Of a stretch of 64,000 bases of DNA, positions 1 through 64,000 are shown one piece after another; positions within the stretch are counted from its first letter, which is position 1, and each line of letters starts with the position of its first letter. Source of the stretch: Diplonema papillatum (Eukaryota; Euglenozoa; Diplonemea; Diplonemida; Diplonemidae); NCBI GenBank assembly GCA_030068145.1, contig JAPJBO010000335.1:124001-188000 (forward strand), given 5' to 3'. The notes under the pieces are model-generated. The model did not search any database. It was not told where the DNA came from and saw only the letters and a program-made list of their open reading frames with translations. Both the position numbers and the translations under genes were made by a program.

Positions 1-119
1 GGGCGTGGCGCCTTCGCTGCACCTTCCTCGTGAAACCTTCATTTTCAGCTGACTGAGAGACTCGGCGTTCTACCCAGACTGGCGAAAATTATGTGCGTCG
101 AAGGGGGTACAAAAAAAAA

Positions 120-266
120 CAAACAGTCCCGGACATGGCTAGCCATAACCCACAACGAAAAGCGTGCACTAAATATACAACCCGTAACCACATAGCCCTT
201 TCATGAACGGTCACACGGAGACCCTAAAACCCCGGAATTTCAAGCGAACTTTAACTCTAAAAAAAG
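120..266 (+). repeat. dispersed repeat R3, copy 1
   Basis: About 147 bp nearly identical to 59672-59836. It ends in the phrase AAGCGAACTTTAACTCTAAA, whose variants recur near 1935, 39415, 42390, 48890 and 51890. No ORF is supported. Confidence 0.8.
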
Positions 267-403
267 ACGCACGGTGGAGCCTGCGTTTTGCCAAGTATTG
301 TTCTACCCTTCCACCGCTCGCTTTGGCAATGTGTGTGTGTGTCTGTGTGGAATCTGGTATCCTTTCCCGAGCTTCTTTTTTTTTTTAGCACCTGCTTTGT
401 AGG

Positions 404-581
404 AAATGCTTGGGGAGACTGCCAGTTGCGATAGATCAAAGGAGGTAAATGTGCTCACGAAACACTGGGTTTAGTGGCGGGCGTAAGCGTCCAACAAAAA
501 ACTTTAACTCTAAAAAGACCCACTTTGTAGTTGTACTGTTTTCTCCCCCTCTAGCCTCCTTCGAAATGAGCACGAGTATTT
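404..581 (-). mobile_element. R1 inverted-repeat element (MITE-like), reverse copy
   Basis: Roughly 180-190 bp non-coding element. Its ends are inverted copies of AAATACTYGAGGRGGCTGCC; in this orientation it reads AAATGCTTGGGGAGACTGCC at the left and ends near CACGAGTATTT. Other copies lie at 22559, 29638, 39094, 44664, 45463 and 47872. A pyrimidine run and CTGCTTTGTAG precede it, resembling a splice acceptor. Confidence 0.75.
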
Positions 582-1014
582 CTGACACAACACGCTTGCG
601 TGCCGCTCACTTTTTTGTAGCTGCCAAGTGTTTTCCTTGACGGCCTGTTTTCAAGAGGTAGTAGGGCGGAAAGAAAGAAGAGAATACGCGAAAACCGGCA
701 AAATACAAGCTGCAATGGGAACCACCGCACCGGGAAGAAGAAAATGCCGAGAGACGGCATGAATTGACTGAGAAGGAGGGAGTGCAAACAACAAGGGATG
801 GTCTCGCTTGGCGTGCCTTTGGCGCTCAAACCAGCTTGCTAGTAGGTGTTATGTGTGCGTATGTGTTGGCACCTCTTGTCAAATGCGTGTCTGTATTGAA
901 TACCTTCCTCCTTCTTTAACACAAAGAAAGAAGATAGCAAAATAGTAAAAGAAAAAGAGGTGAAAAAGAGAGCACCCCCACCGCCCGGGTTTTACATCGA
1001 CTTCTGGGGCTTTT
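582..1014. other. no gene seen
   Basis: Purine-rich, low-complexity sequence. No convincing ORF, RNA gene or repeat relation was found. Confidence 0.5.
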
Positions 1015-1212
1015 CTTTTTACATAAGCGCCAGCTCGGAAGGAAATGCTCGACGATACTGCCAGACCTGGTCAAAGTCCTGAGTGAGAAAACAACACACG
1101 GTGGTGTAAGCGAAGAACAGATCAGATTGTGTTTGTATTGTATTTGCCCCTCTACCTCTATATTTCCTCCCTTCCATTCGGAGTCATAGCAGCGACGTCG
1201 AGTATTTCTTCT
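1015..1212 (+). mobile_element. R2 inverted-repeat element, internally deleted copy
   Basis: Matches the R2 copies at 21441, 45746 and 62747 (plus strand) and 31427 (minus strand). It starts CTTTTTACATAAGCGCCAGC and ends near CGACGTCGAGTATTTCTTCT. Relative to the full copies (~290 bp) about 90 bp is missing after the left end. The left end is related to R1. Confidence 0.75.
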
Positions 1213-1597
1213 GTGCCCCTTTCCAGACCAGAGAGATGTTTGTGCTAGCACGCGACGCGCACCGTTCTGCCTCAACTTTTAACAAAGACCCCTTTCTTTC
1301 AAACACGTGTCTGTCTCTCTCTTTCTTTCTTAAACGTACAAACAGAACACACATACACAAAAAAAACCCCCGGACACAGTGTCTCAAGCTAGCGTCACGC
1401 TGTGACACACGTCTGCAAATACGCTTAACATTGTAGGAATAATAGCCGACTGTAGCAAGAGAGGTATGACCGTCACCGACCTCGGCGCGTATAGAGGGGC
1501 ACGGAGGAAACTCAAAAGCGGGGTGACACTGGCCTTAGTGCCGCACACGGCCCATCCAGCTGTGGGCCCGGATGGCGTCACGGCAGGGTGGGTAGGG
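1213..1597. other. no gene seen
   Basis: Nothing recognisable. Short ORFs on both strands have no family signature. Confidence 0.4.
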
Positions 1598-1598
1598 C

Positions 1599-2148
1599 AG
1601 GGCTTACGCTCCAGTGTGGAACGTGTGGATTTCCACACGTTCCACACCCACGTGTGCTTCCACGTGTGGATCCACAGGTACTGCCACAGGTTGGTCCACA
1701 TGCAAAACCCGTCGCCAAGTTCCATTTTTTTAGTACCAACAATCTTGCGGGTTGCCCTTCAATGTATTGTGCAGGCTAAAAAGACGTAGGCAGCGTGTTT
1801 TGATGGTTGATCAGAATTCCTTACCTGAATATACACAGGGTAAATACAAGTGGGAAAACGATCAACCGGCACGCACAAACAAAGCGAAGCGCCTGTCTTT
1901 TTTGCCCGCCGAACAGAAGGGAAAAGGTTTTGTCCTAGTAAAAACCTTAACTCTAAAAATTCATTGTAAACACGAAAGAGAACGCTGGCAGCGTGTTTGG
2001 GAGAAGATTAGCCTGACGAGCATATTCACTCACCATCCCACTAGCAGGCCAATCCTCCCCCGGCACGTACAAAACCGTACAGAACCTTAAGCGCCCACAT
2101 GTGGACCACGCGTTTTTTCTCTGAGACCGAAAACGGAGCGTAAGCCCT
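1599..2148. mobile_element. 0.55 kb TIR element with AGGGCTTACGCTCC ends, copy 1
   Basis: The ends AGGGCTTACGCTCC and GGAGCGTAAGCCCT are perfect inverted repeats. Just inside the left end is a palindromic stretch built on GTGGAACGTGTGG. A second copy is at 44011-44540. This copy is larger because an R5b repeat (1731-1883) sits inside it. No coding capacity, so it is probably a non-autonomous DNA transposon. Confidence 0.8.
1731..1883 (+). repeat. R5b leader-type repeat, nested copy
   Basis: Begins TAGTACCAACAATCTTGCGG and ends GGCACGCACAAACAAA. Other copies are 35559-35695 and 38852-39358. It shares with the R5 leaders the order CTAAAAA, GGCAGCG, ACAGGTNAA-like site, GCACAAACAAA. Confidence 0.75.
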
Positions 2149-3488
2149 GGGGGAGGGCCCTCGTTCAGCGCCCCGACGAATGCGTAAGGCGCAAAACGCG
2201 CGTTGCCCTACCGGCCTTCCACGTGCTGCACGTGTACACGTCTCCGCACCCCCGTACCACCCCTCTTTGTATCTACCCCAGAAAGGGCTTCCTGAAGCCC
2301 GGTTTCAGGACCACCTTTTTAACACCACCCACCTTGCAACTGGTACCCGGACCGTTGCGCGGGGGGCGGGTTATTTTTTTGGTAGGAAAAGAAACTTGTT
2401 TCTTTGAAGACTAATACTAATCCGAACGACAGGTTTGCCGCTCCAATCCGTCCAGAGAAACAAAGTAGCTTGCTTCCCCTCCCTCCCTTCCCACTTGCTT
2501 CATTTTTCTTCGGAGTTCCTGTGACACCACTACATGTAGTCAGCAGCAAGATTCGCAGCTTTCTGGCTTCACTTTGCTCCAACCATACGGCGCGCGGCAA
2601 GCAGAGCAGGAGCGGTGGACGAGAGCGACAGGCACAAGCCTAGGAGTGAGGATTTTATTATTCTTCAATAATTTTGATGAGGACTGCAAAACATCTGCCC
2701 GCGGAGAACAAAAACAGGAAATTGCAAACTGAAGTAGCCATTTGCCAGTTTCAACAAGCCTACGCGTTCCTATCCCGGGTGGTCTTTTGTTTTTTTTGTT
2801 TTCTCTTTTTTTCCTTTCCCTCGCCCCCTCCCGGCTGTTTTGAAAACTGGTTCTCTCTTTTCTCCGTTTCCCGTCGTTCGGCTGCACTCAATCTTGCGTC
2901 ATCAGAATGCTGTTGCCCGTCCCTGAGGAATTCTGGCGATTCTAGGTGGATCGTAGTACCCATGTCAGAAGAATGCTGTTGCCTGTCCCTGAGGAATTCT
3001 GGCGGTTTTTGATGGATCGTAGAACTAGTAGTAGATATGATGGCTACCAATGGAGACAAGCGCCGCACAACGTGACAGCATGCCGAACCACCCACGTACC
3101 TACACGCCGGCCAGGGCATGCCAACACAAGTGTAAAGCCCCGTCATCGCGGGGCTCACAGAGGCACTGCTAGTGCCGAAATGAGTGCTGTGGGTGTAGTA
3201 GCCCGAGAGGTTTGAACTTGTTATGCAGCAACAATCGTGTCGATAGACTGCACAAGCCGCCACAGACTACCTCTTTGCACGCGTCGTGTCATGCTTCGAT
3301 CGCTTCTTGCCCCCCGCGTACTGTTTGTCTCCGGTGCGCGCTTCACGTCCGAGGTGCAGTTTGAGATGATTCGGCGCCGAAAACTTGAATTTTTCTTTGA
3401 ACCAACCACACCCTGAAGGCTGTGTGAAGTTCTCTAATCGACTTTTCGTGGTGCATCAACTCCCTCAGTGAAACTGTGATATGTGCAG
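2149..3488. other. no gene seen; one short tandem duplication
   Basis: No convincing coding sequence. A 60-70 bp unit is repeated twice at about 2900-3020 (CTGAGGAATTCTGGCG in both). A short hairpin with arms GCCCCG/CGGGGC lies at about 3136-3153. Confidence 0.4.
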
Positions 3489-3641
3489 GTCAGCGGCCAA
3501 TTCCAGGAAGCCACGGGGCTAGACCACAACACCATGCTCACGGCGCCAAGGCCGGCCCCCGCCAAGGGTCCCACGTACGGCTCGACAAAGGGCTCCGAGA
3601 CGCCGGTCCGTCGGGCGGGGTCGTCACGTGATCCAAATTGA
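3489..3641 (+). CDS. possible terminal exon of an unidentified gene
   Basis: A GC-rich stretch follows an acceptor-like TGATATGTGCAG at 3477-3488 and stays open for 50 codons to TGA at 3639. The peptide is Pro/Thr/Ser-rich and includes LDHNTMLTAPRPAPAKGP. The base composition is unlike the flanks and like the exons elsewhere in the window. No upstream exon could be found and the family is not recognised. It could equally be a leftover gene fragment. Confidence 0.25.
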   Translation, partial: VSGQFQEATGLDHNTMLTAPRPAPAKGPTYGSTKGSETPVRRAGSSRDPN

Positions 3642-3750
3642 AGGGAAAAAGTCTATTGGTGCTACTCAATGTATCATGCAGGGTCAAAACCTTGTGTCTT
3701 TTTTAAACGCTGCCGCGGGGCTGATGGACCCCCCAAAAAAAAAAAATGGA

Positions 3751-3860
3751 TTTTTGCGACAACCAATTTCTGCTTCCCTGGAGACAGTATTTGTTACAGC
3801 TAAAAAGAACGTTGGCAGCGGTTTAACCAAATCACATACAGGTTAAATCGCACAAACAAA
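3751..3860 (+). repeat. left direct repeat of the retroelement
   Basis: 110 bp identical to 7549-7658. Contains the R5 features: CTAAAAAGAAC, GTTGGCAGCGG, ACATACAGGTTAAAT and terminal CGCACAAACAAA. The gag start codon follows 17 bp later. Confidence 0.9.
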
Positions 3861-3877
3861 AAATATTGCTCGTGCAG

Positions 3878-4792
3878 ATGGCGATTGACCTGAAGGCTGT
3901 CGACTGGTCTCCCATCGAGGTCGTCCTTGCCCCCGACGGTTGGGAGGCCGCCGACGAGGACGTGGACTGCTGCGTCGACTGTGGAAAGACCCACAACTCG
4001 GGTGCCTTCTGCGCCCGGTGCGGCAAACGGGGGTTCCCGTCATGCCTGAAGGCATCCCTCCCGAAGGAGGTCGCGCCCCTGTTCCTCGAACACTTGTCCG
4101 AGGACGGCTGGGTCTGTCCCCAGTGCCTGGTGTCACTACACCTGGCCGGCAGCAGCCTAAAAGAAGAACAGAACGCGAGGGGGACCCGTGATCACGATCC
4201 GGCCGTCCCCCCGAGCTTGGACCCATGCTCCCTGCTCGCTGCTCTCGAAGAGGGGCCAGTCAAGACTGCCTTTCTTGCATTGTTTGCACAGTCTGCCATG
4301 CGGGCTCAGCTCGCTCCAGTGCCAGCCGCACCGGTCACTACCGAAGCGGTGGATCCTCGTCGAGTCACTACTTGGCTGGAAGGATTGGCGAGCGGACAGG
4401 GGCGACAGATGATTCTGTCGGAGGTTAAGGCACGGTACACGTACCACCTGGTGCCAGAGCACCCCCACGATGCGGGAAGCTCCCTGGATCATGAGCGGAG
4501 GATGCATTTCTCCACGCTCACGGCTCTGATGCCCCTGGCACACAGCTCCCCGCCTGTCCTCCAGGTTTTGCACCAGATCATGGTCCGCCTCGAAGCCCTT
4601 CGCCTTAAATGCCTCCACTCGAACGGCACTGAGTTCCAGGTTTCCTGGGAGACTCGCTTCGGGTCCATGGACTATGCCGACTTCACGAAGGCGGCCTTGA
4701 TCCAAGCCCAGAAGGCCATGGCCGAGCTGGCAAAAAAGGCAGACAACAAGGAGGAGAAGAAGGAGCCCTCCCTGAAGAGGCCTCGAAGGTGA
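3878..4792 (+). CDS. gag-like ORF1 of the retroelement, with zinc-binding cysteines
   Basis: 304 codons from the first ATG after the left direct repeat; the frame is open slightly further upstream. Near the N terminus is a cysteine set with PHD/RING-like spacing: C32-x2-C35, C45-x2-C48, C56, then C80-x2-C83. The middle has a helical, leucine-rich stretch. The C terminus is lysine-rich (KKADNKEEKKEPSLKRPRR). Its position as the first ORF of a recombinase retroelement indicates a structural, nucleic-acid-binding role. That role is inferred from position and charge, not from a recognised gag fold. The next ORF begins just after its stop. Confidence 0.6.
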   Translation: MAIDLKAVDWSPIEVVLAPDGWEAADEDVDCCVDCGKTHNSGAFCARCGKRGFPSCLKASLPKEVAPLFLEHLSEDGWVCPQCLVSLHLAGSSLKEEQNARGTRDHDPAVPPSLDPCSLLAALEEGPVKTAFLALFAQSAMRAQLAPVPAAPVTTEAVDPRRVTTWLEGLASGQGRQMILSEVKARYTYHLVPEHPHDAGSSLDHERRMHFSTLTALMPLAHSSPPVLQVLHQIMVRLEALRLKCLHSNGTEFQVSWETRFGSMDYADFTKAALIQAQKAMAELAKKADNKEEKKEPSLKRPRR

Positions 4793-4828
4793 GGGTCGGC
4801 GAGTCCCGCAGGCCTGCCTACCGCGGGT

Positions 4829-5749
4829 TTGTGGGCAGAGGTGGTAAAGAGGTCACTACCTCGGAAACAAGACTTCGGGTGTCCCGATCAAGATCGGTTC
4901 CGAAGGGATCAGGAGGCACTCCTCCTCGCCGTGCAGAAGTGCTACAAGAGCACCCCTGCCATGCTGTCAGTGGTGAGCCGCGCTCAGAGATACGCGGAGG
5001 AGGCCCGACGCTTTCGCCCCACGTTATCCGACGAGGAAGCCTTCCTGATGTGGGTGAATCGGAAGGTGACGGCTGGCGAGATCAAGGCCGAGTCGGCTCT
5101 CCAGTACGTGACCTACTTCCGGATGTCTCGGGTGAACTGGATGAGCGCATACCGGCGCTCGGTCAGGCTGACCATGGATCAGTTCGAGGACCGACGTACC
5201 CGCGATGCCGGGCGGACCCCATCCAAAGAGGAGGTCCTACAGGTGGTCTCACGAGGCCCCGGCTTGCATACCATGGCCCTCCGGTTCCAGTGGTCGACGG
5301 CGTGCCGGTTCGTGGACCTGCAACGGGTCCGGTTGGACCACATGTGGTCGGTGGACAAGCAACAGGTCATGATCCTGTTTGTCGGCGGGAAGACCGACCC
5401 GACGTCCCGAGGACAGGGTCTCTTACTGCCACGAAGCGGGGCTTTTCTGACGCCTTTTTGGGAATGGATCACCATCCAACGCCCTGCCAGCGGCCCCAAG
5501 GCGTTCGTGTTCCCCAACCTGTCAAGACAGGCTTACAACAGTTTCCTTCAAGAGGAGCTGGGGGTTCCTTCACACAGGATCAGACATGCCGCGCTGACTT
5601 GGGTGGCTTTTGTGGAAGGAGAGCAAGCAGCGATGTGCGTAGGTCGTCACCTCAACCCCAGGACGACGCGGCTGTACACGCCGCATCACCTTTGGCAGCC
5701 GGTCCAGCGGACAGTCCCGGGTACAGCTGCGCTGCAGAAAACCGACTGA
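4829..5749 (+). CDS. tyrosine recombinase of the retroelement
   Basis: A frame of about 306 codons. Its first ATG is at 4961, so it may start there or be reached by a frame change from ORF1. The C-terminal half has the catalytic layout of phage-integrase-type recombinases: an Arg in STACRFVDLQRVRLD, then HRIRHAALT (the HxxR box), then VGRHLNPRTTRLYTP with the box-II His and the nucleophile Tyr. The N-terminal half resembles the helical SAM-like DNA-binding domain of these enzymes (inference). It would integrate a circular cDNA by strand exchange, consistent with no target duplication beside the direct repeats. Its 3' end runs into the RT frame. Confidence 0.85.
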   Translation: MWAEVVKRSLPRKQDFGCPDQDRFRRDQEALLLAVQKCYKSTPAMLSVVSRAQRYAEEARRFRPTLSDEEAFLMWVNRKVTAGEIKAESALQYVTYFRMSRVNWMSAYRRSVRLTMDQFEDRRTRDAGRTPSKEEVLQVVSRGPGLHTMALRFQWSTACRFVDLQRVRLDHMWSVDKQQVMILFVGGKTDPTSRGQGLLLPRSGAFLTPFWEWITIQRPASGPKAFVFPNLSRQAYNSFLQEELGVPSHRIRHAALTWVAFVEGEQAAMCVGRHLNPRTTRLYTPHHLWQPVQRTVPGTAALQKTD

Positions 5750-7341
5750 ACCACCGCCCCGCTAAGCCTCCATTGTGGCCGCGCCACCTGGACAAGATCC
5801 TCCAGGGTTACGACTACGCCAACGGTTGGTTGGACGCCAGCAGTGGAAAGCGCGTAACGAAAGCATCCTATGAAGGTGAAATAGCTTCGACGGCTCCGCC
5901 CTTCAGTCACGAAGCGCTCTTGCACGATTTTCCCGCTCTCCGGACCAACATGCGATGGTTACTGGATTCCGAGTTCATCGGAAGCATGTTAAGACCGGGT
6001 TCGTTCGTATCCGGCCCTGGTCCGCGCAACTCACGAATGAGGCCGCACGTTGAGCGCTTGCTCGCGTTGAAGATCGCTGCGCCGGTCCCCAAGGCGGCTT
6101 CTTCCCGCTGGTTTCACGGCGCGTTTACGGTGGATAAACGGGCCCCCGGTCAGCTCCGGTTCATCCTCAGCTGCGAGTCAATCAACCGGGCCACGGCACA
6201 CGTGCCTTTGCCGCCCTGCGACCTACCCAGCTACGCCACCATCGTGAGTACGGTGCTGTCCCGCAAGTGGGTGGCTGAGTTCGACTTCCGCTCCTTTTTT
6301 TTCCAGTTTGCGCTGCCTCCAGAGGTCAGAAAGTATTTCTGTTTCCGTATTGAGGGCAGGCTGTTGTGGATGACGCGCCTGCCGATGGGCTACCGCGCTG
6401 CGCCTCAGGCGGCCCAGGCGGTCTCGCTGGAGCTTGCGGCTGCCGCCGCTCAGGGTGTGGACGTTGAGGTTCTCGCGTGGATCGATAACGTGATATTTGT
6501 GGCGGACACTGAGGCCGAAGTTATAGAGGCCTCAGCTCGCTTCAAGGCTTTGACTTCGAAGTACGGCTTGACCATCGGGAGCTGGTCCAAGCCTTCTACC
6601 CGGGCGGTGCTGCTGGGATTGGAAGTCGACCTCGCAGCGAAGAGATGGCGTGTGGACCCATCCTGGATAGGGAAGGCTGGACCGGTGATGGATCGCATCC
6701 GGGAGTGTAGTGAGGCTCCCGTCCGCGTGTGGTGGAAACTGACTGGGTCTCTGCTCTGGCGTCGCCACGTGATGGGGTACCCTCTCCACGAGGTACTTCT
6801 CCTCTTGCAGTGGATGTCAACCCTGGCTTCCGGCCGTTCGTCCACCGACAGCGCGTTCTGGGACTCCGTCGCGCCTTGCCCAGCTGCGGTCAAGAGCTGC
6901 CTCGTTGCCCAGTGCTCCGACATGCGGGGTAACGCCTGGCGGCAATGGTGTAAACCGGTTTACACTCGTTCGATCGATGTCGTCTCCGACGCCAGCATGT
7001 CGGCATGGGCCTTCGTGGCAGACGGGTCCCATGTCTACGGCGGTTTTCCTGCGGAGTTACTCCACGCGGACATCTTCATGAAGGAGCTATACGCCGTCGT
7101 TCGGGCCGTACAGCACGCGGTCCACGGCCAGTCGAGCGTGGACATCAACCTGCTGTGTGACAACAAGGCGGTGATAGGCTGCGTACGCCGCGGCTACACG
7201 CTTCGTCAGGATGCGATGCAGCTGCTAACTCTGATGAACAAGAGCTTGGCCTCATCCAGGAGCCGGCTGAATATCAGCTACGTCCCGTCGCTCCAGAACA
7301 TCGCGGATCAGTACACAAGACTAAATCGCCCGCAATGTTAG
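5750..7341 (+). CDS. reverse transcriptase and RNase H of the retroelement
   Basis: The frame is open from 4789, but its first ~320 codons overlap the recombinase in another frame, are rich in Arg/Gly/Pro, and look like a shadow. Homology begins after 5750. Reverse-transcriptase landmarks follow in order: GQLRFILSCESINRA, VAEFDFRSFFFQF (motif A), LPMGYRAAPQAAQ (motif B) and VLAWIDNVIFVAD (motif C). RNase H follows with IDVVSDASMSAWAFV, FMKELYAVVRAV and INLLCDNKAVIGCV, which give the expected order of acidic residues. A final NIADQYTRLNR resembles the end of DIRS-type RNase H. The product would copy element RNA into DNA. Confidence 0.85.
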
Positions 7342-7548
7342 CGCCCAACATCGACAGCCCACTTCGTCGAGTCCTCGTCAAGTGGGTCGGTTGGTTCTTC
7401 CTCCGTGTGGCATGCAGTTCATCATATCAGGCGAGCAACCGCCTTTTTGCTTAGTCTTCCGCCGGGTCCCATCCCGCGTCATCAGTCGCTCACGGTAGGA
7501 GGGGGGGGGGGTTCGAATAGGGGCCGCTCGTGCTCCGATGCCTGTTCT

Positions 7549-7658
7549 TTTTTGCGACAACCAATTTCTGCTTCCCTGGAGACAGTATTTGTTACAGCTA
7601 AAAAGAACGTTGGCAGCGGTTTAACCAAATCACATACAGGTTAAATCGCACAAACAAA
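7549..7658 (+). repeat. right direct repeat of the retroelement
   Basis: Identical to 3751-3860 over all 110 bp. Confidence 0.9.
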
Positions 7659-7759
7659 GGTAGCAACCGCGGTTGTCATTATCAAAAAGTGACGGTTGGC
7701 AGCGTACTGTGGAAATTACCATACAGGTGATAGCACATATGCACAAACAAAAATATGCT
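7659..7759 (+). repeat. extra R5-like repeat directly after the retroelement
   Basis: Contains GTTGGCAGCGTACTG, ACCATACAGGTGATAG and GCACAAACAAA, the same order as the element's end repeats but diverged. It may be an end of an older related insertion, or part of this element's own end structure. Confidence 0.6.
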
Positions 7760-7987
7760 AACTTCAGCAAAAATTACCGCAGTTTTTGTTCCAAAATTTT
7801 AAAATTCAAAAAATCCAAAAAAAAATTCCAGAAAGTAGTTGGTGGCCACTTACCAAAAAGACACAAGGTTTTGACCCTGCATGGTATAGGCATAGACCAG
7901 GGAGCTGTCTGCCAGCGAGTGTCTGTGCTGGGAACCTTTTCCTCCTGGGATCTCTCCAGCGGAAAGGCAGCGGTGCGGGCATCCTGG

Positions 7988-8457
7988 CTCAAGCACGAGT
8001 TAAAGTCTACCCCGATACAGTAAAGCTGCCTAACCTAGTCCCCCACTGACTACATGCACCCAAACTTCACAAAACAAACACAAGGTCGAACGACACCAAT
8101 CTGCACGTCCCACGGGATTGTCGGAAACACAAAAGACCGCACAAGAAGAAGTCGAACCTCGCACAATACAGTCAGCCGTCCCGGGAATGCCGTCCCTGCT
8201 GAACGGGTCGAGATCGTTGTGCACGAGGCGAGGGGCCTGCCGAAGACGGACAACCTCGGGTTCACGGAGGGGGACCCGCTGTGCATGGTGCAGGACAGCC
8301 AGAAGCGGGTCCTGCTGAAGACGAAGATCGTGCGGAAGACGACCGAACCGCAGTGGGAGGAGAGCGGGATCGTGAGCCTCGTGGAGTGCGGGTCGCTGAC
8401 CGTCCTGATCAAGGACAGCGACGCCACGTCCGAGGACCTGATGACCAAGGTCATCCT
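7988..8457 (+). pseudogene. broken tandem duplicate of the phospholipase D 5' region and C2 domain
   Basis: Repeats the promoter, leader and first ~95 codons found at 8459-8961, including CACTGACTACATGCACCC and the C2 stretch EARGLPKTDNLGFTEGDP. The start codon of the intact gene is ATA here, and 3 bp are missing next to the Asn-Gly codons. The copy stops at GTCATCCTG, where the upstream sequence of the second unit resumes (GCTCAAGCA). It has no catalytic domain. Microhomology CATCCTGGCTCAAGCA at the join suggests an unequal duplication. Confidence 0.85.
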
Positions 8458-8668
8458 GGCTCAAGCATAACGAGTTAAAGTTTAGCCCGACACAGTAAAG
8501 CTTCCTATCCTAACCCCCCGCGCCCACTGACTACATGCACCCAAACCTCACAAAACAAACACAAGGTCGAACGACACCAATCTGCACGTCCCACGGGATC
8601 GTCGGAAACACATACATAAAAATCACACGCAAGAAGAACTCGAAAAAAAGAAGTTCCAACCCCGCACA

Positions 8669-11134
8669 ATGCAGTCAGCCGTCCCGGGAATGCCGCCCCT
8701 GCTGAACGGGTGCGTCGAGATCGTTTTGCACGAGGCGAGGGGCCTGCCGAAGACGGACAACCTCGGGTTCACGGAGGGGGACCCGCTGTGCATGGTGCAG
8801 GACAGCCAGAAGCGGGTCCTGCTGAAGACGAAGGTCGTGCGGAAGACGACCGAACCGCAGTGGGAGGAGAGCGGGATCGTGAGCCTCGTGGAGTGCGGGT
8901 CGCTGACCGTCCTGATCAAGGACAGCGACGCCACGTCCGAGGACCTGATGACCAAGGTCATCCTCAAAGCCGACGGGAAAACCCTCCGCCCGGTGCTCGA
9001 TGGTATCCCGGTCACCGGCTGGATCCCCATGGACAAGCAGAAGGCCGAAGTCCGCATCTCGATCAAACCGCTCATGCACCGCTGCCCAGGCAGACTCGGC
9101 GTGACCAATTCGCGGTTCCCTTCGAACCCGGGGTGCCGCGTGACGCTCTACCAAAGCGCGCACGTCGGAGGAGAACGGGATTACCTCCCCTACCTCAGCC
9201 AGTACAACGGCTGCGAAGGCCAAGGCATCGGCGCCAAAAAGCGGCATGTCGACCCCGAGCACGCGTTCGAAGCCGACGACGACGCGGAGGGCGCCAGGGC
9301 GTTTAACCCGAGGAACTGCTGGGAAGAGCTGTACGTCGCGATTCTAGAGGCGAGGCAGTTTATTTACGTGGTGGGGTGGTCTGTGTTCACGGACGTGCCC
9401 CTGCTCAGGGAGAGGGATGTGAAGGTGAAGGGGTATGAGGAGTTGGACGGGACGAAGGTGATTCTTGGGGATTTGTTCGCGATGAAGGCGCAGGAGGGCG
9501 TGAAGGTGTCCGTGATGCTGTGGAGGGAAGCGACGTCCGTCGGCAACGACTTCGCGTCGTCCGATGGCGTCGCCGGTACGTTCTCGGAGAAAACGAAGGC
9601 GTTCTTCCGCTCGAAAGAGCCACCCCACGTCCACTGCAAGACGTTCCTCCGGCAGTCCGAGAGCTCGATGACCCTCAACAAGCTCTGCTACACGCACCAC
9701 CAAAAATACGTCGTCTGCGACGCGCCCGCACTCTCCGACTCCCGCAAGCCGCGGCGCCTCATCGGGTTCATTGGCGGGATCGATCTCACTAAGGGACGGT
9801 TCGACACGCCTAAAAAGCACCTCTGGGGAACGGCGGACGGCTGGCACAAGGGGGATTGGTACCAGGCGTGCGTCCCGGGCGTTGACGAGATCGACGGCAA
9901 GGAGCAGGGCTGTAGGCAGCCGTGGGCGGACATCCACGCGAAGATCGAAGGTCCGGTGGTGAGGGATTTGATCACGAACTTCGAGGACCGGTGGCTGAAG
10001 CAGGCTGGGGAGAAGTGGAGCCACGCGCTGTTCGATGTGGACGAGTGCGACGAAATCCTGCCGCGGGAGGAGGACTATGTTCAGGACCCGGACTTCCACG
10101 AGTCTTGGAACGTGCAGTTCCTTCGGTCCATCGACCACAATTCGGCGCTCAACATCCTCGGCGTTGAAGGCGGCATCCACAACGCGTATGACTTGGCCAT
10201 CGAGCGAGCCGAGCGGTTCTTGTACTTGGAGAACCAGTACTTCATGGGCGGCAGCAAGAGCTGGAAGAGCCACAAGGGGGCGAACATCCTGAGCAACCTC
10301 ACCTCGCTTCTCGCCCGCGAGGAGGTGCAGTCCATCAACCGGATCCCGCTGATGATCGTCAACAGGATCGGGCGAGCCATCCGCGAGAACAAGCGGTTCT
10401 CGGCCTACATCTGCATCCCCATGTTCCCCGAAGGCCTGCCCGAGTCGGCAGCCATGCAGGAGATCATCTACTGGCAGTACAACACCATGGAGATGATGTA
10501 CTCGCTCATCGCTCAAATCATCAAAAACACGAGCACGCAAGCGTCCCCCGAGGACTACCTCAATTTCTTCTGCCTCGGCAACAGGGAGCCCGAGGGCCCG
10601 CTGGCGGGCATGGGCACCACGAGCGCCCGGAAGGACGTCATCAACAACACGAGGAGACACATGATATACGTCCACTCGAAGATGCTGATCGCGGACGACG
10701 ACTACATCATCCTGGGGTCCGCGAACATCAACGACCGATCCATGGCCGGCGACAGGGACACAGAAGTCGCGATCGGGGCCTACCAGCCCCACCACTCCCG
10801 CGCGAATGGCGTGAAGTTCGCGAATGGGGGGGTGCAGGCCTTCCGCCTGTCGGTATGGGGTGAGCACCTCAACGAGGGCGGAACCGTCAACTCCGCGTTG
10901 TACTACCCGGAGTCGAAGGCGTGCGTCGACTACGTCAACACGAAGTCGTACAAGGCGTGGAAGGACCACGCGGGCGATCTCGTCCAGAAGCAGGAGTGCC
11001 ACCTGATGAAGTACCCCATCGTCGTGAACCCCGACGGCTCCATCCGCCCCATCCAAGAGTGCTTCCCGGATGCCCCGGCTGCAAAGATCCGCGGTGTCGA
11101 GTCCGCCACTATTCCGGATTTCATGACTTCCTGA
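8669..11134 (+). CDS. phospholipase D, C2-type (plant PLD-alpha-like)
   Basis: An intronless gene of 821 codons, close to the ~810 of plant C2-PLDs. PLD hydrolyses phosphatidylcholine and related lipids to phosphatidic acid and a free head group. The N-terminal C2 domain (about residues 10-135; EIVLHEARGLPKTDN near its start) would bind membranes with Ca2+. Two HKD motifs are present: H344-x-K346-x4-D351 in THHQKYVVCD, and H669-x-K671-x4-D676 in YVHSKMLIADD followed by ILGSANINDRSM. The stretch LYLENQYFMGGS is also typical of the family. No signal peptide or membrane span is seen. The start is the first ATG after the leader and matches the start of the C2 domain. Partial copies of both ends flank the gene. 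Confidence 0.95.
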   Translation: MQSAVPGMPPLLNGCVEIVLHEARGLPKTDNLGFTEGDPLCMVQDSQKRVLLKTKVVRKTTEPQWEESGIVSLVECGSLTVLIKDSDATSEDLMTKVILKADGKTLRPVLDGIPVTGWIPMDKQKAEVRISIKPLMHRCPGRLGVTNSRFPSNPGCRVTLYQSAHVGGERDYLPYLSQYNGCEGQGIGAKKRHVDPEHAFEADDDAEGARAFNPRNCWEELYVAILEARQFIYVVGWSVFTDVPLLRERDVKVKGYEELDGTKVILGDLFAMKAQEGVKVSVMLWREATSVGNDFASSDGVAGTFSEKTKAFFRSKEPPHVHCKTFLRQSESSMTLNKLCYTHHQKYVVCDAPALSDSRKPRRLIGFIGGIDLTKGRFDTPKKHLWGTADGWHKGDWYQACVPGVDEIDGKEQGCRQPWADIHAKIEGPVVRDLITNFEDRWLKQAGEKWSHALFDVDECDEILPREEDYVQDPDFHESWNVQFLRSIDHNSALNILGVEGGIHNAYDLAIERAERFLYLENQYFMGGSKSWKSHKGANILSNLTSLLAREEVQSINRIPLMIVNRIGRAIRENKRFSAYICIPMFPEGLPESAAMQEIIYWQYNTMEMMYSLIAQIIKNTSTQASPEDYLNFFCLGNREPEGPLAGMGTTSARKDVINNTRRHMIYVHSKMLIADDDYIILGSANINDRSMAGDRDTEVAIGAYQPHHSRANGVKFANGGVQAFRLSVWGEHLNEGGTVNSALYYPESKACVDYVNTKSYKAWKDHAGDLVQKQECHLMKYPIVVNPDGSIRPIQECFPDAPAAKIRGVESATIPDFMTS

Positions 11135-11187
11135 GCACACGCCGCATGCGAGTCGTATTCTCGTAGCTTCAGGTCTAGACTCGTCAA

Positions 11188-11436
11188 GCGAGTTTTGTCA
11201 AGACGAGAGTATCTTAAGGCGACTCTACTGGAGAATGAGTCGTGCGAGTGGTTGCTCCGGAGACCAGAAAAGAAGTTTGGACGAGGATATGACTCGAAGG
11301 AAATAGCTATGCTGGCGCCCGTGTTTCGTCGTCCAGTTTATATGTCGCACTCTGCGTGCACGAGACACCTGAACACTGAAACATGCAAAGAGCCCGCTTC
11401 CCATGCGGTGCTGCGTTCAATACGGCTCCCCCTATC
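11188..11436. repeat. spacer unit of the PLD 3' tandem array, copy 1
   Basis: About 250 bp non-coding, starting with GTCAAGACGAGAG and including CTGGCGCCCGTGTTTCGTCG. Recurs at 11765-12021 and partly at 12489-12600. With the PLD end it makes a ~582-bp tandem unit. Confidence 0.75.
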
Positions 11437-11718
11437 GTATGGGGTGAGCACCTCAACGAGGGCAGAACCGTCAACTCCGCGTTGTACTACCCGGAGTCGA
11501 AGGCGTGCGCCGACTACGTCAACACGAAGTCGTACAAGGCGTGGAAGGACCACGCGGGCGATATCGTCCAGAAGCAGGAGTGCCACCTGATGAAGTACCC
11601 CATCGTCGTGAACCCCGACGGCTCCATCCACCCCATCCAAGAATGCTTCCCGGATGCTCCCGGCGCGAATATCCGCGGTGTCGAGTCGGCCACCATTCCG
11701 GATTTCATGACCTCCTAA
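11437..11718 (+). pseudogene. PLD 3' end duplicate 1
   Basis: Copy of 10853-11134 (last ~94 codons: WGEHLNEG to PDFMTS and the stop). Still open in frame and nearly identical, with a few substitutions. It has no HKD motif, so it cannot encode an active lipase. It has no obvious promoter. Confidence 0.85.
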
Positions 11719-12021
11719 GCACACGCCGCATGAGAGTCGCATTCTCGTCTCAGCTTCACGTCTAGATTTTGTCAAGACGAGAACATCGTAAGGCGACTCT
11801 ATTGGAGAACGAGTCGTATCCTGACGAGAGTTTGCCCCGGATATCAGAAAAGGAGGTTGGATGAGAATATGACTCTGAGGAAATCGCTGTGCTGGCGCCG
11901 GTGTTTTGTCGTCCAGTTTATTTGTCGCAGTCTGCGAATGTATGGCGTCGTGCACGAGACACCTGAACACTGAAACAAGCAAAGAGCCCGCTTCCCATGG
12001 GTCAATACGGCTCTCCCTATC

Positions 12022-12300
12022 GTATGGGGTGAGCACCTCAACGGGCGGAACCATCAACTCCGCGTTGTACTACCCGGAGTCGAAGGTGTGCGTCGACTAC
12101 GTCAACACGAAGTCGTACAAGGCGTGGAAGGACCACGCGGGGCGATCTCGTCCAGAAGCAGGAGTGCCACCTGATGAAGGACCCCGTCGTCCTGAATCCC
12201 GACGGCACCATCCGCCCCATCCAAGAATGCTTCCCGGATGTCGGGTGCGAAGATCCGCGGTGTCAAGTCCGCCACCATTTCGGATTTCACGACCTCCTAA
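12022..12300 (+). pseudogene. PLD 3' end duplicate 2, decayed
   Basis: Second downstream copy, with small deletions (for example an extra G at CGCGGGGCGATC and a lost codon in the LNEGG region) that shift the frame. It ends at CGACCTCCTAA. More diverged than copy 1. Confidence 0.8.
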
Positions 12301-12302
12301 GC

Positions 12303-12418
12303 ACCCGATCGTTGTGAACCCCGACGGCACCATCCGCCCCATACAAGAATGCTTTCCAGATGCCTCGGGTGCGAAGCACCCGGATCCGCAGTGTCGAGCT
12401 ATTCCAGATTCATGACCT
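12303..12418 (+). pseudogene. PLD 3' end duplicate 3, shortest
   Basis: Only the last ~38 codons remain (from PIVVNPDGTIRPIQECFPD to the end), with indels. Copies 1 to 3 are progressively shorter and more diverged away from the intact gene. Confidence 0.75.
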
Positions 12419-12599
12419 AAGAACACAGCGCATGCGAGTCATATATTCTTCACTCTAGACTAGGCAAAACCCCGTTTTCACAATTCTTCACTCTAGACTC
12501 GTCAAGCGAGTTTCGTCAAGACGAGAGTATCTCAAGATGACTCTACTAAGGAACGAGTAGTATCCTGACGAGATTTTGCTCCGGAGACCCCCGAAAGCA

Positions 12600-13263
12600 T
12601 GTCTCCCGACCTCGCTCGCGCGCATCAAATCGAACGCGTACCTTACGTGTCTTCGCACTTATTAGATGCAGTTCAAGGCGATAGGTGTGGGCTGACGCAA
12701 CACCGTGTGCACGATAACAACACTGCTCAACCCCTCCCGCAAATACGGCTTCCGTCCTCCCTCCCTCTCTCGCGCGCACATGCAAAAGGCTTCCCCGAAG
12801 CATATCGAACGCTTTCCCAACAGCGAACTTTCGCAAGAGACAGCGGCGGCTGGCAGTTGGCTGCAGTTCCAGGTCTATAGGTGTGGGCCAGCTCAACGAC
12901 GCTTTAAGTAAGCAGCTGCTCAAATCCACGTCCTCTCTCTCGCTCTCTCTCTCTCTCTCGCACGCATGCAAAAGGAAACCCCCAGACGAACACTCGACGA
13001 AGACACACCGCACACTTTCTCAACAGGGAACTCTGAAAAAGACAGCGGCAGGCACCTGGATGCATTTCCAGGCGGTAGGTGTCGACCGGCTTAACGCCGT
13101 GCAGAAGGCACCCAAATACTTAGCTGAAACAACTGCTCACCTCCCCATGGGCCGCGAACGTTACATCCAGCTTTCGTCCTCTCTCTCTCGTGCGCATGCA
13201 AAAGGGAACCACCGGAGTCTAATCGAACGCGTTCCCAACAGCGAACTCCGCAAGGCTCCCGCC
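12600..13263 (+). repeat. decayed tandem repeat, three to four units of about 180-250 bp
   Basis: Units share TCTCTCTCGCGCGCATGCAAAAGG-type runs, CCCAACAGCGAACT and CAGTTCCAGG...TAGGTGTGGG. Copies are diverged and of unequal length. No ORF is conserved across the units. Confidence 0.6.
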
Positions 13264-13363
13264 ATGGGCGCCTTCCCCCCCCCCTCCTCTGTTTTGGTCC
13301 ACCTCCTTTTCGATCGTGACAATCAACATTTTTGTCTTTCCTCCTCCGACCAGGAAGATGGTG

Positions 13364-13520
13364 AACGCTCATCAGATCTCACAAAGGGTGTCGGTTCATC
13401 TGGACAGCAGGACGGTGGCCATGGAAGTCCGATACTGTGACAACTCACCTGCCGAATGCACCGGTCCCGAAAATGGATGATGCTCGAGCGATCCACCCAT
13501 AGTTAGCCGCGTACTGGTAT
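13364..13520 (+). pseudogene. 28S rRNA fragment 1
   Basis: About 157 bp matching the conserved large-subunit rRNA segment that includes ACAAAGGGTGT, GACAGCAGGACGGTGGCCAT, GGAAGTC, ACAACTCACCTGCCGAATG and GAAAATGGATG. Flanking 28S sequence is absent. A ~13-base gap falls within AATCCG...GTGTGTAACAAC. A related fragment with the same right end is at 48326-48501. It is not part of an rDNA unit. Confidence 0.85.
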
Positions 13521-14317
13521 ACTCCCGCGAACTACTCGGGGGGGAAAATAATTGAGGGGCCCGCAATTATTCGCATGGCTCGGCGACGAAAACACGGGTT
13601 TTGGCGGTCAAGGAGCAACAGCGCAAGACGTGGCATCATATGCATGGAAGCCTGCGGGTCTCCGATGCGCTCATTTTTTGAATTCGTGCTCTTAGTAGCG
13701 GTGGAAACGGGTGTCTTTTAATGCTTCGACTGTCCTCGTGTTTGCCTCGAACATGAATACCCGAAGCATCAAACGTCGCAAAAAGACAGTCTGGGTCGGC
13801 AGAGCGCTAACAGTTAGCTCCTCTGTCGATAAGCTCTCCCGGTTCCAGTGAAACCCCCAAGACATTCACTTGCAGTTGGAACAACTGCTTGGCTTAGTGC
13901 TTGCCTGCCTTCGCACCTTACAGCACTCAATGCTATTAGGCACGGTCGACACCGTGCTTGCATCGTTGAAAAGCGGTTCTTGCCCAGGTCCAAGATCTCG
14001 CGTTCTCCTTCGACTACAGCAACCTTGCGAGCTTCCCCGGAGGCAATACAACGACGTCTCGTACAACACAACACACACGACGTTCAGCAGGAGTCCGTAC
14101 TGGCTACGTTGACTCGCCGTTTGTTGAGAGAGACACACGAGCTCGGGGTAGACCTGCGCCATCAGGGACGCCGTAGAACATCTGCATGGTCTGTCCCCGT
14201 GGGCCCAGATCCGCGCCAAAACCTGCTGCGCCAATCAAAAGTGAGACATTCCTTCGTCACCTCGAGCAATTTACGTCAAATACTCTTCAATCGGGCATAG
14301 AAGGTTACTTCCACGTT
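13521..14317. other. no gene seen
   Basis: Mixed-composition sequence with a small palindrome around 13548-13571 (AATAATTG / CAATTATT). Short ORFs on both strands show no family signature. Confidence 0.4.
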
Positions 14318-14390
14318 CCCCCCCCCCCCCCCCCCCGTGAATTACTTTTTACCCCCGACACGTACTTTCCACCCCCCGAAAAACGGGGGG

Positions 14391-14985
14391 TAAAGAGTAT
14401 AAATCCGGGGGTATAGAGTATAAATCGGGGGGTATAGAGTATAAATCGGGGGGTATAAATCGATGTCGGGGGGTGGAAATTGTTGTCGGGGGGTGGAAAG
14501 TACTTTTCGGGGGGGTGGAAAGTACTTTTCGGGGGGTGGAAAGTACTTTTCGGGGGGTGGAAATTTTTGTCGGGGGGTGGAAAGTATTTTTCGGGGGGTG
14601 GAAAGTACTTGTCGGGGGGTGGAAATCTTTTGTCGGGGGGCGGAAAGTATTTATCGGGGGGTGGAAACGTTTCGTCGGGGGGTGGAAAGTACTTTTCGGG
14701 GGGTGGAAATTTTTGGTCGGGGGGTGGAAAGTACTTTTCGGGGGGTGGAAAGTACTTTCGGGGGGTGGAAAGTACTTTCGGGGAATGGAAAGTACTTTCG
14801 GGGGGTGGAAAGTACTTTCGGGGGGTGGAAAGTACTTTCGGGGGGTGGAAAGTACTTTCGGGGGGTGGAAAGTACTTTCGGGGGGTGGAAAGTACTTTCG
14901 GGGGGTGGAAAGTACTTTCGGGGGGTGGAAAGTACTTTCGGGATTTTCGGGGTGGAAAGTACTTTCCGGGGGGTGGATTGTTTTC
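14391..14985. repeat. 21/20-bp satellite: GAAAGTACTTTTC plus G-run, array 1
   Basis: About 27 units of GTGGAAAGTACTTTTCGGGG type. Each joins a palindrome (perfect in the 20-bp form, GAAAGTACTTTC) to a run of six G. From 14743 on the 20-bp form dominates. Some units replace the palindrome with ATTTTTGTC. Confidence 0.95.
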
Positions 14986-15009
14986 TGGAGCGCGGCGGGA
15001 CACTGTACT

Positions 15010-15650
15010 TGCACACACGAGAATCGACCCGCAAACCCGCGAACCCGCATATCCGTTCCCGCAAACCCGCATACCCGAACCTGCAAACCCGCAAACCCAA
15101 ACCCGCATAACCAAACCCGCATACCCGCGTACCCAAACCCGCAAACCCGAACCCGCATACCCGTTCTCGCAAACCCGCATACCCGTTCCCGCAAACCCGC
15201 AAACCCAAACCCGCATACCCAAACCCGCAAACCCGCGTACCCAAACCCGCAAACCCGCATACCCGAACCCGCATACCCGTTCTCGCAAACCCGCATACCC
15301 GTTCCCGCAAACCCGCATACCCGAACCTGCAAACCCGCAAACCCAAACCCGCATACCCGCATACCCGCAAACCCGCAAACCCGCATACCCGAACCCGCAT
15401 ACCCGTTCCCGCAAACCCGCATACCCGTTCCCGCAAACCCGCATACCCGTTCCCGCATACCCGAACCTGCAAACCCGCAAACCCAAACCCGCATACCCAA
15501 ACCCGCATACCCGCGTACCTAAACCCGCAACCCGCATACCCGAACCCGCATACCCGCAAACCCGCAAACCCGCATACCCGCAAACCCGCAAACCCGCAAA
15601 CCCGGAATCGCAAACGCGCAAACCCCGCATACCCGCAAGCCCGCAGACCT
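15010..15650. repeat. CCCGCAT / CCCGCAA heptamer-octamer satellite
   Basis: Roughly 640 bp of ACCCGCAT, ACCCGCAA, ACCCGAAC, ACCCGTTC and ACCTGCAA words, with higher-order blocks about 70-140 bp long. It resembles degenerate telomere-like repeats but matches no known telomere unit. Confidence 0.9.
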
Positions 15651-16094
15651 GCAGATTGTGGCTGGAACTGTTTTTGGAAATACACACAGCAAATCAAAGA
15701 AAGGGGGGAAAGGTGGAAAATGCAGATCAAACGGGAGTAAAACGTGTACACGCTTATCCGACTCTTGACTTACTATGCCGTGTTCTGAAAGCTGTCGAGG
15801 GGCCCCTCCATAGGTTCTCGCATGATTCGTTCGCCTTCGTAACACTATCCGTTTGTAGTACGCTTCGCAATTGTGTTCTTGCAATATCTAGCCGAATGGC
15901 GGGTGGCGGATTTCCGCGCTCGTGCGCAAGACACAATTATGCTGCTTTTGCAGTGCAAGCCGAACCCGGTTCGCGACTTCGGTTGCGGTAAAGTGTTACA
16001 AAGTCTTCGGCTTTCAGATCCGGATACGCCTTATGCAACATGATAGTTAGAGGTCACTTGAAGGATACCGTGTGCAGCGTTCGAAAGAGTTTGC
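15651..16094. other. unique core between the two satellite arrays
   Basis: About 440 bp of non-repetitive sequence inside the bounded block. No convincing ORF or RNA gene was found. Confidence 0.4.
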
Positions 16095-16099
16095 GTATC

Positions 16100-16520
16100 T
16101 GGTCGGGGGGTGGAAAGTAGTTTTCGGGGGGTGGAAAGTACTTTTCGGGGGGTGGAAATTTTTTTGTCCGGGGGTGGAAAGTACTTTTTGGGGGGTGGAA
16201 ATTTTTTGTCCGGGGGTGGAAAGTACTTTTCGGGGGGTGGAAAGTGTTTTTCGGGGGGTGGAAAGTACTTTTCGGGGGGTGGAAATTTTTCGTCGGGGGG
16301 TGGAAAGTACTTTTCGGGGGGTGGAAATTTTTGTCGGGGGGTGGAAAGTATTTTTCGGGGGGTGGAAAGTACTTTTCGGGGGGTGGAAATTTTTGTTCGG
16401 GGGGTGGAAAGTACTTTTCGGGGGGTGGAAAGTACTTTTCGGGGGGTGGAAAGTACTTTTCGGGGGGTGGAAAGTACTTTTCGGGGGGTGGAAAGTACTT
16501 TCGGGGGGTGGAAAGTACGT
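16100..16520. repeat. 21-bp palindrome plus G-run satellite, array 2
   Basis: About 20 units of the same repeat as array 1 and in the same orientation, again with interspersed ATTTTTGTC variants. Confidence 0.95.
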
Positions 16521-16560
16521 GTCGGGGGTGTTGAGTACATCACCCCCCCCCCCCCCCCCC

Positions 16561-17132
16561 TTTTTTTTTTTTGGGAAGCAGGCGTTGTTCTGATTCCGAA
16601 GAATTCGAGAAAGATCGGCGAAAACAAATCCGCGTATGGCCAGCGTCCTTCTTGTTCGCCCCCAGCTGCGCGAGCTTTTTTGGCTGAAAGAGGCAGCCGT
16701 TCAAGGTCTTTGCTGCTCTTTACTTGTCAAGGCAGCTTTTGTCTTGTACAAGCAGTATGTGCCTTGCGTGCAGCAGAAGGCCTACACCAGAGCCATCCAG
16801 CTAGCGTCTTGTGGGGGGAGCCGAGGGCCGCGGTTGGTCACAATGCCATGATGTCCTGGCCCGTGCCGTTGAACGAACGTCTTCTTTGTCTCATTTCCAC
16901 CCCCCTGGAGGCTGTTGTGACCGCGCTTGTTGCAAGCACCGCTTGTTGCAAACCCCCGTTTCCTTCTTCTTCCCGCGCTGTGACCCCTGCCGGTCTGTTT
17001 GCGCGTGGGCTCGCACACTCCTAGCCTGTGCACAGCCCAGTCGTGGTCAAGAAGACCTCTTCTTTCCATCCATCCCCGCACACACACAACAAAAATAAAG
17101 GAAGAAGCAGCAAAGCCAAACCACCTTTTCGG
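16561..17132. other. no gene seen
   Basis: Starts with a T run, then mixed sequence. Short overlapping ORFs on both strands without recognisable domains. Confidence 0.4.
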
Positions 17133-17322
17133 TTTTTGTGTTAACAATGCATTGTTGGTACTAAAAATTAGCAGTTGGCAGCGTACTACATGAAACTTAC
17201 CAAAGCAGGTGAGTTCCGCTAGTGCGCACAAACAAAAAGGGAAACGCAAGATGCCCGCACCCACCAAGGAGAATCTGGACTTGACCCAGTGGGGTGAAGT
17301 GGAAAGACGTCCCCGTACCTGA
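17133..17322 (+). mobile_element. R5 leader plus start of a retroelement-type ORF (5' remnant)
   Basis: The leader begins TTTTTGTGTTAACAATGCAT with the palindrome AACAATGCATTGTT, then GTTGGCAGCGTACTAC, ACCAAAGCAGGTGAG and GCGCACAAACAAA. An ATG follows at 17251, with a peptide sharing the pattern PT-basic-acidic-x-LDLT with the copy at 50551. Its family assignment rests on similarity to the retroelement leader at 3751. It is a fragment. Confidence 0.6.
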
Positions 17323-18183
17323 GGAGCCTATCGGACCGAATGGGGCAATGCCGGGGGAACAGTGCGTGTTCTACCCAACGTGTGACACCTTGCGTTTCTC
17401 GCTGCGAGCAAGTTTGGGAGGAAGTGAGCTGGTTGCCAATGGCAGAAGCATGAATCCATGCCGTGATAATATCCCAGCTTCAGCGAAATCCGCCATGAGA
17501 TCCAAAAGTGGTTCCGATGCAGACGAAGAGCTGACTGCACCGAAGGTGTGGTCGAGATAATGCGTGCTTACTGGCACAGGCAAACGTTCTCTAGTTAGAT
17601 CTTATGACGCAGTCCAACAAAAGTGGCGCGACTCACTCAAGCTCTTTTTGCCGAAGGAGCAGGAATATTCACCAACATGCCGACTCCCCCTCACTAACGC
17701 ACAAAGACGAGGAAAAGCCGACACAGTCACACCAGTTGAACGCAGCCAGTCAGCGAACCTTCCAAGGCAGAGCTACGGTGTCTTGTCAATACCGCCTAAC
17801 GGTCTGTACCATCGCAGCACGCAGGGAGAAGGGAACCGAAGGGGGAAAGCAAACAACATGCAGCAGCCATAGGATTGCCGAAAGGGAATGCGTGAACATT
17901 CCGCAACCCGGATGCAGAGATCTGAAGTGGTGACACACTGACGATCCTGCTGACCATGTCCACAGGCCCCGGATGATGTTGTCGTCTCTTTTTGAAGGAA
18001 GGGTTGGCCCTTGAACGCTTCACGCGGGGACACGGTTACCTATCCTGGAAAGCTGCACTTTCTTCGTGTAGGGTGTCTTGTGGATGTGCATGGAAAAAAC
18101 AGGGGAGATCTCATTGGGCTGACTGGAACCATCCGCAACAGTCAGGTCTGGCCGCTTGGCGTATCGAGTAAGCTTTTACCCTT
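17323..18183. other. no gene seen; contains an older copy of the gene's upstream sequence
   Basis: 17802-17870 (TCTGTACCATCGC, then GGAACCGAAGGGGGAAA) is a diverged duplicate of 18186-18245, immediately upstream of the gene at 18270. It suggests a duplicated promoter region. Nothing else recognised. Confidence 0.45.
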
Positions 18184-18269
18184 ATGCTCTGTACCATCGC
18201 GAATCATGCAGGGGGAGGAGGGAACCGAAAGGGGGGAAACAGTGAAAGGCTGAATACGAACTGAAGAAG
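18184..18269 (+). promoter_or_regulatory. upstream leader of membrane-protein gene 1
   Basis: Purine-rich stretch GGGAACCGAAAGGGGGGAAA ending at GAAGAAGATG. A diverged duplicate lies ~385 bp upstream. No TATA box was seen. The regulatory role is inferred from position only. Confidence 0.35.
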
Positions 18270-21200
18270 ATGTGGCGACGGCTCCCGGTCGTGCTGCTGC
18301 CGCTGCTGCTGCTGCCGGCCGCGACCGTGGGGACGATCGCGTTCATGTCGCCGAAGGGGCTGCGCACGATCGAGGACGACGGCGCCGCCTTGACGAGCAT
18401 CGGGAAGGACTTGCCGGCGCCGCAGGAGGACAACTGCGGCATGGCCGTCGACATGACCCGCCGGCTCGTGATCTGGTCCGAAGGCTACTACGACCCGGTG
18501 ACGAAGCAAGCTGTCGGCAAGATCTGGCGGCTGTCCCTCGACGCCACCGCGACCGAATTGCCGGTGCTGGTCGCCTCCGGAGCTGGCATGCGGCTTCTTG
18601 GGTTGGTCATCAACCCAGCGACCGAATCCGTGTACGTCAGCCGGTACTTTTCCAGCAAAGGCGGGTACTACATTTACAAGGTGGACGCGTACTCGACGGC
18701 CGCCGACGAAACGATATCGGACGCGACGCACAAGTGGGCCTCCTTCAAAGGCGGCGAGCAGGGCGGCGGGATGGCCATCTCGGGCGGGTTCCTGTACCTG
18801 CCGACGGCCCAGGACGGGTCGTCGGACCTCAAGCTGCTGTACCGCCTGCAGCTGTCGCAGCCGGCTCCCGCGTCCGTCGACACCATCAAAACGCTCGCGG
18901 ATGCTTTGCAGCCCGACGACTTCCTCGGCTCCATCGCCGTGCGCGAAAGCGACGGCGTCCTCCTCATCGGTACCCATTTTTTTTTTAATACCAAACACGA
19001 AATCTTCATGGATTTACAAAGATCTTTGCATTTTTCCACATGTTTTTCAAAATTAACTACTTCCTTTTTACATCTTTGTGTAAAAAAGAAAAAAGAAAGA
19101 TCTTGAAATTTTGTAAAAAATAGTGACTGTGCGTTGTCCTTGTGCGTGGGTGTGTGTGGTCCTTTTTGAGGTGAATTGCGCCTGTCGTTGCCTCACCCTT
19201 AAGGTTGCAGCCCAAGGAAACCAGCTGTGAGACAAAACTCGGCACCAGTCTCGTCGGATTGCACCAGAAAAGAACTTCACGGGTTACGAAACACCCGCCC
19301 AACACAAGGCACGCGCCCAAGAACGTGCACGGCCACCGTAGCACCCGGAATCCTTTCTCGCTTCTGGTAGACTTTAACCCAGCCTAGAACATTGCTTGAC
19401 CCTTGACCCGCGCCCACGGCAAGGTCTTTCTGGTTTTTTTTTGGTGGCCTCATCACCCGGGAGAGGGGGGGTCCGGGGGGCTTCGCCCCCCGGCTGAGTC
19501 AGTCTACCAGAACTGAGCATCGCCCGACCTTTGCTTCACCAGAAGTTAGCTTCGCCCGAACTTTGCTTTTGCATCACCACAACCTAGCAACTTAGTTTCG
19601 CCCGAACTTTGCTGTTTTCCGAACTTTACAAACCCCGAAAATCATTGTCGACTGGAAATGTGCCTCGCAGGCTCATCTGATTGTCACAGTGAGCGTTTGT
19701 TGCAGTAGAGTGATTGTCAGGCCTTCGACTACCCTGAGCAACGCACTGTGCACACAGTCGGTGTCTACGTAACAGCAGATGGGTCGCGCTGCGGGCGCGG
19801 CTCATGGGTGAACGTCGTTGTGGCCGCAGGAGGGGGTCGTGCCGTGTCGGCGGGTGTTCGCCGCTTCTTCTCACCGCGTTTGCGGAGCCCTCGCCGAGCT
19901 TGATTGGCCGTGTGAGCAACCATTAAAGCAAAGAAACTGCACTACTACCTTGACGTTTTTTCACAAAATTTCGTCGTCTTGTTGCGTTAGTGGGGAGTCA
20001 TTTGCAAGCAAATGAGTACCACACTATCCCAAAATTTCAAGATCTTTTGAATTTTTTCAAGATGTGAAAAAAAATGGGCAAATCCAACAACTTCTGAAAA
20101 GGAGTTTGTCAATCCATGAATGAAATGTTGGAGGAAATGAGAAGCTCGTCGCCGCAAACCGTGGCGTTTTCACTTGCGTCCTGAATCCAGCTCTACCTAC
20201 CCCCCCCCGTGAACATGTCACCCCCCAAAAACCCCTTGAGTATGTCACCCCCCAAGGCCTGAGAGGGGGGGGGCGACATACTCAAGGTTTTGCCCTGTTG
20301 TCCCAGTGGGGGGGTGTGGCCCCGCGCAGCGGAATTTTTTTTGAACGGTTTTTTTTGTTTGTTTTTTCGTGAGTTTTTCGCTTTCACCGCCGCCTTACGC
20401 ACCAGTGAGCATGCACAGCAGCAGACTACAATCGGAGCGGTCATCCTCGCCTCTTTGGTTGTTTGCACGACCGCCAAAGTGACACGCGGTCTTGAAGCAG
20501 CCAACAACGTTGTAAATGGGAGGTTTCGCGGGATTCAAAACTTGGGCAACAGCTGTTACTTGGGGGCCATCCTACAGTTCCTTCGATGCACAAGATGGTC
20601 AACCGCATTGCGTCGGTTGCGAATGACGCTTGCAATGACCTCACGACTATTTTTCAGCAAGACGTCGAAACAGGAACACTGTCTGCCATATTGTCCCGAA
20701 TCCGCAAGTGTATGCCTGAGAAATTTCAAGGAAACGCCCAGCAGGATGCATCGGAACTTCTTGAGAGTGGATTGTTCGGCTTGTTCCCGGTGGCTGGAAC
20801 TGATGGAACGGCCTACTTCGAAACACATCCAGACCTCGCAATGTTATCATTCTCCGAAGTGATGGTCCCTGCACTCCAACTCGTCTCTCTCTCTCTCATT
20901 CTGCCAACACACTGGTCTGCTTTGCGCAACGGTTCAATCATCACTCTCTTCACGTTCGTGCCTGGTCTGCTTTGTACGCGTCCAATCGTCAAAGTGGCAC
21001 ATTGGTTCGGCATGCGGCGCGTTATGCCCAGTCGTTCGAGCTTGTCGCTGCTTGTTGCGTTGAGGTCCAGCGCGTCGGAAGGATCTTCCTGCCGGCAGGG
21101 GGTCCTGAGGAACTGGGGTTGGAAGTCGGGTGGGTCTTTCAGCATCTGGTACCTTGCCGTGAGCCCAGCGTTCTGTCTCTGGTCGGTCGTGTCCTAGAAG

Positions 21201-24200
21201 GGCTGCTAAGGACGTTTCCCCCCAGCCGAGGCTCAGATGACCTCTGCAAACCCTTAAGTCGTTGAGTATGTCACCCCCCAGCGGATTTTTGCACAAAAGG
21301 GGGTGACATGTTCACGGGGGGGGGTAGGTACGTAAAAAACGATCAGGCACTGCGTTCAACGAAAACAACTCTCTCTTCCCGTCATCATCATCATTAGTTT
21401 TATATCAGCCGCGGTTGTGCGAGTGCCGAGCTCTTATTTTCTTTTTTACATAAGCGTCGGCTTGGAAGGAAATGCTCGACAATAGCTGCCAGACAAAGAA
21501 CCGAAGGGGTCCCAAGTGCTGTAACTACCGAACCACGTGTTGAGGTCATGCGGGTCTGCCCCAACACGAAAAATCACACAAGCACAACAGCCGGTCAAAC
21601 GGTCAAAAGTCCTGAGTGAGAGAACAACACACGGTGGTGTAAGCGACGAACAAAACAGATTGTGTTTGTATTGTGTTTGCCCCTCTACCTATATTTCCTC
21701 CCTTCCATTCGGAGTCGAAGCAGCTACGTCGAGTTTTTTTTTTTTTTTTTTAGCCACATGCAATGTGTGAGGAAACTGAACCGCCCAAGTAGGACCTTCT
21801 GATCATGATCATTAGCCAAATTTGCCACCTGAAACCACGTCCAGGATTTGTTCTCAGGGTAGTGCGGTCAACGAAAACTCTAGTGTCACTTTCCACTTTC
21901 TCCTACTCTCGCGGTGTTGTCGTATAAGATTACATATAGGTCTTAGAAGATCAATATATCCGACGAATACCTAACACTTGCACAAGGTTAATAGCCCCGT
22001 CGCTATCCCGGCAACATCGTAACTTCACCCCTCGCTTGCCCACTCACCCTCTTTTCTGAAGCCGTGTCCCGAGGCGTCACGACGATTGTGACAAACACAC
22101 CGAATCACTGTCCGACTTTTCTACTTTCGATTTTTGCATCATCCGCGACTGCAAAGACGAAGCAGCAGACGGAGCCAGTATACGCAGTAGGAGAAGGATG
22201 GATTAGTCGTATAAGACGCTAGTTTTAGAAGATTAATAGGAACCTACTAAATGACATATTGTGAAACACTCCCTCACACAACCGCTCACGCTCTTACTCA
22301 CCCACAATCCCGCCCCCTAGCTTTTCGTGTCCTGAGGCACCGCGGTACGTGACAAATACACGAAGGTCGTTAGCAGTTGGCCTTTTACGCAGCGGCACTG
22401 AGACCAGAGCTAATCGCAGCACGAGACGCACACGAAGTAGGAGAATATTGTGTACAAGCGCAACACACAAGCACATGCAAATAAAATGTTTCTCCCGAAG
22501 AACAGACACCCTGTATGTAGATTCGTCAAGCCTCGCAGTTTCCCTCGAAATCCGTGAGAAATACTTGAGGAGACTGCCAGTTGCGAATTCTTACAGGTGT
22601 GGTACTCATCGGCATGCCGATGACTCCCCACTATCGCAACCATATCTCCATTCTCAAGGAGGTAAATGTGCTGTAGACCCGCTTTGTAGTTGTATGTTTT
22701 CTCTCCCTCTAGCCTCCGTGCTGGGTCGTCCTCGGGTCCAACACCGGAATCGACGTGGTCACCCTGGGCGCCAAGCCGGCCAACATCTACACCAGCACGG
22801 AAGGCAACCTCGGCCCCTTCGTGTACTACACGGGCACGCCGCCTACCTCGGCGCCGAAGGGCTCCGGACCCCCCCCCCACCGGTCAACGACACCACCGCA
22901 GCCCTCGTCGACAACAACCCGTCAGCCACCGGCGCGCCCGAGTCGGCCCGTCGGCCCCGCCCACGGACGTGCAGTCCCCGCCGCCGGACACCTTCGCGCC
23001 GATGCCGCCCAGCGGCACTCACGGGGGCGGCGGAGGAGGAGGGCGGTGGGGGCGACAGTGGGTTGGTCACGCTGTGCGTGGCCACTTGCTTAACCTTCGT
23101 CGCGTTGCGTCTAGCCGGCGGGCTCATCTACGTGCACGACAAATTACACACAGTCATCAGCCATACCCGCACTCAGCGAAAGAACTCTAGAACCTAAAAA
23201 TTCTTCGAACTCGAAAACAGTCTTCAAAAAAAAAGGCGTACCAACATACGATATCATAAAGAAGGTTCTTTCGACGATGGCAACTTTGAAATCCCGGGGG
23301 TTGAAGCCAGCTTTGACTCCAAAAACGAACCGAAACAGGCACCAGTGACGTGGGCAAGTTCCCCGGTGTGGTGTACGAGTACAACGCCGCGACGGACTCG
23401 GTGACGAACCTGTACGACGGCATCGTGCCGGAGTTCGTCACGTCGCGGCCGCGGACGCCGGGCGGAGGTGCGCCGCTTCCGAACATCGCATCGGTCTCGG
23501 CCAGCCCGGGTTCGGTCGTCCTCGGGTCCAACACCGGAATCGACGTGGTCACCCTGGGCGCCAAGCCGACCAACATCTACACCAGCGCGGAAGGCAACCT
23601 CGGCCCCTTCGTGTACTACACGGGCACGCCGCCTACCGCGGCGCCGAAGGGCTCCGGACCCCCCCCCACCGACGCGCCTGCAGTCAACGACACCACCGCA
23701 GCCCCCGTCGACAACAACTCGTCAGCCACCGGCGCGCCCGAGTCGGCAGCCCCGTCGGCCCCGCCCACGGACGTGCAGTCCCCGCCGCCGGACACCTTCG
23801 TGCCGATGCCGCCCAGCGGCACTCCGCCGCCGGGGGCGGCGGAGGAGGAGGAGGACAGCGGGGGAGACAGTGGGTTGGTCACGCTGCTGGTCATTTGCTT
23901 GACGCTCGTCGCGTTGTGTCTGGCGGGCGGGCTCATTTACGTGTACATGCAGCGGTCGAAGGACAAGCGGGCGGCGCAGGAGGCAATGGCGCAGAAAGAC
24001 GGGCAAATCACGGCGCTGCTGCAGAACCAGAAGAACGGCGGCCTCACCGAGCTCGAAGAGAAGGAACCCGCGCCGCTGCCGCCGCCGCCGATGATGGAGG
24101 CGCGCCGCAGCTCGCTCGCCATGAACTCGCCACGCGCGTCGCTCCGCGGCCTCGCACCGAGCGAGTTCAACATGAGCGCGCCGAACTTCAGCATCTCCGG

Positions 24201-26905
24201 CAGCACCAACGGCCGCAGCGCCGCCGGCAGCCCGGACCGCATGGGCGACTACCCGCTCATCTTCTGGCCCGGGCTGCAGTCCGCGCAGCCGGCGCAGGCG
24301 GCTCCAAGCCCGGCGGCCCGCGCGTCGTACGACCACGCCGCCTCGCCTCTGTACCACCGCATCCTCGCCATGTACGACATGTACAACCCCACCAAAATAC
24401 ACACCGTCGATGCTCTCGTTGAGAAGTATGCCCCTCCCACCAAAGTTGGCACCTTGCACGTCTTTCTTTTGTACATGCAGTCACTCTGTAGTGGGGCGAC
24501 CGGATACTCCCCGGAGAGATGGTCCCTGCACTCTAACTCGTCTCTCTCTCTCTTTCACTCTTTATCAAGCACCTGCTTTGTGTGATTTAGACTCCAGCAG
24601 CAAACAAGCTTTTTTTTGTTGAACGCTTACGGGTTGGGTGGGCGGGGAACTCTTTGTATGTGAGTGCAAGTCTTTTCTGCGAAGGTGTTCCTGGGCGGTC
24701 GTAGAGGTTGACTAATCGACGACAAAAGAAAGCTTGATTTTCTTTCCACTTGCTGTAACAGCTATGTGTGGGAAGATGGAGACCTCTTTTATTATCGGGG
24801 TCAACTCCACACCTTGGCGCGTGAGCTGGTCTGGGCCGCTCATCTTCTGGCCCGGGCTGCAGTCCGCGCAGCCGGCGCAGGCGGCTCCAAGCCCTGCGGC
24901 CCGCGCGTCGTACGACCACGCTGCCTCGCCTCTGTACCTCCGTCTGGGTTTCATCCAGTACTCTGCTTGTCTTAGTCGTCTGTACGTAGTTGTGCTTCCG
25001 ACACCACTTCCGAGCCCATTCTGTGCTAAGTTGTGAGATTACATGACTGGCAACCCAGTAGTTCGGGTGACGGTCGCGCGCGCACGAGCGAGTAAGTGAC
25101 AGCGGTCCCGTTCGTTCGTTTTTCGCTCGATCAGTTCTAAAAGGATCACGGTCTCCTTTTTTCTTAATGACAATAGACGGCCTCTCTTGGCCTTTTGTTC
25201 GTCAACGTCGATCGGTTCACCCCGACTTCCGCCTAGAGCGTGCGCAATGGAGTTAGTTTTTCCCGTACAGCGTACGAGCGCGAGTGGTCGTTGCACGCGA
25301 AACCTTCTTTTTGCCTGGCATCCTCGCCATGTACGGCATGGACAACCCCACCAAAATACACACCGTCGATGCTCTCGTTGAGAAGTATGCCCCTCCCACC
25401 AAAAGTTGGCACCTTGCACGTCTTTCTTTTGTACACGCAGTAACTCTGTAGTGGGGCGACCGGATACTCCCCGGAGGGATGGTCCCTGCACTCTAACTCG
25501 TCTCTCTCTCTCCCACTCTTTATCAAGCACCTGCTTTGTGCGATTTAGACTAGCAGCAAACAAGCTTTTTTTTGTTGAACGCTTACGGGTTGGGTGGGCG
25601 GGGAACTCTTTGTATGTGAGTACAAGTCTTTTCTGCGAAGGTGTTCCTGGGCGGTCGTAGAGGTTGACTAATCGATGACAAAAGAAAGCTTGATTTTCTT
25701 TCCACTTGCTGTAACGGCTATGTGTGGGAAGATGGAGACCTCCTTTGTTATCGGGGTCAACTCCACACCTTGGCGCGTGAGCTGGTCTGGGCCGCTCATC
25801 TTCTGGCCCGGGCTATGTACGACATGTACAACCCCACCAAAATACACACCGTCGATGCTCTCGTTGAGAAGTATGCCCCTCCCACCAAAAGTTGGCACCT
25901 TGCACGTCTTTCTTTTGTACATGCAGTCACTCTGTAGTGGGGCGACCGGATACTCCCCGGAGAGATGGTCCCTGCACTCTAACTCGTCTCTCTCTCTCTC
26001 TCACTCTTTATCAACACCTGCTTTGTGTGATTTAGATTAGCAGCAAGCAAGCTTTTTTTTGTTGAACACTTACGGGTTGGGTGGGCGGGGAACTCTTTGT
26101 ATGTGAGTGCAAGTCTTCTTTGCGAAGGTGTTCCTGGGCGGTCGTAGAGGTTGACTAATCGATGACAAAAGAAAGCTTGATTTTCTTTTTGAAAGTATGC
26201 CAATACTGCAGGGAATAGTTGACTAGACCTCTTGAGTTTGTGCTATCCACGAATTGGGGAGTCGGGAGAACCTACAAAGCCAAAAGCAGGACCGACTCCC
26301 CCGTTCGTGAGAAAAAGCGAAGAAGAAAAACATTGTTTTTTCGCAGTTTGCGTTGACCAGCATCCCAACAAGCAGATACGGCGAAGAGGCGCTCCTGAAG
26401 ACGTTGGTTGACAAATACGGCGCGGAGCCCGACGCTGCCCTGCAGCCGCACTTCGACAGCACGTATGCCTTTCTTCTTCCTTGAGCAGTTAGGCTCTTTC
26501 CCAACGCAGTTTATTGACACACGTGCATGAACTGCAATGTGCTTTTCACCGCTGTCCTGTCTGCAGACACTCCGCGCTGATGGTCCACTTTATGTGCTGC
26601 GGTGATTTTTGATGAAGTTGAGCAAATTCTTTTTTTTCCCCAAATTTTTTCTTGGTGGGCCATCGGTCCCGCGGCAGCGTTTTACCAAAAAGACACAAGG
26701 TTTTGACCCTGCATGTTACCATTTCCTTATCCCTCGAACACCAGCACCAATACCAACGTCCCCCCCGCCACACAGAGCCCATTCGGTGCACCTCTCTCCG
26801 GTCGGATCACCGGCAGCCAGCCCTGTTCCAGCCAGCCCCGTCGCCGCCAGCCCTATCGCATCCAGCCCCCCGGGGAGCCCGAATTACCCGCCGTTCGTGC
26901 AGTAG
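18270..26905 (+). CDS. membrane-protein family member 1: propeller-like ectodomain, stalk, one TM, cytoplasmic tail
   Basis: Four exons: 18270-18969, 23339-24425, 26361-26462, 26776-26905. They total 2019 nt, or 672 codons plus stop. Donors are GT (GTACCC, GTATGC, GTATGC) and acceptors AG; phases are 1, 2, 2, exactly as in member 2. Residues 1-22 are a signal peptide (MWRRLPVVLLPLLLLPAATV). Exon 1 has NCGMAVDMTRRLVIWSEGYY and GMRLLGLVINPATESVYVS, which look like YWTD/SMP30-type propeller blades. Exon 2 has a Pro/Thr/Ser-rich stalk, a membrane span near residues 411-436 (VTLLVICLTLVALCLAGGLI) and a basic, Ser-rich tail. Exon 3 encodes RYGEEALLKTLVDKYG and exon 4 a Ser-Pro repeat tail ending PPFVQ. 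A surface receptor or adhesin is plausible. The function is not recognised. Confidence 0.85.
19440..19520. repeat. GGGGGGCTTCGCCCCCC hairpin in intron 1
   Basis: A perfect G6/C6 hairpin with a CTTCG loop at about 19475-19492. Followed by repeated TTCGCCCGAACTTTGC phrases at 19550-19620. Similar GGGGGGCGGTGCCCCCC hairpins are at 40020 and 40160. Confidence 0.6.
20194..21330. mobile_element. TIR element carrying a captured ubiquitin-protease fragment
   Basis: Perfect 32-nt inverted ends: TACCTACCCCCCCCCGTGAA at 20194 and TTCACGGGGGGGGGTAGGTA ending at 21330. Inside each end is a second motif, TTGAGTATGTCACCCCCC (20237 and 21262). The 1.14 kb interior holds a USP fragment. It is inserted in intron 1 of member 1. 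No target duplication is clear. No transposase is encoded, so it would be non-autonomous. Confidence 0.8.
20515..20790 (+). pseudogene. ubiquitin-specific protease (USP/UBP) fragment
   Basis: Encodes the USP cysteine box GIQNLGNSCYLGAILQFL and, after a shift of frame near 20590, CMPEKFQGNAQQDASELL, the QQDA box. Intact USPs cleave ubiquitin from proteins using this Cys together with a His box ~250 residues later. The His box is absent here. The two boxes lie at the usual spacing, so this is a piece of the first catalytic subdomain. It lies wholly inside the TIR element at 20194-21330, which suggests capture of a host gene fragment. The open frame 20972-21265 after it is not recognised. Confidence 0.85.
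21441..21735 (+). mobile_element. R2 inverted-repeat element
   Basis: Near full-length (~295 bp): CTTTTTTACATAAGCG at the left, CAGCTACGTCGAGT at the right, followed by a T run. Located in intron 1 of member 1. Confidence 0.8.
21919..22446 (+). repeat. R11 repeat, two tandem copies
   Basis: Units at about 21919-22196 and 22206-22446 share GTCGTATAAGA at the start, the phrase GACAAACACACCGAA / GACAAATACACGAAG, and CGCAGTAGGAGAA at the end. A third copy lies at 46545-46778. Confidence 0.65.
22559..22715 (-). mobile_element. R1 element, reverse copy truncated at the pseudo-exon
   Basis: AAATACTTGAGGAGACTGCC at the left; matches other R1 copies to TCTCCCTCTAGCCTCC, where the duplicated exon sequence begins. 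Confidence 0.65.
22722..23140 (+). pseudogene. duplicate of member 1 exon 2 inside intron 1
   Basis: Repeats exon 2 from GTCGTCCTCGGGTCCAACAC through the Pro-rich stalk into the membrane span, corresponding to 23514-23945. Several small deletions break the frame, and it lacks the exon's acceptor. A degenerate partial duplication of the neighbouring exon. Confidence 0.85.
24426..26190 (+). repeat. tandem partial copies of exon 2 end plus intron 2
   Basis: The block ATGTACGACATGTACAACCC...donor...CTCTGTAGTGGGGCGACC...CTTGATTTTCTTTCC occurs three times, beginning near 24369, 25329 and 25815. Each copy keeps the last coding segment (KIHTVDALVEKYAPP frame) and its GTATGC donor. 24838-24945 also repeats exon 2 sequence from 24256-24350. 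Confidence 0.85.
25030..25315. other. unrelated insertion between tandem copies
   Basis: About 285 bp that is absent from the other tandem copies. No coding or element signature was recognised. Confidence 0.45.
26595..26710 (-). mobile_element. R4 element, truncated reverse copy in intron 3
   Basis: Ends CAAGGTTTTGACCCTGCATG at 26710. Inside, it matches the R4 copy at 42553 in reverse orientation (GATGAAGTTGAGCAAA). The other end is missing. The intact copy in member 2 also lies in intron 3. Confidence 0.7.
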
Positions 26906-27362
26906 AAGCAGGGGTGCGCGGACACCTCGACAACTCAGATGTCCTTCGGACCCGAGCCGCGCCCCGGAACCATTGCCGAGCGAGCCGACCCGCAATTATA
27001 AACGCGTCCAAGACGCGGACGCTACCAAGCTCCCCTGCATTGAGCGTCACTCCCGCTTCGTTGCTGCTCTGCTCTGATAGATGCACAGATAGCCGTCTCG
27101 CGCAGCCAGCGATCACTCCGTGCCGGTTCTGCGCTGCCCGGTTGCACGCACGCATGTTTTCCCTCCCGTTGGATCCCTCGGTCGAAAGGAAGGAAGGCCC
27201 GTGCTCCCGGGCCTGTCAGTGGGTTGGTTGTTTCGTTGCAGAGCCGGCCCACTACTTAAAGTTGTGCTGGATGCTTAAACTGGCTGATGAGCATAATCAC
27301 GGTTGCCTCTGCCGTTGTTGAGCCAAACAGCAGCGGGAAGAACAAGAAAGAGGGCGTGCGCG
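26906..27362. other. 3' flank of member 1; nothing recognised
   Basis: No poly(A) signal could be assigned with confidence and no second gene was found. Confidence 0.4.
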
Positions 27363-27640
27363 GATCCCATGGGTGATCCCATGTGGTCCATCACATGGGA
27401 TCACCCATGGGAGCCGTAGCCCACCGCAGTCTCCTGGGAAATCATCGAATCGCCTGCCGCTGTCTACCACGAAAGCTGGGATTCCGCAGGCCAATCCACA
27501 AAAGCGTGAATGCAGACGAGACGACAACAAGGAACCACCGCTTGTGGTTCATCACGTGGGATCACCCATGGGAGCCGTAGCCCACCGCAGTCTCCTGGGA
27601 AATCATCGAATCGCCTACCACTGTCTACGGCGGTGCACCA
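27363..27640. repeat. local duplication with CATGGGATCACCCATG palindrome
   Basis: About 80 bp (GGAGCCGTAGCCCACCGCAG to the GTCTAC word) occurs at 27411 and again at 27571. The first is preceded by a palindrome built from GATCCCATGGGTGATCCCAT. Confidence 0.65.
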
Positions 27641-27894
27641 CAGCCCCACGGTGGATCATGTTCATCGCTGTCGCCTGGAATTGCAGAGTTGCCGTACACC
27701 ACCGTCTATCACGAGTTGACGGATCGGCTTAGATCGTGCATGAGACCGCGTTGCAACGCGATTTGCGCCCTGGGCAAGCAGTGTCACCTCATCCTCACCA
27801 TCGCATCGCTTCAGCGCCGCTAGGATTGGAGGCCCAGGCTAACGCGCAAATCACCTCGGCTCCGTCGTTGCCTTTCCCTTCTCTCGTCATTGTG

Positions 27895-28150
27895 CTACAG
27901 CGCATTTTTCAATGCGCGCCGCAGCACACCAGCTCGATAGGGTCGAAGGCGAGATGCACACCCGCGGTCCGTCGTTGCCTTTCCCTTCTCTCGCATGGCG
28001 CTGGAGGGATATTGTCGGCGCGTGATATCGCATTGCAGCGCATTTTTCAATGCATCCTGAAACGTTGCCATCGCCGCGCCGCAGCACACCAGCTCGATAG
28101 GGTCGAAGGCGAGATGCACACCCGCGGTCTGTCGTTGCCCTTCCCTTCGA
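27895..28150. repeat. tandem duplication of about 140 bp
   Basis: CAGCGCATTTTTCAATGC and ACCAGCTCGATAGGGTCG to TGCACACCCGCGGTC occur twice, at 27898-27985 and 28035-28140. Confidence 0.7.
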
Positions 28151-28199
28151 ATTACTCGCTCGCTCTGAGCATAAGGGTTGGTCAACGCATGTGACCGCG

Positions 28200-29330
28200 T
28201 CGTGTTCCCAGGGCGAGCTGCAGTATCCTCGTCGTGGTACGTTGTTGTCAGCCCAACCGTTCCGGAGCAAAGCGACCGCGACGCGACTGGTAGATTCTCT
28301 CCAGCCAGGGAGGGAAACGTCGATTGAACTCAACCAAGACAAAGAGGAAGCGCCCGAGTATCACCTTCTTCGTCAGCTTGGCGGAAGAATGCGCGTGCTT
28401 CCGTCTCCACCTTCACATTCCTCGCAAAGCGCTCTCCCTTCTCTTCCGACGTGGCGACCCTTCCAATAACACGTCAAGGCTGCTCGCTGAAAGACGAACA
28501 CGAATATGAGGACTGGACGGCGAACACGAACCAACGCCTGTTTGCCGCAGTTGCCTGTTCCCTCCGAAGAGAGAATGCTGCGAGGGCTCGTACTATCGTT
28601 CATCACTCTGGCCCGCACCGCGCCTCCGACGGAACGACCTACGCCCACCTTAGAAGTACGAGGGTAGTAGTGAAGCGAACGGAAACTCGGATCAAGAACT
28701 TCGTGAATGAAGTGAGAGAAGTTCTGGACGAACTTATACCGAAGGGCGGACTTGGCGTGCGGGGTGGTGAACCTGACAGTCAGGAACGAAACACACTCAG
28801 CCCATATCGGTAAGTATCCCGCTGACTCTGTTTTAACGGGGTGGCTCCCGAGTTGGATTTTCCTGCTCTCGTAGCATGGATGGCCCAACAGTCTGTGACG
28901 AGCTACGAACATCCAGCCTGCCAATCCAGACTCACACCGCTGCCCTGACTCGGTCCACGCTGATGATGGTCCGCCGTGGCTTCCGCATTTCTACATACGC
29001 GGACAAGGCTCATCGAGAATACCCCCGAGGGGCACCCACCTTTTAACCCATCCCTAAGGCAGTGTCGTGCTGCTGCAGATTTTGAAAATGCAGATGTGCA
29101 GTAGGTCAGCCTAGTTCTGGTATCCTTCATGTGGTCGTGCAGACCTCAGGAATGACGAAGGGAACCCAGCACGACAGTTTCGAAATCGTAAGGGGTGCTG
29201 AAAGGGCTTCTCACTTTGCGCTGCTCAAAAAGGAAAGGCTGGACCTGACTGGGAGATCGTCGTAATCCAACTGGCTGACAGTCAGCAGTCTGCGTCTGGG
29301 GTTCTGAAGAAAACAAAGGCCGCTCCTGGT
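28200..29330. other. no gene seen
   Basis: Several ORFs of 60-180 codons on both strands. None shows a recognisable motif, signal peptide or splice context. Confidence 0.4.
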
Positions 29331-29590
29331 ACTCCAGGAATGTGACGGTCAACCACAGCTTGCAAAGCTTGGGTCGGAGGCGCACAGTGCTACAACCCCG
29401 TCCGCTCTGCCCTGTGGCTGACCGTCTCGACGAGCTTGTGTGAAGCGCGAGCGCCAAGCCCCAAGGTGCGCCGCGTCTTGATGCTTTAGTTTGGGAAATC
29501 GGTAGCCACTTGACCCGTAAGCTCGTGGCTCTGCAGTACCGCCGAACACGTGAAGCTTAGCTTCCGTGTAGCAGGCTTTCCCTGGTACCT
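29331..29590 (-). repeat. R9 dispersed repeat, copy 1
   Basis: About 250 bp also found at 39518-39768 (same strand) and 45122-45337 (opposite strand). It contains GGTCAACCACAGCTTGCAA and CGAACACGTGAAGCTTAGCT. No coding function could be shown. Confidence 0.75.
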
Positions 29591-29637
29591 TGTCTGGGTT
29601 TCTGAAAATTGTTTTGTACAAGCGCCTGCTTTGCAGG

Positions 29638-29879
29638 AAATGCTTGAGGAGACTGCCAGTTGCGAAAGATCAAAGGATGTCGATGGCCCCCCACTATCGC
29701 AACAATATTCCAAGATCAAAGGAGGTAAATGTGCTGTGCTGTAGCCCACACGAAACACAGGTAAATCTGCGTTTAGTGGCGGGCGCTAGCTTCAACAAAA
29801 AAGACCCACTTTGTAGTTGTATGGGTTTCTCCCCTCTAGCCTCCTTCGAAGTAAGCACAAGGCAGTCCCTCGAGTATTT
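29638..29879 (-). mobile_element. R1 element, reverse copy
   Basis: Ends AAATGCTTGAGGAGACTGCC and GGCAGTCCCTCGAGTATTT are imperfect inverted repeats. An internal duplication makes this the longest copy (~242 bp). Confidence 0.8.
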
Positions 29880-31163
29880 TGCAGACGCGTCTGGATGCAA
29901 CACCGCCCTGGGGGGGTAGCTATTCTGAATGATCGAGTGAACCATCTTCTAGTCATTCGAAGCCAGGTAAACTGACTGATCGCGGGTGCTTTTGGTAGCG
30001 ACACGCGATATCTTGCCATCGAACCCGTCCGAAGACGGGGCAAGCAGAGATTCGAAGCGAGAAAACAGACGAAAGAGAAAAATAAAACAAGTGCCACCTG
30101 AACGGACAGACCTGTCCTGCTGCTTCGATGTTGTTAGGAAGGGTTCCCGCCCACGGTCTGTTTCGGCGGTGGTCGTGATACAGTCTGGCTGAGTTCGTGT
30201 CAGCTCCGGTTCTGTCCAATTTGTGTGTCACTAGGTCCGACTTGATTCGTACCACTCTCACTGCGCACCAGGTCTCCCGCGCGGCGAACAATGGGGGGAA
30301 TCCCTTGAGCATCTTGGCTTGCATTCCACCGCCACCCTTCAGCGAGCCGTGAGCATGAGGCTCGAATTGCTAGACACTGACATTGCGAGCCGCATATTTA
30401 ACGACGTCTGCCCGAACTAGGAGTCTCCTGGCTTCACTGTGTACCGTGCATGTCTTGCGCATCCGTAGTTCGATGCTTTGCTGCATACGATCCCCCGCAG
30501 CTGTGCCTTCAAAGACACATTTTCGGACCGGTGCAAGTTGTTAGACCTGCGGCTTCTCGGTCAGCCGCACAACGGAAACATCCAAGCGTTGCTTGATGGC
30601 TCTGATTCTGATTCCGGTTTATTGAAATTGTCATCCCCCCCCGCTAGCCCAATACAGCTGCGAAAGTGTACGTCCAAAAAAAGTGTGTATATAAGCGGCC
30701 ATGTCACTTTGGGACTAGTGCAGTTCCCTGACAAAAAGCGAAGATTAACTCTAAAAAGTCAAGGTAGCAATTTCCGACCGGGACTAGTCGTTGGGCACAT
30801 TTCACATTGGGGACTAGTCCCCAAAGGAACCTTACCCAAATCTTAGGCGCTCTCTCTCGTGGTGGCGATTTTATCGGAGGTGTTGTCCAGCGCGCATCTT
30901 GTGAATTTGGGCGCCGGACATCCGGAATGTGGTGCAAGCTGCTTGGGGCACACGGCTAGCGTCGAAGTCAGTCTGTATCCACAGAGAGTCCCGTATTTCC
31001 TGGACGAGCCATGTTGGTTAACCCCTTGCTAGCACAAGCCGCTCAGTTTGTGAAGAATTCGATCCCTACCACCTTCGCAGGGAACGAAAAAGTACAAACG
31101 TACCAAAGTGTGAGTAAGACATAGAAAACATAGCAGCAAAGACCTTAGGTGCCCTTGTGTCAG
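29880..31163. other. no gene seen
   Basis: No coding signal. A TATA-like TGTATATAAGCGGCC lies at about 30687 and GGGGACTAGTCCCC palindromes near 30810, but no downstream gene follows. Confidence 0.4.
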
Positions 31164-31410
31164 TCGCGAGGAAGAAGAGGGCCCGCAGCGTTACAAGGCG
31201 GCGATCCCCCGCGAGACGAGCTCACCCGCCGGCCAGAGCGCCCGCTGCAGCACCAACTCCGGTGCCGCCACTCACTGTAGCAGAGCCGCAACCTGCAGCG
31301 CGCCTCCGGAGCGACTTACGCCCGCCGTAGCAGTGCGAAGAGAAGTGAGGAGACCGGAAACTCCCCGGAGAGATGGTCCCTGCACTCTAATTCGTCTCTC
31401 TCTCTCTCTC
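31164..31410 (+). repeat. 245-bp duplicated block, copy 1
   Basis: Nearly identical to 36572-36826. GC-rich, from AGTCGCGAGGAAGAAGAGGG to the CT-rich R6 phrase CCGGAGAGATGGTCCCTGCA. R6 also ends copies at 24504, 25462 and 25950. In the second copy one frame reads an Arg/Pro/Ala-rich tail, perhaps a captured exon end. Confidence 0.8.
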
Positions 31411-31426
31411 TTTTTCTTGCCTGCTT

Positions 31427-31725
31427 TGACTCCGAAAGGAAGGGAGGAAATAGAGAGGCAGAGGGGCCCAAATACAATACAAACACAATCTGACTCGTTC
31501 TTCGCTTACACCACCGTGTGTTGTTTTCTCACTCAGGACTTTGACCTGTTGTGTTTGTGTGTTTTGTCGTGTAGGGGAAGACCCGCGTGACCTCACGTCC
31601 GTTCGACACGTGGTTCGGTAGTCACAGCACTTGGGATCCCTTCGGTTCTTTGTCTGGCAGCATCGTCGAGTATTTCCTTCCAAGCTGGCGCTTATGTTAA
31701 AGCTAGCTACGTCGAGTATTTTCAC
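31427..31725 (-). mobile_element. R2 inverted-repeat element, reverse copy
   Basis: Full-length reverse match to 45746-46033, with an extra AGCTACGTCGAGTATTTTC at its right edge. Confidence 0.8.
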
Positions 31726-32225
31726 TCTGCAAAGGGCCCCGCCTCAACGGTCAAGCGGATACTTGAACACCACCAGCTTTTAAGACAAGTATCAGTCGAG
31801 AAAGCTACCGTGTAAAAGTGCACGTGCCATTCGTGGTAATGCGCTGTTGGCCGTATTCTGCAGGTGCACAACCGCAGCCCAGTCATGCACGTTCTCACTG
31901 CCAAGCAAAACCCAGCCACACACACGAGTGCATTTCCATCCATGTGATGCCTAACCGGGGAGGAGGGGTTTAGGGAGCAAAGCTTCCGGCGAAAGGTGAT
32001 GCTCTGCATGTGGGGCATGCGACCTATACCTTCCAAAACCCGCGTTCTGAGGCCGAGTTGGGTCCGATTACACCCGCCAAGCCTTCTCCTGAGTGTATAA
32101 CCTCGTTTCTCTGGGTTTAGAAGATCCTGTTGGCTACACAGAGCGCGTATCTCATATGTGCCAGCATGATGCTAGCATTAAACATGCAATGGCGGGCGTG
32201 TTTTTCTGAACATTTGACCAAGATT
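31726..32225. other. no gene seen
   Basis: Nothing recognised. Confidence 0.4.
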
Positions 32226-32309
32226 TCCCCCCTGCTACCAGATACCGCGGGAAAGGGGGGGGGCGTGCGTGCGGCTTTCGGTTTCTTTGCGTGAGCCTGG
32301 TAGCAGGGA
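32226..32309. repeat. small foldback, CCCTGCTACCAG ends
   Basis: CCCTGCTACCAG and CTGGTAGCAGGG are perfect inverted repeats 84 bp apart end to end. Confidence 0.55.
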
Positions 32310-32310
32310 A

Positions 32311-32715
32311 CGTAGTACCACCACGTGGTACCACAGGTACTGCAGGTAGTGTGTAGGTAACTACGTAGTACCCCGTAGTACCACAGGTACTGCAGGTAGT
32401 GTGTAGGTAACTACGTAGTACCCCGTAGTACCACAGGTACTGCAGGTAGTGTGTAGGTAACTACGTAGTACCCCGTAGTACCACAGGTACTACAGGTAGT
32501 GTGTAGGTAACTACGTAGTACCCCGTAGTACCACAGGTACTGCAGGTAGTGTGTAGGTAACTACGTAGTACCCCGTAGTACCACAGGTACTGCAGGTAGT
32601 GTGTCGGTAACTACGTAGTACCCCGTAGTACCACAGGTACTACAGGTAGTGTGTAGGTAACTACGTAGTACCCCGTAGTACCACAGGTACTACAGGGTAC
32701 TCTGTAGGTAGTATG
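32311..32715. repeat. 50-bp minisatellite, about 7 units
   Basis: TGCAGGTAGTGTGTAGGTAA recurs every 50 bp (32341, 32391, 32441, and on to 32641). The unit is built of GTAC-centred palindromes such as CTACGTAGTACC. Edge units are degraded. Confidence 0.95.
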
Positions 32716-33981
32716 TATACCACCATCACGCAGTGTGTGTATACTACGCAGATACCGTGCATCTAGGACCGCAGGATGCGGTGTGAGTATCCACTCACCT
32801 CCTGATGCAGAGCGGCCTTTTTCTTCTTCTTTTCTGGGCCCTCTAAAAAGAGCCTCGTGCGTTTGAGGCATCCCGCCGTGGGTCGAGGGCGGAGTACTAT
32901 TTCTGCAGCACCCGAAACCCCCCCCGACTTTATGGCCGAACCATTCAGACTTGGAGTCCCCGTCCGTGACGGGGGACCGGCGAGCGAGAAACGACAGATC
33001 GGCCAAGGAACGAGCAACAAAGTGCTTTTTCTCTATGACAACCAATCCCCCCCCATCCCCCACGAAAGAATGCTGCGAGCGACTGGGGTTATCCAACTGG
33101 CCCATCTGTGTTTCCATTTTGGTGTCACTACTATTGCTACTCACCCGCTTCGTGTGAGGAAACCAAACACTCCTACACAAGCCCTACTTTGATGATTTGG
33201 ATAACACCGATACCACCAGACCTCTCTTTTTTCTTCTTCATTTTTTGAATATGCCATCTGCTTTTGCAGGGAATCCTCGAGGAGGCCGCCAGGTGTTGCA
33301 AAATCAACAGTCTAAGGCTCGGCACGAAGGGGCAAGATGTGTTTTCATTTTTCTAAAAAAGAAAAAAAATGAGCAACAAGAGAAGCTCCTAAGGCCGTAT
33401 AAAAACCTGGGCTGAGCGGTAACAAACAAGAAGAACGGTTTAATTCTCCTTCAGTGCGGTCGCCTTCGGAGCAGTAGGCGCCGACCCGGTTTGCGACTTA
33501 AACTCATGTTTAATGTGCTGTTCTACCAAGCGGACCTCGGCTCCGTCCCTTGGCCGGACCGCTGCCACTACGGAATCCTCGGTTGTGCTCCTTAGCTGGG
33601 TTGGTAGCTCGGTGGGAAGAGCTGGCCCGGCGTGTGGGCACGGGCGAACGTGGCCGACAATCGAAGGATACTGTTTTGGTAGAGTTCGCTCCTGCCGACG
33701 CTTGCACATTACGCCTCCAACATAGCAGAAACCACATGGATACCAAGAAAGACACCTGGCCGCACATTAGCCCAGGCCCTCGAGTATTTGCTTCTTTCGA
33801 ATAACCCTCCGCTGCGTGCGTAAACATAAGCAGTACCTGGCGGTGTTTTGTAAAACTCGCCAATGTAGTCCGATAAACCCGAGTCGCACGATGCTGGCGA
33901 CAAAGAACTCGAAAGCGGAGTGGAAGTGGCTTGGTGAACCTATCCCAGGAATTTCCGCCAGTCCACAAACCGAGAGTCTCA
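32716..33981. other. no gene seen; one diverged R1 end
   Basis: At 33258-33300 CTTTTGCAGGGAATCCTCGA resembles an R1 terminus. A weak tRNA-like D-arm phrase at 33603 is discussed under rejected items. Otherwise nothing recognised. Confidence 0.4.
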
Positions 33982-34157
33982 CACGGTGGAGTGCAGCCTC
34001 AGAAGCTGGAGTTAAAGCTGGTGGGTTGTAAAAGCGGGAGCCACACCCGCTTTTTGGGTGTGGATTTACGCGCGTTTTGGTTGTAGCACACCGGCTCTCG
34101 GGTGTGACTCGGACACACTCTCTTTGACTCCAGCTTCTGAGGCTGGACCTCACCGTG
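33982..34157. mobile_element. R7 inverted-repeat element (MITE-like), copy 1
   Basis: Long inverted ends: CACGGTGGAGTGCAGCCTCA at the left and TGAGGCTGGACCTCACCGTG at the right. Inner arms contain AGAAGCTGGAGTTAAAG and CTTTGACTCCAGCTTCT. Other copies are 42187-42348 (decayed), 49971-50120 and 52477-52648. Confidence 0.85.
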
Positions 34158-34175
34158 CAGTCAGATTCTCAAGAG

Positions 34176-34344
34176 GTAAAGGGGGGGGTCGAATAATAAC
34201 AGTTATTACGACACGCGGCTGGTTGTCTGAAACCAATGCCACTATGTGAACCTGCTACTGTCCGGCTACCCAGTTTTTTTTTTTTAGTATTCGACAATTC
34301 GAATAATAACACAGGTGCTATTATTCAACCCTCCCCCCCTTTAC
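34176..34344. mobile_element. small TIR element, GTAAAGGGGGGG ends
   Basis: GTAAAGGGGGGGGTCGAATA and the complementary CTCCCCCCCTTTAC end a 169-bp unit. ATTCGAATAATAACA lies next to both arms. It sits 18 bp from an R7 element. Confidence 0.65.
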
Positions 34345-34381
34345 TTGTTGTGCTGATGATGGTCCGCCTTCTGTGTCCGTG

Positions 34382-34472
34382 GCTTAACGGACCGAAACAC
34401 GGCGCAGACGAGACCAGTGCGGTGTTGAGCACATACCCATTAAGCACGTTCTTGCAATCTCCCTTTACGTGT
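34382..34472 (+). repeat. R10 leader-type repeat
   Basis: Matches the repeat found three times before member 3 (60312-60550): ACACGGCGCAGAC, CCAGTGCGG, TTGAGCACA, AAGCACGTTCTTGCAATCTC. Diverged copies are near 41810, 57268, 57905 and 58750. Confidence 0.7.
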
Positions 34473-35013
34473 TGCGTTGGCCCCTCGCACGGGACGAGGT
34501 TCCTCCAGCCTGACACTTGCTGCCGCTGAGGGGGAGAGCCAACCCGAGGAACGTCCGCCGGCGGAACAAAAAAATAGCAGAACCACCACCCAAAGGAAGG
34601 GTAAAAAGGTCGAAAGACACCAGCCTGCACATCAACCTCGAATTGATTGTCGGCAACACAAGGAAGACTCTGCCACAAGGAATCAACCGCCACCTGGGCA
34701 GCAAGAAAAACGAAAGTCATCAGTCAGTTAGTCGTACTTCAAGCAACCGTAGTGTGGGGGGACTCCCTGCGTAGGAAAACCGGCCACCCATTTCATCGGG
34801 AAAAAGTTTGTTTCGGGGGAGTCCATTTCTCAAGGGACAATCTGCAAAACCCGGGTGGAAAGAAAAAATACCTTTTTGAGGTCTGCCGCGTCACCTGACT
34901 TTTGTGCGGCCGAAAGAGCTGCACTGGGGAAGGTTTCGTCAAGGCAGGGACTGGATGGATTGTGGCCTCTAAGCCAGAGCCAGTCTAGAGGAATGCGTGA
35001 GGTACGCAGGGCA
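34473..35013. other. no gene seen
   Basis: Contains GGTCGAAAGACACCAGCCTG-type sequence near 34608, a diverged relative of the leader phrase before the PLD gene (8086, 8565). No coding region is supported. Confidence 0.4.
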
Positions 35014-35393
35014 CTTCGGATTTATCGGGCCAATACTAGCTTCGGCGAACGGCAACTTCCGGATTTATCGGGCCAATACTAGCTTCGGCGAACAGCAACT
35101 TCCGGATTTATCGGGCCAATAATAGCTTCGGCGAACAGCAACTTCCGGATTTATCGGGCCAATACTAGCTTCGGCGAACAGCAACTTCCGGATTTATCGG
35201 GCCAATACTAGCTTCGGCGAACAGCAACTTCCGGATTTATCGGGCCAATACTAGCTTCGGCGAACAGCAACTTCCGGATTTATCGGGCCAATACTAGCTT
35301 CGGCGAACAGCAACTTCCGGATTTATCTAGCTTCGGCGAACAGCAACTTCCGGATTTATCGGGCCAATACTAGCTTCGGCGAACGGCAATTTC
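35014..35393. repeat. 43-bp minisatellite, about 9 units
   Basis: GGATTTATCGGGCCAATACT plus AGCTTCGGCGAACAGCAACT recurs every 43 bp from 35018. One unit near 35318 lacks 12 bp. Units are almost identical, so the array is young. Confidence 0.95.
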
Positions 35394-35558
35394 CGAGGTC
35401 ACATCCCAGATCCCGATGGGCGCAACGTACTGAGGTGCCTTGTTGTTTCCGGCTTCATAACGCTGCGTTTCAAGAAGTTCCGCACGTCAACGTGGATCGC
35501 GGACTCCAGGTTCCGCGAGAGGAACGCGTGCCGGTGAGGTGAAAAGATGGCGTTTTCA

Positions 35559-35695
35559 GCACCAACAATCTTGCGGGTTGCCCTTCAATGTATTGTGCAG
35601 GCTAAAAAGACGTGGTGGCTGATCCGAATTCCCGACCTGAAACACACAGGGTAAATTCAGGGGGGGGAAAACGGTCAACCGGCACGCACAAACAA
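35559..35695 (+). repeat. R5b leader-type repeat
   Basis: From CACCAACAATCTTGCGGG to GGCACGCACAAACAA. The middle differs from 1731-1883 by a ~16-bp loss after AGACGT. Confidence 0.75.
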
Positions 35696-36249
35696 GATCT
35701 TCATGGCAGCCCGAGTTCAGTCGGTGGAGGGTTGCACATCAGCCTGAGTTTCACCCACCGGCCGATTTCTTGGTTGAATTTCCCCCCCCCCACTCAGATT
35801 TCCCCCACATGCGACCTCATACATTTCGATGAAATGGTGCCACGAAGCTGCCCGCGGGCAGAGCAAACTCCAAACTAGCTACCTTCTTTCTGGCCTTGCC
35901 TGCCTCCCTTTCGTTCAACCATTCAATGATTCTCCCGCTTCGTTCCTTCGCGAGTTTGCAAACTCATTTTTTTTTTGACAATTTCTGGCTAATTCTCATG
36001 CACCATTGATCAGTGGCCTCTGCACAGAATTGCCGTGCAATTGTCACGGCAGAGACGTTTCAGTAGATTTTGGACGTGGAGATGCAGAGAACGCCTCTAA
36101 ACCGGAAACAAGTTCCGCAGGAAGGCGTTGACAGTCGCGCAAGCAGTGAAGAAGAGTGGACACGAATGCTGAAGGTGCGGTGCGCCGATTAACACAGAAG
36201 AGTTGTCCATCGCAAGCAAAAGTTGCTGGAGTCCACCGTGTACGACGGT
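35696..36249. other. no gene seen
   Basis: Nothing recognised. Confidence 0.4.
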
Positions 36250-36416
36250 AGAACTCCAGGATGTGGAGGTGAAAGCAAAAGAAAACAGCCAGCAAAAACC
36301 ATCGGTGGAAGAAGGAGGAGGAAAGTGATTGTAAGAGTAAAAAAAAAAAAACGAGAGGAAATGTTGCGGGAGCTCACGCTGGTGGTGCTGCCGTGGTCGC
36401 AGCCGGCATGCCTTTG
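36250..36416 (+). pseudogene. relic A: promoter and first codons of member 2
   Basis: GTGGAGGTGAAAGCAAAAGA, the AG/A-rich leader and ATGTTGCGGGAGCTCACGCT match the region before and at 38029. The signal-peptide coding then diverges (VVLPWSQPACL) and stops at 36414. Only 18 codons. Confidence 0.8.
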
Positions 36417-36571
36417 AAGTGTGAACCTCACGAGACTAGACGATTTTTGGAAATCGTCAGTCGCTCTCATTGAAGATTCATTGACCGAACACCATCCAAT
36501 TTCATCAAATTAAGTAGCCTTCGCTCAATGGAAGCTGAAGTTTCCCATCAAGGTGTTAGCCGCCGCCGTAG

Positions 36572-36826
36572 GCAGCGCAGTCGCGAGGAAGAAGAGGGCC
36601 CGCAGCGTTACAAGGCGGCGATCCCCCGCGAGACGAGCTCACCCGCCGGCCAGAGCGCCCGCTGCAGCACCAACTCCGGTGCCGCCACTCACTGTAGCAG
36701 AGCCGCAACCTGCAGCGCGCCTCCGGAGCGACTTACGCCCGCCGTAGCAGTGCGAAGAGAAGTGAGGAGACCGGAAACTCCCCGGAGAGATGGTCCCTGC
36801 ACTCTAACTCGTCTCTCTCTCTCTCT
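36572..36826 (+). repeat. 245-bp duplicated block, copy 2
   Basis: See copy 1 at 31164-31410. Here the upstream ATG at 36553 opens a 64-codon Arg/Pro/Ala-rich frame across the block (AAAVGSAVARKKRARSVTRR). No family recognised. Confidence 0.8.
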
Positions 36827-36859
36827 CTCAAATCTTGCGATTCAACTCCAGAAGATATG

Positions 36860-37172
36860 GCCGGCTCGCGATCTGGTCCGAAGGCTATTACGACCTGTCC
36901 CCCGACGCCACCGCGTCCGACTCGCCCGTTTGCTGCCAAGTTTGAAAGTACGAATCACAGGACGTGGAACATGATTCGTAGGACCGTTGAGCACAAAGTT
37001 ACCAAGTTTTCAAAACACCGCAACGGAGCAGGCGCCCGGCACTCGGTCAGGACTGATCCCTCACACCGAAGTGATCACGGGTTGCCTTGTGAGCGTAGAT
37101 GCGCGGGGCTGAACTCAGGCTGCATGGCAGTGCTGGTCGCCTCCGGAGACGGCATGCGGCTGTTCGGGCTGG
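36860..37172 (+). pseudogene. relic B: exon 1 fragment of member 2, interrupted
   Basis: CGGCTCGCGATCTGGTCCGA and CGACGCCACCGCGTCCGACT come from exon 1. About 197 bp of unrelated sequence (36932-37128) follows, then the exon resumes at GTGCTGGTCGCCTCCGGAGA. It ends at the same truncation point as relic C. Confidence 0.8.
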
Positions 37173-37440
37173 TCATCAACGCACGGCAGGGAACCGGCCA
37201 AGAATGAGCAAATCGCCTGAGCTAGTCTGCGCCCAACGCAACAACCTTTCGCCGCTCAGGGAAGCCTGCCCGAAAGTCACGTTTGACTCTCGTCGTCAGG
37301 GGGGGAAAGTAAAGCAACATCCACGACCAGGACGGAGAAAAACTGAAGGCGGGGGTGGGTGTGGGGGTGAAAGCAAAAGAAAGCAGCCAGTAACAACCAA
37401 GAGTAAGAGTAAAAAAAGAGAGAGAGAGAGAGAGAGGAAA

Positions 37441-37795
37441 ATGTTGCGGGAGCTCATGCTGGTGGTGCTGCTGCTGCCGGCTGCGACCGTGGGGACGATC
37501 GCGTTCATGTCGCCGAAGGGGCTGCGCGGACGACGGGACTGCCTTGACGAGCATCGGGAAGGACTTCGCGGAGCCGCAGGCGGACAACTGCGGCATGGCC
37601 GTCGACGCCACCCGCCGGCTCGCGATCTGGTCCGAAGGCTACTACGACCCGGCGAAGAAGCAGACCGTCGGCAAGATCTGGAGGATGTCCCTCGACGCCA
37701 CCGCGTTCGACTCGCCCGTGCTGGTCGCCTCCGGAGACGGCATGCGGCTCTTCGGGCTGGTCATCAACGCACGGCAGGGAACCGGCCAAGAATGA
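37441..37795 (+). pseudogene. relic C: truncated copy of member 2 exon 1
   Basis: Starts ATGTTGCGGGAGCTCATGCT and carries an intact signal peptide. A small deletion at GGGCTGCGC|GGACGACGGG then shifts the frame. It stops matching at GTCATCAACGC, where an unrelated tail GCACGGCAGGGAACCGGCC follows. Promoter-to-truncation forms a 588-bp tandem unit, with relic B upstream and the intact gene downstream. Confidence 0.85.
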
Positions 37796-37909
37796 GCAAA
37801 TCGCCTGAGCTAGTCTGTGCCCAACGCAAACAACCTTTCGCCGCGCAGGGAAAGCCTGCCCGAAAGTCATGATTCTCGTCGTCAGGGGGGGAAAATAAAA
37901 CAACATCCA

Positions 37910-38028
37910 CGACCAGGACGGAGAAAAACTGAAGGGCGAGGGGTGGGTGTGGGGGTGAAGGCAAAAGAAAGCAGCCAGTAAAAACCAAGAGTAAGAGTAA
38001 AAAAAAAGAGAGAGAGAGAGAGAGGAAA
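37910..38028 (+). promoter_or_regulatory. leader of member 2, shared by relics A and C
   Basis: GAAAGCAAAAGAAAGCAGCC, then AGAGTAAGAGTAAAAAAA and an AG microsatellite up to the ATG. It is conserved in the relic copies, so it marks the extent of the duplicated unit. A promoter role is inferred. Confidence 0.4.
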
Positions 38029-41000
38029 ATGTTGCGGGAGCTCACGCTGGTGGTGCTGCTGCTGCCGGCTGCGACCGTGGGGACGATCGCGTTCATGTCG
38101 CCGAAGGGGCTGCGCACGGTGGAGGACGACGGGACTGCCTTGACGAGCATCGGGAAGGACTTCGCGGAGCCGCAGGAGGACAACTGCGGCATGGCCGTCG
38201 ACGCCACCCGCCGGCTCGCGATCTGGTCCGAAGGCTACTACGACCCGGCGAAGAAGCAGACCGTCGGCAAGATCTGGAGGATGTCCCTCGACGCCACCGC
38301 GTCCGACTCGCCCGTGCTGGTCGCCTCCGGAGACGGCATGCGGCTCTTCGGGTTGGTCATCGACGCGGCGACCGAATCCGTGTACGTCAGTCGCTACTTT
38401 TCCAGCAAAGGCGGGTACTACATTTACAAGGTGGACGCGTACTCGACGGCCGCCGGCGAAACGATATCGGACTCGACGCACAAGTGGGCCTCCTTCAAAG
38501 GCGGCCAGGAAGGCGGCGGGATGGTCATCTCGGGCGGGTTCCTGTACCTGCCGACGGCCCAGGACGGGGCACCGAAGACGAAGCTGCTGTACCGCATCGA
38601 GCTCGTGGCGACGTCGCCGAAGGTGGACACGATCGAGACGCTCGACGGTGCCATGATGCCCGACGACTTCGTCGGGTCCATCACCGCACACGACACTGAC
38701 GGCGTCCTCCTCATCAGTATGCCTCCCACACTCCTCGCACTAGAGTCGCAAGTGTGATGGACCTTTCTTCGGAGGGGCTCACGCACTCAAAGATCGACTT
38801 ATACGCACTAGAGTCGCAGTCACACACATCAGGACGAGGGTCTTGAGTTTTTAGTACTAACAATCCCGCGGGTTGCCCTTCAATGCATTGTGCATGCTAA
38901 AAACTCAAAAAAAAAAATAGGCAGCGTGTTTTGGTGGTTGATCAGAATTTCCTTACTGAGCCGGTCCATCCCCTCTTGATAGACCGTGATAGACCGTGGT
39001 GGACCGCGATTCACTGTGATAAACAGCGGGCGCAGGCTCTTCGATGCAGTTTCAAGAGATTGGGACGGACCGGCTCACTTGCCTGAATATACAAAATACT
39101 CGAGGGGCTGCCTTGTGCTTACTTCGAAGGAGGCTAGAGGGGGAGAAACAATACAACTACAAAATGGGTCTTTTTTGTTGAACGCTTACGCCCGCCACTA
39201 AACCCAGATTCACCTGTGTTTCGTGTGGGCTACAGCACATTTACCTCCTTTGATCTTTTGCAGCTGGCAGCCTCCTCAAGTATTTCCTACAAAGCAGGTG
39301 CTTATACAAAAAAATAAATACAAGTGGGAAAACGATCACCCGGCACGCACAAACAAAACGAAGCGCCTGTCTTTTCTCAAGCGAACTTCAACTTCAAAAA
39401 ATACCTACGGTGACCCGGAGACCCTAAAATCCTGGAATCTCAGCAAGAAAAACAAACAAGAAAATTGTCGGAAACACGAAGAAGAAGAAGAAGAAAAAGA
39501 AAAAGGCCGCTCCGGATCCAGGAACGTGACGGTCAACCACAGCTTGCAAGGCTTGAGTCGGAGGCAGCACCCCGTCCGCTCTGCCCTGTGGCTGACGTCT
39601 CGACGAGCTTATGTTCAGCGCAAGCGCCAAGCCCCAAGGTGCGCCACGCCTTGATGCTTTAGTTCGGGAAATCGGTAGCCACTTGACCCGTAGGCCCGTG
39701 GCTCTGCAGTACCGCCGAACACGTGAAGCTTGGCTCCCGTGTAGCAGGCTTTCCCTGGTACCCGGAAACCAGGGGGTTATGCACTGCAGCGGTTGGGTGA
39801 GGTAACTCACCCAAAAAAAATCGAAAATCGGGTGGGAGGTTGGGTTGATTTACACTACCTCGGATTGGGTTGGGCAGGAGTTTGGTGTCTGTAATCTTGG
39901 GTTGGGCAGAGGATTTGGGTGCCTGTATGGGAATTATTTCTCCTATGGCTGTGCTACTGAGGTCCTGCCTTAGCCCGGACATCAGATTCTAGGCACCATG
40001 TACCATACCGTCTCCCAGGGGGCGGTGCCCCCTGGACCCCCCATAAACTATCTACAAGATTTCGAATTTTCGCCAGAGGCCTGTAACCAGGCATCAGTTT
40101 CCTGTTACAGGTTCCGAAAAAGACAGAATCTGAAAATCCATGTACCGTACCGTCTCCCGGGGGGCGGTGCCCCCCGGACCCCCCCTGCACTAAGACTCAC
40201 CAGAGAAAATGGGCTTGGTGTCTAGTCTGAAGGAGAAAATGGGCTGCATAAGGTCCTGCCGGAAACACGAAAAAAAAAAAAAAAAAAAAAAAAACACAAC
40301 AGGCACCAGCGACGAGGGCAACTATCCTGGGGTGGTGTATGAGTACAACGCCGCGACGGACACGGTGACGAACCTGTACGACGGCATCGTGCCGGAGTTC
40401 GTCACGTCGCGCCCGCGCAACCCGAACGCGGGCGCGTCGCTTCCAAGCATCGCGGCAATCACGTCGAGCCCCGGGCAGCTCATCCTCGGCTCCGGCACCG
40501 GGATCGAAGTGGTCACCCTCGGGAAGAAGTCCGCCAGCATCTTCACCAGCACGCAGGCCGACCTCGGCCCGTTCGTCTACTTCGCCGGCGTACCCCCCAC
40601 GGACTCCCCTGGCGGTCCCACGGACGCGCCCATCCCCTCCACCGACGTGCCCGCGACCACCGGACCCCAAGGTGCCGGGCCGGTGACCCAGCCCCCTGCC
40701 ACAGGAGCCCCGGACACCCTGGCGCCTGGCGCTCCTCCGGTCCCGCCACCGGTGACGCCGCCTGTTGTCAAGACGCCAGCTCCCGCTACCTTCCAGCCGC
40801 TGCCGCCCAACGGCAAGCCGCCGCCGGCGGCGGCGGATCCGGAGGAGAAGGACGACGGCGATAGCGGGCTCGTGACCATTTTGATCATCTGCTTGACGCT
40901 TGTTGCGCTCTGCGTCGCCGGGGCTGGCGCGTTTGTGTACATGCAGCGGTCGAAGGACCAGCGGGCGGCGCAGGCGGCGATGTCGCGGAAGGACGACCAA

Positions 41001-43044
41001 ATCACCGCTCTCCTGCAGGAGCAGCGTCGGCAGAACCAGGCGAGCCAGGAGGCGATGGAGAGGGCCATCGAGATGCAGGCAACGAAGGAGGCGGCGCCGC
41101 TGCCCCCGCAGCAGGTCGACTCGCCCCGAAGGGTCTCTTTAGCGGAGATCCCATCGCCAGGACACATGGTATCGGGGGATCATGTCCTCAATGAGTCAGG
41201 ATCGCCCATGGCGTCTCCGAGAGCATCGCCCCGTGGGCTGGCGCCGAGCGAGCTGAACATGAGCATTCCTAACTTCAGCGTAACGGGGAGCATGTCCGGG
41301 AGTCCGGGGCTCGACCGGACGAACATGAGCGACTATCCCCTCGTCTTCTGGCCCGGGCTGCAGTCCGCGCAGGCGGCGCAGATGGCCACCAACTCGGGCC
41401 GCGTGACGCAGGACCACAGCAACTCGCCCCTCTACCAGCGCATCGTCGCCATGTACGAGACCCACAACCCCGGAAAAATGCACACCGTCGACGCACTCGT
41501 CAACAAGTACGCTCCCCTCCCGTTTTACACTTTTTTTCGAAGAAGACTTGATGCTAGCATCAAACATGAATGAGAGGCGGTGCCTGCCTAAACATAAACT
41601 AAGATTTTCTCCCAAAGGACCCAATGATGAGCATCGGTCTGCGTTCACGAGAGCGAAACCCGAAACGAGGTGCACACAACACCGCGGTGAATAAGAAGAA
41701 GGAAGACTGGTTCCTCAAGGGTTCATACCCTACCTGCGATGTCTTACACTAAAGAGGAGTAGTGCGGCCAACGAAAACTCTAGTTTTCCGTTGACAGATT
41801 CCGTGTCCGTGGCTTGAAGGACCGAAGCACGGCGCAGATAGCACACGATCGGTTTCCAAGCACCATCCAAATACCAACTATCAGGTACGGCGGTGTGTTG
41901 CCTCAGCACTTCCGTATCACCACCACTCCAAGCACCATCCAAATACCAACTATCAGGTACGGCGAAGACGCGCTTCTCAAGACGCTGGTCGACAAATACG
42001 GCCCGGAACCCACGGACGGCTCCGCACTTCGCACGCACTTCGACAGCTCGTATGCTTCCCTTCCCTGGCTACTTCTATTCACCCTACGCCGCATCCACCC
42101 ACCTCACACCCGAAGCACCTCCTTAAGCGCGTCAGAGGACCTTGCTATCCGGGGCTCACGACGTGAGTGAGAAATCACGACACACACGGTAGTGTCCAAC
42201 CCTCTGAAGCTGGAGGTTAAAAAAACGGGGCTTGCACGTTTGCTTTTCGGGTGTGCAATTGCGCGCGGTGTGGGTGTACTATTCCACCTGCTTTTCGGGT
42301 GTGGCTGGGGCAACCGCATCCTCTGTCTGTATCTCCAGCTTCCGAGGCCGTGCGCGACCACAACTCCTTTTTGTCGAACGTTACCCGGAGACTCTCAAAA
42401 CTTGGAGTTTCACGCGAACCTTCAAAGAATTGCTTGTCGGAGATGCTCGAGATGGCAACACCAGCTGCGAAATTGTGAAATGTGCAAGTTTGCGGTGGTC
42501 TGCACTGTACATACGCTTATTCACACGTTTACTCACTTCATTTGATGTTTAACATGCAGGGTCAAAACCTGTGTCTTTTTGGTAAACGCTGCCGCGGGGC
42601 CGACAGAGCCCAAGAAAAACATTTGGATTATTTTTTTTTGCTCAACTTCATCAAAAAATACCGCAGCATTTGTTCCAAATTTATTTTTTTCAAAAACCCA
42701 ATTTTTTTTCCAGAAAAAATGGGTGGCCATTTTTTTTGGGGTCTAAATCCCTCATACCAAAAATACACAAGGTTTTGACCCTGCATGTTAAGCAGACGGA
42801 ACAAAGCCTCTCACGCGCGCTTGGTGCTAGCATCAAGTCGTCTACGCCCGGCGATGCACCTATATTTACCTCCTCTCGTTCCTCAAAGCCAGAGCCAATT
42901 CCGACGATCCTCCCCGCCTGTGCGTACGCGGACATCAAATGCACCTTGCACAGATCTCGCTCTGTTCACCTGTCGCCGATGGGATCACCGGCAGGCAGTC
43001 CCATGGGGAGCCCAAGAGGAGATTTCCCGCAGCTGGTGCAGTAG
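38029..43044 (+). CDS. membrane-protein family member 2: propeller-like ectodomain, stalk, one TM, cytoplasmic tail
   Basis: Exons 38029-38716, 40303-41506, 41933-42049 and 42954-43044 total 2100 nt (699 codons plus stop), with phases 1, 2, 2. Donors are GTATGC, GTACGC and GTATGC; acceptors are AACACAACAG, CACTCCAAG and CCTTGCACAG. Signal peptide residues 1-20 (MLRELTLVVLLLPAATVGTI). The ectodomain matches member 1 (CGMAVDATRRLAIWSEGYYD). A Pro/Thr-rich stalk precedes the membrane span near residues 417-441 (VTILIICLTLVALCVAGAGA). A coiled-coil-like QEQRRQNQASQEAMERAIEM and a Ser-rich tail follow; exon 4 ends FPQLVQ. The paired exon lengths and phases confirm the model. Introns hold R5b, R1, R9, R4, R7 and R12 elements. 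Function unknown; a cell-surface role is inferred. Confidence 0.87.
38956..39078. mobile_element. GTGAGCCGG-type MITE, copy 1
   Basis: Ends TGAGCCGGTCCATCCC and GGGACGGACCGGCTCA. It contains GATAGACCGTGATAGACCG. Related copy 52119-52300 has a 5-bp target duplication. Partial relatives are near 43995, 49590 and 52860. Confidence 0.8.
39094..39312 (+). mobile_element. R1 element inserted in R5b
   Basis: Starts AAATACTCGAGGGGCTGCC; the inverted arm GGCAGCCTCCTCAAGTATTT ends at 39285. A tail CTACAAAGCAGGTGCTTATA continues to the R5b junction. TATACA flanks both sides (target-duplication-like). Confidence 0.8.
39518..39768 (-). repeat. R9 dispersed repeat, copy 2
   Basis: Same sequence as 29331-29590. 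Preceded by an A/G-rich run. In intron 1 of member 2. Confidence 0.75.
39995..40190. repeat. paired GGGGGGCGGTGCCCCCC hairpins
   Basis: CATGTACCATACCGTCTCCC plus a hairpin of the form GGGGGCGGTGCCCCC occurs at about 39997 and again at 40138, ~140 bp apart. Confidence 0.65.
41524..41615 (+). repeat. R12 dispersed repeat, copy 1 (intron 2 of member 2)
   Basis: GAAGACTTGATGCTAGCATC (palindrome TTGATGCTAGCATCAA) and GCCTGCCTAAACATAAACTA. A second copy is 47253-47345, with fragments near 32165, 42810, 50860 and 51065. Confidence 0.7.
41861..41932 (+). repeat. duplicated start of exon 3 in member 2
   Basis: CCAAGCACCATCCAAATACC to ATCAGGTACGGCG occurs at 41856-41892 and again at 41928-41964. Only the second continues into the open exon. 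The first provides a possible decoy acceptor. Confidence 0.75.
42187..42348. mobile_element. R7 element, decayed copy in intron 3
   Basis: CTCTGAAGCTGGAGGTTAAA at the left and TCTCCAGCTTCCGAGGC at the right, with CTTTTCGGGTGTG inside as in other copies. Confidence 0.65.
42553..42787 (+). mobile_element. R4 inverted-repeat element, uninterrupted copy
   Basis: 235 bp. Ends CATGCAGGGTCAAAACC and GGTTTTGACCCTGCATG, flanked on both sides by TTAA. Together with the GTAT flanks at 3671/7884 this gives a 4-bp duplication of varying sequence. Non-coding. Confidence 0.88.
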
Positions 43045-43079
43045 ACGCGAAGTGCGCAACGACTCACCGCATCTCAGCA

Positions 43080-43625
43080 ACGCGCATCCACTGCGTCAAG
43101 TAGAAGCAGGATGAATTCCCCTGCACTACAGGCCCCACGGCAGAGAATATCCCGAATCCATCGCTGATGAAGCCTCGCTGTGTCTAGTAGAAGCAGTCGT
43201 TCCACTGCACCGTGGGATTCGCCGAAGTAGGAAGTAGAAGCCAGGATGCTTTCCACTGCACTACGGGTGGTGGCAGAGAGAATCCCGAATCCATTGCTGA
43301 TGAAGCCTCACTGTGTCAAGTAGAAGCAGTCGTTCCACTGCACCGTAGGATTCGCCGAAGTAGGAAGTAGAAGCCAGGATGCTTTCCACTGCACTACGGG
43401 TGGTGGCAGAGAGAATTCCGAATTGTCAAGATAGATTCACACCGTGTCAACAGCCATTCCACGGTACCACGTGGTATCGCCGAAGCACCGCGACAGAGCA
43501 ACAGTGCGCCAAGGAAAAGCGGGCTGCTTTCCGACTGCACTACGGGTGGTGACAGAGCCCGATCCGTCGCTGATAGAGACTCTGTGTCGAGCAGAAGCAG
43601 GACGCGTGGGGAGTGGCGCCGCTGC
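43080..43625 (+). repeat. ~133-bp tandem repeat after member 2, about 4 diverged units
   Basis: CAGTCGTTCCACTGCACCGT, AAGCCAGGATGCTTTCCACT and GAATCCCGAATCCATTGCTG recur. Units include GTAGAAGCAGGA, which also follows the stop codon of members 1 and 2, so the array probably grew from the 3' flank. Confidence 0.8.
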
Positions 43626-44010
43626 ACACAGCACTTGGTGGCGCACTTTGCTTACCGCAGCACCAGGCAGTACTTCCCGTTTCTGTTCTCTGGTATCCAC
43701 GGTTGGTCGATTGTACTGCCGTGTTGCTACCACTGGATGGTTGATGGCTGCACGCCTCTTGAGCCAGGGCCTGGTCTGGGGTCACTCAGGAATATCGGAT
43801 TTTGTTTATTGGCGCGACGGAAGGTCTTCGCTGGATATATCAGCCCAACCCACGAATTCCCTTCACAACCGATACTGTACGGCCGGCCCATCGCCTCCCG
43901 ATAAGACACTTTACGCAGCTCCGTCCATTCTGCATGAGCCACTCAAGGGACTACCCACAACGGCGCACAATTCGATGGAGCTCCGGGGGATAGGGTGGAC
44001 CGGCTCATAC
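43626..44010. other. no gene seen
   Basis: An ORF runs across the region in one frame, but it shows no domain. Near 43992 GGTGGACCGGCTCA is a lone end of the GTGAGCC MITE family. Confidence 0.4.
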
Positions 44011-44540
44011 AGGGCTTACGCTCCACGTGTGGAACGTGTGGATTTCCACACGTTGATTCTTTTTGGATTTTGTTCCCCCACGTGTGGATCCACAGGTACC
44101 ACATGTGGATTTTGATTTATTGCAGGGGAGCCTAGGGCCACGAGCGGTCAAGGCCGCACAGCCAGGTGTCGCCAAGTCCAGTAGCGACGCTATTTCTTTT
44201 GCTGTCGCACATGAGGGGCAAGGTTTTTTTGTTTAATAGTACATCTGTACTGACGGGAACATTTCCGGAACAACGGTTGCACATGAAAGAGAAAACGAAG
44301 CCAACGAAAAAGTGCTAGCACAGGAATACCCCCCCCAGAGAGGTTTATACCCTGTACACGCGAAGAACAAGAAACTTTTACCTTATCATTTTCATCACCT
44401 TTGGTCAGTTGATGCTGATCGTCCGTTGCTTCGTTTATCAGTGCAAGCCCCAACTCCGGAAATGTTCCCCCTCGAACCTTAAGCGCCCACACGTGGACCA
44501 CACGTATTTTCTCTGAGACCGAAAACGGAGCGTAAGCCCC
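44011..44540. mobile_element. 0.53 kb TIR element with AGGGCTTACGCTCC ends, copy 2
   Basis: Same termini, GTGGAACGTGTGGATTTCC palindrome and right subterminal CTGAGACCGAAAACGGAGCG as copy 1 (1599-2148), but without the R5b insertion. The middle is diverged. Confidence 0.85.
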
Positions 44541-44663
44541 GGGCTCGTTACCCGACGGTTAAGTTCAGAAGGGTCTGATACACAGCAAACGAAGCGAACG
44601 TCGTTTTATTCGGAGCATTAGCAGCAGCAAAAGAAAGAGCTGAAAAAAGTGAAAAGGGAGAAG

Positions 44664-44875
44664 AAATACTCGAGGGGCTGCCTTGTGCTTTCTTCGAAGG
44701 AGGCTAGAGGGGGGAGAAACGATACAGCTACAAAGTGGGTCGTTTTTGTTGAACGCTTACGGCCGCCACTGAACCCGGATTCACCTTTGTTCCGTGTGGG
44801 CTGCTCCTTTTTGATCTTTTGCAGCTGGCAGCCTCCTCAAGTATTTCCTACAAAGCAGGTGCTCATACAAAAAAA
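44664..44875 (+). mobile_element. R1 element
   Basis: AAATACTCGAGGGGCTGCC to the inverted arm ending 44846, plus the GCAGGTGCTCATACAAAA tail. Confidence 0.85.
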
Positions 44876-45121
44876 AGTAAGTAAAAAAAAAAAAAAAAAA
44901 AAATCTCGAAAATACCCTCTGAAGAACTGATGATGTAGGATGCAGACAAAGCCACATGTCCCATTTCGCTTCTTGTGCGTGCTTCCCTTCATTCGCTTGT
45001 TTCTCGCGAACGCGTCAACAGCAATTGAAAAGCAAACGCCGGGCAAGCGAATCGCGACCTTTTTGCTTTGCTTACATTCTATGTCTGCTGTTCGACCTTC
45101 CTTTGTTTTTTGCCTTGGGCA

Positions 45122-45337
45122 CAGGAGCCAAGCTTCACGTGTTCGGTGGTACTGCAGAGCCACGGGCCTACGGGTAAAGTGGCTACCGATTTCCCAAACT
45201 AAAGCATCAAGGCTTGGCGCACCTTGGGGCTTGGCGCTCGCGCTGAACACAAGCTCGTCGAGACGGTCAGCCGCAGGGCAGAGCGCGACTCAAGCTTTGC
45301 AAGCTGTGGTTGACCGTCACGTTCCTGGACCAGGAGC
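45122..45337 (+). repeat. R9 dispersed repeat, copy 3 (inverted relative to 29331)
   Basis: CCAAGCTTCACGTGTTCGG to GGTTGACCGTCACGTTCCTG, reverse complement of copies 1 and 2. Confidence 0.75.
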
Positions 45338-45462
45338 GGCCTTTTTCTTTTTACCAAACATGCAATTGTTGTTGGAGGAAAATAAGAACGCGTCACAGAC
45401 CATCCACGGCGTTTCCTTGCGCCTGTACCAAGAAACAAACGTCCAGGGCAAAGCGCTCAACG

Positions 45463-45685
45463 AAATACTCGAGGGGCTGCCTTGTGCTTGCTTCGAAGGA
45501 GGCTAGAGGGGGAGAAACAATACAACTACAAAATGGGTCTTTTTGTTGAACGCTTACGCCCGCCACTGAACCCAGATTTACCTGTGTTTCGTGTGGGCTA
45601 CAGCACATTTACCTCCTTTGATCTTTTGCAGCTGGCAGCCTCCTCAAGTATTTCCTACAAAGCAGGTGCATATACCAAAAAAACA
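45463..45685 (+). mobile_element. R1 element
   Basis: AAATACTCGAGGGGCTGCC to the inverted arm ending 45653, plus the AAAGCAGGTGCATATACC tail. 60 bp before an R2 element. Confidence 0.85.
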
Positions 45686-45745
45686 ATTCCCTCCCTCGTC
45701 ATTTTCCGGTTTCAGCCGTGGTTAGACAGTGACGCGTCTTATTTT

Positions 45746-46033
45746 TCTTTTTTACATAAGCGCCAGCTTGAAAGGAAATGCTCGACGATGCTGCCCGACA
45801 AAGAACAGAAGGGATCCAAAGTGCTGTAACTAACGGACGTGAGGTCATGCGGGTCTTCCCCTACACGACAAATCACACAAACACAACAGGTCAAAAGTCC
45901 TGAGTGAGAAAACAACACACGGTGGTGTAAGCGAAGAACAAATCAGATTGTGTTTGTATTGTATTTGCCCCTTACCTCTATATTTCCCCCCTTCCATTCG
46001 GAGTCGAAGCAGCTACGTCGAGTATTTCTTCTG
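45746..46033 (+). mobile_element. R2 inverted-repeat element, near full length
   Basis: CTTTTTTACATAAGCGCC at the left and AGCTACGTCGAGTATTTCTT at the right. Best reference copy for the family. Confidence 0.85.
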
Positions 46034-47252
46034 CATATCAGGCCTGCATGCCCCATCAAAAGCAATCGAAAAGAAAACAAACGAGCGTTTTACCACCTTG
46101 CGCGGTGTCACGGGATGTTTGGCAGCCGCTGCTAAACAGTGCATGCTAATCCATGTGGTTCATGTACTTCAAAGAACTCAATGCTAAAACATAACGTGGG
46201 CGGCGCCGAAGCTTTACCAGCTTCGGCTGACACCATTTGCGCACTTCACATGGTTAAGAAGACGACTGAAAGCATAGACACAAAAGATAGCTCAAAGCAT
46301 CTGCAGAATAACACGAAAAAGCCTCAACAGCAAAAACCCGTTTTCACACTTCTTCTTCTTCTTCTTCTTTCTTGCCTGTTCTTCCGCAGTTCTCGTCGGC
46401 AGAAAAAGGTCGGTGACGGCAGTCGTAGACACGTTCTGGAAAATAAATGAGGGAAGCACGTAAATAAAATAACCGGACCCGGGTGGGGCAAGAGACGCAT
46501 TCGTACGTACGAACATGTGAAAAATGCCGAAAAGCAGAAAAATATTAGTCGTAGCAGACGCGTCTTAAGATTCATAGTATCGAGATTAATGATGTACTGT
46601 GAAACAGGGGCCTCTCGCTCCCTCACACCACCACATCACGCTCCTGCTGATGGAAATGTGGCAAACACACGAAGATCATTAACAGTTGGTTCGTTTTCTA
46701 CTTTCCCTTTTTACGCAGCGGCACTGAGACTGGAGCTAGTCGCAGCATGAGACGCACACCAAGGAGGAGAATACTATGATCAATCACTTGGTCATCTAGA
46801 GTCAGCTCTCGCGCCAGTCCTGCTTTAAGATGTGTCAACACCCTTGGGACTGGTCTGTGAGCGATCACCCAACACCACACCAGAAGGGGCCCACTGAAGG
46901 GTTCATGGGACCCATCGGCTCTTGCGCGGAATCCTTCCACCGCAACCGTCTCAGTCGGTAAATCGTGCTCAGAACCTCGAAGGCGGCCGCAGGCTGGGCG
47001 TCTCACGCAGACGAACTGCGACAGCGGTGACGATCGGGTTTTGAGGCGCTTCCGAAAGCATGCGCACGTGGTCTGCGTTTTCGTAGGCCTCCCAGCATGC
47101 ATCTGACCACGCCCCTGAAGGCACCCCTCTGCTCACGGCCGTTTGCAAATTTGAGAACATCACCGGGTAAAACGACCTTCACAACTCGTTGCACTTTCTT
47201 CCCCCCCCCTTGCCGTGTATCTCCATCTTTTGCCCTCCCCCTATTTTATTTT
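46034..47252. other. no gene seen; R11 copy 3 at 46545-46778
   Basis: 46545-46778 matches the R11 units at 21919 and 22206 (TTACGCAGCGGCACTGAGAC). The rest shows no supported coding region. Confidence 0.5.
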
Positions 47253-47345
47253 ACACTTTCTTCGACGAAGACTTGATGCTAGCATCAAACATGCATGCGA
47301 GGCAGTGTTCTGCCTAAACATTAAACTAAAAGTTTTCCCCCCGAA
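47253..47345 (+). repeat. R12 dispersed repeat, copy 2
   Basis: GAAGACTTGATGCTAGCATC through GTTCTGCCTAAACATTAAAC. Matches 41524-41615. Confidence 0.7.
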
Positions 47346-47871
47346 AACTAATGTGCGTTGTAAACGACCACCCAGTCCTAGTGGTTTGATAAAATGGTGC
47401 GAACACCAGCAAGTGAACCCCCGAAACCAAAAGGGAAAGAAACGGCACGCAAAATAATAATAAAGAAAACACTCTAAAAAAAAAAAAAAAAAACGCTAAC
47501 CCAAACAACTTCCGCCGGTAGAGAAACCTCGCCTAAAGAAATCAACTGCCTTCGGGTAGGCTAGTCTGACACTAGTTGTCGTCGGGAAAAAAAAAAAAAA
47601 AAAAACCAACCTTGCACCCTTCAAAAAAAAAGAAAGAACCCCCCATCAAGAAGAAAGTAGCAACCGGCGAACATAGGGGCGGCCACCTTGCGTCCCGCCC
47701 CTATGTTCCCAGCATCATATCCAGCCTGTCGAAGATTCGGGTTCCTCGGTTTCGGAGCGTACCAGATGCAGATCTTACTCTGCGCATCGCCCGAACTTAC
47801 CCATTGCAGCCGAGTCGATGCGGGCTGTAAATTCGTCCATGGTTTGTTTGCAGGTTGATCGTTTCGTCCGA

Positions 47872-48085
47872 AAATACTCCAGGGGCTGCCTTACTTCGAA
47901 GGAGGCTAGAGGGGGGAGAAACAACACAACTACAAAGTGGGTCTTTTTTGTTGAACGCTTACACCCGCCACTGAACCCAGATTCACCTGTGTTTTGTGTG
48001 GGCTACAGCACATTTACCTCCTTTGATCTTTTGCAGCTGGCAGCCTCCTCAAGTATTTCCTGCAAAGCAGGTGCTTATACAAAAC
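47872..48085 (+). mobile_element. R1 element
   Basis: AAATACTCCAGGGGCTGCC, inverted arm ending 48058, tail AAAGCAGGTGCTTATACAAA. Slightly shorter than other copies. Confidence 0.85.
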
Positions 48086-48325
48086 AAAAACAGTAAGTTG
48101 TTGTGTGGTGCTAATTTGCTCGTCACCGCGGCGGCGAGAGGCTTTTCCGATGCACGACGCCACCGTGTTCATAGTCGTGACTACAGTCTCTATTTGCAGG
48201 AAGGCGAAGATTTCAATGCGGTTCTGCCCACTTAATAGTATCGTGGAATCCTGGTTCTAAGTGAGCCACTTCTGGTAGGCAGTGCTGGCGACGCGGGATG
48301 CACCGAGAGCTGACTTAAGGTGTCC

Positions 48326-48501
48326 GAGTGATCGCTCATCAGATCCCACAAAGGGTGTCGGTTCATCTTGACAGCAGGACGGTGACCGTGGAAGTCGGCA
48401 TCCGACAATGAGTGTGTAACAACTCACCTGTCGAATGCACCGGTCCCGAAAATGGATGATGCTCAAGTGATCTCACCCATAGTTGGGCCGCGTACTGGTA
48501 T
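48326..48501 (+). pseudogene. 28S rRNA fragment 2
   Basis: More complete than the fragment at 13364. It includes CATCAGATCCCACAAAGGGT, GTTCATCTTGACAGCAGGAC, AATGAGTGTGTAACAACTCA and CGAAAATGGATGATGCTCAA. Several bases that are near-universal in 28S are changed. The right edge GGGCCGCGTACTGGTAT is the same as in fragment 1. Confidence 0.87.
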
Positions 48502-49430
48502 CACAATGCCAATACGACCAGTTCCTCTTTACTCTGGCAAATTAGCAAGCGCCGGTTGACAACGAAGCTCTTTTGTTGAGTACATAACACAATCTGGGCC
48601 GACAGCACGCTTCAGTCCAGTTCATTGACCGGTGCGCCTGGGGTAGAGCAACCGGGGAGCTCGTTCGTCCAGGAAGAAATACTCGCCAAAAGACAGTCAC
48701 CTACTGCGGCACCATACTGAGGAGGGCCTACCGTAAGTAAGGTATGTGGACAATGGCCGAAACCACCAATGACCAACAACCAAGGTACCCACCTATCCTC
48801 TTACCTCGTGTAACCACCACTCTTACGACACTCAGAGCACAAAGGATATCTTCCCATAACGACGAAGGTCACCCGGAGACTTTAAAACCCCGGAGTTTCA
48901 AGCGAACTTTCACTCTAAAAGAAGGACGAAACTTCTATGACTTGTTAGTTTGTGATCCGCGCAAATAGGGACCTGCGGCGACAATACACGAGCGAGGTCC
49001 GCCCCTATTTCCTGGAACTGCGTCGAATTGCCTGCTGCTGTCTGTCAGTAATGCAGCAGGTCATCGCTACAGATATCCTGCATTCTAACCGCATACCGAC
49101 AAATGCAGCGGCATTCGAAGTAAACGGGACGGTCGGAGTTGGATTTATTCCAACGAACGGAATCATGCAGGGCTGCGACTGATTGGGCTGCTTATTAGCG
49201 TGTGGATGGCACGTAGCGCAAGAAGGACGCCCACGATCATACATCGATGACATATCAGCCACAGCCAGAGAAGCAAGTCACCTGCAGACGATCGCAAACA
49301 AGACAGTGCAATGAAAAATGACAGGTATCGATTCGCCCAGCGAAATTCCACTCGTTGGGGACGACGTTGCGCCAACTAGCGGTCGAGATCATGAGCTGGC
49401 AGGGGGACACTAATGTTTTGTCTCGGAAGA
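48502..49430. other. no gene seen
   Basis: 48868-48925 carries the R3-type phrase CACCCGGAGACTTTAAAACC. 48960-49060 resembles an end of the GTGAGCC MITE family. No coding region is supported. Confidence 0.4.
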
Positions 49431-49439
49431 ACCCCCGCG

Positions 49440-49570
49440 TCACCTAGTGACTAGTGCAGGCCGTCGCTAGTCACCTAGTGAGTGACTACTGCAAGCCGTC
49501 GCTAGTCACCTAGTGACTAATGCAGGCGCCGCTCGTCACCTAGTGACAAATGCAGGCCGTCACTACCGTC
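49440..49570. repeat. ~30-bp tandem repeat, four units
   Basis: Units of GTCACCTAGTGACTAATGCAG type with CCGTCGCTA between them. Confidence 0.8.
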
Positions 49571-49970
49571 AGCAGTCTATCAGCAGGGGGTGGGCCGGCT
49601 CACCATACGAAACCATCAAGAAGAACCCACCAACCAGCCGGACATCACCTAGCTTGCCCGCCCCTATCTTCCCAGAACCACAGTCAGCCAAAAGTCAGCC
49701 AAAAGCGACCCCCACCGCCTCAAGCGTCAACCGGAGACGAAAAAAGAAAATGCAAAAAAAATATTGGCTTCTTGACACTCGAAACTTCTGAATCACCTTG
49801 GCCAAGGTTCGGAAGATGGCAGCTGCATCTGGCGAGAATCGAATATTTGCAGGACGCAGGGTCAGCTGGATGCAGAAGTATATATCTGCATAAACGTCGG
49901 GTCTTGAGTGCAGGGACCCCTTCCAGCGCAAGCTGTAATTCTGTGTCTGCGGGGGTCGGGCAAGCTTCCG

Positions 49971-50120
49971 CACGGTGGAGTCGAGCTTCGGAAGCTGGAT
50001 GGAAAAGCTGGAGTTAAAAAGCGGGTGTCACGCGATCCTGTCGCGTTAGCACACCCGATCTTCAGGTGTGTCTCAACACACCTTCTTTGACTCCAGCTTC
50101 TGAGGCTAGTCTCCACCGTG
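49971..50120. mobile_element. R7 element, copy
   Basis: CACGGTGGAGTCGAGCTTCG to GAGGCTAGTCTCCACCGTG. Inner arms AGCTGGAGTTAAAAAGCGGG and TTTGACTCCAGCTTCTGAGG. Confidence 0.85.
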
Positions 50121-50410
50121 TGGGTTGAAGGTCTTGGTTGCGCACGGGTCGCGATGGCCATGAAAAGGCAGCATGTTGTGAACTGTCCTCTTGTTGGGCT
50201 CTCCCGCTTCCAATTTTCCTCCCCCCTCCTGGCACTGTTGTCTGGCTCAGTTCCGTGTTCTGTTCGTCCCCTTTTTTCTTTCCTTTTTTTTTTCTTCTTT
50301 TTTCTTCCGTCAAAAAAAAAAAAAAAAAGAAAAAAAGTACGAACCGTCGTTCAACAACGCAAATAGCCAAGTAAGAAGCCTGAAAAACAGTGTTCGCGCT
50401 GAGGAAAAAA

Positions 50411-50433
50411 GCCGGCTGATAATCAGCCGGCTG
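50411..50433. repeat. GCCGGCTGAT palindrome before an R5 leader
   Basis: GCCGGCTGATAATCAGCCGG is a perfect palindrome. A related one, ATCAGCCGGCAAGCCGGCTG, is at about 50783. Confidence 0.75.
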
Positions 50434-50620
50434 ATTTTTGTGTTAACAATGCATTGTTGGTACTAAAAATTAGTAGTTGGCAGCGTACTAAAAGCAACTC
50501 ACCAAATCAGGTGAAAAGCCGCTAGTGCGCACAAACAAAAAGAACACAAAATGGCTATTCCCACCAGAGACGACCTCGACTTAACGCGGCAGACTCGCAC
50601 AAACAAACGGAAGCGCCATA
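50434..50620 (+). mobile_element. R5 leader plus start of a retroelement-type ORF (5' remnant)
   Basis: Leader closely matching 17133-17250 (TTAACAATGCATTGTTGG, GTTGGCAGCGTACTA, CACCAAATCAGGTGAA, GCGCACAAACAAA). An ATG at 50551 opens a peptide MAIPTRDDLDLT, like the one at 17251. A fragment of the same element family. Confidence 0.6.
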
Positions 50621-52118
50621 CTAATTTTTTGGAAGGTCTGCCGATCAGAAGGTTTTTACGACAACATCACGCCGGTGCGTGAAGCTGATTCCGCTCCATG
50701 GGCGGCATAGGCAAAGCTTACACTGTTGAAAATCGGCTGATTTTGTGCGAGTCTGCCGGTAAAATACAAGGGCTCGAAATTTAATCAGCCGGCAAGCCGG
50801 CTGATCGCGCGCACACTGCTGAAAAACACGTAAACACTCATCCCTCCTCGGAGGGTCAATGCATTGCGTTTTGCCTAAACATTAAAGTATACCCCCCCCG
50901 AAATGGGACACGGTTGTCGAGCACGTGTACGGTGGATTCCAGCCTCTGCTGAAGCATGAGTTAAAAAGCGGTGTCACCCACTTTTCGGTGTACGTTTCCG
51001 CGGCATACATCTGCTTTAGACCCTGCCGTATACCGTATCCCAAGCACATTCTTGCCTTCTCCGACACACGAGAGGCAGAATTCTGCCCAAACGTTGAACT
51101 AAGGTGTACACCACCCTCATTCCATCTGGATTGCTTCCCTCGCACTGTTTTCCCTTGGCAACATCAACCGCACACAGGTGTTCTGCACACGGCAGCCGTG
51201 TGTGGCAACATCAACCGCACACAGGTGTTCTGCACACGGCAGCCCCAGTGCGGAGTTTACTTTGCAGACTGTCACCGCAAAAAGAGACGACATAAGTCAG
51301 TGTGCCTAGCGGGGGTTGCAATCGCAAAGTAGGCGCCTTGAGTTTAGAGGCTGATTGCCGCTGTCCCTCCGGGCATCTTCGGCGACTTGGAGGGGAAACC
51401 CAACGCACGGTACCGGAAGAGACGACAAGCACATCTGCTAGCAAAAGCGAAGGGGCAATACTCTATGGAAGTTAGTCGATATGCGACTTCCTGCGCGAGG
51501 TGTAGGCAGCTCCTGTGTGGGAGCGTGTCTCCCCATGTGTAACCGAAGCCATTCCACACCTGCGCTAAAAAGCCTGCGCTAAAAAAAACTGCGCTTTCTT
51601 TTATTTTTTGTGCGCACTTCCTTCAAACCTGTTTTGTTCATCCAAGGGGAGTGCGGATAGTACGCTGCCATCGATCTTCTCGGGGTTTGTTCTTGACAAG
51701 TTGCATTTGTTAGACACGAAAAGAGCCGGTGGATCTGACCAGAACCCTCGAAACCAATCCTAGTTCTGCGTCGTTATACCGGCGTGCCAACTTTGCCTGG
51801 ACTTAGGCACCACGCTGCTGATGGTCTGATTTGGCCCGGAGCATATGGGTCATGGAACTATACTGAAGCCCGAACTGTGACGTCTCGTGAAAAATCTCCC
51901 CAAGCGAACATTCACTCTGAAACATGAAAAAAATGACACACCAGAGAAGTCCAGAAAGGACGCAAAGGCCCCTATTCGTTTAGCAGGCCCGCTTTCCTCA
52001 AAAAAAGAGGGGTGGTCACCCCCCGTTTCTTGTTCCCCATCTCACCAGCACTCGTTTTGCACTTCTTGCTCGTCGAAATAGTGCACATTTTGTTTTGTTT
52101 TCCAGCTTGAATGGTTGA
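50621..52118. other. no gene seen; one 47-bp tandem duplication
   Basis: CAACATCAACCGCACACAGG to CGGCAGCC occurs twice at 51160-51245. 50860-51110 has R12-like phrases. No supported gene. Confidence 0.4.
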
Positions 52119-52300
52119 GTGAGCCGGTCCGTCCCTATCTCTTGAAACTGCATCGAAGTGCCTGCCCGCTGTTTATCACAGTGAATCACAGTCCACCACG
52201 GTCTATCAGGTCCATCCCTAGTCCCTAGAGAGCTGCATCGAATTGCCCGGTGCTGTATTCTTCGGTCTATCACGGTCTATCAAGAGGGGATGGACCAGCT
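52119..52300. mobile_element. GTGAGCCGG-type MITE, copy 2 with target duplication
   Basis: GTGAGCCGGTCCGTCCC and GGGATGGACCAGCTCAC ends, flanked by GTTGA on both sides (52114-52118 and 52301-52305). It has two internal halves, each with GCATCGAA-TTGCC and GGTCTATCA words. Confidence 0.82.
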
Positions 52301-52476
52301 CACGTTGAGGTGGAATCCGGCAGAGATAAAGGGGGGCCCAAGACTAAATTCAAAGCGAACTTCTTCTTGGTGTCGGTCGCAACACTTACAAACATGGCTA
52401 GGCGTAGTTAAAGTGTCCTCACAGCCTCAATGGTCAACATAAACGCTATAAAATGGTCGAAAAAGGGCAATCCGGA

Positions 52477-52648
52477 CACGGTGGAGTCCAGCCTCAGAAC
52501 CTGGAGTTAAAGCTGGAGTTGAGAAGCGGGTGTCACACCCGCTTTTCGGGTGTTGATTTACACGCGTTTTAGTTGCAGCACACGCTTTTCAGGTGTGACT
52601 CGGGCACACCCTCTTTAACTCCAGCCTGTGAGGCTGGACCTCACCGTG
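52477..52648. mobile_element. R7 element, best preserved copy
   Basis: CACGGTGGAGTCCAGCCTCA and TGAGGCTGGACCTCACCGTG are exact inverted ends apart from one base. 172 bp. Confidence 0.88.
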
Positions 52649-53084
52649 TACAAGAAATAAATGGTGATGCGTTTGCCCCCTCCCATGAATGATGTGGTTT
52701 TTCCGGTCGCAGAGTCAAATGTCGTGTCTGTCTGATATCTTGTCCGCAAGAAAAGTACCGGGGTTCTTCGCTCAGGAGGCGGATCGGGAGAGAACCGGTG
52801 TGCTGGCCCATCCCCTGATAGACCGCAGTATCCGCGAACGATACACCCTGTACCCGATACGGATGAATGAGCCGGGGCCACCCGAATCCCCCCTGCTGAT
52901 AATCTGTGTATAGACTGCTGACAGCTGCGATAGGCAGGGATTCGATGCACTTCCAGGAAGTAGGGGTGATGAGGCCGTGGCGTAACGCGATAGCCAGGTC
53001 CGCCCTCTGGAAACTGCATCGCGTTGCCTAGGCGCCAGGGTTACCGCGTTCGCCACACTTTTGGGGGGCTCGATGGCGGATTCT

Positions 53085-53159
53085 AAAATTGGGTAGTTGG
53101 CAGCGTACTACATGAAACTTACCAAAGCAGGTGGAGTTCCGCTAGTGCGCACAAACAAA
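53085..53159 (+). repeat. R5 leader, short copy
   Basis: GTAGTTGGCAGCGTACTACA, ACCAAAGCAGGTGGAG, GTGCGCACAAACAAA. No ATG-linked peptide follows. Confidence 0.7.
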
Positions 53160-53369
53160 GAATTCTGGAATCGGGCCCAAAACAAAAGGTTTCCACTCGT
53201 GTAGGTTTGTCCACTACTAGCACCCCCTGCCATAGCAATTACGGTACATCCAGGCGCGGGGCTCAAGCCCTCGGAACAACCAGTCCTCCTCAGTGCGTGA
53301 CCGTGTGCCAAAACCTGGCAATTACAGCCAGTCGCCGACGGGGCACGCAGCGCACACTAACCTCCCGTA

Positions 53370-54988
53370 TACACGACGCACTTGTCATGCACAATCACTT
53401 GTTATATAACAAGTGGCCTAACAAGTGAAAATTTATAACAAGTGCCACTTGTTATAGAACAAGTGATCACTTGTTATAGAACAAGCGATTGCTTGTTATA
53501 TAACAAGTGATTGCTTGTTATAACAAGTGTTTGGTTGCAATTTCATAAGGAACCTGGGGTTTGCACCTACCTACGAGAGAAAATCAGTGATCTGCAAGAC
53601 AAAAATATCGGGGAGTTTCGGGAAAATTGAACCGAGCACGGCGATCGTCAGAGAGGCCGGGCACGGTGTCCAGTGAAAACGGCTCGAATTGCCTCGGCGA
53701 ATTGCTCTTCCGGCTCTCCCCAAGAAGAAGACCCCTCCGCTTTCACGATGGACTGCTCCCAGTCGCAAACAGGGTTTCTGGATGGAACTCCCGCACTGCG
53801 TTGCTCAGTTCCGCCCGCTCTCGGCTACGCAGTTTTTCAGCCCATCCCTCGAATTTGTGCGGTGGTGCTGGCCTGCTGCAGCTGCTCACGATGGCCACCA
53901 TTCTTCGGCTTTTCTCTGTGCCGCTTTGCTGGCTGACATCCGGACTCTTGCAGTACTCTGACTGCACGCAGTCAATTTTAGGTGCAGTTCTGGTGTAATC
54001 TTGCGGAATTTGGTTACCCCTGGTACCGAAAACCTGAGCATGCTAGCGTTACACTACCGTTACGCTACCGTTACGCACCCGGGACCAGCTTGATTGAGAA
54101 GGCATAGGATGGTTTTCAACACTATTCTGAGTCCAGTGTCCCAGTCTTGTGATCCGAGGGTGTGTTCTGGGGTCGTAACCACCCTGGATGTCGTTCTCTG
54201 TGTGCTCCAACAAGTCGACAAGGGAAATATTCTTGCTAGAACATGGCAGCTTTCTTGGGTGCACCCACCCTGAGTGTACGGACCTTGGACTTTTCTGGAG
54301 CATCTGGGTGGGATATTATGGTCCCCTGAGTGCTTTTCTGCCCGCCAGATGTTGTGTGCTGCCAGTAGGGGTAATTTTCTGGCAGTCTCGGGCTTCAGGA
54401 AGGCGTAACGGTAACAGTCAATCTCGCTCCCCGAAATAGGCAAAGCCCCCTGATTCTGTTAACGTTCGTTAACAGGCCGAAAACCCTCCTTTTTTGGCTT
54501 TGTTGCATCAAATACGCAGTTCCGCAGCTTTTTGGCCGTAAATTCGGTGTCATGCCACAGTGGAGGTGATGTGTAATACCCGGAGTACGGTCACCGCCTT
54601 GGGCGAAAATGTCAAAAAACACGAAATCACGCTCGTTTGGCTGGGCCGTGGTGGTACCTCGGCCCGGGGGTTTTCACATGACAAGAAACTTCGACCTACA
54701 GAAGAACCCCGAATGAGCGGTTCGGGTGTGCAAATGCCAAGCGTGCTTACAGCAACCGTTTGTTTGCCAAAAGCCTAGTGTCTTGCAGATCACGTGACTT
54801 TCTCTCGTAGGTAGGTACAAACCCTACGTTCCTCATGAAATTGCAACCAAACACTTGTTAGAACAAGCAATCACTTGTTATATAACAAGCAATCACTTGT
54901 TACATAACAAGTGACCACTTGTTACATCACTTGTTAGAAATATAACTAGTTATGTCCCAAAAAAAACAGCTAACAAGTGCGTCGTGTA
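53370..54988. mobile_element. 1.6 kb foldback element with long inverted arms
   Basis: The left arm (53370-53612) and right arm (54776-54988) are inverted copies. The tips are TACACGACGCACTTGT and ACAAGTGCGTCGTGTA, followed by arrays of ACAAGTGATCACTTGT words and ending in CACCTACCTACGAGAGAAA. The ~1.16 kb core shows no transposase. Minus-strand frames there (about 53743-53967 and 54060-54443) are unrecognised. Confidence 0.85.
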
Positions 54989-55139
54989 GGCGTCCCCCCC
55001 CCCCCCCTACGTCTTCGGTGGGGTGGGGGACAGATACAGCGAAGAAGCTTCTTCCGTTTCCGTTCTCACTTCAGTTCTCCGCGCTCCAGTGCTGTCCCTC
55101 GGCCACGAGGCCGACAGACAGCAAGGGTGGAGTTTGTGT

Positions 55140-55815
55140 GTGTTTCCCTCAAATTCAAGTGTGGAACACGCATGACTGGCAGACTTTTCACTGCAGTCCA
55201 GTGCGGGGTTCCCTCAAATTCAGTGTGGCACACACATGACTGGCAGACTTTCACTGCAATTCAGTGCGGGTTTCCCTCAAATTCATTGCGGCACACACAT
55301 GAATGGCGGTTTTTCACAGCAATTCAGTGCGCAGTGCGGATTTCCCTCAAATTCAGTGTGGCTCACACATGAATGGCAGTTTTTCATAGCCATTCAGTGC
55401 GGATTTCCCCCAAATCCAGTGCGGCACACACATGTCACTGCATTTCAGTGCGGATTTCCCTCAAATTCAGTGTGGCACACACATGAATGGCAGTTTTTCA
55501 TAGCAATTCAGTGCGGATTTCCTCAAATTCAGTGCGGCACACTCATGTCACTGCATTTCAGTGCGGATTTCCCTCAAATTCAGTGCGGCACACACATGTC
55601 ACTGCATTTCAGTGTGAATTTCCCTCAAATTCAGTGTGGCACACGCATGAATGGCAGTTTTTCACAGCAATTCAGTGCGGAGTTCCCTCAAATTCAGTGT
55701 GGCACTGCATTTCAGTGTGGATTTCCCTCAAATTCAGTGTGGCACCCACATGAATGGCAGTTTTTCACAGCAATTCAGTGCGGATTTTCCTCAAATGCAG
55801 TGGCTCACAATGCAC
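55140..55815 (+). repeat. compound minisatellite of 40-75-bp units
   Basis: Words TTCAGTGCGGATTTCCCTCA, AATTCAGTGTGGCACACACA and TGAATGGCAGTTTTTCA alternate. Two interleaved unit types give period changes. An open frame spans much of it because most steps are multiples of three. Confidence 0.92.
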
Positions 55816-56611
55816 GTTTTCCCTCCAGTTCGGCGCGGCACATCCGCAAGTCCGAGTTTGACGCATCCCCCGACCGACGCGTTGTCGCTTCTCTTTCTCT
55901 CTGCAAAACCTGCGACGGCCTACCAGCCATCCCCCCTCCCCGTCGTCCTAACCCACCACACAGCCCAAAGCGTCGCAAATCACCGACTCGTCACTTGATT
56001 TGGTTTCGGCCCCTTTTTCCATTTTAGCTCCCCCCCCCCCCCCCCCCCCTCGTATAAAAGTTATTATCCCCAGGCACGCATTGTATTGAAGTAGCAGTTC
56101 ACTACGAGAATCCAGCACCCGGCCGCCCAAGCCACCCAAGGACCAGGTGTGTTTGGGGGGAGGTTATCGGAGCAGAAGCGTGTTTTTAGAGTGCAAGTTC
56201 GCTTAGGGATCCGGGGTTTTATAGACCGTAGTCATAAAGGTTCCTTTAAGGTATAGTATGTTTGTGTGTATATCTTTGCTGCCTATTGCCGACTATTCGA
56301 CTTACTTTAGCGCGCGCTCTTTTTTCCTATGTGCTTTGCCAAGTCCAGTTTTACACGATGGTATCCGGTCTCAGAAGCTGGAGCTTGTCGACACCCCCTT
56401 CAATTCCAGCTTCCAAGGCTGGACCCCGCCGCGCATCTTTTTGCCCCTGTGCAGTGCAAGTGATAGATATTTCCCGGGGATGAGTTGCGGCTTGAATTCT
56501 TCCTTCCAATCTTGCTGTGTTGCGACAGCCACAAAGGCTCCAGGTAGCCCAGCAGCACAATTCCTACCAGGAGCTTGAGGCTACCGCCCGCAACCCAAGC
56601 CCTGATGCGTA

Positions 56612-56654
<43 letters not shown>

Positions 56655-57904
56655 TCGTTTACCCGCGCTTGACCTGATCTCTCTCAGCGTTGACATTCAG
56701 GGCGCTGGGAGTTCCAAGCTGACACTTCATTCTGGGCACAACATGCAAAGAAGGCCTGGAAGAAATCAGGAGCTTCTGCACCGTTCGCCCTGCCAGCTAT
56801 CTTGGAGGGGTGGGGCTTGGGGCTTGCAGTGCTGATACTAAGCTGGAGACCAAAAACGAAACTGTTAAGCCTGGGTGGTGGCGGGTACCACACGACGATG
56901 CTACTGTGAGTCCATCGTCCAAGTACCAGATGCTTGACGAGTTGGGTTTGGTGGGGAAGATGATCCGAGCAAAATTGTTTGCGTGCCGGTAAAGAAGGAG
57001 AATCGTAGCACCCCCACACGCACGGCGAAACAACCAGAAAAAAAAAGAAGAAGAAAAAAGAAGAACAAAGGACTCTGTTGTGAGCACCGGAGAGAGATGC
57101 TTTGGTTTGTTCTCCTTTTTTCCTCCCCGAAAACTACGCATTTCAGTATAAGCTGCTTCCTCCATCCTTCCCCCTTTTCCGTTTCAACAGCCGGCTGACA
57201 AGCCAGGCTCGCACCGCTGTTCTGCCCGCAGACTCAGGCCGCGCGTTTGTGTTGAAGAGCCGCAAACGGTGCAGATAGGACTGGTGCAGCGTCGACACAG
57301 AACCGTTTCCAAGCATCTTTTCGTTATTCTTTGAGCCAATTCACCCTCTGCCCGATCGAACCTGTAGAACGAAAACGAGTTTAGTACTTTTGGGTTAGAA
57401 GGCAATAATCTGCGGCGATAATCTGCATCGCCGGCGTCGCGTTATCTCTTCGCACGTGATGTGTCATGCTTTCGCCTCTTCGGCCTGTCTTGTTGTTAGC
57501 TTCGTAGAGCGTAATCAAGCACAAAATCGAGCGGAAATTGAGCGGAATCGAGTACGTTCTCCGTTTCATATTAGTGTGAGTTTGATCAAAGTACCATCAA
57601 GACAGCCCTTTCGAAGACCAGCCACAGTCAACGCCGCGTGGGTGCGGGCTTTAGGTATTTACCATGTTTCAAACCCCCACCTGGCAACACCCAGAGGGTG
57701 TTCGGTGGTACGAAGGTGCAGTTGCCCGCATCCAGCCGGCAATCAGCTCGCATCGGAAAGGGGACGCTACCCACCTGGACGAGGTGTCCTGCTGCCCCAT
57801 GCGTAATCGAGCTCAGGTCGCTGGGGAGTAGGTGAATTGGCTCCAAAATACTTGCACCCAGGGCAGTGTTCAAAAACGCCGGAAACGTTTGGTGTTTGCA
57901 AGCG
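55816..57904. other. no gene seen
   Basis: A C run (~21 bases) lies at 56029-56049. 56363-56430 holds R7-like inverted arms (CTCAGAAGCTGGAG / CTCCAGCTTC variants). 57268-57322 is a diverged R10. No supported coding region. Confidence 0.4.
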
Positions 57905-57985
57905 TTCGTCGTTTGGCAACATCGTGCCGAACGCGGCGTTGAGCACACAACCATTCCAAGCATGTTCTTGCACTTCTCTCCCTTT
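57905..57985 (+). repeat. R10 leader-type repeat
   Basis: GCGGCGTTGAGCACACAACC and ATTCCAAGCATGTTCTTGCA. Closely matches the units before member 3. Another partial copy is at 58750. Confidence 0.7.
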
Positions 57986-59069
57986 CCCCGTTTCCTCCTA
58001 CGTGCCCAGTCATTTGTTCCAGCATCCCTCGTCTTCGCCCAAGTCTTCCTGCTCTTTGTTTGCTCTTCAGCGCTTTACTTTCTTCTGCACTTCAGTGCCC
58101 AATCCGGTCCTACTCTTCATTCCTTTTAATTTCTTCCCGTTTTCACAATTCTTCCAACCTTCACACTATACTTCGCATTTTACAGGTGTCACGGCATTTC
58201 CACGGCCGCCGTTGACTGTTGGAAAGACTCGCAGAGCAGTCTCAGCTTGAAACGAGAAGAAGGTTCCCACTTGTTCCGAAAGAATTGTTTTGTTAATAAC
58301 GTGTGACACACCAAGTGGTTCCATGGGTTTAGCTGGATCTACGTGTGATCGCATGTCGTGTGTTTTCACATGTGATGTTCCCATGGAACATGTGAACCAT
58401 CAGGGGTCGTGTGGGTCTGCAGACGGCTTATCGAATCGGCGGCAGTCTACGTGGGTTACTGTGCGGAAACTGCAGTCAGTAGGAATGCAGTAGGTGCTCG
58501 TGCAGTAGAAATGCGGTAGCTAAGTAGCTGCTGGGCTCCCTCACCGGACCTGGTACCCAAACTGGATACCCAGTGTGCAGTCCCCCCGGAGAAGAACAGA
58601 AGAAAACGACGACGTTCGCCCCCAGGGGCAAGAGCAAGCGCAGCAGCACAGCTACGGTCGGGGTTAGCACAGCGCCACATCCCGTTGTGGCACTGTGCTC
58701 TCGTAGGTTGACTAAACCAGGCTCAAGTCGCTGTCCTGCCAGCAGACGGTCAGGCTCCATAACCATTCCAAGCACGTTTTTGCATTTCCCCCCCATCCAC
58801 ACCCATCCTTTTTTTTTTTCCCTACGCTTCGTGTACGTTTTGTCCGATATCCAAAAGGAAAATTGCATCCCCGCAACTCAAAGTAAAAGTCCGCCCGTTT
58901 CCTCTGATCAGACCGCACGTGTGTCATGAGCGTTGAGTGAGGGGAGACAGAGAGTGGGCTCTGTTGTTGATCCGAATGAACGTAAAGCAAATGCTTGGCA
59001 ACATTGGAGAAAATAGCTTCCTCGACCTATTCTCCAAGCCTTGGTTGGTTATGAGCAGACGAGGGAAAC
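57986..59069. other. no gene seen
   Basis: Low-complexity and mixed sequence. ORFs on both strands lack recognisable features. Confidence 0.4.
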
Positions 59070-59475
59070 AGCACGACACCGTTGAGGTAGAAACTTCATC
59101 GTCATCCAGGATCAGCAACAACAGACAACAGCAACAACAAACAGCACGATACCGTTGAGGTAGAAACTCCATCGTCATCCAGGATCAGCAACAACAGCAA
59201 CAACAAACAGCACGACACCGTTGAGGTAGAAACTTCATCTTCATCCAGGATCAGCAACAACAGCAACAACAAACAGCACGATACCGTTGAGGTAGAAACT
59301 TCATCTTCATCCAGGATCAGCAACAACAGCAACAACAAACAGCACGATACCGTTGAGGTAGAAACTTCATCTTCATCCAGGATCAGCAACAACAGCAACA
59401 ACAAACAGCACGACACCGTTGAGGTAGAAACTTCATCGTCATCCAGGGATCAGCAACAACAGCAACAACAAACAG
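59070..59475 (+). repeat. 66-bp minisatellite, 6 units
   Basis: ACCGTTGAGGTAGAAACTTC plus ATCCAGGATCAGCAACAACA recurs at about 59076, 59149, 59215, 59281, 59347 and 59413. The period is a multiple of three, so frames stay open on both strands. The plus frame reads Gln/Asn/Ser-rich 22-residue repeats. No flanking gene supports coding. Confidence 0.92.
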
Positions 59476-59671
59476 CAGCAGAAACAGCGAACATCATCAG
59501 TATCAGCAGAAACAACTATCAGGAAGACCGCGTTCGCGTAACCTTTCTTACAAAGTAGCAGTAAACGCTCAGAATAGCCCAGCTTCATACACAAAAAGCA
59601 AGCAGCTCAACTTGTAGAACGTGGGGGGCCCAAGATTACACTCCACGAAGGAATGTACTTGGTGTCGGTCA

Positions 59672-59836
59672 CAAACAGTCCCGGACATGGCTAGCCATAA
59701 CCCATAACGAAAGCATGCACTAAATATACAATCCGAAACCACATAGCCCTTTCTTGCTCTAAGAGAACCCATTCATGAACGGTCACACGGAGACCCTAAA
59801 ACCCCGGTATTTCAAGCGAACTTTAACTCTAAAAAG
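59672..59836 (+). repeat. dispersed repeat R3, copy 2
   Basis: Same as 120-266 with an ~18-bp insertion near the middle (TGCTCTAAGAGAACCC). Followed by GGTCGAAACACACACCAATC, related to the PLD leader at 8086 and 8565. Confidence 0.8.
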
Positions 59837-59864
59837 CAAGCGCTAGGCTGACCTCCACAAACAA

Positions 59865-60311
59865 ACAAAAGGTCGAAACACACACCAATCTGCACGCCCA
59901 TTCGGGATCGTCAGGAAAACACAAACACCGGCGCCCCCCTCCCCCCTCCTCCCCCGTGCCGCCACCCTCTCCCCTCGCCGCAGACGCGGGAGAAACCGTG
60001 TGCGGTCGGCAGCCAGAGGCGCGCGCGTGGCAGACGGCGCGCAAAAGCAAGAAGCACAGGCACAAATCCTGCCGGAAAAAAAAAAGTAGTCACCCGCCTT
60101 CGGGTGGGCTAAATCTGACACTTTCTTTCGGGTGGGGAGGAGGGGGCGTGAGAAAGAAAGGTGACGGGGGAGGCGGTCGGCTGGGTGTGTGCGGAAGTTC
60201 TGCACCCCCCCCCCCCCCCCCCCCCGGCCCTTCGTGCTCCGAAGATACGGAGACGTGCGCGGCGTCCGTTCGAAGCAGAAGCACGTTATTTTCAAAACAA
60301 TCCTCTCTCGC
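59865..60311. other. no gene seen
   Basis: CG-rich and low complexity with a ~22-base C run at 60208. No gene recognised. Confidence 0.4.
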
Positions 60312-60570
60312 TTACCCGTCCGTGGCGTAAAGGAACGAAACACGGCGCAGACGGGACCAGTGCGGCGTTGGGCACATTTCCATTCCAAGCACGTTCTTGC
60401 AATCTCCCTTACCGCGCGTTAGACGGGACCAGTGCGGCGTTGTGTACACAACCATTCCAAGCGCGTTCTTGCAGCCTCCCTCACCCGCGCGTTAGACGGG
60501 ACCAGTGCGGCGTTGAGCATCCATCCATTCCAAGCACGTTCTCGCAAATCCCCCGCACGCGCGCGGGGCA
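60312..60570 (+). promoter_or_regulatory. triple R10 repeat directly upstream of member 3
   Basis: Three tandem ~66-bp units containing GACGGGACCAGTGCGGCGTT and ATTCCAAGCACGTTCTTGCA, then GCACGCGCGCGGGGCA and the start codon. Single copies of the unit occur elsewhere in the window. A promoter or 5' leader role is inferred from position. Confidence 0.5.
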
Positions 60571-62317
60571 ATGCGGTTTGGGTTGTGCGCCGTGCTTTTG
60601 TGCCTGTGTCGGAATAGTTGGGCGACGATCGCGTTCATTACGCCCAGCGGCGTAGCGTTGGTCGACGACGACGGGTCCAACTACAGGCTGCTCGGGGCCG
60701 GCTTCGCGTCCCCGCAGCTTGACAGTTGCGGGATCGCGGTAGACGCGGCGCGGAATGTGGTGCTTTGGATGGAGAACGTCGACGAGAATAAGTCGACCTT
60801 CGGCAAGGTCTGGCGCCTGCCGCTCGACGCTCCGGACACGGCGACCCCGACGCTCGTCACCGAGACGACGTCGGGCATGAGGCTCTTCGGCCTCGCCCTC
60901 GACACCGCATCCGACACTGCCTACCTCACGTGGGAAGTGTCCGGGCGGGGTTACCGCATTCTCAAGGTATCACCCACCCTGGTTTCCCTTAGAGCACGCA
61001 CCCCGGAACGGCGAGAATTTTTTAGTACCTACACGGTGCAGTAGTAAAGGCTTTCACTAGAAAATTTACTAGTGGTTTTACAAGTGAATTTGGTTTACAA
61101 GTGCCACTAGTAAATTTTACAAGTGCACTTGTAAATTTTACAAGTGCACTAGTAAAATTTACAAGTGATTTCAGGTGTTTTGGCAGGTGTTTTCGGGTGA
61201 AACAAGAAGAAACTGTGGCAAGTGAAGCACACATGCAGAAGAACTGGCTTCTTTTTCACCTAACTCGTCAAAATGGGGCTGGGAGAGCAGAGCAAAGTGT
61301 CAACCCAGTGCTTGAGAGCCCCGCGCGTAGGCAGACCGCGTCAGTCCAGGTTTCCCCACTCCAAGGCAAACGTGAACACTCGAACACGACCCCCCCGTGG
61401 CTCGAGGCGGGAACACAGGACAATAACATCGGAAGAGACGGAGCGCGAGGGAGGAGGCGTCCTTGTCCTCTCAGAGCAGAGTCGTGCACAGGTACGTCCT
61501 GGTACCAGAAATAGAGTTGCACGGCAAAAGACGCTCCGGTATCTTGCGTTTGGCCCAGGAGGTTACGAATATCTCTGCCTGCGTGCGTCTTATGCCGGAC
61601 AGGCTTGGCATCCATTTTTTGGGTTCTGTGTACTTGGTGCAGTTTTGCGGCTGGCCAGCACTCGCTCCACTCCGTAGTCGCGCATGGGTCCGCCGCCAGG
61701 AGTTCCCGAACACAGTGCGCGGCGCTGCGTAACCCGCTGACCCCCCCCCAGGGGTGGCCCTAAGCGGCCAGATTGCGGAGTCGTTGGCAGAATCTGACCT
61801 GACGATGGAAGTTACAATGAAGGCTTAGACCGGTACGGGCTACATGGCAACCCCTGCTCAACATCATCCACGCTTCGAAGGCCCACACACCAATGCAACA
61901 AATTTACTACAGTAGTGAGTAGAGAAGAGTACGAGTGTAAACGAACCGAGGACCAGACCAGCGGAGGCCACCGCAAAAAAACATTTCATACCTTTTCCTT
62001 ATCCCTCAAAACCAGCACCAATAACAACGACCTCCCTTCGTAGGTGGACTCGTACTCAACGGCCTCGGGACTCTCGACGTCGAAATCGGACGAATTCGCC
62101 TCGGTGCAAGGCAAGAACGAAGGCGGCGGCCTGACCATCCTCGGCGGCAAGCTGTACCTCCTCGCCGCTTCGGACGACGACAAGTTGCTCTTCGAATGGA
62201 CGCCCGGAGACAGCTCCTCGCAGCGGAAAATAAGCGACCTGAAGGACCTCGGCATACCCGAGAACTTCTTCTTGGGCTCCATCAGCGCGAGCGAGGCAGA
62301 CGGAACGCTGCTCATAA
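60571..62317 (+). CDS. membrane-protein family member 3, 5' part (two exons in the window)
   Basis: Exons 60571-60966 and 62044-62317. Donor AAG|GTATCA, acceptor CCTTCGTAG|GTGG, next donor ATAA|GTATGC. The first intron is in phase 0 and has no counterpart in members 1 and 2. The second exon ends in phase 1 at the same place as their exon 1 (EADGTLLI). The signal peptide is MRFGLCAVLLCLCRNSWATI. The ectodomain follows the same plan: CGIAVDAARNVVLWMEN, SGMRLFGLALDTASDTAYL, GGGLTILGGKLYLLAASDDD. Stalk, membrane and tail exons are not found before 64000. The intron holds an ACAAGTG/ACTAGTAAA repeat at 61055-61170. Confidence 0.82.
61055..61170. repeat. short palindromic ACTAGTAAATTT / ACAAGTG array
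   Basis: Words ACTAGTAAATTTTACAAGTG and TTTACAAGTGCAC repeat 5-6 times. Similar in style to the arms of the foldback at 53370. Confidence 0.75.
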
Positions 62318-62746
62318 GTATGCCCTCCTCCCTTTCCCAAAGTCTTCGACAGCTAAAATACCCGAGGGGCTGTGCTTACTTCGAAGGAGGCTAGACAGTC
62401 TTGGATTGAATGACGATCTCTTACATGCATCACCAGCTGATGACAAACGTCTCCACTCGCTGCCACATTTCTTGCAGGCAGATTGGCAGGACGCCTACAC
62501 GCGCCGTGTAAGATTTCCGCCCCCGCCCCCCCCCTCTTTATTTGACGACGTCTGCGTTCACGAGCGAAAACCCGAGACGAAGAACGAGGTGCACGCAACA
62601 CCAGGGCATTAGCTTCCCATTCCAAATTCCGTCAGCTGGCGGAATTTGGAGATCGGCGAGCGCAGCCTACTAGCTTGGGGGGTCAGCTGGTCGCCAGACC
62701 AGAGTTGGTCTGGAAACTGGTCTGGGTAGGGGGGCCCACGTACCCC
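62318..62746. other. intron or 3' sequence of member 3; R1 end fragment
   Basis: 62355-62396 is a partial R1 end (AATACCCGAGGGGCTG). 62625-62710 has GTCAGCTGGCGGAATTTGG-type inverted words. No exon was found. Confidence 0.5.
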
Positions 62747-62963
62747 CTTTTTTTTTTACATAAGCGCCAGCTTGAAAGGAAATGCTCGACGATGCTGCCC
62801 GACAAAGAACAGAAGGGATCCAAAGTGCTGTAACTACCGAACCACGTGTTGAATGGACGTGAGGTCATGCGGGTCTTCCCCTACACGACAAATCACACAA
62901 ACACAACAGGTCAAAAGTCCTGAGTGAGAAAACAACACACGGTGGTGTAAGCGAAGAACAAAA
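62747..62963 (+). mobile_element. R2 element, cut off by the following ORF region
   Basis: Matches 45746-46033 from the TTTTTTACATAAGCGCCAGC end to GTGTAAGCGAAGAACAAA, then stops 4 bp before the ATG at 62968. Confidence 0.8.
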
Positions 62964-62967
62964 AGGG

Positions 62968-64000
62968 ATGAAGTGGAGCAGGGAGGCCGCGGTGGAGTGG
63001 GTGAAGCAGGCTACGGGGCTCCAAGTTCCGTCCGCTTTCCATTTTCGTCCGGACAATGGTCGGCTGCGGCCGATTATCCGGTTGGCGGGGGATGCCGGCG
63101 CTTCCGCGGACGCGTACCTGAGGTCTCTGTTAGGGGCCCTGGGGGGCGAGGAGCCGCCGAGCGGGACGGCGCAGTGGGTGTTGGCTTGGTTGGCGTGCGC
63201 GTCCGCGCCCACGGCCACCCCTGCGGACTTCGAAGAGCTGGTACGCTCAGTGTCGCCGGCCCACCACGAAGGCCCCTCCCCTCGGCTGCCTGGCCGCTCC
63301 GCTGACGCCGCGCACTCGGACTCGGCGGATTACGCCGCTTTCTCCGCCGCCGCGGCCGCAGCGGCGGCCCACGCCTCCTCGACTGCCGCCACCTCTGCTG
63401 CTGCTGCCGCGGCCGACCCCTCCGCCGCCTCGTCTTCCGCTGCTGCTCCGCGCACCCCCTCGGGGATTCCGCTCCCGGGAACACCGGAGGGGGACGAAGA
63501 GGTCGCCCGGGCCCTGCAGGTCGACGTGCAGGACACACCCGCGAGGCGGGTGACGTTTGCGGAACGCCCGGACGACATCCGGCGCCTGGAGAGCCAGGTG
63601 GAGCGCCTCACCGCGATGGTGCTGGCGCTCGTGGAACGCTCCTCGCCCCCAGCCCCTCAGCGTCCATCTGTCCAGCGCGGCATGGAGGTGCCGCCTCCGC
63701 CTCCCCTCGTCGATGCCTCGCGCGTCCCGTTCGGGTCTCACCACGCGGGGGCAGGCCATACTCCGGCGCCCTTCTCTGCCCCCCAGCCGCCGGCTCCCGT
63801 TCCGGCGCCGACGCAGCCCTCCCAACCGGCTCAGGAGAACCCCTTCGCGGGGCAACATTTCTCGGCACCCTCCCAGACGGAGGTTTTTCAGCAGGACCCG
63901 CTCGACGCGCTGGAGCGCGGGTCCGTTCAATCCCAACCAGCGCTGATCACCCCGGGCCCCGGGCTCCTCGACCCCCGCGTGTGGCTGTCCTACGGGCCGG
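62968..64000 (+). CDS. Ala/Pro-rich ORF open to the window edge, gag-like
   Basis: 344 codons without a stop, continuing past the window. The N terminus is MKWSREAAVEWVKQATGLQV. A long Ala/Ser run (DYAAFSAAAAAAAAHASS) follows. A coiled-coil-like RRLESQVERLTAMVLALVER precedes a Pro-rich tail (PAPQRPSVQRGMEV). Composition, length and position directly after a repeat element resemble a retroelement gag ORF, but no zinc knuckle or other diagnostic motif is visible within the window. It could instead be a host gene. GC content is far above the flanks. Confidence 0.4.
   Translation, partial: MKWSREAAVEWVKQATGLQVPSAFHFRPDNGRLRPIIRLAGDAGASADAYLRSLLGALGGEEPPSGTAQWVLAWLACASAPTATPADFEELVRSVSPAHHEGPSPRLPGRSADAAHSDSADYAAFSAAAAAAAAHASSTAATSAAAAAADPSAASSSAAAPRTPSGIPLPGTPEGDEEVARALQVDVQDTPARRVTFAERPDDIRRLESQVERLTAMVLALVERSSPPAPQRPSVQRGMEVPPPPPLVDASRVPFGSHHAGAGHTPAPFSAPQPPAPVPAPTQPSQPAQENPFAGQHFSAPSQTEVFQQDPLDALERGSVQSQPALITPGPGLLDPRVWLSYGP

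Follow-up and report, generated by a model that had tools for sequence, protein, structure and literature searches.

A recombinase-first retrotransposon family in the diplonemid Diplonema papillatum, with a candidate three-way decoding site at the end of its gag-like gene

How might a retroelement whose recombinase precedes its reverse transcriptase, in overlapping frames, produce both enzymes, and to which retroelements does it belong? Such an element lies at positions 3751-7658 of a 64,000-nt window (the whole stretch of DNA analysed; contig JAPJBO010000335.1, assembly GCA_030068145.1) from the marine protist Diplonema papillatum, where it is multicopy and consists of a gag-like ORF followed by a tyrosine recombinase (YR) and an RT-RNase H. 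The first-pass annotation of this DNA had described that order together with identical 110-bp direct repeats, and both are borne out in the window:

3751..3860, + strand: left terminal repeat A1, with TTTTT ahead of GCGACAACC...CGCACAAACAAA, 110/110 identical to 7549-7658
3878..4792, + strand: ORF1, 304 aa and gag-like; its cysteine pattern is PHD-like and its stop TGA
4732..4738, + strand: putative site of -1 frameshifting, the heptamer A_AAA_AAG read in the phase of ORF1
4790..4792, + strand: UGA between ORF1 and YR, which share one frame; putative readthrough stop
4793..5749, + strand: YR ORF, 318 codons plus stop
5306 (R), 5390 (K), 5573 (H), 5582 (R), 5648 (H) and 5675 (Y), + strand: starts of the YR catalytic codons
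4633..7341, + strand: open -1 frame carrying RT-RNase H, spanning the whole YR ORF underneath
5749..7341, + strand: RT-RNase H, with RNase H from about 6967
6478-6489, + strand: WIDN, the RT motif replacing YxDD
7549..7658, + strand: A2, right terminal repeat

The annotation had named a different ORF order in other copies as a finding that would refute its reading; we found the same order in all 25 fetched copies, which also keep the catalytic residues, and in five of five further loci with YR before RT (L067, L069, L070, L072 and L073). The genome holds at least 83 RT matches. Complete copies are near-identical and the family therefore appears to have been mobile recently, placing complete, near-identical recombinase-first retroelements in a diplonemid. 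We consider it probable that these copies form a YR retrotransposon family with a VIPER-like layout, mobile in the recent past, and that one mRNA is decoded three ways. For the comparisons below we used seven family representatives, whose RTs are 42-100% identical to that of the window; the more distant families have the same layout at 37-41% identity in YR and 42-45% in RT, with ORF1 at 28-29% in L072 and L073.

ORF1 and YR occupy one frame split by TGA, with RT at -1, in 15/15 copies analysed (of 26), again in L072, L073 and L067, and in 7/7 family representatives. The frame before the TGA was covered in L067 for its last 58 codons alone, and in L069, a near relative, the same frame reaches a VRLEALR stretch also present in the window ORF1. 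This overlapping-frame arrangement suggests that frameshifting or stop readthrough would be needed for the element's enzymes. All seven representatives have an in-phase slippery heptamer ahead of the gag stop, scored against a list of canonical ones (chance 2.8-14.5% each): A_AAA_AAG in five, A_AAA_AAC in L072 and G_GGA_AAC in L067. The codon background holds 10% A-ending codons, and AAA makes up 25 of 141 Lys codons. In the 90% and 91% families Ser stands in place of Ala, yet the final A needed by the heptamer is kept (TCA for GCA).

The -1 frame of the window copy contains no stops, whereas synonymous shuffles give 6.3 +- 2.1 and reach so low a count in 3 of 2000 cases, and the RT frame across YR is likewise stop-free in 7/7 representatives, where 5.3-8.4 stops are expected. 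RT-frame residues under YR are conserved at the null level or slightly above it; in two comparisons out of five, those with the close relatives L038 and L032, identity lies slightly above the null (2.8% of simulations were as high), which counts against our preferred reading. Because the sequence conservation of this stretch scarcely, if at all, exceeds chance, it seems to be the openness of the RT frame, rather than its sequence, that is under selection.

In favour of the three-way reading, the first in-frame YR ATG falls 53-79 codons past the UGA in five of seven representatives, 3' of a stretch alignable between families; on the opposing side, L044 and L041 have an ATG already at codons 11 and 17, respectively. 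Over codons 12-55, ahead of the ATG, change is in excess at third positions between the window and L041 (25/27/55%) and, again on the opposing side, is not between the window and L038 (14/16/16%). Two further observations weigh against programmed decoding: nucleotides 3' of the UGA differ between families, and the RNA 3' of the heptamer gave no structure that is stable or that clearly covaries (z 0.90, covariation term 0.06).

From the frames we infer three products, namely gag, gag-YR by readthrough and gag-spacer-RT by -1 frameshift. The majority of ribosomes would terminate at the gag UGA, some would read through it with the frame unchanged to yield gag-YR, and others would slip by -1 on the heptamer and travel ~340 codons beneath the YR gene to yield gag-spacer-RT-RNase H; in the spacer frame the amino acids would be little constrained and openness obligatory. 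Extended to the diplonemid YR clade, one gag stop region would serve both UGA readthrough to YR and -1 frameshifting beneath YR to RT, a new retroelement expression strategy, to which we give an even chance. This is a specific model, which the conserved heptamer, the UGA and the open overlap render directly testable, and genetic tools are reported for D. papillatum. YR and RT could instead each have an mRNA of its own, processed by SL trans-splicing or cis-splicing, the overlap being compact packing alone: the available part of PMC10161547 describes introns and has the spliced leader in its list of abbreviations, the public gene models P0001 and P0002 begin YR at an internal ATG while P0007 fuses YR with RT, and the lack of structure 3' of the heptamer fits as well. 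We regard separate mRNAs as quite unlikely, however, as they leave unexplained both the RT frame open under YR and the in-phase heptamers and TGA, each found in every representative.

An ORF1 match lies 5' of YR in 25/25 copies, partial in several, and its PHD assignment fell below the Pfam cutoff (E 0.26). The window YR has both the R-K-H-R-H-Y residues and the fold, with no significant sequence match in Pfam or PDB. WIDN replaces YxDD in the RT of 25/25 copies, which we count against our preferred explanation of a mobile, three-way decoded family. Taken by itself, the RNase H domain had no sensible match in PDB, searches of PHROGs and NCBIfam returned no matches, and the three ORFs had no methyltransferase match in Pfam at E up to 1; the RT structure prediction (pLDDT 35.3) was set aside as evidence.

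VIPER and TATE are VIPER-like YR retrotransposons of kinetoplastids (PMC6681497, PMC12278014). Their likeness to the D. papillatum element is one of layout (gag-like, YR, then RT/RH, with overlapping YR and RT ORFs). An A repeat at either end, euglenozoan hosts and the lack of a methyltransferase match are likewise common to them, and the D. papillatum element may, as they do, insert without target duplication as a rule. The PHD-like cysteine pattern in ORF1 sets the D. papillatum element apart, as may the conserved UGA and heptamer, features read in the D. papillatum copies. The annotation had judged the recombinase-first order to be outside its expected setting; that setting proves less foreign, because the host is a diplonemid and so belongs to Euglenozoa, the phylum that also includes the VIPER- and TATE-bearing kinetoplastids, and because TATE-like ORFs are already mentioned in the genome paper, where the available part (PMC10161547) counts >60 ORFs resembling DNA-transposon proteins, TATE among them.

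Our protein searches matched four RT proteins (one being the window's own) and five, then ten, YR proteins; these come from D. papillatum, from unnamed ENA entries and, in one case, from a EukProt transcript. None of these YR and RT matches was named from a kinetoplastid (RT and wider YR search, ~8000 candidates scored), which makes a distinct lineage plausible. Diplonemids are the sister group of kinetoplastids, and if the element is related to VIPER/TATE by descent, the group predates the split between the two. As PMC6681497 mentions contaminant matches in bacterial assemblies, genome contigs were searched too; in these and in viral contigs there were pattern matches, none confirmed by tblastn.

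Ngaro carries its YR gene last. The element could be of Ngaro or PAT type, with the YR gene moved to the middle and no kinship to VIPER/TATE, and the lack of kinetoplastid-named matches would suit such an origin, as would the recurrent origin of structural features among YR elements, stated in the available part of PMC4157794. Ngaro-like elements (PMC3783388, PMC4157794) share YR and RT/RH, direct repeats and the absence of a methyltransferase, but the D. papillatum YR does not follow RT/RH and A-B-A-B is incomplete in most copies. With YR in the central place throughout the copies and families sampled, no methyltransferase match, and a host in the phylum of the VIPER/TATE hosts, we consider this origin unlikely.

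The ends of the element and its target bear on how it inserts:

7524..7553, + strand: B1, CCGCTCGTGCTCCGATGCCTGTTC followed by TTTTTT, directly 5' of the GCGAC of A2
7659..7753, + strand: remnant of a repeat, standing where B2 would be; ~68% similar to part of A
3672..3703, + strand: left TIR of the short TIR element that is the target of the window copy
7855..7886, + strand: right TIR of the target TIR element
42550..42790, + strand: uninterrupted paralogue of the target TIR element (empty site)

Left ends adjoin a T-run (>=5) in 31/31 cases, comprising 25/25 longer copies including the window copy and 6/6 short ones. Right ends are mixed, which bears on the integration of YR retroelements: an exact B2 follows A2 in one of 38 (L023, 31/31 nt after A2) and is absent from 37/38, counting against our preferred explanation, while L022 has a diverged B2, the miniature L077 has an exact B over 28 nt at its right end next to the target, and the 71% family has a B nearly identical to B1. 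The repeats differ from the standard A-B-A-B, and the split A1-B1-A2-B2 of VIPER/TATE appears not to be standard here; B is only ~30 bp. We propose that RT would make cDNA, which YR would recombine with genomic T-runs via the T6 at the B|A junction; copies ending at A2 probably reflect another or incomplete insertion route.

The window copy sits inside the short TIR element, and the empty-site paralogue shows no target duplication; empty sites for L026 and L044 were sought and not found. Flanks of other copies outside tandem repeats share 4-8 nt, against control maxima between different copies of 7-10 nt, once 30 (L024 shares 8 nt against 7 in its control; the tandem-repeat targets L021 and L036 were left aside). 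Target-primed reverse transcription at T-runs, without the recombinase, could have inserted the A1...A2 copies: it would fit T-run left ends with variable right ends, L074 (a solo A then A16), and the perfect 34-bp target duplication of L039, which is not expected of YR. We find it somewhat unlikely, given the duplication-free empty site, the short shared flanks, the B|T6 right ends of L023 and L077, and a poly-T that stands at the 5' end of the coding strand.

DIRS1-like elements (PMC3266345) may offer a counterpart: they integrate where a short sequence is identical and make no target duplication, and in many of them the YR and pol ORFs overlap and the termini are T-rich. Their gene order is different, and the D. 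papillatum element, unlike both these and PAT-like elements, has no methyltransferase match. Its terminal repeats are direct only, with no DIRS-like inverted terminal repeats or internal complementary region, and the 32-nt inverted pair around the window copy is part of the host TIR element. We rejected 7659-7753 as a B repeat of the element, since other copies show otherwise; this remnant resembles repeats in the window that look like the 5' ends of other YR families.

Three ORFs of the window element are bracketed by two identical 110-bp repeats, A1 and A2:

3751-7658, plus strand: tyrosine recombinase (YR) retrotransposon, with a gag-like ORF1, then YR, then RT-RNase H
3751-3860: left repeat, A1
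7549-7658: right repeat, A2

The cysteine pattern of ORF1 is PHD-like, with a Pfam match at an E-value of 0.26 only. Searched with its own sequence, the YR gave no significant hit in Pfam or the PDB; its R-K-H-R-H-Y set is complete, and the predicted fold is Cre/Xer-like (model mean pLDDT 73.3). The RT matched RVT_1 in Pfam and, in a PDB sequence search, the Moloney murine leukaemia virus RT (1mml, E-value 9.4e-8), and the RNase H gave a weak RVT_3 match with the D-E-D-D residues present. The YxDD motif of the RT is replaced by WIDN (window 6478-6489), the second Asp being substituted, in 25/25 copies and also in the more distant loci L067 and L070. In protein searches, the YR ORF shared 99% identity with DIPPA_19293 of D. 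papillatum (Euglenozoa, Diplonemea) and 76-84% with other proteins of this species, and the RT shared 85-100% identity with D. papillatum proteins labelled aspartic protease or Pol polyprotein.

The first-pass annotation had singled out the YR-before-RT order, and this held when other copies were examined, with an ORF1 match, YR and RT following in that order in all 25 copies fetched whole or nearly whole, ORF1 being incomplete or disrupted in a number of them (L021, L030, L036, L037, L044 and L045). By layout the element is VIPER-like, matching such elements as described in sections of PMC6681497 and PMC12278014; as structural features of YR elements are known to be homoplasious (a passage of PMC4157794), the label covers layout and does not establish descent. 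Sections of PMC10161547 report more than 60 ORFs resembling DNA-transposon proteins, including TATE, MULE and Helitron, in a D. papillatum assembly of ~280 Mb; the words DIRS, VIPER and Ngaro are absent from its main text. It was the sole paper that a full-text search found on diplonemid TATE-type transposons, and the matches listed for diplonemid retrotransposons or DIRS held no further title on diplonemid elements.

We searched the assembly of 271,365,524 bases to which the window belongs and found at least 83 RT matches (81 of 2682 candidates scored), in identity groups near 100, 91, 90, 85 and 71%. A divergent 101-aa query gave at least 150 matches (150 of 1571 candidates scored), including the window's own families, at 46-48% identity to the query, and other families. 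A search with the 110-bp repeat alone pointed to 1395 candidate places; the 40 that were scored proved 99-100% identical throughout, and 21 of these lay on contigs without a match in the RT search. Reading six of these 21 showed three solo repeats, with no element sequence within the next 120 nt, two repeats running on into ORF1, and one miniature (L077). The miniature consists of A, a leader of about 34 nt, and B with T6, B being the ~30-bp piece that in the full element (B1) sits immediately before the GCGAC of A2. Extra fragments of related elements lie inside L037, L043 and L045; L037 has tandem partial elements, in which multiple copies of ORF1 and of A precede a single complete element. 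One of the three solo repeats, L074, has a T-run at its left and 16 A after it, resembling the insertion of a short RNA.

Frames were analysed in 15 of 26 copies, and all 15 shared one arrangement: ORF1 and YR occupy one frame divided by a single TGA, the RT frame lies at -1 and opens upstream of the ORF1 stop, and A_AAA_AAG stands in phase 49-58 nt upstream of the TGA. No stop interrupts the RT frame under the window YR, compared with 6.3 on average in synonymous shuffles (3/2000 as low; 0/2000 with another seed), a depletion absent from ORF1, RT and the neighbouring gene at 8669-11131. Between families, 0 stops were found where 5.3-8.4 were expected (probability of 0 ≤0.01). Amino-acid identity in this frame under YR was at null level in 3/5 family comparisons and slightly above it in two, both between close relatives, with 2.8% of simulations as high. 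The distant representatives L072, L073 and L067 likewise have a TGA in the YR frame before YR and 0 RT-frame stops under YR. In L067 the frame is open over the 58 codons available before the TGA; this short piece alone gave no significant BLASTP match, and in its family member L069 the frame runs on to a VRLEALR stretch also present in the window ORF1. An in-phase XXXYYYZ heptamer lies inside the ORF1/RT overlap in 7/7 family representatives. For canonical types, synonymous recoding would produce one by chance in 2.8-14.5% of cases per representative, with a product of 9e-9, and the effective number of independent cases is nearer 4 than 7, because four are close relatives. The first in-frame YR ATG comes at codons 53-79 past the UGA in 5/7 representatives, and the YR sequence upstream of it is alignable across families. 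Taken together, the frame layout, the TGA, the open RT frame, the heptamers and the late ATG suggest that YR would be made by UGA readthrough and RT by -1 frameshifting. We looked for RNA structure downstream of the heptamer and for a fixed readthrough context at the UGA and found neither; judged by titles among the matches listed, no paper addressed such decoding in YR elements.

At the left, a run of at least five T precedes the element at 31/31 ends read (25 longer copies, window included, and six short; L030 is without a left end). This run is not copied from the B1|A2 junction, since families in which that junction reads TTTTAT nonetheless have a pure-T left end. The window copy is inserted in a short TIR element with an uninterrupted paralogue at 42550-42790, and the target sequence resumes just past its T-run. 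This target family, at 42550-42790 and 26597-26719, is MITE-like with 32-nt TIRs, and L023 also appears to be inserted in a member.

Right ends were examined at 46 places (the window, 25 copies and 20 more). A complete A2 end was not seen at eight (L031, L034, L035, L051, L052, L054, L059 and L060) and an A2 end was present at 38, of which 27 passed directly into unrelated or target DNA; L055 and L056 share one flank and may be a single locus. The sequence that follows A1 continued at least 9 nt past A2 in 6/38 (L030, L037, L047, L050, L058 and L065), exact B with T6 followed A2 only in L023 and a diverged B only in L022 (1/38 each), and a repeat resembling A of other families followed it in the window copy and L027. 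L039 has a shortened A2 and a 34-bp target duplication.

Repeats like the 3' half of A (GTTGGCAGCG...CACAAACAAA) also occur at window 17150-17240, 50454-50541 and 53084-53160, and are probably the 5' ends of other YR families; at 17163-17238 an ATG and an ORF1-like start follow. Elsewhere in the window, the gene at 8669-11134 is an 821-aa ORF, phospholipase-D-like by eye, with a near-identical partial duplication at either end (8207-8457 and 11437-11736; 251 nt at 99% and 300 nt at 95%). Several arrays of tandem repeats, their units ranging from 8 to about 160 nt, lie at 14380-16611, 32320-32710, 35013-35395, 55143-55802 and 59066-59477.
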